A DNA stretch of 64,000 bases from Hippopus hippopus. Lineage: Eukaryota > Mollusca > Bivalvia > Cardiida > Cardiidae. Below are positions 1-64,000 of the stretch, piece by piece (position 1 is the first letter of the stretch; every line of letters begins with the position of its first letter). Position numbers and translations under genes: made by a program. The notes under the pieces are model-generated. The model was given only the letters and a program-made list of their open reading frames with translations, was not told the DNA's origin and did no database searches. The DNA is taken from NCBI GenBank assembly GCA_946811185.2, contig OX328097.1, positions 61,781,063 to 61,845,062 on the forward strand. Direction: 5' to 3'.

Positions 1-855
1 GTTACATCTTGAATTATCTTCACGCATCAAAAATTCCATTACACTTGATCTGTATCTTTCGACTTCTCTGTCCCGTTTCCGTTTTTCAAAATTGGATAAC
101 CCAGCCACCTTTGTTATCTTATTTCTTCCGAGACCTGTTAACTTGTTTGCTGTTCTTACAAGCTTGTACTTGCGTAGTATTCTTCCACCAACTAAACCAC
201 GTAAGGCTCCTACTGAATCCCGTTTATTACCACTTTGACATTTCTTGATTTCTGCTTGGACGATATTCGCAAAAAGTAACTGTTTCTTTAACTTTGCTCG
301 TTGGATGGGGGTCATTTCTGCATTCGCCATCATTTGCTTGGTTTTACTGTTAGGTGTTTGGTTCATGTCATCCATTTGTATTTCCATTGGCTTCTCAACT
401 TCGGATCTCTTTGCTTTATTTAATCTCTGAATGTATCTCAATTTGCTCTTGTATTTCTTCTTCAAGTTTTGGAACTTCATCTTTAAATCATTATATTGTC
501 TGTGTTTTTTAGCAAGAGCATTGCTTATGCGTTTTCTCGGACCATTTTTCCTATTCGGGAAAGGCATATTGACAACCAATGGTCCAGCAGATTCTCGTGT
601 TTCATACCCACTTTCACTTTCAACTTCAGTGATTGAATTATGGAGTTCATTCCTTTTTGTGACTCTATGTTGGCGGACATATTCCTTTGTTTTGGATCTA
701 CGATTGGCCTTTTCTCTACGGTTCAATTGTTCTACTGGAACGTAATTCTTTTTCTTTCTGGCTCGCGCTTTAGCAAGATATTCTTCATATCTCTGGGGAT
801 CTTTCTTCAGCTTTTCTCGGTACTCTTTCATTTTCTCTTTAGCTGACTTGGCCAT
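1..855 (-). CDS. Basic Lys/Arg-rich protein, N-terminal 285 codons (runs off left edge)
   Basis: Reading the minus strand from the ATG at 855-853, all 285 codons to base 1 are open, so the frame is long, complete at its start and truncated only by the window edge. The product is very rich in Lys, Arg and Glu and has long predicted helices: residues 1-60 begin MAKSAKEKMKEYREKL, residues 120-150 contain KKKYKSKLRY, and near the edge come KRKRDREVERYRSS and FLMREDNSR. That style (basic, coiled-coil-like, nuclear-looking) is seen in multi-copy proteins of unknown function in marine invertebrates; I do not recognise a named domain. A possible splice acceptor (tatatttcag) ends 8 bases before the ATG, so a 5' UTR exon may lie further upstream. 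It could be a host gene or the ORF of a mobile element. Confidence 0.6.
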   Translation of the reverse strand, partial: MAKSAKEKMKEYREKLKKDPQRYEEYLAKARARKKKNYVPVEQLNRREKANRRSKTKEYVRQHRVTKRNELHNSITEVESESGYETRESAGPLVVNMPFPNRKNGPRKRISNALAKKHRQYNDLKMKFQNLKKKYKSKLRYIQRLNKAKRSEVEKPMEIQMDDMNQTPNSKTKQMMANAEMTPIQRAKLKKQLLFANIVQAEIKKCQSGNKRDSVGALRGLVGGRILRKYKLVRTANKLTGLGRNKITKVAGLSNFEKRKRDREVERYRSSVMEFLMREDNSRCN

Positions 856-934
856 GTTAGTATCTGAAATATATGTACAACATATGTACAATATGTACAA
901 CAAAACCAGAATGGTTGTCCAGCGACAACTTGTG

Positions 935-1255
935 TCGAGTCCGCAAATATTTGACTTTCAAGTTTGACATTGACCTTGGATCCTGAAAACTACTCATGAT
1001 GGAGAACATTATGCTCATTTATGTAGGAATTATGGTCCGCAAAATATTTGACCTTCAAATGTGACCTTGACCTTGGACCTACCTGAACAAATAATTTAAA
1101 TCGCATATCCTCGCATTATTCAGAATAATGTTTCTAGATTGCTTTGAAATATCTGAAAGCAAATATAGAAGTGATGGTAAGGACTAATTCGGACAGACGG
1201 ACGCACGCACGGACTGACGGACGCACACACGGACAGACGCATCTATACCATACTG
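935..1255. repeat. TGACCTTGACCTTGGACC-type dispersed repeat with GGACGGACGCAC microsatellite
   Basis: Two related stretches, 'ccgcaaatatttgactttcaag...gaccttggatcc' (about 940-985) and 'ccgcaaaatatttgaccttcaa...gaccttggacc' (about 1030-1080), form a short tandem of roughly 90 bases. A GGACGGACGCAC-like simple repeat follows at about 1187-1240. The same GTCC/GGAC simple repeat sits just inside the ends of other tandem-core repeats in this window. No coding potential was seen. Confidence 0.5.
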
Positions 1256-1317
1256 TCAAAGTGACAATTGATTCTTGCTCAACGCAATTGGGCTCGACAA
1301 TAACTGATGACATTCAC

Positions 1318-2595
1318 TGCAAGGTTCGTTACCGATAGTAACGAACCTTACCCTTAACATCTACAATATTTTTTTTGAAAAAACTATTAAAGTAGACATA
1401 CAAAAGTATTTCAATACGACAGATCGACATTTTGGCAAAAATAAGAAATGTTGATTTTTGTTTAAATAGAGAGCTCTCAGCTAAATCTATTTCCGTATAA
1501 AATAGTATTCAAAAATCTTATGGGGGTACCACTTCCTGTTTTCAATAAAGAATAATAGAATATACACCTCTGGATCTCTTGTGAGGAATGAACATGGTAG
1601 GTCATATATCTTCTTAAATTCAAATTCCTAGATAGTAGTACACTTAAATATCAATTGTACTTTCCATCAGAAAATCAAGTAAGGTTCGTTACTAAAATAA
1701 CGAACCTTACATCCATATTATTGACTGATTTAAACGTCAAAACTTGTTTGGGTATATCAAAAACATCTTTTTTTTCAAACAATTGTTTATGGATTAATAT
1801 ATATGCAATTATAAAATTAATGAATCGTGAGATTAAAGAAATAAAACTTACCACAAGTGCCTTGACCCCTTCGTCTCAACAAAATTCTGTTTTACTCCAA
1901 AACAACAGCGAAAATATGGCGGATGAACGCCCGCATCATTTAATTACGTCAAAACTTTTATAAAATGACGTCATTAAGCACATGGTAAAAGAATAGTGTT
2001 AATTATAAAGACCAGTGGATATCCGATAACTAACCTTACAAAACGAACCTTACAAAATGCATCTAACTTTACATTCCATGACTATTGCAGGAATCCAACA
2101 CTTCTTTCTAAGGTTTTTTTAATACTTACTTGAAAGCGTTTAAGGCTGATAAAACGTTACGGTAATAGTGGTATGAAATTGCAGAATGATGAGTAACAAA
2201 CCTTACTGCCTTAAACCTTCGGCCTGAAAAATGAAGGTTAATCTATCTTGATGTAGATATCATTATTCCGATTACCTTACAAAGTATTTTATGGTTAATT
2301 TCGTAATTCTGAGCACAAAATAAAATGTTTTCACAAGATTTTGTCATTCCGTTGCATTCTTATTCCGTATTTGCGTTGATGTACGTTGAATTTAATGCTT
2401 TCGGCGACAAGTTTGAAATCCTGATATACGTATGTAAAACTTAAATGGAACATAAAAATGATATTTTTTTTAGATGCGTTGTATAACCGTGCTGAAATAT
2501 TTCCATTCAAATGTTTACCTACTGTCGGATTTTTTTAAAGAATTCAGTTTTCAACATATAATTCCGCTCGGCGACAGTTACGAACCTTACAAATA
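1318..2595. repeat. AT-rich interval with reiterated GTAAGGTTCGTTAC motif in both orientations
   Basis: The 13-14 base motif GTAAGGTTCGTTAC or its complement occurs at 1321-1332, 1338-1350, 1679-1692, 1697-1710, about 2031-2052 (two degenerate halves), 2193-2206 and 2577-2590. The first two pairs are back-to-back inverted copies separated by 4-5 bases, so each could form a hairpin. The sequence between copies is AT-rich and non-coding. Motif copies at both ends suggest a non-autonomous DNA element or a degenerated satellite, but no target duplication was identified. Confidence 0.45.
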
Positions 2596-2599
2596 AGCA

Positions 2600-4730
2600 C
2601 ATTATGGCTAGCATGGATAACACAACCTTTATTGCTGAGATAGCACAAGTGTATCGTTAAAGTCACCAATTGTCCCTCTATCGTTAACCATAATAATTCA
2701 AACATTCCGATTGTATGTTATCCTGAAAATCTTCGACGACAACAAAAAGTACAAATGGCACCTATTTATTGAGAATGCGTGAATTGCGCTCTTAAAAAAA
2801 AAAATAAGCAATTAGTATTTGGTCACTTGTAAACACTCAGTCTTGCTCATAACTAACATAACTTTTTTTTTATTTTGAAAATCATAACTGCCAATTAAAG
2901 TTAAAATGGTAGTCTCTACGCATTATTCAGTTACACTCACCTCTGCATCGCACTAGCCAGGATTTATAATTATGTTAAATAACAGATTTTTCCAAAACTG
3001 ATTGTTCATCTTCATTGCCACCCACTCTGTGGGTAACAACATCAATAATTTGATGTTTTTGTCCATCTTAGAAAACAGAAATGTTAATATCATCTGCTAG
3101 ATCTATTTGTTTGGGTGTATGTGCAAAAATGTCAACTTCCGGAAATTGGTAACAATCAAAACTAATTAAGTAATATAGAAGTACATCTTGACAGCTTTGG
3201 TATACATATTTGAATGAAAAGGTAGTACTTCGCTCATATTGTTATGATAAATAAAAGTTGGAGACCTGTTATCGATAAATTTAAAATCGAGAAGGAAAAA
3301 AAAAGGCAGAATTTTTTTTTTAATAAAAATCCACGAGGTAAAAAAGGGAAGTCACTCTTGATTACAGGAATGATCTGATATGGTTCTTCTGCCTGTGAAA
3401 GTGATTTTTACATCGACGTTTACAAGTGACCAAACACTAATTGCCTCATTATTTTCTGTACGCAATTATCCCGCACTGGTTTTGAAAATGTGTGTGTACT
3501 TTGAAAAACTTTGGCGATTCTCACAGTTGAGCGCTCTGGATCAGACACAGTTTTCTGTGCTCTTTCAAAATTGAGAAATGGAAACAGTGTGCAGAATCAT
3601 TAGTTCAAATGGTTGAGGATACATGTCTTTGAAGTATATTTAAGTGTTTACCTACAAGTTTAAATTGCTGTCAAAACATGTTAAAAGGTGTAAAAGTTGT
3701 CCCTTTTTACCCCAGTGGGTGTGGCTTAGATCTAGTTACTAAAAAGACCAGTCATGTGTCCCTATTTGGGGTATTATACTTGAGACAAGGCTTTATTCCT
3801 ATAGTGTGAAATAATGACTTATAATGCAATCAAGATAATATCTTATCATCAAGCAATTACTTAAGGTGTCAAAAATGAAGTCTAAAGACCCTATTTGGAA
3901 CTTCAAGTCACAGTTCAGAAAAACTGGCATAGGCCACCTGATATGTACCCTTAGCAGGGAAAAAACAGCTTTTTCACTCAAAACAACTCTTACATACTCA
4001 TGAATTCAACCAACTTGAGAACAAAAAAAACATCCCCACAATAAATCATCCACTAAATAGCATAACTGTCCTCTTTAAACTCATTTGACTATTTGAATTT
4101 CCAAATGACCACTAACAAAATCCAATCCACCAAGAGTTCAGTCGACCACATTTGACCAGTGTTGACCACTTCTGGAGTATTGAACAGGGCGGTTTTAACG
4201 GGTTAAAACCACTCCTGGTTTCGACTGCCCAACCTTGTTTTATACTTACATTTGACTTGATTGGACTCATCAGTCTTCTTAAGGCCGAACTCTGAAGGGA
4301 GTTTAGAACCTGTTGGTTTGATTTTCTTTTGATATTATTTGCAGTTGTGGCTAATTTCATACTTTGATTAGTCTGTAAACTAACATCGGGAATGGCTCAG
4401 TCCCTTGTGAACATGGCTTTTTGTCACAAAATGGGCCTCTGGCAAGGTATTTTAATTGTAGAAACATTCAAAATGTAGAAAACAGAATGCATATTTAGTA
4501 CAGTAGTCACCAGCCAGAATTCGACATTGACACTGTTGTACAAAAGGCATGTGAAAAGATGAGCATTTAAACTACTAGTCAACACTTTGCCAAACAATTC
4601 TTTTACTGTTAGTTACACATAAAAATGTAAATTCACTCAGTAGATCTTTATGACTGTTCTTCATTTGAAAGAGAAAAAGGTATTAAGAAAGCAATTTAGA
4701 GTTGTACTAGTTTTTCTGAATTTGTACTCC
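2600..4730. other. No gene recognised
   Basis: AT-rich sequence with no long ORF, no splice-consistent exon and no repeat family recognised by eye. Part of it could be upstream regulatory sequence of the BTB gene to the right, but nothing specific supports that. Confidence 0.4.
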
Positions 4731-4734
4731 CATT

Positions 4735-5934
4735 TTTATACCCCCACAAAATGAATGTTTTCGGGGGTATACTGGAATCAGCCTGTCTGTCCATGTGTCC
4801 GTCCGTTTGTCCGTCTGTGCGTTCGTCCGTGTGTCCATCCGTGTGTCCGTCTGTGTACAAATAATTGCCTGTTTCTGTCAAGCGCTGGCGCTGGCAGATA
4901 TTGAGCTGATTTTTATTGTGTAAGTCAACCACCATGAGTTACAGATCAGGTTTGAGTTTCGTTCAGGTCCGCTGATTTTTGACAAAATTACTGGCTTTGG
5001 ACTAAGAAATTTTCAAGGAATAAACAGTTTTCCGGATTTTTTTTCTAAACGCTGGCTGATATTGAGCTGATTTTTGGTGTGCAAGTCAACCACCATTAGT
5101 TACAGATCAGGTTCGAGTTTCGTTCTGGTCCACTGATTTTTGACGAAATTATGGGCTTCGAAATTTTCAAGGAAAAAACAGTTTTCCGGACATTTTTTCT
5201 AAACGCTGGAAGCTATTGAGCTGATTTTTGGTGTGTAAGTCAACCACCATTAGTTACAAATCTAGTTTGAGTTTCATTCTGGTCCACTGATTTTTGACCA
5301 AATTACGGGCCTTGGAAATTTTCACGGAAAAAACAGTTTTGCAGACTTTTTTTCTTAACGCTGGTAGATGTTTAGCTGCTTTTTGGTGTGGAAGTCAACA
5401 ACCATGAGTTACAGATCAAGTTGGAGTTTCGTTGGGGTCCACTGATTTTTGACGAAATTATGGGCCTTGGACTTAGAAATTTTCACAGAAAAAACAGTTT
5501 TCCGGACTTTTTTTCCTAAATGCTGGCAGATATTGAGCTGATTTTTGTAGTGTAAGTTAACCACTACGAGTTACATATCAAGTTTGTGTTTCATTCTGGT
5601 CCACTGATTTTTGACAAAATTATGGGCCTTGGACTTGGAAATTTTCACCCAAAAAAACAGTATTCCGGACTTTTTTCTAAACACTGGCAGATATTGAGCT
5701 GATTTTCGTGAACTCCCCCAGCAGTTTTGATGCTATTGTATTGAAAGTTTGTTGATACATTGATCGTATACTGAAGTTGTGCAAGATGCAGTTTTCAATC
5801 ATCTACTCCCTATGATTCAAGGGTAATCTCCCCTTGAACTTGGAAAATTTTTTGTTAAATTGCCTGTTTCTGTCAAAGCCCTGGCGGGGGTATTAAGTCA
5901 CATTCAGTGACAGCTCTAGTTTTTCCTTCTTATA
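4735..5934 (+). mobile_element. Tandem-core element, family B (ATACCCCC ends, ~160-bp units)
   Basis: The element opens with a short hairpin, TATACCCCCACAAAAT...TTTTCGGGGGTATA, followed by a GTCCGTCTGTCC simple repeat (about 4788-4858). It then has about five or six diverged units of roughly 155-165 bases, each carrying 'atattgagctgatttttggtgtg', 'gtcaaccaccat.agttacagatca' and 'ccactgatttttgac.aaatta'. It closes with GGCGGGGGTATT...CAGTGACAGCTCTAGTTTTT. Subterminal ATACCCCC/GGGGGTAT inverted repeats, a tandem core of about 160 bases and a CTCTAGTTT end are the layout of pearl/HINE non-autonomous Helentrons. The class assignment is inference. Confidence 0.6.
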
Positions 5935-6533
5935 CCCCCATTTTTCAATTGTAGGGGGTACATCCCCCCCCTCCCCGGAGTTATTTTAAAAACTAATACC
6001 TTGGCTTTGCTTTGGAATGCATCCATAATGCAGTGAGAAACACAATTTGTTTTTTGGAATTTTTTAATGCTATTTTGGAAAAAATGGTAGTATTTATGGA
6101 TTGGGAACAGGTCTATTTTATGGACCTGTTATAACAAGGAGGAAAAACACTGAGTTCACACAACTTTTGCTTATCCCTGTGGAAGTTTGCTATCTGAACA
6201 TCTAACCAGTACCCAGAGAGTGATTAGAGTAGGTCCAAAGGTTGATCGGGCTTATCACAGGACTCAAACTCAGAACCTTTGATGCGAGAGGCTAATGCTC
6301 TACCTGTACATTACCACTACCTTCATTTTATTATTGAATGGCAAGAGTATCATTTTAGCAATTGCAATCTTGCATTCATTATTTCAATAACACTGTTTTT
6401 TCATTTGTACTGGATGGCCTTTGTTAATGGCTAGTCAGATCAATGGAGGTCAATGTAGAAATTCAGTTTTCAACCACAAAATCTTAAGGTTCTAGCAGTC
6501 ACGAATACACTTTGTGTGTCTACTTTGTTTCAG
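5935..6533. other. Upstream of BTB coding exon 1; no exon recognised
   Basis: AT-rich, with a short C-run at about 5966-5972. The last bases (tactttgtttcag, ending 6533) are a good splice acceptor, so this is probably the 3' end of an intron that follows an unseen 5' UTR exon. Confidence 0.4.
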
Positions 6534-6553
6534 GTGGAGAATTCTGGCAGAAA

Positions 6554-6903
6554 ATGGAAGACACTTCTTCAAATACTAGGTCAAAATACCATACAGTTCA
6601 AGAACCTGACCTGAGAGGAAGAGACCTGAATTATGCTCCTGATCTTTTGAATGGATGGCAAAGTGACTTAAAACTTGGTGACTGCATGCTACAGTTGTTT
6701 GATGCAAGCCTTTGGACTGACATTTCCTTCCGATGTTCAGACCAAAGTGAGGAAAACCTCGATGACAGAATTCATGCACATAAAATAGTTCTTGCTGCTA
6801 GAAGTCCAGTGTTCGAGGCCATGTTTTTCGGTCCATGTCAAGACAGAAACACAGTGATAGAAATACAAGACGCAGAGAGCCAGGACTTTAAATTATTCCT
6901 TAG
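6554..6903 (+). CDS. BTB/POZ-BACK protein, coding exon 1 (BTB domain)
   Basis: The exon runs from the acceptor tttgtttcag (AG at 6532-6533) to the donor ag|gtatgtc at 6903/6904. Coding starts at the ATG at 6554 (GAAAATGG, fair Kozak context). It encodes residues 1-117. Residues about 46-117 are the first half of a BTB/POZ fold: LWTDISFRC, then the hallmark HAHKIVLAARSPVFEAMFFG and DFKLFLR. BTB domains dimerise and commonly recruit cullin-3 ubiquitin ligases or other partners. The exon ends after two bases of an Arg codon, which is completed exactly by the exon at 16533. Its start resembles BTBD1/2/3/6-type proteins (...WQSDLK... before the BTB fold), but the subfamily is inferred. Confidence 0.85.
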
Positions 6904-8249
6904 GTATGTCTTTTGATAGAAATTTGACTGTATGCAGGTCTCTGCCTAGTGTGAGACTTGGGCAAAAAAGTCGCCTAATTTCAAAAAACTTCACTGGATT
7001 GGCCAAGAAAAGCGAAATCGAAGTCACCTGAAAAAAGTGGGAAGTCTCCTTGTGTATATTGACAAAGAGTTGGGTGTCTGATCTACATAATCAGCGTGTG
7101 CCATGCCCAATTCACAGCTGGTGCCCAATCAGCAAGTTTAATTAGTTTACAACATACCAAGAGTCTGATTTGACAAGTAGTTGTTAATTAGTTTTCAGAT
7201 ACCAATCAGGTAATCCCATATTTGATTTATAACAAACATCAGCGCCATCTAGAGATTTGTCTGGCCTCTATTTTCGAAACATGGTTTGCTTAATTTAGTA
7301 GCATTTGGAAGGTGAAGGTCTTGACCTGGATATCACTCTTCCTACGTCAACTTTTATTTACAAAGTTTTAAATGGAAAGAAATATTCAGGTATTGAAAAT
7401 GAAGTAATTGGCATTTGCTTGCTTAAAACCATTTACCCCAACCTTTAAAATCCTTTATTACTCACAGTTTAACTAGCGAATAGACATGATGACATATTTA
7501 GATCATCTGTTAGTCATGTGGCTACAAATTGGCGCCAATAATATCATGTTACAGTGATTTTTTGATGAATTTTAGTGAAGTCACATGATTGAATTTCAAA
7601 ATGGCTACGGGATCTTATATCTTGTTTACTTTTAAGCGTTTGGATGAAATTGAATATTTTCTATGACGCCAAAAGATAAAATTAAAAAATGATTTTGTCA
7701 TTGATTCAAGGTCAATACTCAGTTACATTTTTGGCATTTCCTTAATTGGACTGTAACTACTGCAAACCACCGATCTACAAGGCAAAAAATATATCAGGTG
7801 TTAATTTGAATTGTTCATCCTTCACGATGGTTTTATTTACGATTTATCTGTCACCAAGTAAAGACAGACGGTATGCAGACAAGTTTAGCTTGGATGTCTC
7901 TCCCAGCCTGAAACTGGGTCTTACGTACCATGAGAAAGTTGAAAACATTGTGGCAATAGGAGAAAATGATGGTAGTAAGTTTTACTACTTTTGACAGTAT
8001 ATTTTTATAATTTTTTAAACATTATTTACATCCTTTGAGCTGCTATCTATTTGTCTGCTGCAACTGCTTTCAATTTGATAGCTTGAAATTTTTTATTTCA
8101 TAAAGAGAATGATTTTCAGCAAAAAACTCTGTCCAGTCCATGACTTTGGAAAAAACAGATCTAGTGCTTGGAACATTTTGAAAAAAAAAAAAAAAAAAGT
8201 GCCAGGAGAAACCAATACTCAAACTAGTAATGCCTTCTCATTCCATTAT

Positions 8250-10050
8250 TAGCTCACCTTGAGCACAAAGTGCTTTTGTGATCATGCTGCGTCTGGTGTC
8301 TGTGGTGTGTCAAGCGTTGTCCATCGTAAACTTTTACCTTGTGTATGCTCTAGAGGCCACATTTTCATTCCGATACTCGTGAAACTTGGTCAGGAGGTTT
8401 GTCTTGATGATATCTCGTACGAGTTTGAAAATGAGTAATGTCGGGTCAAAAACTAGGTCAGTAGGTCAAATCTTAAACACGGTCCAAAGAATCCACCCGT
8501 CCACTCGTATTTACAAGTAAGAAATAGATGAGGACGAGTGAATTATCAGTCATGGTTGTCCGGCAGGGTGAGTGGTAAATAGGAGGTATTAAACAAATAA
8601 GTTTTCACATGAACACGCAACTTATAAGGAATAAAACGGCCATGCAATTATTGAATAAGTGAATAAAAGGTATTCAGGAACACAAATATTGAAACAGGAT
8701 ATGAAATGTGCTGGTTCCCGCACCAAATAAAGACTGGTTGCAAGTCAGCCTAATGATTTAACTCGGTACCTTTCATTGCAAATGAAAATGTTTTAATATG
8801 CTTTAGGTAATTAAATATGAGACTTTGCTGATTATTATTACGAACGATATTAACGCAAATACTTATCTGAAACCAGTTCAAAAAACTTCGCTGTTTCAGG
8901 TTTATGCATTTGAATTACTTGACCGGATAAATGGTACTGGCTATTGAAACCCGGTATTTAAGGATCGTTGCTATGGGAGACAATATAATTAGCGTTTCCG
9001 TTTCATCTGAAATAAAAAAAATTGTCAGAGTCCTAAATTACAAGGGTTTTTCTTGTCGGACGAGTGAGGATAAAAACAGGGCAAGTGTTTTTTTGAAGTC
9101 ACTTATCCTGCAGGACGAGTGCCTTTTCTGAAAATTGTTGGACCCTGTCTTAGAAAAACTCTGTTTACACTCTAGAGGCCACATTTTCAGTCCAATACTC
9201 TTGAAAGTTGGTCAGAATGTTTGCCTTGATAATATCTTGGACGAGTTTGAAAATGGGTCATGTCGGGTCAATAACTAGTTCGCTAGGTCAAATCTTTAAA
9301 GAAAACCTTGTGTATGCTCTAGAGGCCACATTTTCATTCCGTTACTCATCAAACTTGGTCAGGAGGTTTGTCTTGATGATATTTGGACGACTTCAAAAAT
9401 GGGTCATGCTGGGGTCAAAAACTAGGTTACTGGGTCAAATCTTAGAAAACCTTGTGTATGCTCAAGAGACCATATTTTCCGTCCAGTACTCTTAAAAGCT
9501 GATCAGAATGTTTGTCTGATGATTCCTCGGATGAGATTGAAAATGAGTCATGTTGGCTCAAAAACTAGGTCACTGGGACCAATCTTTAGAAAAGCTTGTT
9601 GTAAGCTCTAGAGGCTTCATTTTCTGTCCAATACTCATGAAACTTGGTCAGAATGCTTGTCTTGATGATATCTTGGCTAGGTTCGAAAATGGGTCATGTG
9701 GGGTAAAAAAATAGGTCACTAGGTCATATCTTTAAAAAACCTTGTTTACACCCTAGAGGCCACACTGTCAGGCCAATACTCATGAAACTTGATCAGAATG
9801 TTTTTCTTGACAGCTGACTTTGAAAATGTGTCAGGTCAGGTGAAAACTAGGTCACTAGGTCAAATCTTAGAAAAACATTGTGTACGCCCTAAAGGCCACA
9901 ATATAAGTTCAATACTCATGAAAGTTGGTCTGAATGTTTGTCTTGATGGTACATTGAAAAAGTTTGAAACTGGCTCACATCAAGTAAAAGACTAAGTCAC
10001 CAGGTCAAATTATTAAATTGGCTTTTGTCACGCTAGAGTAAAGATTTAAA
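8250..10050 (+). mobile_element. Tandem-core element, family A, 3' end missing, interrupted at 8481-9144
   Basis: It begins ATTAGCTCACCTTGAGCACAAAGTGC, the family-A 5' hairpin. It then has units of about 145 bases with 'ctctagaggccacattttc', 'gaaacttggtcagaatgtttgtcttgatgatat' and 'ggtcaaaaactaggtcactaggtcaaatctta'. At least five units are visible from 9172 to about 10015. The usual CAGGTGAGC...GGGCCATCATGGCCC tail is absent: the copy breaks at about 10050 and runs into an unrelated block. It lies inside the BTB intron. Confidence 0.65.
8481..9144. mobile_element. Insertion with GGTCCAA/TTGGACC ends and CACTCGTC motifs
   Basis: This block splits a family-A unit, since matching unit sequence resumes on both sides. 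Its outermost bases are GGTCCAA (8481-8487) and TTGGACC (9138-9144). ACTCGT or ACGAGTG motifs recur just inside both ends (about 8501, 8532, 9059 and 9115). No ORF of note and no clear target duplication, so it is probably a non-autonomous DNA element. Confidence 0.4.
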
Positions 10051-10260
10051 ATGGGTCATGTTTGTTCAAAAGGCAGGGGATTTTCTTCCTTTCTTGTGGG
10101 GCCGAATTTCGGCCCCATTCCCAATCGAAAATAGTGTATTTTTTTCCCAATTCCATAGGACTTTTTCCCAAGACACTAAAAAAAAAAGAAAATCACCTCG
10201 GACATCTAACATATTGGCCACGCTTTTCCCCGATGCACAAATTTAAGCGTTTTGACTCAT
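10051..10260. repeat. 'ttcccaatt' / 'ggccgaatttcggcccc' block
   Basis: Contains the small palindrome GGGGCCGAATTTCGGCCCC at about 10098-10116 and a run of 'tttttcccaatt' phrases. Similar 'ttttcccaatttt' phrases recur at about 13980-14042, just before a family-A 3' end, and 'ttcggcccc' phrases recur at 62575-62650, so this is a dispersed repeat module. Confidence 0.4.
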
Positions 10261-12808
10261 TTTTAGCTCACCTGAGCACAACGTGCTCAAGGGGAGCTTT
10301 TAGGGGCACGCTGTGTCCATCGTCCGTCGTGCGGCGTCAACAATTCTTTAAACATCTTCTCCTCCTAAACCGCTTGGCCGATTTGGACTAAACTTGGCTG
10401 GAATGTTCCTTCGGAGGTCCTCTTTAAAAATTGTTCACAGAATTTGATTTCATCAAAAACTCTGGTTGCCATGGCAACCAAATGGAATTTTTCAAGAAAT
10501 TCTTTAAAAATCTTCTCCTCTGAAACCGCTTGTCAGATTTTGAAATAATTTCACAGATATGTTCCTTGGGTGACCCTTTTCAAAAACTGTTCGCGAAATT
10601 TTGATCCGTCGAAAAACATGGCCGTGGTGGAAGGGTGGGGGCTCTTGGCGTCCATCGGTGTCAACAATTCTATAGAAATCTTCTCCTCTGAAACCGCTGG
10701 TCAGATTTTGAAATAATTTCACAGATATGTTCCTTGGGTGACCCTTTTCAAAAACTGTTCGCGAAATTTTGATCCGTCGAAAAACATGGCCTTGGTGGAG
10801 GGGGGGAGGCTCTTGGCGTCCAGCGGTGTCAACAATTCTTTAAACATATTCTCCTCCTACACCGCTTGGCCGATTTGGACCAAACTTGGCTGGAATGTTC
10901 CTTGGGAGGTCCTCTTTAAAAAGTGTTCACAGAATTCGATTTCATCAAAAACTCTGGTTGCCATGGCAACCAAATGGAATTTTCCAAGAAATTCTTTAAA
11001 AATCTTCTTCTCTGAAACCGCTGGTCAGATTTTGAAATAATTTCACAGATATGTTCCTTGGGTGACCCTTTTCAAAAATTGTTCGCGAAATTTTGATCCG
11101 TCGAAAAACATGGCCGTGGTGGAAGGAGGGGGGGCTCTTTGCGTCCATCGGTGTCAACAATTCTATAAAAATCTTCTCTGATGAAACCGCTCGTCAGATT
11201 TTGAAATAATTTCACAGATATGTTCCTTGGGTGACCCTTTTCAAAAATTGTTCGCGAAATTTTGATCCGTCGAAAAACATGGCCGTGGTGGAGGGGGGGC
11301 TCTTGGCGTCCAGCGGTGTCAACAATTCTTTAAACATATTCTTCTTCTACACCACTTGGCCGATTTGGACCAAACTTGGCTGGAATGTTCCTTGGGAGGT
11401 CCTCTTTAAAAATTGTTCACAGAGTTTGATTTCATCAAAAACTCTGATTGCCATGGCAACCAAATGGAATTTTCCAAGAAATTCTTTAAAAATCTTCTTC
11501 TCTGAAATCGCTGGTCAGATTTTGAAATAATTTCACAGTTATGTTCCTTGGGTGACCCTTTTCAAAAATTGTTCGCGAAATTTTGATCCGTTAAAAAACA
11601 TGGCTGTTGTGGAGGGGGGGGGGCTCTTGGCGTCCAGCAGTGTCAACAATTCTTAAAACATCTTCTCCTAAATCGCTTGGCCGATTTGGACCAAACTTGG
11701 CTGGAATGTTCCTTGGGACGTCCCCTTTGAAAATTGTTCACAGAATTTGATTCATCAAAAACTCTGGTTGCCATGGCAACCAAATGGAATTTTTCAAGAA
11801 ATTCTTTGATAATCTTCTCCTCTGAAACCACTGGTCAGATTTTGAAATAATTTCACGGATATGTTCCTTGGGTAACCCTTTTTAAAGTTTGTTTTTGTAA
11901 TTTTGATCTGTCGAAAAACATGGCCTGGGTGGGGATGGGCATCTTTGCACTCTATGGACTTAAAGAAATTCTTTGAAATTCTTCTTCTCCTAAACCACTT
12001 GTCAGATTTTGAAATAATTTCACAGAAATGTTCCTTAGGTGCCCCTTTTGAAAATTTATTCGCGAAATTTTGATCTGTCAAGAAACATGGCTGTGGTGGG
12101 TGGAAGCTATTTGCTCTCTGAGGACATGAAGAAATTCTTAAAAATTTTGTGTTCTCTGAAACCACTATTCAGATTTTGAAGTTATTTCACAGAAATGATC
12201 CTTATATTATACCCCTTATTTAGGTTAGCTGTTTTCAAAGAAAACATCGAGGTATTGACATAGCCCTGTTTGCGTCATCTGCGTTGTTGTTGTTGTGCAA
12301 AAACTTCGACATTTTGTTATATCTCGGCTTCCACTCAACACATGTACTTAAAACTCGGAATAATTGTTCACTAGTAAAAAGCAACCCATACAACAAGGGC
12401 AGTTAACTCCAAAATTGTTTTGTCCAAATTATGCCCCTTTTGCGATTTGGAATTTTATTTTACTATCCAGCAAGGTTTCAACAGCCAATCATTGGCACTC
12501 TCATGAGGTGCTCTTGTTCAACTTAATATTTTTAGCCACTATCGGGCATGTGCTCTTGTTCAAGATAAGGTCTTTGGGTGACCTATCCTAAAATTTATTT
12601 GCAGAATTCTGATTCGTCAAAAACATGGCTGTGGTGATGATTGTAGGGGTGGTGACAGATTTTGAAATGATTTTTACAGGTGACCTTTTTATAATTGCTT
12701 GGCAAAATACTGATTTTGTTTCCAAAATTTCAATACTTTAAAAAAAGTTGGTTATGGTCCTCTCAAAAATTCAGGTGAGCAATCCAGGGCCATCTTGGCC
12801 CTCTTGTT
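10261..12808 (+). mobile_element. Tandem-core element, family A subtype with RFX-like palindrome
   Basis: The 5' end is TTTTTAGCTCACCTGAGCACAACGTGCTCAAGGGGAGC. The core alternates two modules: 'caacaattctttaaacatcttctcctcctaaaccgcttgg' with 'actctggttgccatggcaacc', and 'tctgaaaccgctggtcagattttgaaataatttcacagatatgttccttgggtgaccc'. Together they repeat about four times between 10330 and 11890, then degrade. The 3' end is CAGGTGAGCAATCCAGGGCCATCTTGGCCCTCTTGTTT at about 12772-12808, a hairpin followed by CTCTTGTTT. GTTGCCATGGCAAC is perfect at 10465-10478, 10957-10970 and 11767-11780; the copy at about 11447-11460 starts with A instead of G. Confidence 0.7.
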
Positions 12809-14391
12809 TACCTAAATAACCCGCTTAAATTTATCCACGGCAGGCATCGGCCACAGTTCAAGCAGGAAATCGACTCGTCGTAATTTAAGTGCGAAGCTAT
12901 ATGGGGGGGGCGAATGAACTATAGACTGCGTCTGTATATGCTTTGATTAGATTATCTGGCTGTAAACCTTTCTAGGTGCTCAAATTTTAGACTGCGCACA
13001 CTTTTTCCACTGCATTTAGTTTCGCTTTACACAGACAAAATAATACAGGCAACCATTTACTTTAAAGCAACTGCATCACATTTTCCATCGAAGCGAAGTG
13101 TGGGGATTCTAAAATAAAGAATCCAGCTCCTAAATTGATAGTCCTGAACCAGGACCAAGTTATAAAAAAAAAAAAAGAACGGTCAGAGATAAACTATGAT
13201 TTTTTTCTCTCAAATCACGAACGGTTGTTTCGTCATAACACAGAAATCGGCTGTTTAATTTGTGAACGTAACTTGTTGTCTGATAAAACGGATAAATGTG
13301 CTCTCTATCAAAAACATGTAAATGCCTACTCAGACGTATTAAGTCATCAGTTATAGGTCATAAAATCAAGATGTTAATTAAACAGCCGGTATCAGTATGG
13401 CTGTGGGACTATCAGTCAGCCAATCTATGACACAAAAATATAGCGTGAGGTTTCCTCTCCACAATTACCTTTTAACTGGGTTTTTTCAATACTGTTTTGG
13501 ATCTCCTACAGAAAATGATGACTTACCAATCTTTTCATATATGTCAAAACTCATAAAAAAATCATCTTCAAAGATTAATCATCATGGGAAAAAAACACGA
13601 AAACCCATGACAGAAGAAATGTCAAAAAGACCATCTGATTGAAGGCCCTTATATCTGTCTTATATTAGCTATTTATAATGACTTTTATCAGCTGACTTTC
13701 ATACACACCATGTAGAAAATAGAACAGATATTAGTTCCTCTGTTTATTCACTATCTATTACATAGTTATCTTTAAAGGAGAACTGAAATACCTACATAAC
13801 ATAGAAGGAAAGGGGGGTCCTTTCAGCTAACTGGAACTAGTTTATGAGACAAATGAGAGCAGATTCATTTAAAGAAAGAAGTTATGAAAAAAAAGCAGCA
13901 TTGATTCGGTAGTACATTAAATGCCTTATTAAGTTTATTGTCAGGTTAAATGTGTTCCAAACTTTATATGTTATGTCAATATTTTTCCCAATTTTGACAT
14001 TTGTCGATTTTTTTCCCAATTTGGTCAGGGTCCTTTTCCCAAAATGCTTGGATAAAGCACTGAAAGGCTCAGGAGAGCAACTTCAGGGCCATCATGGCCC
14101 TCTTGTTTCTTGTTTGTATACAGCATGGTCAATTTCAATCTGAATTCATGCAACTGATGAATCGGATGATAAAAAAGAACTGAAATCAGAAATTTAAAAG
14201 AATTCAAATGCAGAAACCATTGTGTAATTTGGGCTCAAATTCTGAAGGCAGCCTTCCTAGGCAATGAAAAGAGTTTTTAAAATAATATGGTCATCCAATC
14301 AATTTGGCTGCCAATTAACTTGATTTAGATGAAACTACAGGGTACAATCACATGGTTTTTGATTCGATACACTGCATTAAAAATGGCTGAA
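12809..14391. other. Intronic, mostly unassigned; isolated family-A 3' end near 13975-14107
   Basis: The only recognisable piece is a family-A tail (CTCAGGAGAGCAACTTCAGGGCCATCATGGCCCTCTTGTTT, about 14069-14107) preceded by 'ttttcccaattt' phrases. The rest is AT-rich, and the short open frames near 13135-13642 show no recognisable protein features. Confidence 0.4.
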
Positions 14392-15665
14392 TTTTAGCTC
14401 ACCTGAGCACAAAGTGAGCTTTTGTTATCGTGCTGTGTCCGTTTTGCATCATCAGGGCGTCAAGAATTACCTACTGTAAACTCTAGAAGTCACATTTACA
14501 ATCCCATAAAACTGTCTCAAAATTGTCCTGATAAAATCTCGGACAAGTACAAAATTAGGTCATGTCGGATCAAAAAGTATGTCATTGGACCAAATCTTTG
14601 TAAATCCTTGTGTGCACTCAAGAGGCCACATTTCAAGCCTGATGCTCAAGAAACTTGATCAGAATGTTTGTCTCAATAATATTTTAGACAAGTTTGAAGT
14701 TCGGTCGGTCGTCCGTCGTGTGGTCATCAACATTTACCTTGTGTGTACTCTAGAGGCTCCATTTTCAATCAGATACTTTTGAAACTCTGTCAGAATGTTT
14801 TTCTGGATAAAATCTCGGACAAGTTCCAAACTGGGTCAAAAAGTAGGTAATTAGGCCAAATCGTAGAGAAACCTTGAGGCCACACTTTCAGCCCAATTCT
14901 CATGAAACATGGTCAGAATGTGTCTCTTGATGATATCCCAGACAAGTACGAAAATGGGTCACGTCAGGTCAAGAAATAAGTCACTGGGCCAAACCTTAGA
15001 GAAACATCGTGTGCACTTTAAAAGATATATTTTCAGCCAGATACTTATGAAACATTGTCAGACTGTTTGTCTTAATAATGTCTCAGATAGGTTTGAAATT
15101 AGGTCACATCAGGTCAAAAGTAGGCTACTGGGCCAAATCTTTGAAAAACCTTGTTTGCACTCTTAAGGCAGCATTTTAAGTCCGATAGTCAAGAAATTTG
15201 GTCAGAATGCTTGTTTTGATGATATCTCTGACAAGCTTAGAATTGGTTCACATCTGGTAAAATGTAGGTCACTGGGCCAAATCCTAGAAAAACCTTGTGT
15301 GCACTCTACAGGCTACATTTGCGGTAGGATACTCATGAAATTTAGTCAGATTGTTTGTCTTGATGATACTTTAGGCAAGTCCGAAATTTGGTCACATCGG
15401 GTCAAAAGGTAGGTCACTGGGCCTAGTCTTAGTAAAATCTTGTTTGCACTTTACAGGCCATATTTTCAGCCTGATACTCGTGAAACTCCTTCAGAATGTT
15501 TGTTTTGATGATATTTCTGACAAGTTAAAAAATAAATCAAATAAGTTTAAAAGTAAGTCACTAAGACTCATTTGTTTCACATCATTACAACCAGGATCTC
15601 TTCAGCTTTGTCAAACCTTGATCACTTTACTCAGGTGAGGGCTTTAGGGCCAATGGCCATCTTGA
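14392..15665 (+). mobile_element. Tandem-core element, family A
   Basis: Starts ATTTTAGCTCACCTGAGCACAAAGTGAGCTTTTGTTATCG. It contains about seven to eight diverged ~145-base units with the 'gtcagaatgtttgtcttgatgatat' phrase, and ends ACTCAGGTGAGGGCTTTAGGGCCAATGGCCATCTTGAT, a degraded tail hairpin. It lies inside the BTB intron. Confidence 0.65.
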
Positions 15666-16213
15666 TGACCAATGCTGTGGTAGGGTTTTTTTTTTTTTTG
15701 TCTTCTATGCCTAATTTCATTGATTGTTCTACACATCATATTCCAGTAAACTTAATGTCTGGATATAATGAAATTAACACCGTTAAGGTATTGTAAAACT
15801 CCATGCCCTTTGCAAACACTCTCAATGAAATTTTGAGCGATGAGTATTTTTTTTTTAGTTTTGATATTCATGATGGCATTCTTTTGCTGTGGAGCCTTTC
15901 CTTGAATGACTAACTTCTTTTCTTATTATGACAAAACTCCAGGGGGAAAAACAGGAAAGCTTGACACAACTTCTGTCATCAACCAGACAAAGTGTGCTAA
16001 TATACACATAAGCAGTCAGGAATTCTCTTTATGGCTTGCTGCTTGTCTCTTCTGGGAAACAAAACTTTACAGTATCGTTAAAATGCTAATTTCTGACTTG
16101 AATTTAGAACTCAACTGACCATACATCAGTTTGAGATTAAATGTGACGGGATTCAATATTTTACCCTTTTGCATTTAGTATGGGTCATTGTATGATGATG
16201 CTTGTATTTTTAT
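15666..16213. other. Intronic, nothing recognised
   Basis: AT-rich intron sequence with T-runs near 15690 and 15850. No exon or repeat family identified. Confidence 0.35.
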
Positions 16214-16441
16214 TTAACCCTATAACAAACAATCCCTGGTTTTCATGACCCTGGGAATGAAAGCTTTTGAAAACTTGTGTGAAAGGGAGAAAATGCTGGT
16301 AACCAGCATTTTCTCCTTTTCCCACAATGTTTTCTACCCTTTCAGAGACAAATTTCATGAATTGAGATACTTTTGATTTGTCGTCTGCAAATGCTTTCAA
16401 TATGGACCAATCTAACATTTTGTCGTTTGGTAAAGAGTTAA
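16214..16441. mobile_element. Hairpin MITE (family H), near-complete copy in BTB intron
   Basis: 228 bases from TTAACCCTATAACAAACAATCC to GTTTGGTAAAGAGTTAA. The ends are the inverted TTAACCCTTTACCA/TGGTAAAGGGTTAA type. The off-centre palindrome is GGGAGAAAATGCTGGT / AACCAGCATTTTCTCC (about 16284-16317). The copy ends 91 bases before the exon-2 acceptor. It is the same family that crowds 44-57 kb. Confidence 0.7.
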
Positions 16442-16532
16442 ACGATTCTACCATTTATCTTAAAGAAAAAAAGTGTATGGTGGACTTCTGACTCTATTTG
16501 AGAGTCATTGAAAAGTTGCACTGTAATTTCAG

Positions 16533-17658
16533 ATTACTGTACAGCGACTGGCAGGACACTGTTAATGAATATGATGACCTCGTAAGTGTTTTGGAAATGG
16601 CCCATAAATACCAAGTCACGAACATAGTTGATGCATGTTGTGGGAACTTGGCAAAACTAATCGACAAGGAGAACGCATGTTCCATTCTGGAGAGAGCGTT
16701 GTTGTTTGACAACAAGTATCTTATTAAACAGGCAAATGACTTTATTGATGCTAATGCTGATGATGTTTTACAGAGTGAAGGTTTTCTAAATACAACAGAA
16801 AAATGCCTTGCCTACATCTTAAAAGGGGACACATTTTATGCCAAAGAAAGTGAAATATTCCGAAGAGCAATAGAATGGGCAAAACAAAACTGTGAGTCTA
16901 CGGAGGGTCACATACTAAGAAGAACCCTGGGTGAAGCGTTTTTCCATCTAAGGACACCCTGCATGTCTTTAAAGGACTTTGTAGATTGTACACACAGGAA
17001 AGGATATTATTCTGCTGAAGAATATGAAGATATCATGGCGGTTATAGGAATTTCTGAACAAATGAAACCTAAATGTAACTCTACCCAAAAGCGTTTTCCC
17101 CTAGATTTGGAAATAAAAAGATTGCCTTTTGCAAAGGAGAAATTGAATGATGAAAATGCTTTTATCACAGATGCATCCATCACTGAGACAATATTAATTG
17201 ATTCATTTATTGATTTATATCTAACAAGTGTCACTTTGATTAGCAAAAACCATTTTGTTTACCCTAGGAATTTATATGCTAAACGGCCTTACTATTCTAA
17301 TCCTGAGCCCCTATCAAATTTTTTTGAAATGCAAAATTTGCCAGTGTCAGTATCACTACAACTGGGAAACATGCCTCCTATAAAATGTGAGATATCAGCT
17401 GGACCAATAAAACCTCGTATAGAGTTGTCTGAACCATTCTTTGTGTCTGCTGGAAAGCCAGTCACATTAAAAATAGATGTGAAGCTAGATAAAATCCCTG
17501 AATTTCAGCTCAGAGCTAAAAAATGCTTTTCATCGAATGAGTTACCAAACATAGTGCTTGATACTGTTACCGTGAGGACTGCAATGGATAGCACCAGAGT
17601 AGTGCGTTCATTAAGATTCAAATGTGTGAACAACAGAGATTCGTCCATAACAGAGTAG
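16533..17658 (+). CDS. BTB/POZ-BACK protein, coding exon 2 (end of BTB, BACK domain, C-terminal domain, stop)
   Basis: The acceptor is taatttcag ending 16532. The first base completes AG|A (Arg117), and the protein continues LLYSDWQDTV, the standard end of the BTB helix bundle, through residue 491 (TAG at 17656-17658). Residues about 120-150 finish the BTB domain (LEMAHKYQVTNIVDACC). Residues about 160-262 are a BACK domain (ENACSILERALLFDN, IFRRAIEWAKQNC, LRTPCMSLKDF). Residues about 290-491 form a beta-rich tail without a clear hallmark; the BTB-BACK order and overall length suggest a degenerate PHR-like domain as in BTBD1/2/3/6, but that is weak. The total is 350 + 1126 = 1476 bases, 491 codons plus stop, with no frame breaks. 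Inferred role: Cul3 adaptor or scaffold in cytoplasm or nucleus. No clear AATAAA was seen soon after the stop. Confidence 0.85.
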
Positions 17659-18169
17659 ACTCAACAGTCTGATCTTGATTATCAAGATCTTATTTTTGCA
17701 CTCCATTTTATGTAAGTTAAAGATGCACATATACTCATTTTCAGCTAGTTTTTAACCCATTTCATCTTTTATCAGACTAGAATCATTCTTATACCTTCAT
17801 GCCAAATGTAGCCAGGGTTGCAGCCCGATCATTTTTCCCTTTCATATATTCATTTTTGACACAGTAATGTTCAAATATAAAAAAGGAAAAAGTGATCAGG
17901 CTGGAACCCAGACTACCCCAGATTTTGCCCAGGATAGTTGCAAGGTAGCATGGATTACAACCATTAGAAAATGCATTTCATTATCTTGGGATCTTCAAAG
18001 AAATCATTTATGACGTTTCCAGATTTAAATTGAATATTTCCGATATATGTATTTATCCTTTACACCATGTATTTGCCCTTAATGTTTACACAGCTGACTA
18101 ACTTCTGAACCATTCTACAGTCTGTCAAATTTTTACAGTGTTTTTTCTCTCTTGCTGAAAAGATGTACT
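17659..18169. other. 3' flank of BTB gene; 'cagggttgcagcccgatca' inverted block
   Basis: Presumed 3' UTR and flank of the BTB gene. An imperfect inverted pair, 'ccagggttgcagcccgatcatttttcc' at about 17812-17838 and 'ggaaaaagtgatcaggctggaacccagac' at about 17885-17913, could form a stem-loop of roughly 100 bases. No convincing polyadenylation signal was seen. Confidence 0.35.
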
Positions 18170-18170
18170 T

Positions 18171-19128
18171 TTAGCTCACCTGAGAATGAAGTGCTCAAGG
18201 TGAGCTTTTGTGATCATGTTGTGTATGGCATGTGGCATTCATCAACTTTTACCTTGTGTACATTCTGGAAGCCACATTTTCTGTCTGATAACCATGAAAC
18301 TTGATCAGAATGTTTGTCTTGATGATATCGTGGACGAGTTTGAAAGTAGGTCACAATGGGTCAAAAACTAGGTCACTAGGTCAAATCTTAAAAAAACCCT
18401 GTGTACACTCTAGCGGCCACATTTTCAGCCTGAAACTTTTGAAAGTTGGTCAGAATGTTTTTCTTGATGATGTCTCAGATAGGTTTAAAAATCTGTCACG
18501 TCACATCAAAAACTAGGTCACTGGGTCGAATCTTACAAAATGTTATGTACACTCTAGAGGCCACATTTTCTGTCCAAAATACTTAGAAGTTGGTCAGAAT
18601 GTTTGTCTTGATATCTCGGACCAGTTCGAAAATTGGACATATCAGGTCAAAAACTAGGTAACTGGGTCAAATGTTTGAAAAACCTTGTATACCCTCAAGA
18701 GGCCACAGTTTCAATCCAGTACCTATGAAACTTGGTCAGAATGTTTTACTTAAAAATATCTCGGATGAGATTGAAAATGGGTCATGTTTCTTCAAAAACT
18801 AGGTCACAAGGTCAAATCTAAGAAAAACCTTGTGTATGCTGTTATGGCCATATTTTTGGTGTAATACTCTTGAAAATTGGTCAGAATGTATGTCTTGATG
18901 ATATCTCACATGAGTTTGAAGACGGGTAACTCGGGTCCAAAATTAGGTCACTGGGTAAAATCTTTGAAAACCTTGCATGCATATGCTCTACAGACCACAT
19001 TTTCTGTCTAATACTCATGAAATTTGGTCAGAATGTTTGTCATAGTATCTCGAAAGAGATTTAAAATGGATCATGTTTGGTCAAAGGCTCAGGTGAGCGA
19101 CTTCAGGGCCATCATGGCCCTCTTGTTT
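18171..19128 (+). mobile_element. Tandem-core element, family A, complete
   Basis: A compact complete example. The 5' end TTAGCTCACCTGAGAATGAAGTGCTCAAGGTGAGC folds as a hairpin. About six ~140-145-base units follow. The 3' end GGCTCAGGTGAGCGACTTCAGGGCCATCATGGCCCTCTTGTTT has the inverted partner of the 5' AGCTCACCTGAGC, then a GGGCCAT/ATGGCCC hairpin, then CTCTTGTTT. Confidence 0.75.
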
Positions 19129-19264
19129 ATATATAACTTCTGTGGCAATGCATAATTTTGCATTGGTTTATAGGTATAGTGAGGGATATTCAACCCCTCC
19201 CCATAACTTTGCAAACAATAAACAAACAATAAACAAAGTACTAAAATGATAAAGAGCAATGTTT

Positions 19265-19477
19265 CTTTAGCTCTATTGGCCAAAGTCTAGCAGAGCTTTT
19301 GTCATTGTGTGGTTTCCGTCATATGTCCGTCTGCATTTGTGGTTAGATTTCCATAAAACTTGCGTTTTTTTCATATCATCAATAGCATCAACTCTATCCA
19401 TTTTGAAAGGAATCCAAGTATTAGTAAAGGAAAAATAGCCATTCAAAGTTGAAAGTATGCATTTCTTGTTAACATTT
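19265..19477 (+). mobile_element. Family-F element, 5' head fragment
   Basis: TTTAGCTCTATTGGCCAAAGTCTAGCAGAGCTTTTGTCATTGTG followed by 'ccataaaacttgcgtttttttcatatcatcaatagcatcaactctatccattttgaaa'. It matches the heads near 35215 and the cores at 37600-38060. No tail was seen, so the copy is truncated. Confidence 0.5.
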
Positions 19478-20790
19478 TTTTTTTAAAACTTTATTGTCCA
19501 CGTCTATGTGGTACTTGAGGGTCATGGCCATCCCTCAAAGCACCTTGCAATTTGTTGTTAGTATTCTGTGTTAGTAATTGAACTTTAAAATACAAACAAA
19601 AAATGTAATTTACAGATTCCAGATTTTATACAGATACTATTGTACTGCTATATTGACATGACTACTAAAATATGGAGATTTTAACACTAATGACTTATAA
19701 CAGGTTTACTTTTCTGAATTGGTACATTTTTATTTTTTTTTAAATATGTGGACAAAAAAGCTTATTTTTATGTATAATTGTGTAAAAAAAACAAAGTGTG
19801 TGAGAGTCGCGTGAGTGTGAAGGTGATTGTGTTGATAAAGTGTTACTTTGATCTTGGTTTAATGTACAGTACTGAAACGTCAAAAGCAAAAAGGAAACGT
19901 AGCATAAGGTAGGTATTCTTTTGAGGCTTCAGCACTGCGGCATTGTTCATGTGCATGGTAAAAAAATGCTTTTGGTTTATGGGAGGTTTTGAATGATATA
20001 TTCTACAAATGTCGTAAGCCTTCGTTCATTTTCATAATTTTTTGAGCTTCTAATGATGCTTAAGACTATAGGAGAGACTATTTTTCAGGCCTAATAAAGA
20101 TGGTTTAATTTCTTTGTTTTTACATTAATTTGTATAAATATTTTTTTGTTTCAAGAAGTAATCTGTCTAGCTTCAGATTGGTTTCATTTGAACCCAAAAG
20201 CTCAATTTGTTTGCTTATTGACATCGACTGATCTAAATTATTAACAAGTATTGAAATGCGCTTCCAAATAGGTTTAATATTTTGACATTCATAAAATAAA
20301 TGTGCTATAGTTTCTTCACATCTGTTACAGGAAGAACACGTATTTGTTTCGACCAAGTTCATTTTTAAAAGAAGCGAGTTTGTTGGAAGAATCCTGTGTA
20401 TTATTCTTGTCTGAAACCATTGGGAGTATCTCTCACTTGAATATTTAAAAACATTACTGTGTATAACTTTCCAGTTGATATTAGAGTTTGGAAAAGTGCT
20501 GTTCCACTTACTGTGGCATGATGGTTTTTCGTTATTCTTTATCAGAATGTTATATGTGAATTTGTTACTACGAGACTTAATAATTATTTGATAAAAATAG
20601 CAGTTTATATTTGGGTTATGGAAACCTTGTAATGACTTATTCTTGTTAGTGATGTTATGTTGTGCAAACAGCGCTTTAATAGCGCTGATAATGCTATAAA
20701 AATCTAAAAAGTTGATTCTGTTATTATAGTATTCTTCATGTCATTCCAGGTTTTATAGCTACCATCTTCATTTAACATGTCTTTAACATA

Positions 20791-22151
20791 CGAGGGTTGT
20801 TCGGAAAGTTTGTAGAATTTTGTTATAAATCACACAATATTCTCAGTATTACCAAGAATTTTATACCTACTTAAACTTGAACATCTCTTCTGTAAATTCT
20901 ATGAAAACCAAAACGATGCTCTACATCACACGAAAATTATGTCTATTCAAAATGAGTATGTTAGAGGTACCCTGAGCACGCCGAAGTCAATATGACGTCG
21001 CGTAATCATCAAGCGTCGTTTACATCAAGCGATCATCGCACTTTCTCAACATAGTCACCAGCAATATCTATGCACTTCTTATGTCTGGTCATCCATTTGT
21101 TGTAAGTTTCAATGTACCAGTCCTCAGTTAGTGATGATACAACAATTTGAGTCTGTTTTGTAAGTTCCTCTGCTGAACTGAATCGCTTTCCACGTAAACT
21201 CGCCTTCAACTCGGGAAAAACCCGGAAATCCATAGAAGACATAGCTTTGGTCTCTGGATCAAAGTGGTGTAACCAGGTCTCATCCGTCGTCATGATCCAA
21301 TCAAGAAAACCCTCGCCTTCAGATTCGTAGCGGTGAAGAAACTTCTGTGAACAGTGTATGCGGCGCTCCTTTTCATTTTCCTTGAGTAATCGTGGTACCC
21401 ACCGAGCACTCACTTTCGACATGCCAAGTTCCTCAGTTAGTATACCATGTACTGTTGAGCACGAGACACCGAGTTCATTAGCAATAGTTCTGACGGTGGT
21501 TCTTCTGTCGGTCTTAACCATATCCTATACCGACTTCTTAATCGAACAAGTTACGACTGCCGGTCGACCGCTCCTGGAATCGTTATTAACAGATTCTCTT
21601 CCGCTCCTAAAACGTGAATGGCATTTGTAGACAAAAGCTGGACTGCATTTATCATATGCTCCTGTCGATTTTATCATTCACGGTGTTTCTGTTGGCGATT
21701 TATTAAGTGCAACACAGACTTTCACCACACTCTGCAACTCAACACCACAGTTCGACGTCATGATTTTTCCGTAACAACTTCTGCAGATAGATTACGAAAA
21801 CACTATAATTTTGTTTCGGAACAACGAATTGTTTTGAAATTTTCAGGAAATGACGTAACGTTGTTGAATTATCGCTTGACGTTTCCGCGCTTTTTTGACG
21901 TTGAGCTAACATACGGAAATTAAACTTATTTCTTCAATGACATAATCCAAAAATAGGTATTTTATGGACTGCTCCCCATGATGACGTTGCTACGACAACC
22001 CATATATCTGGTTTCTGTATTCGATTTTCTATTATTTTTTTAAAAATTGCTTAAGGATAAGTCAAGGTTCATGCATATCAAATTTCATGTATATTTTATG
22101 AACAATTCTAGAGATATAACAAAATTCTACGAACTTTCCGAACAGCCCTCG
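20791..22151 (-). mobile_element. mariner-family DNA transposon, 1361 bp, with TA target duplication
   Basis: The ends CGAGGGTTGTTCGGAAAGTTTGTAGAATTTTGTTATA (20791 onward) and its near-perfect complement ending 22151 are the terminal inverted repeats. TA lies on both sides (20789-20790 and 22152-22153). The insert sits in the LINE frame. It encodes a broken transposase on the minus strand. The TIR start CGAGGG-TGTTCGGAAAGTT is typical of mariner elements. Confidence 0.9.
21033..21761 (-). pseudogene. mariner transposase pseudogene
   Basis: The reading frame runs from the ATG at 21761 to a stop at 21033. N-terminal helix-turn-helix-type sequence (VCVALNKSPTETP, then FVYKCHSRFRSGRES) is followed by RTIANELGVSCSTVHGIL and the first catalytic block TTDETWLHHFDPETK, with Asp of the DD(34)D triad. 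There are two in-frame stops: TGA after ...SPTETP and TAG after ...CSIKKSV. After SSMDFR the sequence jumps straight to FPELKASLRGKRF, so an internal deletion has removed the second and third catalytic Asp. It cannot be an active transposase; mobilisation in trans would have been needed. Confidence 0.9.
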
Positions 22152-22316
22152 TACTTTATTCCACCATTGTACAGGACGTGATTAAAAAAGTGCTTGGAGC
22201 CAATCATTAAGTTTTCATTATAGAATAGAGGCATATTGATTAGTTCTGTCCAATTTGTAAAGTTACATTTTGACATATACGTCATAAGTGAGTTTAAAAC
22301 GTCTTTCCAAAACTAA

Positions 22317-23901
22317 TTTTTAGCTCATCTTGAGCACGTTGTGATCGCCCTATGTCAGGCATCCGTCGTCCGTCAACAATTTCTTTAAACATCTTCTTCT
22401 CCTAAATCACTGGGCCAATCTTGATGAAACTTGGCAGGGATGTTCCTTGGGTGAAGCTCTACCAAAGTTGTTCAAAGAATTGAATTCCACCCATAACTCT
22501 GGTTGCCATGACAACAAAAAGGAAAAAAAATGCAAAATCTTTGAAAATCTTCTCTGAAGAAACTAGAAGGTGTAGAGCTTTGATATTTGGTATGTAGCAT
22601 CTCCTAGTGGACCTCAATCAAGTTTGTTCATATGATTACCCTGGGGTCAAAACTGGCCCCACCCCGGGGGCCACAAGTTCGAACATAGGATCAAAGAAGA
22701 AAACATTTAAAATTCTTCTTCTCTGAAACTGGAAGGCATAGAGCTTTGATATTTGGTATGTAGCATCCTCTAGTGGACCTCTACCAAGTCTGTTCATATG
22801 ATGCCCCTGGGGTCAAAACTGGCCCTGTCCTGGGGGTCACAAGTTCGAACATAGGAACAAAGAAGGAAAACTTTAAAATTTTTCTTCTCTGAAACTGGAA
22901 GGCATAGAGCTTTGATATTTGGTATGTAGCATCTCCCAGTAAACCTCTACCAAGTTTGTTCATATGATGCCCCTGGGGTCAAAACTGGCCCCGTCCCGGG
23001 GGTCACAAGTTTGAACATGGGAACAAAAAAGGAAAACTTTAAAATTCTTCTTCTCTAAAACTGGGAGGCGTAGAACTTTGACCTGAAATTTAGTCAGAGT
23101 ATTCGTCTTGCTAAAGTATCGGATGAGTTCGAAATTGGGTCACCTGGGATCATAAACTAGGTCACTAGGTCAAATTAAAGAAATACCTTGTGGGCACTCT
23201 AGAGGCTACATTTTTAGCTCAATTGACTTGAAAATTGGTCAGATTGTTTGTCTTGATAACATGTCACATGTAACTGAACTTGGGTCAACTGGGGTTATAA
23301 ACCAGGTCACTAGGTCACATTAAAGAAATACCTTGTGGGCACTCTAGCGGCCACATTTATTGGTCAATTGATTTGAAAGTTGGTCACAATGTTTGTCTTG
23401 ATAAAATCTAAGAGGAGTTCAAAATTGGGTCACCTGGGATCATAATCTAGGACACTAGGTCAAATTAAAAAAATACCTTGTGGACACTCTAGAGGCCACA
23501 TTTCTTGCTCAATTGACTTCAAAATTGGTCAGAATGTTTGTCTTGATGAAATATCGGATGAGTTTGAAATTGGTTCACCTGGGGTCATGGAGTAGGTCAC
23601 CAGGTCAAATTAAAGAAATACCTTGTGGACACTCTAGAGGCCACATTTATTGATCAATGTACTTGAAAACTGTTCAGAATGATTGTCTTGACAAATTTTT
23701 GATGAGTTCAAAATTGGGTCACCTTTGGTGATAAAGTAGGTCACTAGGTCAACTTAAGAAAATTCCTTGTGGACACTCTAGAGGCCACATTTTTAGTTCA
23801 ACTGACTTGACAAATGGTCAGAAATTGAATTATTCACGTGGAGTGAAATTTCGCCTATTGACTCAGGTGAGCGATCCAGGGCCATCATGGCCCTCTTGTT
23901 T
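22317..23901 (+). mobile_element. Tandem-core element, family A/E composite, inserted in LINE
   Basis: Starts TTTTTAGCTCATCTTGAGCACGTTGTGATCGCC. The left half has ~160-base units with 'gatatttggtatgtagcatctcctagtggacctctacc' and 'ggggtcaaaactggccc'. The right half has family-A units ('gagttcgaaattgggtcacctggg', 'actctagaggccacattt'). Ends ACTCAGGTGAGCGATCCAGGGCCATCATGGCCCTCTTGTTT. A second composite of the same design is at 28241, so this is a real subfamily and not a chance join. Flanking LINE coding sequence continues on both sides. Confidence 0.75.
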
Positions 23902-24199
23902 TATTATTTTGCAGAGCTGTTCACAATACTTTCTGCCAGAATTGAATAGTTTATTAATATCGAAAATATTGTCTGACCTTAATAAAGGTATATCTTCACA
24001 CCACACCATGTTTTTAATGTCTTTATATTGCCAAATTTTGCTTTAAATATCACTTTGCAGTAACAAATTGTCAACAATCGGCAGCTATGTCAAATTCAGT
24101 GAACTCTGTCGCCACTCCATTGTATCGATGCATTGTGGGTGAATGTATAAATACGGAATATTTCCTGCTGCATGTATTTGATTCGAGCCACGTGAGAAA

Positions 24200-24440
24200 A
24201 GCAAGATGTCAAAATTTACTTGCGCGACGAGAAGCAATACAAGCGCCAGGAAAGTTACTACAGCATAATACTCCTTTTATTATATACCTACACCTTTCAA
24301 CGAAAAAATATTGCAGTTGTTGACATTTTATTCCAAAACGAAAAGCAAAATAAATAATGATGTAGTAGCCAGTAACTTGGTTTTTATGAATGGCGGATGA
24401 ATATTATAACGCAAAATTTTGACCAATCAGATTGCAAATG
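24200..24440 (+). repeat. Dispersed repeat sharing 'ccaggaaagttactacagcataata'
   Basis: 24246-24440 is the reverse complement of about 56070-56285, with the same order of landmarks: ccaggaaagttactaca, cataatact.cttttattatatacctacacctttcaa, gacattttattc, gccagtaact, atgaatggc and ttgaccaatcagattgcaaat. It is a dispersed, probably palindromic non-autonomous element. No coding content. Confidence 0.5.
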
Positions 24441-26160
24441 AATACTGTAAATCACAGTATTTCCGCGCGAGCTTTATTTCGCGAAAGTCACCTACCTGAC
24501 TTATTCCGCAGATTTGTCAATTCGCGTCCGATGGTTTGTAATGTTTAATTCGCGTGACCCAAATGGCGATGGTGTAATTTCTGAATTTCCGGTTCGGGCT
24601 AAAACACAAGTAAAACACAAGTAAAAAAAGTTATTAATATTGCATAGCACTTAATATGAAAAAGGCAAAACCTCAATACGAGCGACGTGAATGATTTGTA
24701 GAACAAATATCTATTAACTCGAATGACGAGCTAGATTCTAGATCTTAAAATTAAAGGGTTTTGAGTTCGAATTTCGGCTTTGCCAAAACTAATTTTGAAC
24801 GTTTATACATGTGAAATAGAGCGAACTGTCCCTGGTTTTCTTAACAAAATAAAGCAGTTCCTTGAAATTTTCGTTAATTTATGTCCAGAAAAATAACTTG
24901 GAATGATTATTGGTTCTCATACTTGTAAAGACCATTTTACGGGAACGTTTCCTCTCTGCATGTAGTTCTAGATCTATGTAAAAGAGACTTTGATTTTTAC
25001 TAGGAATCGGTCAGTAGGTTGGGAAGAATATTGAGCAGTAAAAGGAACTTCTGGAACGCATGGTAGGTGCACTTGCCGCCGCAATGAATATACACACAAA
25101 AATAAAAAAAAAAAAAACCAGACAAAAACAGAATCTTTCTTTCATTTCTTCGTTAGCAAACAGGTCTACCCATGTTTAACCAGGAATTTCTTTAAAATCA
25201 AGAGTGCGTAGATCGCTAAAATCAGATTTTAATCTAATTTTAATCTAAATCTATAGATCTATGTAGCTTACCTTTTTCATCCTATCTGCTTTCCTACACG
25301 TCCATCGTTGAAACAGTGGTCAGTGCAGAGACAAGAATGAATTCTGTCACAATGACTAGATCTCGATCTATCATCAATCCTAGGAAAGAAATTTTCCGAG
25401 TTATCGGATAGATAGATCTATCCAACTTATGGCAAAAAAACCCGCCAAACTTTTAGATCTATCAACAAGCTTTCGTAACTTTAAATAATATATTTGAGCC
25501 ATGTTGCGGTAAAAGAGGGTTTAATGCATCTCCGTGATGCATGATACCAAGCAAGTCATTACATAATTATACATCCATAATGTATGATAACTGACTGAAT
25601 CAAAAGGCATGCATACTGGTCCTTTGACATGCAGAATGTTGAAAAATAGATCTAGCAAAGAGTTTTGACCCAGGTTAGCTTGCGCGGACTGCACAGGCAG
25701 ACCTGGGTCGATAGATTTTGCAATGCATTAAGCCCCCTTTTTACAGATCATAAATCCGGCTTTCTCTTTAAATGGTATTTTGAAACTAGTTTAGTCATGA
25801 TACTGTATCTTCGACACAATGTTTTCCGCGAAAAAACGGCTCGTGCATGACGTAAGAATAGTATGATTTATGACGTCATTATTTGCTAGCATAGATCATT
25901 GCGTATGTTTATACACAAATGGACGCCTACTACGCTGAAAGTAGGTAAGAAATTAGATAATCTATACTCATTAACTGATAATGATTTTTAAGTAATCATC
26001 CGCTCGGTAGATAATTATTGTCATTTTTGACCAATCAGGTAGATCTACTTGTGCGAAAGATTGTCATACGTGTGACTCTGTGCGACTAACCGGAAGACAC
26101 TCAATTTTTAGTCATCCCTATTTAGATTTAGACTAAAACCCAGAACGAAGTCGAATTTAA
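24441..26160. other. No gene recognised; SINE-like fragments near 25020-25080 and 25290-25410
   Basis: Fragments such as 'gggaagaatattgagcagtaaaaggaacttctggaacgcatggtaggtgcactt' (plus) and 'gaaacagtggtcagtgcagagacaagaatgaattctgtcacaatgac' (minus sense) match the bodies of the SINEs at 45427-45720 and 53340-53665. The rest is AT-rich and has many 'tagatctat' phrases. Confidence 0.4.
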
Positions 26161-26199
26161 TTTTTAAAAATCTAGAACGGTGTTACCGCAAAACGAGCT

Positions 26200-26385
26200 T
26201 CGCTCGTTACGGGCTTCGCCCGTAATTCGCTGTCGCTCGTTATAAATCAGTCATCCGTGAATAGCAAACCCCTCGCGGGATAAGTATGGGATAGAAAACG
26301 AGTGCCGTGGATATGGGAAATATACACGAGCGTTAGCGAGTGTATATTTCCCATATATCACGGCACGAGATTTTCTATCTAACTT
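26200..26385. repeat. Cluster of hairpins including a ~90-bp near-perfect palindrome
   Basis: 26290-26379 is a large palindrome: GATAGAAAACGAGTGCCGTG...GGGAAATATACACGAGCG meets its complement CGAGTGTATATTTCCC...CACGGCACGAGATTTTCTATC. Just upstream are small hairpins CGAGCTTCGCTCG and ACGGGCTTCGCCCGT (about 26199-26233). This looks like a foldback or MITE-type end. No ORF is involved. Confidence 0.6.
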
Positions 26386-26740
26386 AGACCACGTGACTAT
26401 TAATTCATTCGTGCTTTTCATGTCAAATGTACATGTGCGTATGAGAAAAAAAAGCTTGTTACAAAATGGAGTCATTCTGTTCGTTGCAATGAAAGGTCTT
26501 GCACCAGATTCAAAAGAAACAAATAAAAGGTATAATTTCTATCAAAATGCTAAATTATTCATTAGGATATTCAATCAAGGTAAACCTTATTGTGGAGTGT
26601 TCAAGATCGAACTAGTATTTGTCTTCAATATTTTGAAAACGTTACGTTTCGACTGAACCTTTTTTTATTACGAAAAACATAGAATGTTTTTGAGAAATAA
26701 TGTTCTTTTTTATCAAGTACGTTTAGTACGTGAATTTCTG

Positions 26741-27002
26741 CCCAGCCTTGTAGCTCAGTGGCTAGCGTATCTGACTTGTGAGCTGGTAGTTGCACGTTCG
26801 ATACCCGGTTGCGGCAAGCTGCCTTTCCCTCGATTTTTCGCTTCTCACCTCTGATGCATGTGAGGAAAGTAGACACTTGGAAAGAAAGTTTTTGTCAGTA
26901 CTGGTGTGAGAAAGCCAGAGACCATATGCATAGGTCCACTGACCGCCGTGATATGACCTTACAGCTATTAAAACGGCGTTAAACTCTTGTAAAAACAAAC
27001 TC
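26741..27002 (+). mobile_element. tRNA-derived SINE
   Basis: A tRNA-like head carries an A box TAGCTCAGTGG (26751-26761) and a B box GTTCGATACC (26796-26805) at normal spacing. The body follows, then the tail 'gaccgccgtgatatgacc...aaaacggcgttaaactcttg', a tail type common in molluscan SINEs. A second tail fragment ('gcataggttcactgaccgccgtgatatcatc') lies at about 27115-27145. Confidence 0.75.
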
Positions 27003-27245
27003 AAGAGCGCAGTGGAATTTATTTTTTAGTTAAAATGAATTTTTACTTTTTTTGAAATATAGAGAAAAAATGCCTATTTGTTTTGTTATGGTATGAGAAA
27101 GGTAGGAAACATATGCATAGGTTCACTGACCGCCGTGATATCATCTAATACCAAAATTAGTTTTTTCCTTACTGGAGTCTTATTTTTTCTTCTGTCAAAA
27201 ACACACTCCACTGACAAGGTTACTTTAGTAAATTGGTAAGTAAGT

Positions 27246-27298
27246 GCAATACTATTCTAAGTGCTTTTATATTGTATACGCACTTAGAATAGTATTGC
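27246..27298. repeat. Perfect 19-bp inverted repeat
   Basis: GCAATACTATTCTAAGTGC (27246-27264) and its exact complement (27280-27298) enclose a 15-base loop. It probably belongs to the same AT-rich MITE-like block as the hairpins at 26.2-26.4 kb. Confidence 0.7.
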
Positions 27299-27539
27299 TC
27301 TCACTCATCGAAATGCTGTATCCGATCCCCTGAAGCGTATTTTCCAAATTGTGTTTTACCGCGACAGATACATTTTGCTCTGACTCGATATTGCAAACAA
27401 AACTTGTCGGAATTCACGTGCAGGATATACTAGCATTGTATATCTGGATATACAGCTGTGGGAGTTGTATCTTCTATATATACTTTTGAAATACTGATCG
27501 CTGATTGGTCAATTCACTACATGCGTGGTCTAACTTGTT

Positions 27540-28240
27540 TTTGTGGCATTTGTCGAAGACAATGCCACTATGAGATCAATAATAAATGTTCAATATCGAA
27601 TTTTGAAGTACATGTATAGTATTTTGTCCAAAACCGAAGGAAGTAAACCCAATTAAACTCAATTTTTCAAGACAAATGAGTTTTTCAATAGCACTCAGAT
27701 ATATAATTGGAAATGGCGTATTGAAATAAACTGCAAAAGGCTATCGATCGTGGAAATACTTCTTTTTGAGTAAAAATAGCTTCACCTCTTCATAGCCTTC
27801 TATTGGCGCAATGATATGCACAAAATTTGTCTTCTGACCGCTTTGCTTCCGGGGTTGTTCGTTCCAAAACCAGTTCGTCCCTGGGCTTGTTCGTCCCATG
27901 ATTGCACGCTACTCATTTGATTATGCATGAATATTTACAGGAAGAAAACTTTATTGTAATGTTGGGAATTAGGTCCTGACGGCCAAAGATATCTCAAAAT
28001 CATAGTATTAATTGAATTCAATATATTTACATGGCTTCTCTCTCTACCCATCGTGCATCCTTCCGTCAAGGGACGTTACTCCTGACTCCTCTCGAAAGAT
28101 CAAATGGAGACCACCAATACACAAATAACGCAAACGTAGGCACCAGTAATCTCCCTTTAACCAAAGAGACGTATTAATTTGCTTAGGAGGTTGATTTTCA
28201 AGTTAATATTTAAATAATATTTCTCATTTTTTTTTTTTTT
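27540..28240. other. No gene recognised
   Basis: AT-rich with short open frames only, ending in a T-run (28225-28242) that abuts the next tandem-core element. Confidence 0.35.
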
Positions 28241-29556
28241 TTAGCTCACCTGAGCACGAAGTGCTAAGGTGAGGTATTGTGATCGGTCATTGTCCGGCGT
28301 CCATCTGTCCGTCTGTCCACAATTCCTTTAAACATCTTCTCCTCCTAAACCGCTGGGCCAATCTTGGTGAAATTTGGCAGGGATGTTCCTTGGGTGAAGC
28401 TCTACCAAAGTTGTTCAAGACTTTGAATTCCACCCTTAACTCTGGTTGCTATGGCAACAGAAAGGAAAAAAATAGCAAAATCTTTGAAAATCTTCTCTGA
28501 CATTAGAAGGCGTAGAGCTTTGGTATTTGGTATGTAGCATCTCCTAGTGGACCTCTACTAAGTTTGTTCATATGATGCCCCTGGGGTTAAAACTGGCCGC
28601 GCCCCGGGGGTCACAAGTTCGAACATAGGAACAAAGAAAGAAAACTTTAAAATTCTTCTTCTCTGAAACTGGAAGGCATGGAGCTGTGATATTTGGCATC
28701 TAGCATCTCCTAGTGGACCTCTACCGATTTGTTCATATGATGCCCCTGGGGTCAAAACTGGCCCTGCCCCAGGGGTCACAATTTCGAACATAGGAACAAA
28801 GAAGGAAAACTTTAAAATTCTTCTTCTCTAAAACTGGAAGGTGTGGATCTTTGATATTTGGTATGTAGCAATTCCTAGTGGACCTCTACCAAATTTGTTC
28901 AATGATGCCGCTGGGGTCAAAACTGGCCCTGCCCCGGGGGTCACAAGTTCGAACAAAGGAACAAAGAAGGAAAACTTTAAAATTCTTCTTTTCTAAAACT
29001 GGAAAGCATAGAGCTTTGTTATTTGGTATGTAGTGAACCTGTTCTGAGTTTGTTAGCCCACCTGAGCACAACGTGTTCAGTCAGTTCAAAATTGGGTCAC
29101 CTGGGGTCATAAACTAGGTCTCAAGGTTAAATTAAACTAATACTTTTTGGGCACTCTAGAGGCCATATTTTTTGCTCAATTGACTTGACAATTTGTCTTG
29201 ATGAAATATTGGGTGAGTTTGGAATTGGGTCACCTGGGGTCATGAACTAGGTCACTTGGTCAAATTTAAGAAATACCTTGTGGGCACTCTAGAGGCCACA
29301 TTTATTGCTGAATTAACTTGAAAACTGTTCAGAATGTTTGTCTTGATAAATGTTTTGACGAGTTCTAAATTGGGTCACATCGGGTGATAAATTAGGTCAC
29401 TAGGTCAACTTCAGGAAATTCCTTGTAGACGCTCCAGAGGCCACATTTTAAGCTCAATTGACCAGACAATTGGTCAGAAATTGAATTACGCACGTGGAGT
29501 GAATTTCGCCTATTGACTCAGGTGAGCGATCCAGGACCATCATGGCCTTCCTGTTT
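28241..29556 (+). mobile_element. Tandem-core element, family A/E composite
   Basis: 5' end TTAGCTCACCTGAGCACGAAGTGCTAAGGTGAGG. Then a GTCC simple repeat, a 'ctctggttgctatggcaac' X-box-like site (28444-28457, one mismatch from the palindrome), three ~160-base 'gatatttggtatgtagcatct' units, an internal partial second head at about 29055 ('agcccacctgagcacaacgtgttcag') and family-A units. 3' end ACTCAGGTGAGCGATCCAGGACCATCATGGCCTTCCTGTTTT. Same composite layout as 22317-23901. Confidence 0.7.
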
Positions 29557-30068
29557 TCAAATTATTAATTCTACACAGTGGCTTCCTTGACAAATGCCAC
29601 ATCAGCGTTCTCAATCCAAGACGTACCATTATTTCTCCCCGAAATCAGTCATTAGTTAGTTTTATATAGCAAATTTCACTGATCCATCGTATGGGCTTAT
29701 CTAAAAGGAAAGGGACAAAGGGCGTTAAACGCCTTACAGACGATTTCTCTGAAATAAGGCGTGTATTTCTGGAAAAAATACAAACAAGCATCGAGAAATA
29801 AAAACCCTGGTTGAAATAGTAATTAATTGCGATCAAACTGGTAGTAACTTTGTCCCGGTCAGTGGTTGGACAGTAGAGAAGAAAGGTTAGAAACAGGTAG
29901 AGTGCATACTTCATAAATTTATTAAACGATCTCTGGTTTTACATCAAGCAGCAATTTAGTTTGTTTTTTTCCCGCAATGTTTTCTGCTCTAAAAAAATAA
30001 ATTTCATGATTGAAGACATTTACTTAGTCGGCTGCAAATGCTTTCACTTTGAAACAGTCATTTTATCC
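29557..30068. other. No gene recognised
   Basis: AT-rich spacer between two tandem-core elements. Nothing supported. Confidence 0.35.
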
Positions 30069-31713
30069 TTTTTATACGCCCGTCGAAGACGGGACGTATT
30101 ATGGGATCACCCGTGGCGGGCGGCGTCCCCATTCTTTGTCCGGAGCAAATCTCCAAAACTATGCTAGCTACGGTTATGAAATTTCATGGGTGGATAGATC
30201 TCATCAAGGCGGAGTGCAGTGCACAGGAATCATAACTCTCGCTTGCTTAATTTTTGAGTTATTGCCCTTTGTTGTTTTTCATACTTGAATTTTGTCCGGA
30301 GCATATCTCCAAAACTATACTAGCTACGGTTATGAAACTTCATGGGTGGATAGATCTCATCAAGGCGGAGTGCAGTGCACAGGAATCATAACTCTTGCTT
30401 CCTTAATTTTTGAGTTATTGCACTTTGTTGTTTTTCATACTTGAATTTTGTCCGGAGCATATCTCCAAGACTATACTAGCTAAGGTTATGAAACTTCATG
30501 GGTGGATAGATCTCATCAAGGGGGAGTGCAGTGCACAGGAATAATAACTCTTGCTTCCTTAATTTTTGAGTTATTGCCCTTTGTTGTTTTTCATACTTGA
30601 ATTTTGTCCGAAGCATATCTCCAAGACTATACTAGCTAAGGTTATGAAATTTCATGGGTGGATAGATCTTATCAAGGGGGAGTGCAGTGCACAGGAATCA
30701 TAACTCTTGCTTGCTTAATTTTTGAGTTATTGCCCTTTGTTGTTTTTCATACTTGAATTTTGTCCGGAGCATATCTCCAAGACTATACTAGCTAAGGTTA
30801 TGAAACTTCATGGGTGGATAGATCTTATAAAGGGGGGTTGCAGTGCACAGGAATCTTAACTCTTGCTTCCTTAATTTTTGAGTTATTTCCCTTTGTTTAT
30901 ATTCATACTTGAATTTTGTCCAAAGCATATCTCCAAAACTATGCTAGCTACGGTTATGAAACTTCATGGGTGGATAGATCTCATTAAGGGGGAGTGCAGT
31001 GCGAAAGAACCATAACTCTACCTCGTGCTGTCTTTGAGTTATTTCCCTTTGATCGTCATTTTTACAGCATTTTCTGCTTGTCCGGAGCATAACTTTGTCA
31101 TCTCCAGTCCAATTGACCTGAAACTTGGCATGTGTGTTTGTTGCAATAATACGGAGTGCAGTGCGAAAGAACCATAACTCTACCTCGTGCTGTCTTTGAG
31201 TTATTTCCCTTTGATCGTCATTTTACAGCATTTTCTGCTTGTCTGGTGCATAACTTTGTCATCTCCAGTCCGATTGACTTGAAACTTGGCATGTGTGTTA
31301 GTTGCAATAATACGGAGTGCAGTGCAAAAGAACCATAACTCTACCTCGTGCTGCCTTGAGTTATTTCCCTTTGATCGTCATTTTTACAGCATTTTCTGCT
31401 TGTCTGGAGCATAATTTTGTCATCTCCAGTCCGATTGACTTGAAACTTGGTATGCATGTTTGTTGCAATATTACGGAGTACAGTGCACAAGAACAATAAC
31501 TCTACCTAGTGCGGATTTCGAGTAATTCCACTTTGATCTTCATTTTTACCGTATTTCTTGCTTGTCTGGAACGGAACTTTGTCACCTCAAGTCAAATTGA
31601 CTTGAGACTTGGTAAACATGTTTGTTGCATTACCTGCCCTTTACGATTATTATACCCCCTTGACAACTGGCGGTGGGACGGGCGTATCTTGCGACAATTT
31701 GCCGCTCTTGTTT
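30069..31713 (+). mobile_element. Tandem-core element, family C (ATACGCCCGTC ends)
   Basis: Opens TTTTTATACGCCCGTCGAAGACGGGACGTATTATGGGAT, a hairpin. About six units of roughly 155-158 bases follow ('tgtccggagcatatctccaaaactatactagctacggttatgaaacttcatgggtgg'; 'gttattgccctttgttgtttttcatacttgaat'), then four units with 'gtgcagtgcgaaagaaccataactctacctcgtgctg'. It closes GGCGGTGGGACGGGCGTATCTTGCGACAATTTGCCGCTCTTGTTT. ATACGCCCGTC/GACGGGCGTAT are the subterminal inverted repeats and CTCTTGTTT is the terminus shared with family A. Units are unusually uniform, which points to recent amplification. Confidence 0.75.
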
Positions 31714-31734
31714 CCACAATGATTTCTATTATAC

Positions 31735-32481
31735 GAATACTGAACTATCATGTAGAAAATGTTGGCTGAAAAGAGAAAAAGGAAGACAAAGTAGAATTGA
31801 ATCAGCGCTGAACCTAGTAGAATTACTACCACTCTACTACCATAGGAGAACAAACAACCTCGATAGATGGTACTTCAGTACGAAGCAAGATCTAACCAAG
31901 ACATGCTCACAGTTCTACCAGTAGTTTTAACATTTGACAAGGACAACTCCTCCATCAAACGCGCGATACTCAGTCTCTGGCCACTCATCAATGTAACTCT
32001 CCCTGAGATTTTCCCCATTTACCCTACATTCGCCAACAAAATAGGATCCAAAGTACAGGACTCCATCACCTGCGCCAGATTCTCAAGTAAAATCCCTTCA
32101 AAATCTGGTGTTGTCCTATGCAACTTTGTTGAAGACTGCACACTTCCTAACTGCAACTTCTGCAGTCGGATGAACAAAAGCTAAGTCTTCCAAAGTACTT
32201 ACACATCGCTTAAATATCACTGCAAATTAAGAGGACACTGTACAACCAAGAACGTTGTCTATCTCTTAACGTGAAACTAGCGTTACAAACAATACGTGGG
32301 AGAAACTCAACGGAAGTTCCAAATTAGGATTAAGGAACACCTCAGGGACATACGCCTAAATAAAGACACTCCCATGGCCAATCACTTCAACTCAGATTCT
32401 CACACTCAAATCCGCACTGACCCAGAGTCTGCCAACGAGAATCTTATTGGATCTACCAACTCCACACTCTCTATCCGGTAG
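31735..32481 (+). pseudogene. Penelope-like element, 3' part with GIY-YIG endonuclease remnant
   Basis: Plus-strand frames read TVLPVVLTFDKDNSSIKRAI, then a segment ending CNFCSRMNKS, then CTTKNVVYLLT, KQYVGETQRKFQIRIKEHLR and DTPMANHFNSDSH. VVYL...KQYVGET is the degenerate GIY-YIG signature, and the linker and C-terminus are those of Penelope-like retroelement proteins, where the nuclease follows the reverse transcriptase. Frameshifts or stops lie around 32180-32290. The RT domain is absent, so the copy is a 5'-truncated, dead remnant. Confidence 0.7.
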
Positions 32482-32837
32482 GGATCAACATCTCAGGATA
32501 ACCGGGAAACCTGCACTCAGCCATCTTATTTTCACTGAACTATCATGTTTTAAGAAACATTTCATTTGTCGTCTGCAATATGCTTTCAATTTGGACCAGT
32601 CTAAAATTTTGTCTTTTGACGTTCCCCTTGAATGCGCTATATAATCGTGTGTTTTCTGCCTGATGTCCAATTTGATAACGGATCTATACCGGTATTGTAG
32701 GCCAACACCATGACAATTGATTCATTTAAATTGACTTGTTTTTGTGTTGGCATAGCAATTGAATTATACAGAATTGTGTCAAACAGACCATGTGTTCCTA
32801 TTGTTATTAAAACATGTTTTCACACCTTTCAGGTACG

Positions 32838-33077
32838 TTCAAAAGATCATCCGGCCCATTAGACCTTAGCGTAAATCATGTATTTAAGCAGTGTATGAAG
32901 GGATAGTTTGAAGACTGGTACGCCTCTGAAGTGACCAAGCAGCTAAAAATAGATCCCGATATAGCTTCTGTAAATGTTGATCTGAAACTGTCCACTGTTA
33001 AGCCGTTGCCTGCCAAATGGGTTGTAAATAGTTTTGAAAATTGGAAACAAAAAGACAATCGAACGAGGATGAACTGA
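32838..33077 (+). pseudogene. pogo/Tigger-like DDE transposase, C-terminal remnant
   Basis: The frame reads GPLDLSVNHVFKQCMKG, an in-frame TAG, then FEDWYASEVTKQLKIDPD...VDLKLSTVKPLPAKW, ending at TGA 33075-33077. The '(LQ)PLDLSVN..FK' and 'WY...V..QL...VDL.LS..KPL.AKW' blocks are recalled from the C-terminal part of pogo/Tigger-type transposases of invertebrates. One internal stop and no N-terminal half, so it is a remnant. The family name is from memory and moderately sure. Confidence 0.55.
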
Positions 33078-33950
33078 TGCTGCGATTCATTCGAAAGAAT
33101 GTGAATGACCAAAACAAACAGGCCTACTTACTAGTTTGTGTTTGGTAACGATTTACACGGTGCTGTCATAGTTTGCATTTGCTTTCATGTTAATTACTTC
33201 TCAATTAAAGTCAACACTTAAGTCTGTATCTATGTCATACTGAAGAAAATGGGAGACTAGAACGAAATGTCATCATCTAGTAGACATTCGACGGTGCGAA
33301 CGTCATGCGATTTCGGACAGTTCTAATTCTCAGATACTTGTATAACTTCTGTTCTGTTTGCAAATTTACACGGCTTTTTGAAATCGCAATAGAGTCCATT
33401 TGCGAATAGTAACGAAAATAAAACCACCGCGAATAATACCCGATTTACAGTACATACTTATACCGCTCGTGACTTACGACATCATACCATATTTGGAACC
33501 ATATTTCACTGTGTAGATATGGATTTTTTTTCTGTCCTGTGTGATATTTTATCCGCATGCAATGCGTGTAATTTCACTGGACCACTTTCGGGTATATAAT
33601 AAAACAAGATATACTATGGAGTTCAAAAACTGCCAAAAATAATGGAACAGCGTACACAGTCTTTGTTTTAACAAATTAATGTAAGTATTGTGAAAAAATA
33701 TAACTTTTCAGTATATTTATCTCAATAAACTGTTGGTAACTGTAAAATTCAGTGAAAACACTATTAACAGTTCAGTTCGGTATTTTTAGTCTGTAATTGG
33801 CAAGATATACGGAAAAGTTGAAACTGAAAGAATCCCTTGACCCATTTTAATGTAAACACCAGACAGATGATGCTACGATCAAAATATCGCAAGATTTGTA
33901 AAAACTTGTAAATGGATTCATACAGTGGATAGATCAATACAATTTGGTGG
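33078..33950. other. No gene recognised
   Basis: AT-rich, with no ORF and no recognised repeat. Confidence 0.35.
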
Positions 33951-34214
33951 GACTATACTAATACACTATCAAATTTGGCTTGCTGCAGAACAACTTCTTT
34001 TGAGAAATTGTACTTTATTTCACTATTTATTTATGTTATCATGCCTACTTATTATGCTGTCTTAGTGGGCTCAAACCAAGTTGCAACAACAACAGCACCC
34101 TCCCATTTTGGGTGTGTTTGTCTCTTTCTATTATGATTTCATAATGTATGCTTGAAAATGAGCAGAACAATGGCCAGTTAAGCGATTCATGCCTTCAAGG
34201 GCCTCTAGTTTCTC
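33951..34214 (+). mobile_element. Family-F element, 3' end fragment
   Basis: Shares 'atgcctacttattatgctgtcttagtgggctcaa' with 38223-38260. It ends TGGCCAGTTAAGCGATTCATGCCTTCAAGGGCCTCTAGTTTC. TGGCCAGT is the inverted partner of ACTGGCCA in the family-F head, and CTCTAGTTT is the shared terminus. Confidence 0.5.
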
Positions 34215-34278
34215 ATGTGTCAAAGCAATGGAAGAGAGCAATTGCCCCTACCAAAAGGGTGTTGTATGTTTCACATAG

Positions 34279-34753
34279 ATTTAGCCCTTGACCAAGCAGT
34301 CCTTTCTTTTAAGAACCTTGAGGAAGAAAACTTCGAAAAAACTGCGGGGAAAAAGGAGAAAATGCTGGTAACAAGCTTTTTCTCCTTTTCCCACAATGTT
34401 TTCTGTGCCTTCAAGAGTTAATTCAATAAATTAAGTCCCACTGAATACATGTACAGTATGTTGTCTGCAAATACTCCAAATTTGGAAAAATATAAATTTT
34501 TGTTGTTTCTAAAAGTATTAGATGAACTTTTCACCACACAATAAAATTTTAGACTGGTTCAAATTGAAAGCATTTGTCGACAGCAAATTAAATGAAGCTA
34601 AAACTGATGGAATGTGTTTGTAAAAGGATAGAAAACATTGTGGGAAATGGAGAAAATGCTGGTTACCAACATTTTCTCCTTTACTGACAAAGTTTTCGAA
34701 AGCCTTCTCCTTTAAGGTTGTTAAAACGTGACTGTGTAGTGGTAAAGAGTTAA
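34279..34753. mobile_element. Two hairpin MITEs (family H) side by side
   Basis: The first spans about 34279-34515 (palindrome GGAGAAAATGCTGGTAACAAGC...TTTTTCTCC near 34357-34386). The second, about 34522-34753, runs from 'gaacttttcaccacacaataaaattttagactgg' to 'gtagtggtaaagagttaa' with palindrome GGAGAAAATGCTGGTTACCAACATTTTCTCC. The two are in opposite orientation. Confidence 0.6.
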
Positions 34754-35206
34754 AAGCCAAATCTGTATAGGTAGTCATGCCAGAAACCAGGTACAAGATC
34801 ATTATCACATGCCAAATATCTCTTAGTACTGGACAAAATTTTATGAAACTTCATATTTAGATTGTTTATCATAAGCAACAGACAATCATTATTTGTTTTT
34901 ATTTAGTGAAATGCCATGTCATGTAAAGGGGTAATATATAATTTCATTATGGACCAATAACCATATGTTCGTCTGTCCGCACAGATATCTTCTAAAATCT
35001 TTGATGAAAATTGATGAAACTTCATACATTTCTTCCTTATGATAGTCCAAAGATTTTTTTTATTATTATTACTAATCTAGCGCCATATCATGGAAAAAGG
35101 GGGCATGATATATATTTCCAATATGGACGAATATCTCTTTAACTACTGGACAAAATTCTATGAAAATTCATATTGATATTGTGTATCATATGCCACAGCA
35201 ATTATT

Positions 35207-38200
35207 TGTTTTTAGTTTTACTGGCCAAAGGCAAGCAGAGCTTATGTTATGGTGTAATTTCCGTCTGTTAGTCTTTTTCTTGTTTACACAATATTCATCT
35301 TTGGATTTTCGTGAAACTTGCATAGCATCTTTATATCATCATTTGCTTGAGGCCGATTGATTTTCAAAACAAGATGGCTATTGGCCCTAAAGCCCTCACA
35401 TGAGTAAAGTTGTGTAGGATAGATAAAGTTGAAGAGATCCTTGTTGTGATGATGTAAAACACATGAGTGTTAGTGATCGACCTCCTTTTTGTCCAAAAAA
35501 GATAAACATCTGACAATGTTTCAAGAGTATCAGGCAGAAAATGTGGCCTCTAGTCTGCCAAAAGCTTTTTCTTGGATTTGGCCCAGTGACCTAATTTTTG
35601 ACTCTACATGACCAAATTTCGAACTTGTCCAAGATATCATCAAGACAAACATTCTGGCCAGGTTTTATGAGTATCATACTGAAACTATGGCCTCTAGAGT
35701 GCACAAAAGTGTTTAATTTTTTTCAGATTTGGCCAAGTGATGTACTTCTTGACCAGATCTGACACATTTTCAAACTTGTCTAAAATACCATCAAAACAAA
35801 ATATTTTAACAGTTTCATGAGTATCGAGCTGAAAATATTGCCTCAAGAGTGCACACAAGGTTTTTCTAAGGTTTTGCCCAATGACTTACTTTTTGAATCA
35901 ACATGGGCCAATTTCATACTTGTTTTGGATATCATCAAGACAAACAATCTGACCAAATTTCATGAGTATCAGACTGAAAATATGGCCTCTAGATTGCATA
36001 GAAAGTTTTTTCTGAGGTTTGGCTTAGTGACCTACTATTAGACCCGACATGACCCAATTTTGAACTAGTTCAAGATATCATCAAGGCAAACATTCTGACA
36101 AAATTTCATGTGTATCAGGCTTAAAATGTGGCCTGTAGACTACACGCTGGGTTTTTCTAAGATTTGGCCTGATGACCTACTTTTTGACCAAACATGACTT
36201 AATTTCGTACTTGTCAGAGATATTACCAAGACAAATATTCTGGCAAAATTCCAAGAGTACCAGGCTGAAAATGAGGTTTCCACAGTGCACACAAGATTTT
36301 TCTAAGATTTGGCCTGGTGACCTACTGAACCAATGTGACCCAATTTCGAACTTGTCCCAGGGTGTATCAAGACAAACATTCTGACAGACTTTCATGAGGA
36401 TCAGGCTGAAAATTTGGCCTCTACCATGCACACAAGGTTTTTTTAAGATCTGGCCAAGTGACCTACTTTTTGATCGGACATTACAGATTTTCAAACTTGT
36501 CCAAGATATCATCAAGACAAACATTCTTAGAGACTTTCACGAGTATCAGGCTGAAAATGTGGCCTATAGAGTGCACACAAGGTTTTTCTTAGAATTGGCC
36601 CTGTAACCTACTTTTTGACACAAGTGACCTAATTCTAAACTTGTCTTAGATATCAAGACAAACATTTTGACCAAGTTTCATGAGTGTCAGAATGAAAATT
36701 TATAAGGCTTTGTGAGTGCACACAAGGTTTTTCTAAGTTTCAGCATGGTGACCTACTTTTTGACTTAAAGAGACCCAATTTTGCACTTGTTCAAGATATC
36801 ATCGAAACAAACATTCTGACAAAGTATCATGAGTATCAGACTGAAAATTTGGCCTTTAGAGTGCACACATGGTTTTTCTAAGAATTGACTTAGTGACCTA
36901 CTTTTTTGCCAAACATTACCCAGTTCGAACTAGTCAGAGATATTATCAAAACAAATATTCTGACCAACTTTCATGAATATTGTACTGAATATGTTGTTTC
37001 TAGAGTACACACAAGGTAGCTATTGACGCCTTGACGATGCACAACTGACACAGCACCATCACAAAAGCTCACCGTGAGCACATTGTCCTCAGATGAGCTA
37101 GAAAAACAGCCTATAGCCCGAAATAGCTCATCTGACACTTTGAATTGTTTCAGAAATTTATATGAAGTATAGCTCATGATAGCCATCATAATAATTATCG
37201 TACAGTTTTCATTAATGTATTAACATTTTTATCAAATGAGATTAAAAAAACAGAGTTCACACAAGGTTTTTCTAAGATTTGGCCTAGAGACCTACTTTTC
37301 ACTCTCCATTACCATATTTCAATCTTTTCCATGATTTTATCAAGATACACATTCTGTTTCTTGATTATGCTTAAAATGTGGCTTCTAGAGTGCACACATA
37401 AGTTTTTCAAAGATTTGGCCCAGAGACCTACTTTTTGACCTGATGTGACCCAATTTCAAACTCTTTCATGGTTTTATCAAGACAAACATTCTGACAAAGT
37501 TTCAGGAGTATAGGACTGAAAATGTGGCCCCTAGATTGTACTCAAGGTAGTTGTTGATGGCAGACACATGACATTAAGGAAAAAGAAGCCATTAAAAGTT
37601 GAACATTTGCTTTTCTTGTTTACACAAAAAAGTTTGCATTTGTGATCAGACTTTCATGAAACTTACACAGATCATATCACTAATAGCTTGAACCCTATTG
37701 ATTTTGAAAAAAAAAATCAACAATTAGTAAGGGAAAAGTAGCCATTTAAAGTTGAACAATGGCATTCATTTGCTTACAGAATTGAAGTCTGCATTTGTGG
37801 TCAGAATTTCGTGAAACTTGCACTCACCAATAGCTTGAACCCGATTGATTTTGAAAAAAAAAATCAACAGTCAATTAGTAAGGGAAAAGTAGCCATTTTA
37901 AAGTTGAACATTTGCAATTTTTGTTTACTTGATTAAGTGGGCAATTTTTATCCGTTTGTTTTGAAACTTGCACAGATCATTTCATTTGTATCATCAAAAG
38001 TTAGAACCCTATTGAAATTGGAGAAAATCCAGCAATCAATGTAGGAAATGCAGCCACTTGATGACTAAGTCTTGTTTACTCAACAAAGTCCTCATTGTTG
38101 GTTCTTTTTCTTTTAAATTTGCAGTCATTGTTTAATTCAGTAAGTACGAAAATCTTACCAAATTTCCAAACAGGTGGTTTTGAGAATTTGTACTTTGATT

Positions 38201-38393
38201 ATTTCACTAATTCTCAATTCACCATGCCTACTTATTATGCTGTCTTAGTAGGTTCAAGCCCAGCTGAAACCCACTCCCATTTATTTGTGTGTGTGTTTGT
38301 CTTTTTCCTTTTCGCATCATTAGTTAATGATATATGATAGAAAATAAGCAAAGTTGCAGCCAGTAGAGCGATTTGGGCCCTAGTTATCTACTG
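35207..38393 (+). mobile_element. Family-F tandem-core element, interrupted by minus-strand family-A copies
   Basis: The head TTTTAGTTTTACTGGCCAAAGGCAAGCAGAGCTTATGTTATGG is at 35210-35255 and the first core phrase runs to 'gccgattgattttcaaaa' at about 35368. Family-A sequence then intervenes to about 37600, after which F cores resume three times ('atttgtg.tcagactttcatgaaacttac', 'gattttgaaaaaaaaaatcaac', 'gggaaaagtagccatttaaagttgaac'). The tail at about 38223-38393 ends 'gagcgatttgggccctagtt'. Nested insertion is the simplest explanation. Confidence 0.5.
35369..37102 (-). mobile_element. Tandem-core element, family A, inverted orientation
   Basis: On the minus strand it begins CTAGCTCATCTGAGGACAATGTGCTCACGGTGAGCTTTTGTGATGG (from about 37102). 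It carries about ten ~145-base units ('gcctctagagtgcacacaaggtttttctaag' on the plus strand) and ends CTTTACTCATGTGAGGGCTTTAGGGCCAATAGCCATCTTG near 35370. The degraded tail matches the 14392-15665 copy. A further minus-oriented fragment covers about 37255-37600. Confidence 0.65.
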
Positions 38394-38794
38394 AAATACC
38401 ATGTCATGGAAAAAGGGGGCTTAATGTACAATTTCATTATGGACCAGTAACAAAAAGGTCACATGTACATGCAAAACATTATACCACGGGTACATTTCTA
38501 TTAAAAAATTTTTTTTTCAGCAGGGCATATCATTTCAACAAAATAACTTGTTTTATTTATTTTGTAGTTTAACCTCCACTCATATTTTTCAAATGCTTTG
38601 AAATATATACTTAGATCTGTAACATGTACAAATAATAAAAATTCTGCAAAAATATTGTTAAATGATGCTATTTCATTGATTAACTTTGCCTTCAGTATAA
38701 AATCTATGAATGAATAAGATGACGGCAGACGGCTTTGAGAACATGTTTGTAAATTAGGGATAACAATATAGTTACCCTTCACCAAATAATCCAG

Positions 38795-39012
38795 AGTTTT
38801 ATAACACTGAAGAAAAAGACTTACGTAAATATTGTTAGAAAAGGAGAAAATGCAGGTAACCAGCATTTTCCCCTTTTCCTACAGTTTTCCACCCTCACCC
38901 CAGGCTTGTCAAAGAACTTCAGTTTAGTTTTACCTTTTTTGGATTTGTTGTCTGCAGAATCTTTCATTTTCAAAGAGTCTAAAATTTGTTTGACATGTCG
39001 GAGAGAGTTAAT
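38795..39012. mobile_element. Hairpin MITE (family H), diverged
   Basis: Palindrome GGAGAAAATGCAGGTAACCAGCATTTTCCCC (about 38841-38872) with left side 'cttcaccaaataatccagag' and right end 'cggagagagttaa'. A half copy, lacking most of its left arm, follows at about 39449-39612. Confidence 0.5.
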
Positions 39013-39639
39013 GAATACATGTTAAAACATGGCAGCAAAAACAGATTTGGACTGAATTGGATGAATCATTTCTCCTTCTGTCTCAGTGTTTCCAAAAGCA
39101 TCTGCCTTATGGAACAGTGTAGCAAAAGTATTATTCACTAATATGGTTATCAAAACCACTGCTTTTCTGTTCACCAAGAAAACTTTTGAGCGCATTTTTA
39201 TGAAACAGACAGCTAATAGTTATTTTTTACTCATCTTTCCTAGGTTTAGCAAGTACTATGTCAGGGTACTGTGCAGTGCCTTGCATGAGGAAACTATTGC
39301 CATTGTCTGCTTTCCCAAATAAACTGGATGTAAAACAATGATCAAGAGTGAGTGAAGAAATAATTGTCTAAATGACAATTCATCAATCATTGAAAAGAGC
39401 TTGAGTAAGTCAGGGTTTGAACTCCTCAAGGATGACTTACAAGCCCTGCTCATTACCAGCATTTTCTCCTTTTCCCACAATATTTTCTACCCATTCAGAT
39501 ATAAATCTCATCATTTGAACCACAATCTCATCATTTGAACCACATTTAAGTTGTTGTCTGCAACAGCTTTGAATTTGGACGAGTCAAAAACTTGTCGTGT
39601 GGTAAAGAGGTAGAAGTAAATAGACAGTTTCATTCTCTG

Positions 39640-39800
39640 TTAAAGTAGTGGGAGTATCCGTGGGCAAGAAACTTCATAACCCCAAACCCCAGCCAAGTGT
39701 TGGTGAAACCCAGGACATATGTGAATATGTGAGCTGTTGCCGTGATATGACTTAAATAATGTTGAAAGGGGCGTGAAACAGCAATCAATCATTCAATATA
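39640..39800 (+). mobile_element. SINE tail fragment
   Basis: 'gtgttggtgaaacccaggacatatgtgaatatgtgagctgttgccgtgatatgacttaaataatgttgaaaggggcgtgaaac' is the 3' half of a tRNA-derived SINE. The head with A and B boxes is absent. Confidence 0.5.
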
Positions 39801-39945
39801 ATTTTCAAAATGAACTCATTTGAAAATAAACAAAATAAAAAGAAAAGGGGACTTCGAGTAACTTTTTATTTGTCGCAATACTTTCAACATTCTCCAGATG
39901 CATTTTTATGCCATGAAAGGTTATATACCATAAAATGTGTTATTT

Positions 39946-40374
39946 AACCCTACACCAAACAATCCCGTGTTTTAACAACCCTAAGAAAGAAGCATTTTAA
40001 AAACATTGTGGGAAAAGAAGAAAATGCTGGTAACAAGCATTTTCTCCTTTTCCCACAACGTTTTCTACCAATTCAAGGACAAATATACCACACAGATTGG
40101 ACTTTTAACATATGTGTGTTGGACACCTTTTACAACAGCTCCTTTTTCCATAATGATTTTCCAAGCCACTTTTCTTTCCCAAATACATGTACCTATCTCC
40201 AGTGTAACATTTGTAATAGTATCTGGTGGGTCTGAAGTTAGACAATACAATAAATGGTGAATTCCCCCTCGCCCAACAATCCAATGTTTTAAAAGAAAAA
40301 AAGTTTTGACAACAATGTGGTAACCAGCTTTTTCTCCTTTTCCCACAATGTTTTCTACCAATTCAAAGACAAAT
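39946..40374. mobile_element. Two hairpin MITEs (family H); the second is split by the transposon at 40375
   Basis: Copy one starts TTAACCCTACACCAAACAATCCCG (about 39946), with palindrome AGAAAATGCTGGTAACAAGCATTTTCT (40019-40045). Copy two starts about 40262 and stops at 'caattcaaagacaaat' (40374). Its right part, 'actatcgtctgaaaaatgtttgaa...tgtagtaaagggttgaa', resumes after 44072, so the transposon inserted into this MITE. Confidence 0.6.
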
Positions 40375-41040
40375 CGAGGGCTGAACGCAACACAAGCCTA
40401 ACTTGATATTTTTCCAAAAATGACTTTTTTGCATTTTCTAATTTAAATCTACTAAATACATATGCTATAAAAAAATTAGGGTCCAAAGAGTTGGTTAAAG
40501 GGGCCAAAAGGGTCAGTTGGCATTTTGGCCTATCTCAGTTTAGATATTTACTGACAGCAACATAGGCCTATCTAGAGATAGATCTATGTTGCAATAAGTC
40601 AACTGAGTACTTTGTAAAACTACATAGTCCTAACTTGAGTTAGATCCATGTTGCATTTTTATCAATGAAGAAATAATCAATATTGTTTATAATATTGTAG
40701 CTATTTGATATAAATGTTGATGATGTCAGATTATGACATCAATTTTTTATAAAGTTCTACACCTGTTAACCTAAGAAAGATTTTTGAGGTTTATGCAGAA
40801 AAACTTCTTTCAAAAGGTTGTGAAGAATTCTAAGGTAAGGTAAAATTGATACTGTAAATCTGAAAAGAAAACAGATGTTTGCTACAAACATCAGATTAAT
40901 CTTAGAAAATAATTTTGTCAGAGTCTACAGAACAAAGTAAATTTTCATATCCTCTATGTTGGATCTTTTTGTAATTTAACACAAACAGAAAAATTTGTGT
41001 TTTTATCTGATTCTGTAATTAATAACGAATTTGTACCTCA

Positions 41041-41259
41041 TAACGCTTTACCAAATGACAAAATTTTAGATAAGTCCAATTTAAAAGCATTTGCAGACGA
41101 CAAATTCAGTTTTACTAAAAGTATGAAATATGCATTTCATAGGGTAAAAAACATTATGGGAAAAGGAGATAACCAGCATTTTCTCCTTTTCCTGCAATGT
41201 TTTCTAAAGGCTTCTTTCTCAAGGTCGTTAAAAGTTGGGAATGTTTGGTAAAGAGATAA
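41041..41259. mobile_element. Hairpin MITE (family H), nested in the TIR transposon
   Basis: From 'taacgctttaccaaatgacaaaattttagat' to 'ggaatgtttggtaaagagataat'. The left palindrome arm is shortened (GGAAAAGGAGATAACCAGC...TTTTCTCCTTTTCC), so part of the hairpin has been deleted. Confidence 0.6.
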
Positions 41260-41689
41260 TACTCCAAATATAATGATGACTGACTGTCAGTCTGTCTTTC
41301 TGTCTGTTTACTTCAAGTCACTTCTCTGCAACATGTAAACCCTTGATGCAATTTTACTGAAAGATATTCAGTTGATCACCACCACTATAGAGGTTTGCTA
41401 ACTCTATGGTCAATTTGTTTATTGTGAAAGGATTCACATAGTTTCAGTACAAAATATTAACCATTAGCAGAGGCTATATCAATAAGAATCATAATTCTGA
41501 AATTCTGACATGAAAAGATGGAAAGTTTTTCTATGGGCTTAAGTCACCTTCAGTTACAACAATAATTGTTTCATCATCAAAATATTTGGCCAGAAATGGT
41601 CATGGCCTAGATCCCATTTCTCATAATTTTCAGAGTCCAGCATGAATATGCTACAGGCCTCTAAGCATCAAGGACACAGCTCATATATA

Positions 41690-42410
41690 GGGAGTGGGCA
41701 GCAGTGTGTGGCTAACTCACTCATGTCAATTTGGCAGAGTCATCTTAATTTCCCTGCAGATTGGGTTCAGCAAACTGGATAACATTCTTGATTCTGGAGA
41801 CAAGCTTTACAGGGAAATTACCCTGAGAACTGGCAATGCATACATATCTCTGGAAGAGATTCCTGAAGTTGTACACTCTATGATTGTGACTAAAAGCATT
41901 CCCTTTTGTGGAACATTGAATAGAGAACTGACAGAGGAGCCATTTTATGCCATTGAAGATGCATTACTTACACTGTACCATGAGGCTGTTGATCATGAAT
42001 GTTTTCTCATTACTATGGGAAATGCAGAACCAGCATACACTAGCGCTATCATTAAAATAGGCAGCATGTTTTATTTTTTTGACCCACACTCAAGATCTGT
42101 TACAGGCAATGTTACTGCTGATGGACATGCAACTATCCTACTTACTGTTCAATTGCTGATTTGTGTTTTTTCATTAAGAATTTGGCATCTTCTTTGTTTA
42201 ATGGCAATTTAGATTCAGAATTTGAAATTGTAAAAATTACCATGTCATTGTTAGATGAAGGCAGTGATTTAGATTCTGACTTTTCAGGGTTTTCATCTGT
42301 CAGTGAAGGAGAGATTACTTGCAGGTTGTTCCTTGCACAAGAATCTTTACATTCTGAATTTGATGTATCTAAATCTGAAGCTAGTTGCTCATCTTTTGCC
42401 AGGTAGTGTA
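41690..42410 (+). pseudogene. Cysteine-peptidase-like (C76/OTU-like) ORF of a mobile element, frameshifted
   Basis: Three plus-strand frames join: SGQQCVANSLMSIWQSH (from 41693), then LDNILDSGDKLYR...SLEEIP and GNAEPAYTSAIIKIG...FYFFDPHSR, then FFIKNLASSLFNGN and an acidic, Ser-rich end. GQQCVANS with a downstream FDPHSR suits a papain-fold Cys/His peptidase, and 'LD.IL..GD.LY' is recalled from transposon-encoded and herpesvirus-tegument-like peptidases. Frameshifts lie near 41773 and 42140, and the frame ends at a stop near 42406, so it is not intact. Function and family are inferred from motif pattern only. It lies inside a TIR element and is therefore probably transposon cargo. Confidence 0.5.
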
Positions 42411-42623
42411 AGTGCCCCTTACACTATCCCTGGCCCTGCAACCCCTCAACGTTTACAGATTCTGCAATGAATCTTCTATTTTCAACATCAGCAGCTACTT
42501 TTTCCTAGCAATATTGTATACACTTTTTAAGACATTTTTTTTTTAATGTTTTTCTCAAGTTTGGAGAATTCCAATTCTTTTATTATACTACTGAGTTAAT
42601 AAAACTTTTTTTCCCTTCAAACT

Positions 42624-42626
<3 letters not shown>

Positions 42627-42657
<31 letters not shown>
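42627..42657. repeat. (GA)n microsatellite
   Basis: About 15 uninterrupted GA units. Confidence 0.9.
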
Positions 42658-42660
<3 letters not shown>

Positions 42661-42852
42661 TCAAGTGATTTTATCCAATATTATTATTTTAAAAAGGGAA
42701 CAAAAAAAAAAATAGACCTATTTTGCAATAAACATTAATTGCCTAAAAGATCATATTTTAATGCAACAGAGGTCTAACTGAAGTTAGACCTCTGTTGCAT
42801 TAATTTTTTTCCTAAAAAATGAAGGTTTATGACTGACAAACAGATATAACTC

Positions 42853-43880
42853 AAAACCAGAGGCGCTTGAGCGCCTGTATCGCTCCACAGACCTGATATT
42901 TCTATAATGGCGAAAGGAAGTTTTTAACAATTATCATTCAATCCTGCATTTTAGCTCACTGAAGAAAAAGGGTATGGAAAAAACTTGTGAGAAAAGAAGA
43001 AAAAAATGGTAACCACCCACGCACGGACGAACGGACGGACGAACGAACGGACGAATGGACGGACGCAACAACCAGAATTCTTCATGGAACACAATTATTT
43101 GAAGGAATTTGAAAGAGGACCACCAAAGGAACATTCCTAAGAAATTTGGTAAAAATCCAGTCAATAGTTTCTGAGGAGAAGTTTTTTAAAGAAAAAAATT
43201 ATGGACGCACGCACGGACGAAGGGACGGACGAACGGATGGACGGACGGACGACGGACACAATGCCATGACAATAGCTCGCTTGTTCAAGTGGCGTTAAAC
43301 TCCCAATACATCCAACCAACCAATAATCATTCAGTGACGACCGATTACAGTGCTTACAGTACTTTGATTTTAAAAGGAATTTGGTAGACAACCACCATAG
43401 AAACAATTTGGTAGACAACCACCATAGGAACTTACCTGCAAAACAACAATGAAATCCAATGAATAGTTTTAGAGAAGAAAGTTTTCAAAGATTTTACTTT
43501 ATACCATAAAAGGAAAATGAGTCTCCCATAAAAGCCATGTTTTTTTACAGATCATTTTTTTTTTAAGGAATTCTGTAAACCTGTATCTAAGGAACATTCC
43601 TGCAAAATAATAATGCTATCCAAATAGCGGTTTGGGAGGAGAAGATTTTTAAAGGTTTTTTACTTTGGTTGCCATGGCAACCAGAATTCTTCATGGAACA
43701 CAATTATTTGAAGGAATTTGAAAGAGGACCACCAAAGGAACATTCCTGTGAAATTTGGTAAAAATCCAGTCAATAGTTTCTGAGGAGAAGTTTTTTAAAG
43801 AAAAAGTTTACGGACGGACGGACGCACGACGGACACAACGCCATGACAATAGCTCGCTGGCCTTCGGCCAGTGGAGCTAA
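42853..43880 (-). mobile_element. Tandem-core element, family D, internally duplicated
   Basis: On the minus strand it starts TTTTTAGCTCCACTGGCCGAAGGCCAG near 43880 and ends CAGGCGCTCAAGCGCCTCTGGTTTT near 42853. It is the inverted relative of 62921-63549 but longer. The segment from the GTCCGTCC simple repeat through 'aaactattgactggatttttaccaaatttc' is present again (about 43000-43260), together with a SINE-like tail piece. GTTGCCATGGCAAC is perfect at 43669-43682. Confidence 0.65.
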
Positions 43881-44259
43881 AAATGGTAAAATCTCTTTTC
43901 AAATAAACTTTTTTTACAAACAATTGTAACAGTGATTTAAATCATGATATTTTAATACAACATCTATCAAAACAGTTACAATAATATTCATTTTTATAAT
44001 ATGACACTGTTTCTTGTGTCTCCTGTAAAATTTTGAAAAATGTAGTTAGGCCTATGTTGCGTTCAGCCCTCGAAATACTATCGTCTGAAAAATGTTTGAA
44101 TAATCATCTGTAAATTCCTTCAATATGGATGAGTCTAAAATGTTGCCATGTAGTAAAGGGTTGAAAAGAAAACCAGAACTGACTACTCTTGATGATACAA
44201 ATATTTACTATCACTGACTATAGACACACATATGATATAAAAGATGTGTCCATGTACTT

Positions 44260-45035
44260 TAACCCTTTGCCACAGAATCACAAATTTTATGGACTGTAAA
44301 GAAGAAGACTTTAGAAAACATTATGGAAAAAGGAGAAAATGCTGGTAACCAGCATTTTTACCTTTTCCCACAATGCTTTCTATCTTTCCAAGAACAAAAT
44401 TCAATTTTTGAGTCACATTTTGAGTTTTATCGTCTGCAAATGCTTTCAAATTTTATCATGTAGTTATGACTTAACACTTAAACAGTGATATTGTATCCTT
44501 TGGCAAGGGTCATAGCATTTGATCTTTACATAGAGTATGTATACAATGATGTTTAATAAGACTATATAAACCATAATTCACATTAAAAATTATTCACACA
44601 CATAAATTCTAAACTTTACAACACTTATTTAGTATCATCGTGGTGGATTTTTGTTTGTATACAAGTTACAATATAACCACTGATGTATATCACAGAACTA
44701 TTCTGAGATGAGAACATTGCTTTCAGACAAAACAATGCTGACCCTCGATCTGCCACAAAACTGAAATTAACATTTCCTTTATGTCAATAAAAAGACTCGC
44801 ATATTCTACCTTTAACTCATCACAGATGCCATTTTACACTCTTCCACATTGACATTATTTGCAGTCAATAATTCCATTGCGGCTAAAGAGATTGGGTTTG
44901 TCTTTGATAGGCTAGAAAATATTGTGGCAAAAGGAGAAAATGCTGGTTACCAGCATTTTCTTCTTTTCCCATAATAATTTCATGTCTTCTTCCTGAGGGT
45001 CGTCATGACTCCGGAATGTGTGGTAAAGGGTTTGC
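44260..45035. mobile_element. Hairpin MITEs (family H), two copies
   Basis: One at about 44260-44470 (TTAACCCTTTGCCACAGAATC; palindrome GGAGAAAATGCTGGTAACCAGCATTTTTACC). One at about 44815-45035 (palindrome GGAGAAAATGCTGGTTACCAGCATTTTCTTC; right end 'tgtgtggtaaagggtt'). They lie just downstream of the SELENOL 3' end. Confidence 0.6.
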
Positions 45036-45179
45036 TGATATGGCAGACTTGGATGAAGGATTAGACTACACAGAATGTGCAGTCTAATCTATAACTCACA
45101 CTGTCCACTTATATTTCATAAATAACATGCATTTGGTTGGCATCACAAGGGCTGAAAAATACAAGACCATGAAAACGTA

Positions 45180-45294
45180 AGAAAATCAATTATAAGTCTT
45201 TTGCCCACAATTTATCCAGTTATTGCACACTTTGTTTTAAGCAAAAACCTTCATTCTGTGAGACCAATTTTCTACATCAACTGTCTTGTATCTT
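45180..45294 (-). other. SELENOL: SELENOL last exon (3' UTR with SECIS), or terminal coding exon, alternative 2
   Basis: A very strong acceptor (long T/C run, tttcttttcag) ends at 45295. If spliced directly from exon 8 it adds KIQDS and a TGA at 45279-45277; if spliced from the small exon at 45363-45413 it is pure 3' UTR. Either way the SECIS at 45202-45265 is retained. The 3' end and polyadenylation site were not located; the lower bound is approximate. Confidence 0.5.
45202..45265 (-). promoter_or_regulatory. Candidate SECIS element of SELENOL
   Basis: Read on the minus strand: lower stem CTCACA (45262-45257) pairs with TGTGGG (45209-45204). A small internal loop follows, then the non-Watson-Crick quartet ATGA (45254-45251) opposite GGAT (45217-45214), giving the G-A/A-G tandem. 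An upper stem AGGTTTTTGC pairs with GCAATAACT, and the apical loop contains AAAA (45238-45235), 12 bases after ATGA. These are the defining parts of a eukaryotic SECIS. It lies 3' of the SELENOL coding exons, where it must be to recode the two TGA codons. Found by eye; no folding energy was computed. Confidence 0.65.
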
Positions 45295-48200
45295 CTGAAA
45301 AGAAAAAAGGAAAGAAAAAAAAAGTTAGATTCATGAAAGATCTTGTTACTTTAGCATCTTACCTTTATGGTTCGTATTCACCAAGGATTCTAAATTGCAG
45401 TCTTCGTCTTGTTCTAGGATGAGATTAATTGGTTGTATGGTGTTTAGCGTTGTTTTAAGCATTATTTCAGTTATGTCGCAGCAGCCAATGCACCTATCCA
45501 TGCTTTCCTGAGGTCTCTTTTACCAGTACTCTGCACAAAATTCTTTCCAAGCCACTGGCTGCTTTCCCACATAACTATTATCGAAACAATGGTCAGCGGT
45601 GGTAGAGGAATGAATCCCGTCACAATGACTATCATCAATCCTCGGAAAGAAATTGGCCAAGCCAGGATCAAATCCATGACCCCCTGTTCTCAAGTCCTGC
45701 ACACTACCGAGCTACCGGGGCTCGGCTTTCTAGGATAAGATATTAACACCATTTCTGATTGGGTAAACCATGTGATCTGGCCAAAAATGGTTAAGCAAAT
45801 CAGGAATTATGTTACTTTGACATTTACAAAAATCTTTGAAGTTACAATGTTAAAAGAAAGTATGCTGAGTACAGGCCAAGTTCTAGATTAACACTTCAAC
45901 ACACTGCAAAATTCTAGTCCAAATTGAGAGCATTTGCAGATGAAAAAAAAAACATGCAACTCTTAAATTGGAATTTGTCTCTGTAAGGGTAGAAAACACT
46001 GTGGGAAAAAAAAGAGAAAATAATGGTTCCCAGCATTTTCTCCTTATCCCAGTTTTCAAAAACCTACGAGTACTTCCTCTAGGTCATAAAAGCATAAAAA
46101 TGTTTGGTACAGGGTTTAACTAACCTTTAGTTCTTTGATTATACTTTCTACACTAGGTCTGTCTGTATTTGTTTGACTTGGGTAGAGGAATCTCACCACA
46201 CCATCTTTGTCAAGTATGAAATCCCCACCCATCTGAAAGAAGGATACAATGGAAATAAGTTGCTTCAAACCATATTCATCATGATCTGTGTATTCTGATA
46301 TTGATCTACACCGTAGTCAAAAGTATCTAATTTTTCTCATTAGATCTGAGGTTCAGCAGCTCTCCTTATACCTTTAACCCTTCACCAAACAACAAAATTT
46401 TGGACTTTTCCAAATCCAAAGCACTTCCAGACAACACATTAAAGCCGTGGTCACACCTTTCGTAGTTGAGAGTAGTGGGGAATGACCATAGATGGCCATA
46501 GTTGAACGTATTAAATGTAGTTGAACTTATGTTACACGTAGATAACCGTAGTTCATCGTAGTAATGAACATAGTTTGAACTTATGATTTGCCTGTAGTAA
46601 GCGCATAATTTTTTAACTTGTTTAAAAATTTGTTACGGTTAACTACGATGTTGTGACCCTACTGTGACTGTAGTTTTAACGTAGTTGACCGTAGTTAACG
46701 TAATTGACCCTATTTAACTGTAGTGTGTTTAATATGTTAAACTATGGTAATTTTTTCACTACAGTCAAAAGTGACAGCGGTTAAAGTACAATGACTGCAG
46801 CTTATCTTTACTGAGCAGGCAGAGCCATGACGTTTTATCGTAGCTTAATGCAGTTGACCTTTATTTACCGTAGTTGTGCGTACTTAGGACGTAGTTTATA
46901 CGTAGTTAATCATAGTTAGACGTAGTAATACCCCAGTTAACCCTAGCCACTTTGCTTGCAGTTGAATGTAGTTAACCGTACTTACACGTAGTTCCACCTA
47001 CTTAAGACTTTCTATATTTCCTCTTATTGCCAAGTTTGAACCTACTTTGTACATACTTCGACCTAGTTAACCATAGTAACACTACGGCAGACTACATTTG
47101 AAATGAACTACGGACAACTAAGTGCATGACAGTAAATGTGACCATGGCTTAAATGTGGGCCAAATGATGGACTTTTAGTCAGAAAGAGTAGAAAGTCTTG
47201 GAAAATAAGAAAAAAAAGCTGGTTTCCAGCATTTTCTTTTTTTTCAACACAGTGTTTTTAAAAGGCTTCTGCCTCAAGATTGTGTTGTAAATGGTAAAAG
47301 GCAGATATTCAGATTTTTCAAATCTCACCATTTTATGCAGTCAAATAAATAGGCCCCTTAACCCTATACTGCACAATCCCAAGTTCAAACGACCCTGGGA
47401 ATAGAGGGTTTTTTTTTTTTAAACACTGTGGGAAATGAAGATAAAGCATTTTCTCCTTTTTCCCACAATGTTTGCCACTATTTCAAAGACAGAAATTATC
47501 TTTTCAGCTACATTCAATTTGCAGCCTGCAGATACTTTCAATTTAGGTCATTTGTGTGGGAAAGAGTTACTTCTTTACTGCACAACCATATTTTAGGCCT
47601 TCCAAATTGAAAGCACTCGTAGACATTGCACTGAACATTGCTCAAAACAGGACATTTGTCTTTTAACCTTTTACCACACAATGACGCCTTTTAACGCCCC
47701 TGAAGAAGAGGCCTTTTGAAAACATTGTGGGAAAAGGAGAAAATGCTGGTAACCAGCATTTTCTCCTTTTCCCACAAAGTTTTCTACCCTATCAAAGAAA
47801 AGTTGCATCATTTGAGCCACTATGAAATTGTCGTCTGCAAATGCTTTCAATTTGGATAGATCTTAAATTTTGCCAAGGTGGTCAAGGGTTAAAGGGTAGA
47901 ACACATTGTGGGAAACAGACAAAATGCTGGTTGCCAGCATTTTCTCCTTTTCCCAAAATGTTTTCAAAAAACTTCTTCTTTAGCATTGTAACAACACAGA
48001 ACTGTTGGGTAAAGGGTTCAACATGCATTTTTACCTGTTGTGTATCATCATGTACATTTTCATAAGGTTTGGGTAAAGGTTTTCCTGTCAGCATGGCCTC
48101 ACCATAATATACCATGGATACCACACCCCAAACCTGAAATATTTCATATATTTCAATAACTCTATTTATTTCATGCTTTTCAGTAGTTTATCGAGATATA

Positions 48201-51200
48201 ACTGTGGAATATTGTTTGAGATTTCATGGTTACCACTAGTGAAAAATACTGATTTTATTTTTTAACTTCTCAATTGAAGGCAGAAACAGTAGTTCCCTCG
48301 CACTAGTTACCTATGTAAACAGTGCGTGTCATTCAACCAGATGGAACTATGACATAATTTACCTGCAATTCTTGCGCTTTACAAATTATTGTAATGTGTT
48401 GTTATGCAGAGGGGGTATGCCATGGGAAAGTACTGAAAACAACTGAAAAAAAGAAGGGGGTTAGAAGCATGAAATGAATAGAATATTTGCTTTTTCTCTG
48501 AAAGATCAAAATTTATTTCATCTCGTGAACATCATTGGTAATATTTTCACTTGTGGTTGCACCACTGGTGAAAATATTACCAATGCTGTTCACAAGAAAT
48601 AAATTTCTATCTTTTATCTTTACAGTCTTTTTCTAGTAACCTTTGCCCACACATCAAAGTTTGGACTTGTCCAAATTCAAAACATCTGCAGAGGCCAAAT
48701 TTAAAATTGGTACAATCATGCTTAACCCTTTACCACTCAATCCCGAGTTCTAACAATCCTGAAGAAGAGAGCTTTTGAAAACACTGGGAAAAGGAGAAAA
48801 TGCTGATAACCAGAATTTTCTCCTTTAACCACAATGCCACCATTTCAAAGACAAATCCAAAAATTTGAACCACATTCATCTTATTTTCTGCTTCCAAAAT
48901 GGACAGGTATAAAATTTTTTAGTGTGGTAAAGGATTAATATATTCTCTTACAGGGTAGTAAACATTAAAGGGAAAAGGAGAAAATGTTGTTTACCAGTAT
49001 TTTCTCCTTTTTTCCACAGTTTTTTCAAAGTTTTCTTTTCTCAGAGTTCTTAAAAGAAGGGACTGTTTGGTAAAAACTTAAAGTGATGTACCCAAGATTC
49101 AATATATTACCCCTGTGTAGATCTGAATCTAGATTTATTTTGTTATACAGATAAGGAAGATCAATATCAGACTGCACAGGATCTCTTACATCCGATTCTT
49201 TCTCAGAGATTCTAACAAATGCACCACTATCTGCATCTGACTGTGATTGTCCATCTCATTCATTAGCTCAGCCAGAAACATATAGGGCTTTGAGGAGTTG
49301 CCATAGTTTTATTGTGCACAGAAAATAAAGAGGTAACTTACCTTCTGGACTGATCTGTGAAGTCCAAAGGCATGGTAGATCTGAAAAACATTTATCTTAA
49401 GCAAAAGCAATGGTTTATTTTTTAGAAAGGTAGTCCTATACCTTGAACGAGTGTGTCACCATGCTTGAAACTATGACTTCTGGGGTTATCTAGATGACTT
49501 AATTTTTTTGTATGGTGTATGGTGCTGTTTTCAGTTATATTACGGCCTCCACTACACCTATTCATGCTTTCCAGGAGTTTCCCTTAAGCGTACATCCAAA
49601 TAATTATACTCTACCAAATGATTTCAACCAGCAACCATCTGGTTTCAACAGAGCAATCAGGCCATAGTGTTGTTAGAGCAAGTAACTCATACAATACTCC
49701 ATTATCTTTTCCCCTCCCCCCCCCCCTTGTCTATGATTTATTGACTCACGTTTGTGGAGTAATTACTTGTACTGCCTGTTTAACTTTGTTCCATGGTACG
49801 AAATTTAGACACATTCATAGTGTAAACAATTGCAGACAAAAACCAAAAAAGTATGGTTCATATGATTTGCCTCTGATAAGGTACAAAACAATGTAGGAAG
49901 GAGAAAATACTGGTTTCTTCATTTCCCTCAATGTTTCTTAAAGCCTTCCTCCTAAGGATTGTTAAAACATGAGATTGTTTGTCATAGGGTTATGTCATTT
50001 TGTTTCAACTACCAGTAGTATTCTCTGTTCTGCTATTCCATTACAATACAATCCCGACTTCTAACCACGCAGAAGAAGAAGGCTTCTGAAACATTATGGG
50101 AACAGGAGAAAATGCTGATAAACAATTTTGTCCTATTCCCACAATGTTTTCTACTCTATGAAAGACAAAAAATATGTGTTTATCCTAGCATTTAATTTGT
50201 TGTTTGCAAATACATGTATATTAATTTTGGACTTAGGTAAAATTTTATCATCTGGCATATTATTAAGTGTTGTTCTTTTTCTTTCATCCATAATTTATCT
50301 TCCACTCTTACAAACTGTATTAAATAAATTATTAACTCTGCCAAAGACAAAAAATTTGACTAACCCAAATTGAAAGCACTTGCCAAGGTCAAATTAGATA
50401 TTGCTCAATTGATGTGTACCTCATAGGGTAGAAAACATTGTTGTATAAAAAGAACATGCTGGTGACCAGCATTTTCTTCTTCTACCACAACAAAAAAATA
50501 TTTTTTTCGGAGAGTTGTTGAAACAGTTTGTATAGTAGAAGGTTACACTGTCATCTTAACATCCATTATAGTGATTTTATCTTTTTACCCTTCTAGCAGA
50601 ATCCAGGACCATTGGAAAAGGAACATTTGTATCTTCCAACCAAAGCTTGGCACCATCTTTTAGTCCAAAAGAAACAATAATGATTTGACCACTGGCAGCC
50701 TTTATATCATCCTGCAATGTAATTCACCCTTAGAGTGCTTCATTAACTCTAACAAACAACAACATTTTCAGCTGCCTAAATTGAAAGCATTAGCAGAGGG
50801 CAAATTACATGTGACTCAAAGACTTAAATTTTCCTCTTGAAGGAAAGAAAACATTGTGGGAAAAGGAAAAAATGCTGGCTACCTGCATTTTCTCCTTATC
50901 CCATAATGTTTTCAAAGGCCTTTTCCCTAGAACTCTCAGGGATTGTGTGGTAAAGGGTTACTGAGAAGGAACTTTTGACCCTTTGACAAATAATCCTGGG
51001 TGTTGTAACAACTAGGAAGAACACTTTTGAAAACATTATTGGAAAACATGAAAATGCTAGTAATCAGTAGTTTGTCACTTTACCACAATGTTTTCTACCA
51101 TGTCAATAAAAATAATCCAGTGTTGTAACAACTAGGAAGAACACTTTTGAAAACATTATGGGAAAACATGAAAATGCTAGTAACCAGTAGTTTCCCCCTT

Positions 51201-54200
51201 TACCACAATGTTTTCTACCATGTCAGAAAAAAAAGAGATATCTCCTTTTTTCTACTTTGTCAAAAAAAGACATATCTCCTTTTTTGCAACATTTGTCATC
51301 TTGAGGTTCTTTCCATTTGATTGAGTGTATGTTTTGTAGTTTGCGTAGGGTCATATTATGAAAAACAGGCAAAACATCACAATGTCAAAGTTGTTGACCC
51401 TATAGTGAAAAGGCTTTTGAAAGCATTGTTGGAAAGGGAGAAATTGTTGGTAACCAGCATTTTCTTTTTCCACCATGTTTTCTCTTCTGTTAGGGACTTC
51501 AGCTCATTTGTACAGATTTTCAATTTGTCATTTGCAGATGCTTTCAATTTTGAAGGGTCTAAAATTTTCCATATGGGAAAGTGTTAATCATTTCCAAAGG
51601 ACCCTGTGTACACCACCTTAAGGAAAGAGGCTTTAGAAAACACTGTTGGAAGAGTCAAAAACGCTGATAACCAGCATTTATCCTCTAACAAAGGGCATTT
51701 TCCAACCATCCTACGCCAAATATTACCATATGAGTTATATTTAATATGTCGTCTGCAAATTTTTTCACTTTGAAGTTTATCAGTAAACATAGAGTTCTAG
51801 CTACGCTGTGGGGTCCTGCGTTTGCTCAATGGTTAAGGTGTAGAATTTGAAACCTGGCAGTCTTGGGATATATCTTTGCTCCAAGCTCTTGGTTATTCCT
51901 GACAGTATCTTTGGGTAAGATATTCAGAGTCCTTGCCATGTACTGGTGAAACCTAGGATACACAAGTATTGGTAAAACCAAGGATACAGAAGGATATATG
52001 AAGCCAACTGTCATTTTGATATAATCAAAACAGTTTTTAACCCTTTACCAAACAATCCAGACTTTTAACAACCCAGATGAGAGGGCTTTTGAAAATATGG
52101 TGGGAAAAGGAGAAAACACTGGTAACCATAACGTTTTCTCCTTCACGATTCAAATTTACTACCTCTGCATATTATGACTAAGCTGCCATGGCATTACCTG
52201 AAATAAAGAAAAATACTCATCCCTCTGGCTTACCTGCCTCTTCAGGAGATCTGCTGTGTGGTTTCGTCATGGAAGTCAAGCAAAATGACGCAGAAGCACC
52301 AGTACAATACTATCTTTGTCATTTAAAAAACCTCTGAGACTGGTTTTATGACTAGTTCGTGCATTCATTACTTCAAAATCTATGGGACCAGTCTGTCCTA
52401 ATCGGACTGATTCTCTATCCTCCCCTTCTAGTGTTTTATCTACACTCTGTAAGAATGTATCCCAGTCATGCTGAAGCAACAGAAACAAAAAAGCTGGTAT
52501 TCATCTATTCAGCTCTAACTAGCCTCCTTTCATTTAGTCAACTCTTAATTACACAATCTCAAATTTCAACAACTTCTGGGAAAAGGCCATTCAAAACATG
52601 GGGGAAAAAAATAGGATTAAATAATGGTTACCAGCATTTTCTCAGTTTTTCCCCCACAAAGTGTTCTACTGTTTCAAAAACAAATCCCATCATTTGAACA
52701 ACACTGAATACATCTTCTGCAACAGCTCTACCTCTTTAACAAAGGACAAAATTTTAATCTAGTGATTGTGTGGTAAAGGATTAAAAATCGATTTTGGACG
52801 GATAATCTTTAAAAATAATTGATGCCGTGTATTCAAGGTTATATGGCACATTCTCTGCATCCATAAAAGTAGGTTATGCTGCCCATATCACAACACATGT
52901 CAAGTGTTAACCAGATGTCACACTGTATGAAGAATGCCACAAAGAAAACGGTTAAGTATTAACCAAACTATAAAAATTAATGTTAGACTGACCGAATTAA
53001 AAGGATTTGCAATCCAAAAATTGAAAGTGGCTAGAAAGAGGAGAAAAAATTGTGGGAAAAGGACAAAATGCTGATAGCTAGCATTTTCTCATATGCTGAT
53101 AACCAGCTTTTTTCTCCTTCTTCCAAAATATTTTCAAATGCCTTCTTCCTCAGGGTTGTTTAAACACAGGAGTGTATGGTAAAGGGTAAGGATAATAAAA
53201 TGACATCTAACCTCAAGGTCAAGCAATTCTGAGCCTAGTTCTCTCAACTCTTGATTTCTAGCATGTCTGCTGATTTTACGTTCTAATTCATTTTTTGATG
53301 TCAGTCCCAACCTATAAATAAAAGTAAAGTCCCAGCCTTACACCCGAGCCCTAGTAGCGCAATCGGTAGCATACAGAACTTGACAACAGGGGGTCGGTGG
53401 TTCAAATCCCCAGCTTGGCCAAATTCTTTCCAGGGATTAATGATAGTAAAAACTAATGGTAACATGATTAATTCCTCTCTCAGTGCTGATCATTCTTTTG
53501 ACAATGGTTAAGTTGGAAAGCAGCCAGAGACTTGGGAAGAATATTGTGCAAAATACTGGTAAAAGAAACTCCAGGAAAGCATGTCTCAACAAAAATAAGT
53601 TTGCCTCTGCTGGGATTAGCTCTTGCAACCCTCACAGTACTAACTCTGCCCATTTGCAAATGAGCTATAAAGCCTCTATCCTTAACTCTTTACCAAACGA
53701 CAAAAATTTAGACTAGTTGAAATTGAAAGCATTTGCAGACGACAAAATAAATGTAACTGAAAAATCGAAATTTGTTTTGGGAAGGGTAGAAAACATTGTG
53801 GGAAAAGGAGAAAATGCTGGTTACCAGCGCATTTTCTCCTTTTCCCACAATGTTTTCAATAGGCTTCTTTCTCAGGGTCGTTAAAAGTCGGGATTATGTG
53901 CTAAAGGGTTAAGGTGGTCTACACTTTACCATGACAAAATTTTAGGTTGGTCCAAATTCAATTCATTAGCAAACGACAAATAAAATGATCCTCCAGTAAT
54001 GGAATTTGTATCAGAAAGGGTAGAAAACATTGTGGGAAAAGGAGAAAATGCTGGTTTATCAATGTTTTTGAATGCCTCTTACATTGGGGTTGTTAAAACT
54101 AGGGATTGTATGGTAAAGGATTTATTCTTAGAAAAGAGTTTTAAGCTTGCCTTTATTGAAAGCATTTACATTTTGCAGACAGCAAATGCAATATTGCTCA

Positions 54201-56535
54201 AAATGATGGAATTTGTCCATGAAAGCAAAGGAAACATCGTGGGTAAAAGAAAAATTGCTGGTTATCAGCATAATTTTCCTTTTCCAACATTAGCCTCATT
54301 ACATAATCACACAATTACAAGTTTTAATGACCTTGAGGAAGAAGCCTTCTGAAAACATTGTGGTAAAAAATAACAAGAGCACCATATGCAGTTGCTTTTC
54401 GTGAAAAGTCTTACATTGAAAAATGGGCATAACTGTGTCAAACTATTTTGATGGTTACTTGAGGCTGCCCCTGTTGCTGCTTACCAGTATTATCTCCTTT
54501 AACCACAATGCTTTCTATCCTGTCAAAAACATTTGTACCACATTATGTCATGTTCACAGGCCTTCAGTGTAAAAGAGTCTAAAATTTGTCATTTTGGAAA
54601 GGGTTAAACATGGAATTATTTGGTGAAGGGTTAAACTGTAATATGACATAGAATCAATATCTATATTATTGCATTTTTTCCTGTAATGTTTTCAAAGGCA
54701 ATCTTTCTCAGGGTCATCAAAGACCAGATTTTTTAACAGTGTTAATTCTTGCCCACACAATCACGAGTTTGAATGACCATGAGGGTAGGGGTTCGAAAAC
54801 ATTATTGGATGAGGGAATAACAAAAGCACTCTCAAGACTCCTTTTCTGTAAACGTTTATGTACCTGTTCAAATATAAAGCTTATTTTTGGAGTCACATTT
54901 GTCTGCAATTGCTTTGAATTTGGAAGGATCTAAATTTTTGTCGTTTGGTATTTAACTCTTTACCAAACGACAAAATTATAGACTGGTCCAAACTGAAAGC
55001 ATTTGCAGACAACAAAACAAAGGTGACTGAAGAATTGAAATTTGTTTTGGGAACAGTAGAAAATATTGTGGGAAAAGGAGAAAATGCTGGTTACCAGCAT
55101 TTTCTCCTTTTCCCACAATGTTTTCAAAAGGATTTTTTCACAGGGTCGTTAAAAGTCGGGATTGTACGGTAAAGAGTTAAAGTGTTAACTGACCTTAGTT
55201 GACAGGATAATAAAATTTAGGTACATATTGTATTCATTGAACAAATACCTTTGCAGACAAGCCTTGTATCCTGTTGCTAGACCAAACAATTTGCCTATCT
55301 TCTTGTTGACAAAGTCTTCTGTAGACTCTAAAATGAAAGATCCTTAACCTTTTACCAAATGACAAAATTTTGGACTGGACCAAACTGAATGCATTTGCAG
55401 ACGACAAATGAAATGTAGCTCAAGCTCAAAAGCCTTCTGGGAGTTATTAGTGCTTGACTAGGAACTTTTGACAAAAAAGTCTATTTTTTAAGACTTGTCC
55501 ATACTGAAAGCATTTGAAGGTAACAAATATAATGTGGCTTGAGCCATATCTAATTTGTTTGCTGCAAATAACTCATGAAATTCTTGAGAAAACTCTGAAA
55601 TATGACATTTAATAACAGATTCTACTAATGTATTAACTGTTTAGCCCACAAAATCTGACCCTGAGGAAGAAACATTTTGAAAACATTGTGGGAAAAGTAG
55701 AAAATACTGGTAACTAGCATTTTCTCCTTTACCAACAATGTTTTCTACCCTATCAAACACAAAAATTGTCATTTGAGCTGCATTTGTCACCTGCAGATGC
55801 TTTCAATCTGAATTAGTCCAAGATAGTTTAGTTTGAAGAAAGTAAACCCTTTCAGTACCATAGGCTAAAATAAGGACTTACTTCAAACGGTTTTAAACTC
55901 TTTAGCAAACAACAAAATTTTGAACTAGTCCAAATTGAAAAGATTTACAGACAAAGAAATAAATGTAATTGAAAAAAATGAAACTTGTTTTGAAAAGGGT
56001 TGAAAACATTGTGGAAAAGGAGAAAATACTGGTTCCAAATGTGATATGATGCTGTAACTCAGGCGGGGAATATGTAAGTATTGATTTGCAATTTGATTGG
56101 TCAAAATTTTAGGCTGTAATATTCTCCAGCCATTCATAAAAACAAAGTTACTGGGCCACTACACCATTATTAGTTTTATTTCGTTTACCATTTTCGAATA
56201 AAATGTCAATAATTTGCAATATTTTGTCATTGAAAGGTGTGGGTATATAATAAAAGTAATATTATGCTGTAGTAATTTTTCAGGCCTAAATATTAGCTCC
56301 TCTCCACCCAAGAAAATTTTGAAATCTTGCTCGACCTTGGGTCTCGCCCTATATCAAATTTTCTCAAGCTGCTCCAATCAAATACAATCTCCAGGAAAGT
56401 TACTACAACATAATATTCGGTACAAACACTCATACCTGCCACTGAATCTTTTCCATACTTAATTAAGCTCTCTAAGGTTTCATTTAGACTTCTAACAGCA
56501 GCTATGATTTCTTCTATCTCCACATCACTGGCCAT
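45277..56535 (-). CDS. SELENOL: Selenoprotein L with Sec-x-x-Sec redox motif (whole gene, spliced)
   Basis: Eight coding exons on the minus strand: 56535-56436, 55327-55249, 53311-53212, 52470-52234, 50711-50589, 49380-49342, 48133-48035 and 46232-46125 (885 bases, 295 codons), plus a short terminal exon. All junctions are AG/GT and the phases agree. Starts MASDVEIEEIIAAVRSLNET. The redox site is LRHFAULPURNHTADL, both U encoded by TGA (52278-52276 and 52269-52267; residues 158 and 161). This peroxiredoxin/thioredoxin-fold family normally has CxxC here; UxxU with a diselenide bond is the known signature of selenoprotein L of aquatic animals. Downstream fold blocks are ASGQIIIVSFGLKDGAKLW, IYHAFGL, VWGVVSM and GGDFILDKDGVVRF. 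The C-terminus is uncertain (stop at 45390 or 45277). Expected role: thiol/diselenide oxidoreductase. The introns are packed with hairpin MITEs. Confidence 0.85.
45363..45413 (-). CDS. SELENOL: SELENOL terminal coding exon, alternative 1
   Basis: Acceptor atctcatcctag (weak pyrimidine tract), donor ataaag|gtaaga. It adds NKTKTAI then TAG at 45392-45390, and splices on to the SECIS-bearing exon at 45294. A SINE tail ends about 14 bases upstream and would supply the branch region, so this exon could be SINE-assisted. Confidence 0.4.
45427..45720 (-). mobile_element. tRNA-derived SINE in SELENOL terminal intron
   Basis: On the minus strand: head 'gagccccggtagctcggtag' (A-box-like) with 'ggatttgatcctgg' (degenerate B box), body 'gattcattcctctaccaccgctgaccattgtttcgataatagttatgtgggaaagcagcc', tail 'tgcgacataactgaaataatgcttaaaacaacgctaaacaccatac'. 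Same family as 53340-53665. Confidence 0.65.
45890..46115. mobile_element. Hairpin MITE (family H) in SELENOL intron
   Basis: Left part 'cacactgcaaaattctagtccaaattgagagcatttgcagatg', palindrome GAGAAAATAATGGTTCCCAGCATTTTCTCC, right part 'tgtttggtacagggtttaa'. It ends about 10 bases before the exon-8 donor. Confidence 0.6.
46125..46232 (-). CDS. SELENOL: SELENOL coding exon 8
   Basis: Acceptor ccttctttcag, donor ctaaag|gttagt, 108 bases, phase 0. Encodes MGGDFILDKDGVVRFLYPSQ and TNTDRPSVESIIKELK: the final strands of the fold (GGDFILD..G.V.F.Y) and the C-terminal helix. Confidence 0.85.
46373..47310. mobile_element. Hairpin MITE (family H) split by a TTAA-flanked element
   Basis: The left arm 'ttaacccttcaccaaacaacaaaattttggac...gacaacacattaa' is interrupted at TTAA by the element at 46443-47148. 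After it the MITE resumes with 'atgtgggccaaatgatgg', a palindrome AAAAAGCTGGTTTCCAGCATTTT and a degraded right end. Confidence 0.6.
46443..47148. mobile_element. ~706-bp non-autonomous element: TTAA target duplication, CGTAGTT-rich interior
   Basis: TTAA lies on both sides (46439-46442 and 47149-47152). The ends are inverted repeats AGCCGTGGTCACA / complement of TGTGACCATGGC. The interior holds more than 30 degenerate copies of an ~11-base phrase, CGTAGTTAACCGTAGTT, in both direct and mixed order. TTAA duplication is used by piggyBac and Kolobok transposons; no transposase is present. Confidence 0.65.
47358..48020. mobile_element. Three hairpin MITEs (family H) between SELENOL exons 8 and 7
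   Basis: Copies at about 47358-47572, 47663-47892 (complete, 230 bases, TTAACCTTTTACCACACAATG to GGTCAAGGGTTAA; palindrome GGAGAAAATGCTGGTAACCAGCATTTTCTCC) and about 47893-48020 (left part reduced). The last ends about 15 bases from the exon-7 donor. Confidence 0.7.
48035..48133 (-). CDS. SELENOL: SELENOL coding exon 7
   Basis: Acceptor gaaatatttcag, donor caacag|gtaaaa, 99 bases, phase 0. Encodes VWGVVSMVYYGEAMLTGKPL and PKPYENVHDDTQQ, the 'vw....l.yy.e.l..g..lp.p' segment before the last strand. Confidence 0.85.
48535..48600. repeat. Inverted repeat, ~24-bp arms
   Basis: 'catcattggtaatattttcacttgtggttgcacc' meets 'gtgaaaatattaccaatgctg' in opposite orientation, forming a stem around a 16-20-base loop in the intron between exons 7 and 6. 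Confidence 0.6.
48635..49085. mobile_element. Hairpin MITE cluster (family H) between SELENOL exons 7 and 6
   Basis: A fragment at about 48635-48720, a full-length copy at about 48724-48935 (TTAACCCTTTACCACTCAATCC to GTGTGGTAAAGGATTAA) and a third at about 48936-49080. Nothing else was recognised between 49085 and exon 6. Confidence 0.6.
49342..49380 (-). CDS. SELENOL: SELENOL coding exon 6 (micro-exon, 39 bp)
   Basis: Acceptor gtttttcag, donor cagaag|gtaagt (perfect consensus). Thirteen codons, IYHAFGLHRSVQK, matching the 'lYraFGL.rs' helix of the family. Confidence 0.8.
49515..49600 (-). mobile_element. SINE fragment
   Basis: The minus strand reads 'ctcctggaaagcatgaataggtgtagtggaggccgtaatataactgaaaacagcaccatac', the SINE body-tail seen at 45427-45500. 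Confidence 0.45.
49900..50560. mobile_element. Three hairpin MITEs (family H) between SELENOL exons 6 and 5
   Basis: Degraded copies at about 49880-49995, 50040-50265 (GGAGAAAATGCTGATAAACAATTTTGTCC) and 50325-50550 (CATGCTGGTGACCAGCATTTTCTTC). All keep the 'aaaacattgtggg' and 'cacaatgttttcta' arm phrases. A C-run lies at about 49718-49729. Confidence 0.55.
50589..50711 (-). CDS. SELENOL: SELENOL coding exon 5
   Basis: Acceptor aattacattgcag, donor agaagg|gtaaaa, 123 bases, 41 codons, phase 0 to 0. Encodes DDIKAASGQIIIVSFGLKDG then KLWLEDTNVPFPMVLDSARR. The beta strand IIIVSFG and the Pro-containing VPFPMVLD (cis-Pro region) are typical of the peroxiredoxin-like fold. Confidence 0.85.
50735..52200. 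mobile_element. Hairpin MITE cluster (family H) between SELENOL exons 5 and 4
   Basis: Copies at about 50735-50960, 50978-51120, 51118-51235 (these two near-identical over ~110 bases, a recent local duplication), 51395-51588, 51595-51790 and 52039-52180. Most keep ACCAGCATTTTCTCC-type arms. Confidence 0.6.
51818..52035 (+). mobile_element. tRNA-derived SINE
   Basis: Head 'gtcctgcgtttgctcaatggttaaggtgtag' (A-box-like), body 'ggtaagatattcagagtccttgccatgtactggtgaaacctaggatac', tail 'gaagccaactgtcattttgatataatc'. Between MITE copies in the intron between exons 5 and 4. Confidence 0.5.
52234..52470 (-). CDS. SELENOL: SELENOL coding exon 4 with UxxU motif (two in-frame TGA)
   Basis: Acceptor tctgttgcttcag, donor ggcag|gtaagc, 237 bases, phase 0 to 0. 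Encodes HDWDTFLQSVDKTLEG..., then SLRGFLNDKDSIVLVLLRHF, A, TGA, L, P, TGA, RNHTADLLKRQ. Coding continues in frame for eleven codons after the second TGA up to a consensus donor, and the next exon picks up in phase. This argues that both TGA are sense (Sec) codons and not terminators. Confidence 0.85.
52540..53190. mobile_element. Two hairpin MITEs (family H) between SELENOL exons 4 and 3
   Basis: About 52540-52785 and 52955-53190. In the second, the centre is partly duplicated (GCTGATAGCTAGCATTTTCTCATATGCTGATAACCAGC), an unusual double hairpin. Confidence 0.6.
53212..53311 (-). CDS. SELENOL: SELENOL coding exon 3
   Basis: Acceptor tttatttatag, donor cttgag|gttaga, 100 bases. Encodes LGLTSKNELERKISRHARNQ and ELRELGSELLDLE, a charged helix before the thioredoxin-like domain. 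Ends in phase 0. Confidence 0.8.
53340..53665 (+). mobile_element. tRNA-derived SINE
   Basis: Head 'gagccctagtagcgcaatcggtagc' (A box) and 'ggtggttcaaatccccagcttggcc' (B box GGTTCAAATCC); body 'gataattcctctctcagtgctgatcattcttttgacaatgg..aagcagccagagacttgggaagaatattgtgcaaaatactgg'. Opposite in orientation to the 45427-45720 copy. Confidence 0.65.
53682..53912. mobile_element. Hairpin MITE (family H), best-preserved type copy
   Basis: 231 bases, TTAACTCTTTACCAAACGAC to GTGCTAAAGGGTTAA. Inverted ends, 'agactagttgaaattgaaagcatttgcagacgacaaa' spacer, palindrome GTGGGAAAAGGAGAAAATGC / GCATTTTCTCCTTTTCCCAC with a short loop. Confidence 0.8.
53930..54950. mobile_element. Hairpin MITE series (family H), diverged and partly deleted
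   Basis: Pieces at about 53930-54122, 54140-54365, 54480-54610 and 54735-54950 keep the arm phrases (gaaaacattgtgggaaaaggagaaaatgctggtt, ttgtcgtttggta). Some lack one half of the palindrome. No exon-like sequence lies between them. Confidence 0.55.
54952..55180. mobile_element. Hairpin MITE (family H), well preserved
   Basis: 229 bases, TTAACTCTTTACCAAACGAC to GTACGGTAAAGAGTTAA, with a near-perfect central palindrome from TTGTGGGAAAAGGAGAAAAT to ATTTTCTCCTTTTCCCACAA. Lies about 70 bases from exon 2 of SELENOL. Confidence 0.8.
55249..55327 (-). CDS. SELENOL: SELENOL coding exon 2
   Basis: Acceptor tttcattttag, donor caaag|gtattt, 79 bases. Two bases complete Glu34 from exon 1, followed by STEDFVNKKIGKLFGLATGY and ACLQ; the final AG is completed to Arg60 by exon 3. 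Confidence 0.8.
55342..56040. mobile_element. Hairpin MITE pieces (family H) between SELENOL exons 2 and 1
   Basis: Pieces at about 55342-55440 (left end only), 55490-55560, 55635-55850 (palindrome TGGTAACTAGCATTTTCTCC) and 55890-56040 (stops inside the palindrome, abutting the repeat at about 56041). Confidence 0.55.
56041..56420. repeat. Dispersed palindromic repeat matching 24.2-24.4 kb in inverse orientation
   Basis: 56070-56285 is the complement of 24246-24440. 'attatgctgtagtaatttttcagg' (about 56260-56285) and 'ccaggaaagttactacaacataatatt' (56391-56417) are inverted arms around about 105 bases. It stops about 17 bases from the exon-1 donor. Confidence 0.5.
56436..56535 (-). CDS. SELENOL: SELENOL coding exon 1
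   Basis: ATG at 56535-56533 (agaATGGCC, good context); 33 codons plus one base; donor gcag|gtatga. The frame is also open upstream through a hairpin MITE, so an earlier Met is formally possible, but that sequence is repeat-derived. I chose the ATG just outside the MITE. Encodes an acidic helix. Confidence 0.75.
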
Positions 56536-56559
56536 TCTAGATAATGAATTATCTATAAT

Positions 56560-56730
56560 GTTAACCCTGAACTCTTTACCAAACGGCAAAATGTTAGGCT
56601 TATCCAAATTGAAAGCATTTACAGACAACAAAGTAACTGTGGCTCCAATATCTGGATTTTACTTTGATGGGGTAGAATACACTGTGGTAAAAGGAGAAAA
56701 TGGGGGGACCAGCATTTCCTTCTTTTACCA
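56560..56730. mobile_element. Hairpin MITE (family H) immediately upstream of SELENOL ATG
   Basis: 'taaccctgaactctttaccaaacggcaaaatg' to 'gtggtaaaaggagaaaatggggggaccagcatttccttc'. The left end is only about 25 bases from the start codon, so it forms part of the 5' UTR or the adjoining intron or promoter. Confidence 0.55.
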
Positions 56731-56907
56731 TGGAAAGCAAAAGATCAATTTATTCACAACTTTTCAGTCATGAAAGAGATCTAAGTAGAAAAGTTGTGAA
56801 GTGAACAGTAGCAAAATTTTTAAAGGGCAAAACTGAACATGTTTTAAAACTACACCTGAATACTTGGCTTTTAATGAAAAATATAAAAAATTATAATAGA
56901 ATGCTAA

Positions 56908-57152
56908 AACACTTGATTGATTATTGATTGAATGGTGTTTTATGCCACTTTCAGCATTATTTTCAGTCATATTACAGTGACAGCTCACACATTCATGTAT
57001 TTCCTAGGTTCCACTAGGCTGGGGCTTTGAGCCTTGAGGTGTCTTGCCAAAAGGGCATTCCCACGAGGAGCCCAACAGGCCAGGTGGGGCTCGAGCCCAG
57101 GGCCTCCAGGTTAAGGGTCCCGAACTTTACCATTGAGCCGTGCAGGACCCCC
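56908..57152 (-). mobile_element. tRNA-derived SINE, full length
   Basis: Minus strand: head GGGGGTCCTGCACGGCTCAATGGTAAAG with A box GGCTCAATGGT and B-box region GGGCTCGAGCCCC; body 'ggcaagacacctcaaggctcaaag'; tail 'aatgtgtgagctgtcactgtaatatgactgaaaataatgctgaaagtggcataaaacacc' followed by an 'atcaatcaataatcaatc' terminus. The most complete SINE in the window. Confidence 0.75.
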
Positions 57153-58160
57153 GCTATAATTAACAGTCGAATATTATATGAACATTGCTGATTAACATTA
57201 AAAGAAAAATGGGGGTCTAAAAATTAACAATAGATCTAGGGGTCTAAATGTCTCCGGAACAAAGAGGTCTAAGTGTCCCAAAGGGTTCTACATGTTATCC
57301 TAAATCAAGAAGTTTAGGGTCTAAAATAAACTAAATGGTCAGGGATCTATACACGTGTCTCACTCCCGTAATTTATCCTATCACGATATTCGAGGTACTT
57401 TGATTTTTTACCGAAATTGCTTGTTTCAGTTTGAGTACACACAACTACATTTTCCAAACAAATATCTAAGGTTTAAATGTTATTCATTTATCGTTTTTGA
57501 AAGTAGCGCTTACAAACATTCGAGCTGACACCGCTTTAAAACGTCAAATATGGACAAACAAAGTTGACAATAATACTTGCATTGAAAGTGAGGTGAACGG
57601 GAGCATGTGTCCGATTTATTGCCCTCACTCCACTCGTCTCAACTCGGGCGATTCCGTAGTAGGGCTTTAACGCATCAGCAGAGATTTACCGAATTTGCTT
57701 ATTCGACATAATCTGGTCACACTCGTCAAAATTCGGCTGATTCCGTAACTGACTTGATCAATCGATCATCTGAGTTTTGCTGAATGCCAACATCAACAGA
57801 TGACAATCGTCACAACTCTGCCGATTCCGTACCTACATCTAACCTCGTCCGGTCGTTTCCATTTGAACTGCGAACCACGTGATCTTGTACGTGGCGCGCA
57901 ACTGTCAGTCGTTTTGCAACGACATAAATAACCTCGAAGTTATTCACATCTGTTTATCTGTCGGTGAAAACTTCAATCGGAATTGATAAATAATGAATGA
58001 ACGAACTGTTTGCCAACTCAACTGAAATATAGTTAAAAAGATTTCGAAAGAAAATTGAAACTCAAGTTTTCTTTTTTAAGAGGAGCCTGATAATTTTCAG
58101 AACGGTAAACCGGCGTATTTCCGGGTATATACCGATCTGGTGCATATCAATCCACCAGAT
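57153..58160. other. Upstream flank of SELENOL; CG-richer island with CACGTG site, no exon recognised
   Basis: Between about 57500 and 57920 the sequence has more CG dinucleotides than its surroundings and contains 'gcgaaccacgtgatcttgtacgtggcgcgc' near 57869-57900. It could hold the SELENOL promoter (transcription leftwards), but no TATA box or 5' exon was proven. 'ttccgta' and 'actcgtcacaactc' phrases recur here and at 58.2 and 59.8 kb. Confidence 0.3.
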
Positions 58161-58175
58161 ACAGCCGAGGGATTT

Positions 58176-58290
58176 GATGGCTCCCATCACCCGAGGTGTG
58201 CCGAATGCAACGGATGAATGCACTCGTCACAACTCGGCCGATTCCGTTACCAAGACTGGCATTCGGCATATCTCGGGTGATGGGAGCCAT
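58176..58290. repeat. Inverted repeat with ~32-bp arms
   Basis: 'atggctcccatcacccgaggtgtgccgaatgc' (58177-58208) and 'gcattcggcatatctcgggtgatgggagccat' (58259-58290) are near-perfect complements around a ~50-base centre containing 'cactcgtcacaactcggccgattccgt'. That centre phrase appears inverted at about 59843-59873. Confidence 0.65.
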
Positions 58291-58619
58291 ACATGGATCC
58301 GTGGTGATAAGATAGACCGACTTCCTTGGTTACTGTTGCCAAGGGCTCCCAAACAACCACAGTAAATACATATACAGTATAGCAGATAGGCTACTTAAAT
58401 CGTGCTGTCATGACTGTTTCTCTCAATAAAATTCCGAAAAAAAATTTCTGCCATAATTATGTTTCTGCCGTTGATGAATTCTCGGTAAGAAATTTAAAGA
58501 TGCTTGAACTAATTTACACAAAGATATGTACAAAAAGGACGATTTACGGGGGATACGGACAATGTGAAAGACCTACTTGTTTTAGCAAAGTTCTGAACTT
58601 CAATATGAAAAAAGAATAA

Positions 58620-59840
58620 AACACCTCAACAAAACTCTCTTTTGCCACAGAAAAATAGAATTAAAGATACTTTCGTAAGGCTAGTAGTCGTCTCAACATC
58701 ATACCCAAATAAACAACACTGACTTACAAGCATTTCTAAAACATTATAGATTGTCTGATTCTACAGAGAGGTGTAAGTTTAAGAAAAATTGACTATGACT
58801 GGACTATGAAAAAATTCAATCTCAGGTTAAGGGAAAAAGGGTTGTCTTATGATTTTAAAATGTGTTAAGTGTGCTGTCAATTAACAAACTTGTTAATATC
58901 ATTGACGGTAGTTTGTTTTATCTTATGATATACTGAAGACAACGGGTGGTCAAGTTGATTAGAGCGGCAAATTGATTTGCAATCAAACACTTTTTATCCG
59001 TTAACAGTTTACCGACACATCCTTTGAAATGTCAGTTGTGCTAATCCACTTTGATACGACTAAGTAAAAAGTTTATCTAATATTAACATAAGTTGCCTTT
59101 TTAGCTGAACTTTCACCGGTACAAAATAGAGTTAGACTTAATTTCAAAACTGAATTTTACTTTTAGTGAGGAATATGTAGTGAGGAATACACGTCAATAT
59201 GCTAGGCATATTGTAAATAGCAGATAGTTTTAATCCAAGATCAAACTTCATGTTATTTACAATCTGATCTATATCTACACATTTAGCATATTCTTCATGC
59301 ACCAAGGGTTAAGATTAACGTCAAACTGAAACATTGATGACAAGTGCCACTTTTTGGATGTGCATAGATTACTGAAAAAGGTTAGCTATTCAAGTAAACA
59401 TATCATATTTTGATTAGTATTTCATATCGATCTATTTTTACCTTTGTTTTCCGCTTTAAAACATTTTTGTCTCTTTCCAAATTTTTCAGAGGGGAAAAAA
59501 ACTAAAGCAATAATTAATCCGTTGTGTAATGTAGCGCTGATCAGAACTGTTTGCATTAGTCCCATTTTCAGTCATTATCATAATTCAAACTTGTCTACAG
59601 CCTCTGCGTGATCTCACGTCAGCGGTACACGTTCGCACATATTTTAACCTTTTTCTTAAATTCAAACATTTAAAACACAAAATAAATAAAAACTATCGCA
59701 TCCCTCCAACATTAACAGTCGTTTGTTTGGGAGCCGAAATAGCATACAACAAGGCTGCACATCGGGTAAAATAAATGCGGTCACCTGATTTGTCAAATAT
59801 CGATTTCCACGGATCCATATATTAGATCCGTTAGATATAG
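58620..59840. other. No gene recognised; bounded by inverted, diverged sequence blocks
   Basis: AT-rich. Left-side landmarks 'atggatccgtgg' (58292-58304) and 'ggctcccaaacaacc' (58346-58360) reappear in inverse order and orientation on the right ('gtttgtttgggagcc' about 59722-59736, 'ccacggatccat' about 59808-59819). This would fit a ~1.6-kb element with long, eroded inverted ends. Confidence 0.35.
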
Positions 59841-60107
59841 GTACGGAATCGGCCGAGTTGTGACGAGTGCACTTGAAGTATGCCGAATGCGGACGAATGC
59901 AGGTGAGATCGTCCCCTGGAGAAATCATCTCCAATCTGCTTGGAGGAGAACTGCTCCCCTGGAGACGAATTCTCTGGAGAAATCGTCCCCATATTCTAAA
60001 TTCATAAATATATTTGTTGTAGTTGTCTTTGAAACATTTTTTTTTCCGAAGTTTTTTTCTTTTTGCTTTAGCTATATTCGTTTTGTGAAGGTTTCCTTAT
60101 TTCAATC

Positions 60108-60142
60108 AGGGATCGTATATACATGTGTATATACGATCCCTG
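60108..60142. repeat. Perfect palindrome CAGGGATCGTATATACA / TGTATATACGATCCCTG
   Basis: An almost uninterrupted 34-35-base palindrome with a one-base centre. Surroundings are non-coding. It could be the junction of a small foldback element. Confidence 0.7.
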
Positions 60143-60364
60143 TTTCAATGCTATTTGATTATACAGTCATTGTCTATACAGTAATTTCACACCAACGGAT
60201 TGTTGTTCACATCTGTCACGCCTGTTACAGGTAGCTTACACCTGTAAGATTTTTATTTTGTTCGTTCGATTTCAAACCAATTATATAATATATATAATCA
60301 TAAAATGTGTCAGGAGTCATTCAGTCATAAAAATTACATAATTTTATGTTGTTATTATTATACG

Positions 60365-60515
60365 CCTGCATTTCTCTCCCTCCTTCCCTCCCTCCCTCTT
60401 TCCCCCTCTCTCTCTCTCTCTCTCTGTCATTTTTCTAAGTAAATATTTTTAATGTATTAAAATGGTTCATGTACATAGATATCTCTCCCCCCCCTCTCTC
60501 TCTCTCTCTCCGCGT
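60365..60515. repeat. (CCTC/CT)n simple repeats
   Basis: Two CT-rich tracts at about 60372-60425 and 60484-60512. Confidence 0.85.
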
Positions 60516-60814
60516 AGATCTCCTGTTCTTTTCTGTCTGGCTCAATAATTTTGTAGATCTATGGTGATTAAATAGACATATATAGATAATTCTGAGCAGT
60601 CAGAACTAATCTATGCTGTCAACTAAAGTTATGTCAGCCGTCATTCGTTCTAAAAGAGTTATTAATGACCTTCAAAATATCACTTGCTTTTAACCTTATA
60701 TGGTTATAAAATAATAAGGTTAAAGAACTATTCAGACTATGCACCATGTTTAGCATTTTAACATATATTTTATCAGGCGTATTTTACATATGTTTTAACT
60801 AACCGAATGATCAA

Positions 60815-61420
60815 TCAACATGTCTGTTTGCTATCTGGATTGTAAGCAAACCTTTGATAGAGTTTAGATTAATGGCTTATATGGGCGTAGCTGCCTGTAC
60901 GCAAAAACGCAGTTGCGTACACTTTGCAAAAAGAGAGAGAGCGAAAAGAAAGACAAATTTGCCAGAAAATGTCACGAGAGGCCACCAAAAACGAGCTTTT
61001 ACAATTGAAAATTTTTCATGGGGAGGCCCTTCGGGCCCTCCTTGGACATCTCCCCCCTTTGGTAACATTATACTTTGCGACTCGGATAATACCTTCGATA
61101 TTACTTTTGCGTATATTCCATTTTGGGCTAGCTACGCCACTGGCTTATTTTATAAACTATCAACCTATGGCTTAGACAATAAAACACTCCAATGCTTGTT
61201 TAACCTTTACTCTGAGCAATATAGTTCAGTCTGCCACAAATCAAGGGGAGATAACCAGTCCATTTCTCTATTTGATTTACATTGATGACTTAATTAGGCA
61301 ATTGGAATCTTCCGGTTATGGCCTTTGTATCGCTGGAGTTGACGTAAGCTTAGTGTAGCAGATGATATGATTCTTGTCTCTTTAGCCAAAAATGGTTTGC
61401 AGAAAATGATGAACATGTCA
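60815..61420 (+). pseudogene. LINE reverse-transcriptase fragment split by a 260-bp insertion
   Basis: The plus-strand frame reads MSVCYLDCKQTFDRV, an in-frame TAG, INGL, then resumes after the insertion with FYKLSTYGLDNKTLQCLFNL, a region matching 'G..QG..LSP..F..YIDDL' in a shifted frame (SPFLYLIYIDDLIRQLESSG), and VADDMILVSLAKNGLQKMM. YLDC..(A/T)FD and (Y/V)ADD are reverse-transcriptase palm motifs (blocks A and C), the latter in the usual LINE form. Stops and frameshifts make it a pseudogene. Clade not determined. Confidence 0.7.
60881..61140. mobile_element. 260-bp non-autonomous DNA element with perfect 8-bp target duplication
   Basis: TGGCTTAT is present on both sides (60873-60880 and 61141-61148). 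The ends ATGGGCGTAGCTGCC and GGCTAGCTACGCCAC form short inverted repeats (GGCGTAGC type). Removing the insert and one TGGCTTAT restores the LINE frame exactly (ING-L-FYKL). An 8-bp duplication fits hAT-type mobilisation. Confidence 0.75.
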
Positions 61421-61438
61421 CACGTGACGTATAGGTTT

Positions 61439-61855
61439 AACGTCTCATCCGAGAAACCATAAGTATAATTATAATTTTAGATGGCAAGCCGTGGGAATCG
61501 AACCAATAGCCTCGGGTGACCCGAAACATAACGTTCAAGTGTAGTCCTATTTATAAGACCGTACGTACGTTAATTTTCATATGGACATTCATCGTGTACG
61601 TAGGCAAACGAAAAGTAAAATGTGAAATGTCCGACAGATAATTGTTAACGTCTCACCCGAGAAACTACAAGTATAATTATAATTTTAGATGGCAAGCCGT
61701 GGGAATCAAACCAATAGCCTCAGGTGACCCGAAACATCACGTTCAAGTGTAGTCCTATTTATAAGACCGTACGTACGTTAATTTTCATATGGACATTCAT
61801 CGTATACGTAGGCAAACGAAAAGTAAAATGTGAAAATGTCCGACAAATAATTGTT
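61439..61855. repeat. Two-copy tandem duplication, 208-bp period
   Basis: 'aacgtctcatccgagaaacc...gtccgacagataattgtt' at 61439-61646 is repeated at 61647-61855 with only a few substitutions ('atccgag' to 'acccgag', 'cgaacc' to 'aaacc'). Low divergence indicates a young event. No ORF spans it. Confidence 0.85.
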
Positions 61856-61975
61856 GAAAGGTAAGCAAGCATGTATACGTCTAAATATTTGGACTAGTTC
61901 AAGTGTCTTACGCTCTACGCTTAGTATCAAGAAGTACGTCAAAAGCCAGCGAATTCATCTAGACCGAAAAACGGG

Positions 61976-62002
61976 CCGGGGGGGTGGGGGGGGGGGGGGG
62001 GG
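61976..62002. repeat. Poly-G tract
   Basis: A run of about 27 bases that is almost pure G (one T). Confidence 0.9.
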
Positions 62003-62024
62003 AAGAGGGACACAAGGGAAGTGT

Positions 62025-62145
62025 GACTCTTAATAAGTTACCATTAAAGCTTGACGAGTTTTTTCCCTTAGATCACACAAAACTGACTCTTAGTAAGTTA
62101 CCATTAAAGCTTGACGAGTTTTTTCCCTTAGATCACACAAAACTG
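62025..62145. repeat. Two-copy tandem duplication, 60-bp period
   Basis: 'gactcttaataagttaccat...gatcacacaaaact' is followed immediately by a second copy that differs by about one base (a to g in 'cttaataag'). Confidence 0.9.
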
Positions 62146-62920
62146 ATATGAGGTACAATCATTACCTGTTTTATGTTAATGGGAATCATATTCTTCAGTT
62201 TAATTACTTGTTAGGAAAGGAATGTTTTATCAAAGTTAGAAATTATCCACTTTTATTGCTGGTGTTGGAAAGGAAACTGACCCGAGGTTATTGACTGCTT
62301 TTAAAATAAGGTATCCGCGACTTACACCAACAAATCGTGACACGCAAGGCGATGGCAGCAGGACCTAGCAAGAAATTGCTTGATGTCGATTTTAAAATTT
62401 CTGGCAGAGTACAGGGTATGTCGTCTTTTTAACAAAATATATAATTGTGAAAGGGCATTATGTATATCGTAATCTCGGATAAATTCTGTCCATGAACGTT
62501 GTATATTATGTGTTTTCGCGATAGAGAAATAGGATTTTAGAAGATCCGGACTCAAGAAGAATCGGCCCAATACTGACCAGCGATTTTCGAGGAGATTCGG
62601 CCCCAAAGATGAGAAGATTCGGCCCCAAGGTTGAGAAAATTTGGCCCAAGTTTTTTTAATTGCATTTCTAGCCAATTGTAGATACAAAGAGAATCAGTTT
62701 TTAAAACGTCATGGTAATCTTTATCTTTTAGAGACCTTTTATAGAAGTTTTGCTTTTAACTTAAAGATGTATTGTCATCCATTTATTATTGACTAAAGTT
62801 GTGTTACTTTTATCCAACTTTTAAGAATATTCGGCCCAGATCTTAAATAGATCGGGGGTTTCGGTTAACAAAAAATTACATAACCGTAGAAAACATACAC
62901 TTTTAAAACTTCCTTATCAG
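62146..62920. other. No gene recognised
   Basis: 'ttcggcccc' phrases at 62577-62650 and 62828-62835 resemble the block at 10098. No exon was supported. Confidence 0.35.
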
Positions 62921-63549
62921 TTTTTAGCTCCACTGGCCAAAGGCCAGAGAGCTATTGTCATGGCGTTGTGTCCGTCGTGCGTCTGTCCGTGCGTCTGTCC
63001 GTGCATCCGTCCGTCCGTGCGTGCGTCCGTAAACTTTTTCTTTAAAAAACTTCTCCTCAGAAACTATTGACTGGATTTTTACCAAATTTCACAGGAATGT
63101 TCCTTTGGTGGTCCTCTCTCAAATTCCTTCAAATAATTGTGTTCCATGAAGAATTCTGGTTGCCATGGCAACCAAAGTAAAAAACCTTTAAAAATCTCCT
63201 CCCAAACCGCTATTTGGATAGCATTATTATTTTGCAGGAATGTTCCTTAGATACAGGTTTACAGAATTCCTTAAAAAAAAAAAAGATCTGTCAAAAAACA
63301 TGGCTTTTATGGGAGACTCATTTTCCTTTTATGGTATAAAGTAAAATCTTTGAAAAATTTCTTCTCTAAAACTATTCATTGGATTTCATTGTTGTTTTGC
63401 AGGTAAGTTCCTATGGTGGTTGTCTACCAAATTGTTTCTTCAGTGAGCTAAAATGCAGGATTGAATGATAATTGTTAAAAACTTCCTTTCGCCATTATAG
63501 AAATATCAGGCCTGTGGAGCGATACAGGCGCTCAAGCGCCTCTAGTTAC
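62921..63549 (+). mobile_element. Tandem-core type element, family D, single-core copy
   Basis: 5' TTTTTAGCTCCACTGGCCAAAGGCCAGAGAGC (hairpin TGGCCAAAGGCCA); GTCCGTGCGTCTGTCC simple repeat (62968-63030); modules 'ctcctcagaaactattgactggatttttaccaaatttcacaggaatgttcc', GTTGCCATGGCAAC at 63159-63172, and 'aaaacatggcttttatgggagactcattttcc'. 3' CTGTGGAGCGATACAGGCGCTCAAGCGCCTCTAGTTAC, with GGCGCTCAAGCGCC a perfect hairpin before CTCTAGTT. GCTCCAC/GTGGAGC are the subterminal inverted repeats. Confidence 0.75.
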
Positions 63550-64000
63550 TATTTCAATTTAAATGTTCCTTTCTTTAACCTTTTTGGGAAGTACTGAGAC
63601 TGGTAAGGTTGTCATTAATTATGTTTTTCTCCGATACATAGAGACATGTGTTTCCTGCGAAAGCCAGGCAAAGGTGTGATAAACACCCTTTTGTAGTATC
63701 TCTATCCATTAGTACAGAAAACAGTCCCCAAAGGCGATGTTACTTTTTGATTGGTCACCTCTGGGTACAGAGACAGTTGATAAAAAACAGTTCATTTCCG
63801 TTGTTACTCGAATTGTTTTTGTTCCCGAAAAAACACAAAATGGCTGCCACACACAGTAAATTATGTCAGGGTTTTTTTTTTTTTTCCCCCGAGTTTTGCA
63901 TATTATAAACAAATTCTACAAACTCTTTAGGCAATGAAAGGTTTAATGATTTGTCTTTGGTCATGTTTATTACTAAAAGTTAATTGCATTTCGCTGCAAT
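63550..64000. other. No gene recognised
   Basis: AT-rich, with a T-run at about 63872-63885. Nothing supported up to the window edge. Confidence 0.35.

What the first reader, a model, noticed from the sequence alone, without database searches (positions are those of the whole stretch)
52234..52470. Double-selenocysteine (Sec-Leu-Pro-Sec) active site: a hidden selenoprotein L gene
Seen: the exon encodes LRHFA-TGA-LP-TGA-RNHTADL between a consensus acceptor and a consensus donor, in phase with exons on both sides. Known: selenoprotein L of aquatic animals has a UxxU motif forming a diselenide in a peroxiredoxin-like fold; most relatives have CxxC. Inference: both TGA are read as Sec (residues 158 and 161). 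Automatic annotation would cut the protein at the first TGA or call a pseudogene.
Basis: partly seen in the sequence, partly recalled or inferred. Interest (0 to 1): 0.92.

Follow-up and report, generated by a model that had tools for sequence, protein, structure and literature searches.

The report
Selenoprotein L gene with two selenocysteines
This animal DNA, most like that of shellfish, carries an easily overlooked gene for selenoprotein L, an already known redox protein whose active site uses two 'stop' codons to insert the selenium amino acid; gene-annotation programs often break this gene.

Summary
Confirmed. On the minus strand, exon 52234-52470 encodes LRHFA-TGA-LP-TGA-RNHTADL; the TGAs are residues 158 and 161 of a spliced 300-residue protein. 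I find nine GT..AG exons, not eight. The ninth gives a C-terminus (KKIQ..) shared by close relatives, and a SECIS-like hairpin starts 14 nt after the stop. The protein passes NCBIfam's SelL-related cut-off (132.3 vs 120) and Pfam AhpC-TSA_2 and AhpC-TSA. Of 121 homologous records, 28 read WxxW (as if TGA were Trp) and 28 end exactly before the first position, 13 of the 15 named selenoprotein L among them. In DNA, 14 of 14 bacterial relatives have TGA at the first position, 5 at both. A homologue is modelled as a peroxiredoxin fold with the motif at a helix start. Best explanation: a functional selenoprotein L gene of a mollusc-like animal, using UxxU as a redox pair. Family and motif are known, so this is a new member of a known kind. 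Weak points: the SECIS match is below Rfam's cut-off (26.1 vs 35), and there are no transcript or peptide data.

The parts
56436..56535 (-). Exon 1, start codon at its 5' end (residues 1-33)
   Evidence: donor GTATGA; 16 of 33 aligned residues identical to Mya P0003
55249..55327 (-). Exon 2
   Evidence: 15 of 27 residues identical to Mya
53212..53311 (-). Exon 3
   Evidence: 17 of 33 residues identical to Mya
52234..52470 (-). Exon 4, holds the Sec-Leu-Pro-Sec motif
   Evidence: 31 of 79 residues identical to Biomphalaria P0001
52276..52278 (-). TGA codon, Sec 158
52267..52269 (-). TGA codon, Sec 161
50589..50711 (-). Exon 5
   Evidence: the two other donors tried break the frame; 19 of 41 residues identical to P0001
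49342..49380 (-). Exon 6
   Evidence: 10 of 13 residues identical to P0001
48035..48133 (-). Exon 7
   Evidence: 19 of 33 residues identical to P0001
46125..46232 (-). Exon 8
   Evidence: 25 of 36 residues identical to Mya, 19 of 36 to P0001
45275..45294 (-). Exon 9, coding start and stop TGA (45277-45279); the exon runs on into the 3' UTR, end not known
   Evidence: KKIQ C-terminus shared with relatives
45204..45262 (-). Candidate SECIS hairpin in the 3' UTR
   Evidence: Rfam SECIS_1 26.1 bits, gathering score 35; 14 nt after the stop; fold z -2.04

Best explanation
A functional selenoprotein L (SELENOL) gene with nine coding exons on the minus strand (56535 down to about 45200), in a mollusc-like animal. 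In the mRNA the SECIS hairpin just after the stop codon recruits the selenocysteine machinery, both UGAs at codons 158 and 161 are read as selenocysteine, and the UGA at codon 301 ends the protein. The pair U-L-P-U sits at the start of a helix in a peroxiredoxin-like domain behind a helical N-terminal region, and most likely cycles between a diselenide and two selenols as a two-electron oxidoreductase. Shown: frame, splice-site sequences, homology, TGA in bacterial relatives, the modelled fold of a homologue. Inferred: transcription, Sec insertion, the diselenide, the enzymatic role.
Against: SECIS match is under Rfam's gathering score (one search lists nothing), with two mismatched pairs in its upper helix; 11 of 200 shuffles fold as well; my loose pattern finds 7 other places in the window. 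No AATAAA between 45262 and 43800; the nearest variant ATTAAA is at 44557. No RNA or protein data. The Sec machinery of this genome could not be searched. WxxW as TGA, and record ends as TGA, are inferences: that DNA was not read.
Confidence: 0.92

Rival explanations
1. A decaying pseudogene or assembly error in which two Cys codons became TGA.
For: Two in-frame stops; no expression data.
Against: No other stop or frameshift in 300 codons and all eight introns GT..AG; the first TGA falls exactly where 14 of 14 bacterial relatives have TGA; a SECIS-like hairpin follows the stop.
Confidence: 0.02
2. Exon 4 is regularly skipped: it is 237 nt, phase 0 on both sides, so skipping keeps the frame and gives a protein without active site, as several annotated relatives read.
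For: Exon 4 length and phase; motif absent from records of several molluscs.
Against: The Mya record keeps part of exon 4 and drops later exons, and Aplysia and Nucella records break at the motif instead, which looks like annotation avoiding TGA; the vertebrate survey describes such skipped models as misannotation (passages of PMC12822975).
Confidence: 0.03
3. Only the first UGA is read as Sec; the second mostly ends translation or takes another amino acid.
For: 9 of 14 bacterial relatives are UxxC; the candidate SECIS scores modestly.
Against: Sequence after the second UGA is conserved through exons 5-9; fish SelL inserts both Sec with one SECIS (passage of PMC3316567).
Confidence: 0.03

Closest known systems
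Selenoprotein L (SelL / SELENOL) of fish and invertebrates; Shchedrina et al. 2007, seen only as cited in PMC2397514 and PMC3316567, the paper itself not held
   Same: Two Sec in U-x-x-U, peroxiredoxin-like domain, helical N-terminal region aligned with shark and ray SelL records up to ..LLRHFA, SECIS-like element in the 3' UTR
   Different: Nothing of kind; details only: the stop codon is UGA and lies 14 nt before the SECIS match
Bacterial SelL-related redox proteins (NCBIfam NF040769; L001-L014)
   Same: Core domain and motif flanks; TGA at the first position in 14 of 14, at both in 5 of 14
   Different: 9 of 14 are UxxC; the bacterial rows fall on one side of a branch from the rest (100/100)
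PRXL2 proteins, e.g. human prostamide/PGF synthase (PDB 9usa)
   Different: Cys instead of Sec, 20% identity, not found by sequence in the PDB at E up to 1
UxxU-type selenoprotein W of amphioxus and Ostreococcus (passage of PMC7539508)
   Same: Two Sec in UxxU
   Different: Another protein family

Membership tests
Selenoprotein L | Two Sec codons in a UxxU motif | tested here: met
   TGA-LP-TGA in frame at residues 158 and 161
Selenoprotein L | Sequence kinship with the family | tested here: met
   NF040769 132.3 vs 120; homologues named selenoprotein L
Selenoprotein L | Peroxiredoxin-like domain | tested here: met
   PF13911 43.7 vs 27, PF00578 41.7 vs 26; fold of homologue P0001
Selenoprotein L | One SECIS element in the 3' UTR | tested here: inconclusive
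   SECIS_1 26.1 bits, gathering score 35, at the right place
Selenoprotein L | Diselenide bond between the two Sec | not testable with these tools
   Needs protein chemistry
Selenoprotein L | Found in aquatic organisms | tested here: inconclusive
   Host not named; the nearest named relatives are molluscs
Selenoprotein U / PRXL2 | One Sec, or Cys in its place (recalled) | tested here: not met
   Two TGAs in the motif, though PF13911 is present

The most novel reading that the evidence does not exclude
The gene's own stop codon is UGA, 22 nt before the SECIS core. If it were sometimes read as Sec too, the protein would gain a third Sec followed by 18 residues starting with Cys, that is a Sec-Cys pair near the C-terminus, a second redox centre somewhat like the tail of thioredoxin reductase (comparison recalled). 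Against it: the spacing is under the 51-111 nt minimum quoted for Dio1 (passage of PMC3316567), and relatives end differently just there.
Probability: 0.02. Interest if true: 0.55.

Novelty: new member of a known kind. Interest (0 to 1): 0.27.

Why it matters
SelL is one of few proteins with two neighbouring Sec residues, and databases often hold it broken: a survey gives under 1% of vertebrate SELENOL genes as well annotated in Ensembl (passage of PMC12822975). A nine-exon model with a candidate SECIS is a usable reference for mollusc-like genomes, and the 14 bacterial relatives, all with TGA at the first position, show how strongly that Sec is kept. It does not change what is known about the family.

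Tried and rejected
Rejected: a plus-strand reading; an eight-exon gene ending in exon 8 (its C-terminus is not that of relatives); two other donors for exon 5, which break the frame. I do not claim the SECIS from my own pattern scan, which finds 8 places in the window and ranks this one second. Rfam at gathering score lists nothing in the window. The PDB sequence search gave weak matches only, best E 0.097. ARAGORN found no tRNA gene in the window.

Not achieved: the window's own genome could not be searched for tRNA-Sec. The N-terminal helices were not searched alone, so I say nothing about whether that part's fold is known. Papers: passages only of PMC3473315, PMC2397514, PMC7539508, PMC3316567, PMC12822975, PMC13188914 and PMC2398784; listings only for the others. 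Searches listed no title or abstract on a bivalve SelL (55 and 56 showed 15 of 357 and 15 of 91 papers); the library is partial and I claim no absence from print.

Full report
What is there. The exon named in the finding is real and lies on the minus strand at 52234-52470. Spliced with its neighbours it gives a 300-residue protein whose only internal stops are TGA at residues 158 and 161. All eight introns begin with GT and end with AG; introns 1 and 2 fall inside codons, introns 3 to 8 between codons. The model has nine coding exons. The ninth is supported by the C-terminus..KELKKIQDS here..ELKKIQTA..ELKKIQNST and ..ELKKIQTTQN in P0020, P0023 and P0026..ELQKIQSSQK in Mya. Exon by exon, exons 1-3 match Mya at 16 of 33, 15 of 27 and 17 of 33 aligned residues, and exons 4-8 match Biomphalaria P0001 at 31 of 79, 19 of 41, 10 of 13, 19 of 33 and 19 of 36; exon 1 matches P0001 poorly, 4 of 33.

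SECIS. Exon 9 runs on into a hairpin at 45262-45204 that Rfam's SECIS_1 matches over its whole length with 26.1 bits, below the gathering score of 35, with two mismatched pairs in the upper helix. AUGA stands opposite GGAU and the apical loop starts with A's (my reading). It is the only SECIS_1 row among 81 matches listed for 1-57000 (74, 7); 57001-64000 was searched only at gathering score. Its fold is somewhat more stable than shuffles (z -2.04; 11 of 200 as good). My loose pattern finds 8 places in the window on both strands and ranks this second, so the element draws its weight from its place: 14 nt after the stop and 434 nt after the second Sec codon. The stop is itself UGA, 22 nt before the AUGA; the minimum quoted for Dio1 is 51-111 nt (passage of PMC3316567), so termination is expected there. 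No AATAAA lies between 45262 and 43800; ATTAAA is at 44557.

Homologous records. Three protein searches gave 121 records. 28 of 121 read WxxW after RHF or RHL, as a gene caller with TGA=Trp would write; a further one (P0053) has W at both aligned positions with an insertion between them. 28 of 121 end exactly at RHF[AGS], just before the first position. Three show CxxC: P0001, P0011 and the more distant P0117. The other 62, P0053 included, do not show the motif in this form; many start after it. Of 15 records named selenoprotein L (isoforms counted apart), 13 end at the motif, all from sharks and rays by their names, and 2 from sea slugs lack it. A record may end there because annotation stopped at TGA or because a database cut at U; either points to Sec. 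That W or a record end stands for TGA is inference, as that DNA was not read.

DNA of bacterial relatives. A scan of species genomes with the peptide pattern DxxQMGGDF matched 102 stretches, of which 14 encode relatives, 9 of them titled as Chloroflexi or groups within it (grouping of Anaerolineaceae, SAR202 and Dehalococcoidales recalled, partly shown). All 14 have TGA at the first position; 5 have TGA and 9 a Cys codon at the second. Relatives without this pattern would have been missed, so 14 of 14 is not a census.

Comparison. SelL is a known family with two Sec residues, described from fish, invertebrates and marine bacteria and said to hold a diselenide (passages of PMC2397514 and PMC3316567). 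A 2012 survey lists it in sponge, placozoan, cnidarian, annelid and amphioxus and leaves the limpet Lottia blank (table passage of PMC3473315). Sea slug records are already named selenoprotein L. The window's gene meets the sequence features tested; the SECIS is inconclusive and the diselenide untested. In a tree of 40 rows it pairs with P0023, an unnamed record 86% identical over 118 columns, support 100/97, and the bacterial rows lie on one side of a branch (100/100).

Noticed in passing
54950-55185 as reference; 42 merged places in the window: A repeat with a near-perfect inner hairpin (GTGGGAAAAGGAGAAAATGCTGG..CCAGCATTTTCTCCTTTTCCCAC) has 42 merged match places (6031 bases), 27 of them inside the SelL gene span, covering 3742 of 11332 bases. 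It looks like a non-autonomous transposable element and triggers sub-threshold microRNA matches in Rfam.
   Followed up: partly
6512-6913 and 16498-17655, + strand: ORFs with a BTB domain (50.7 bits, cut-off 20.5) and a BACK domain (43.2, cut-off 20.9), perhaps exons of one BTB-BACK gene.
   Followed up: partly
21036-21521, - strand: Transposase-like fragment: HTH_Tnp_Tc3_2 31.3 bits, just under its cut-off of 31.5.
   Followed up: no
41694-42209, + strand: ORF matching Pfam Herpes_teg_N (27.1 bits, cut-off 25), a protease-like domain; perhaps from a transposable element (guess).
   Followed up: no
4889-37017, several arrays: Many tandem arrays with units of about 144-168 bases, some sharing similar unit sequence.
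   Followed up: no
L001-L014: All 14 bacterial SelL relatives fetched have TGA at the first active-site position; 5 have UxxU, 9 UxxC.
   Followed up: yes
window:45277-45279, - strand: The terminating codon of the SelL model is UGA, 22 nt before the SECIS AUGA.
   Followed up: partly
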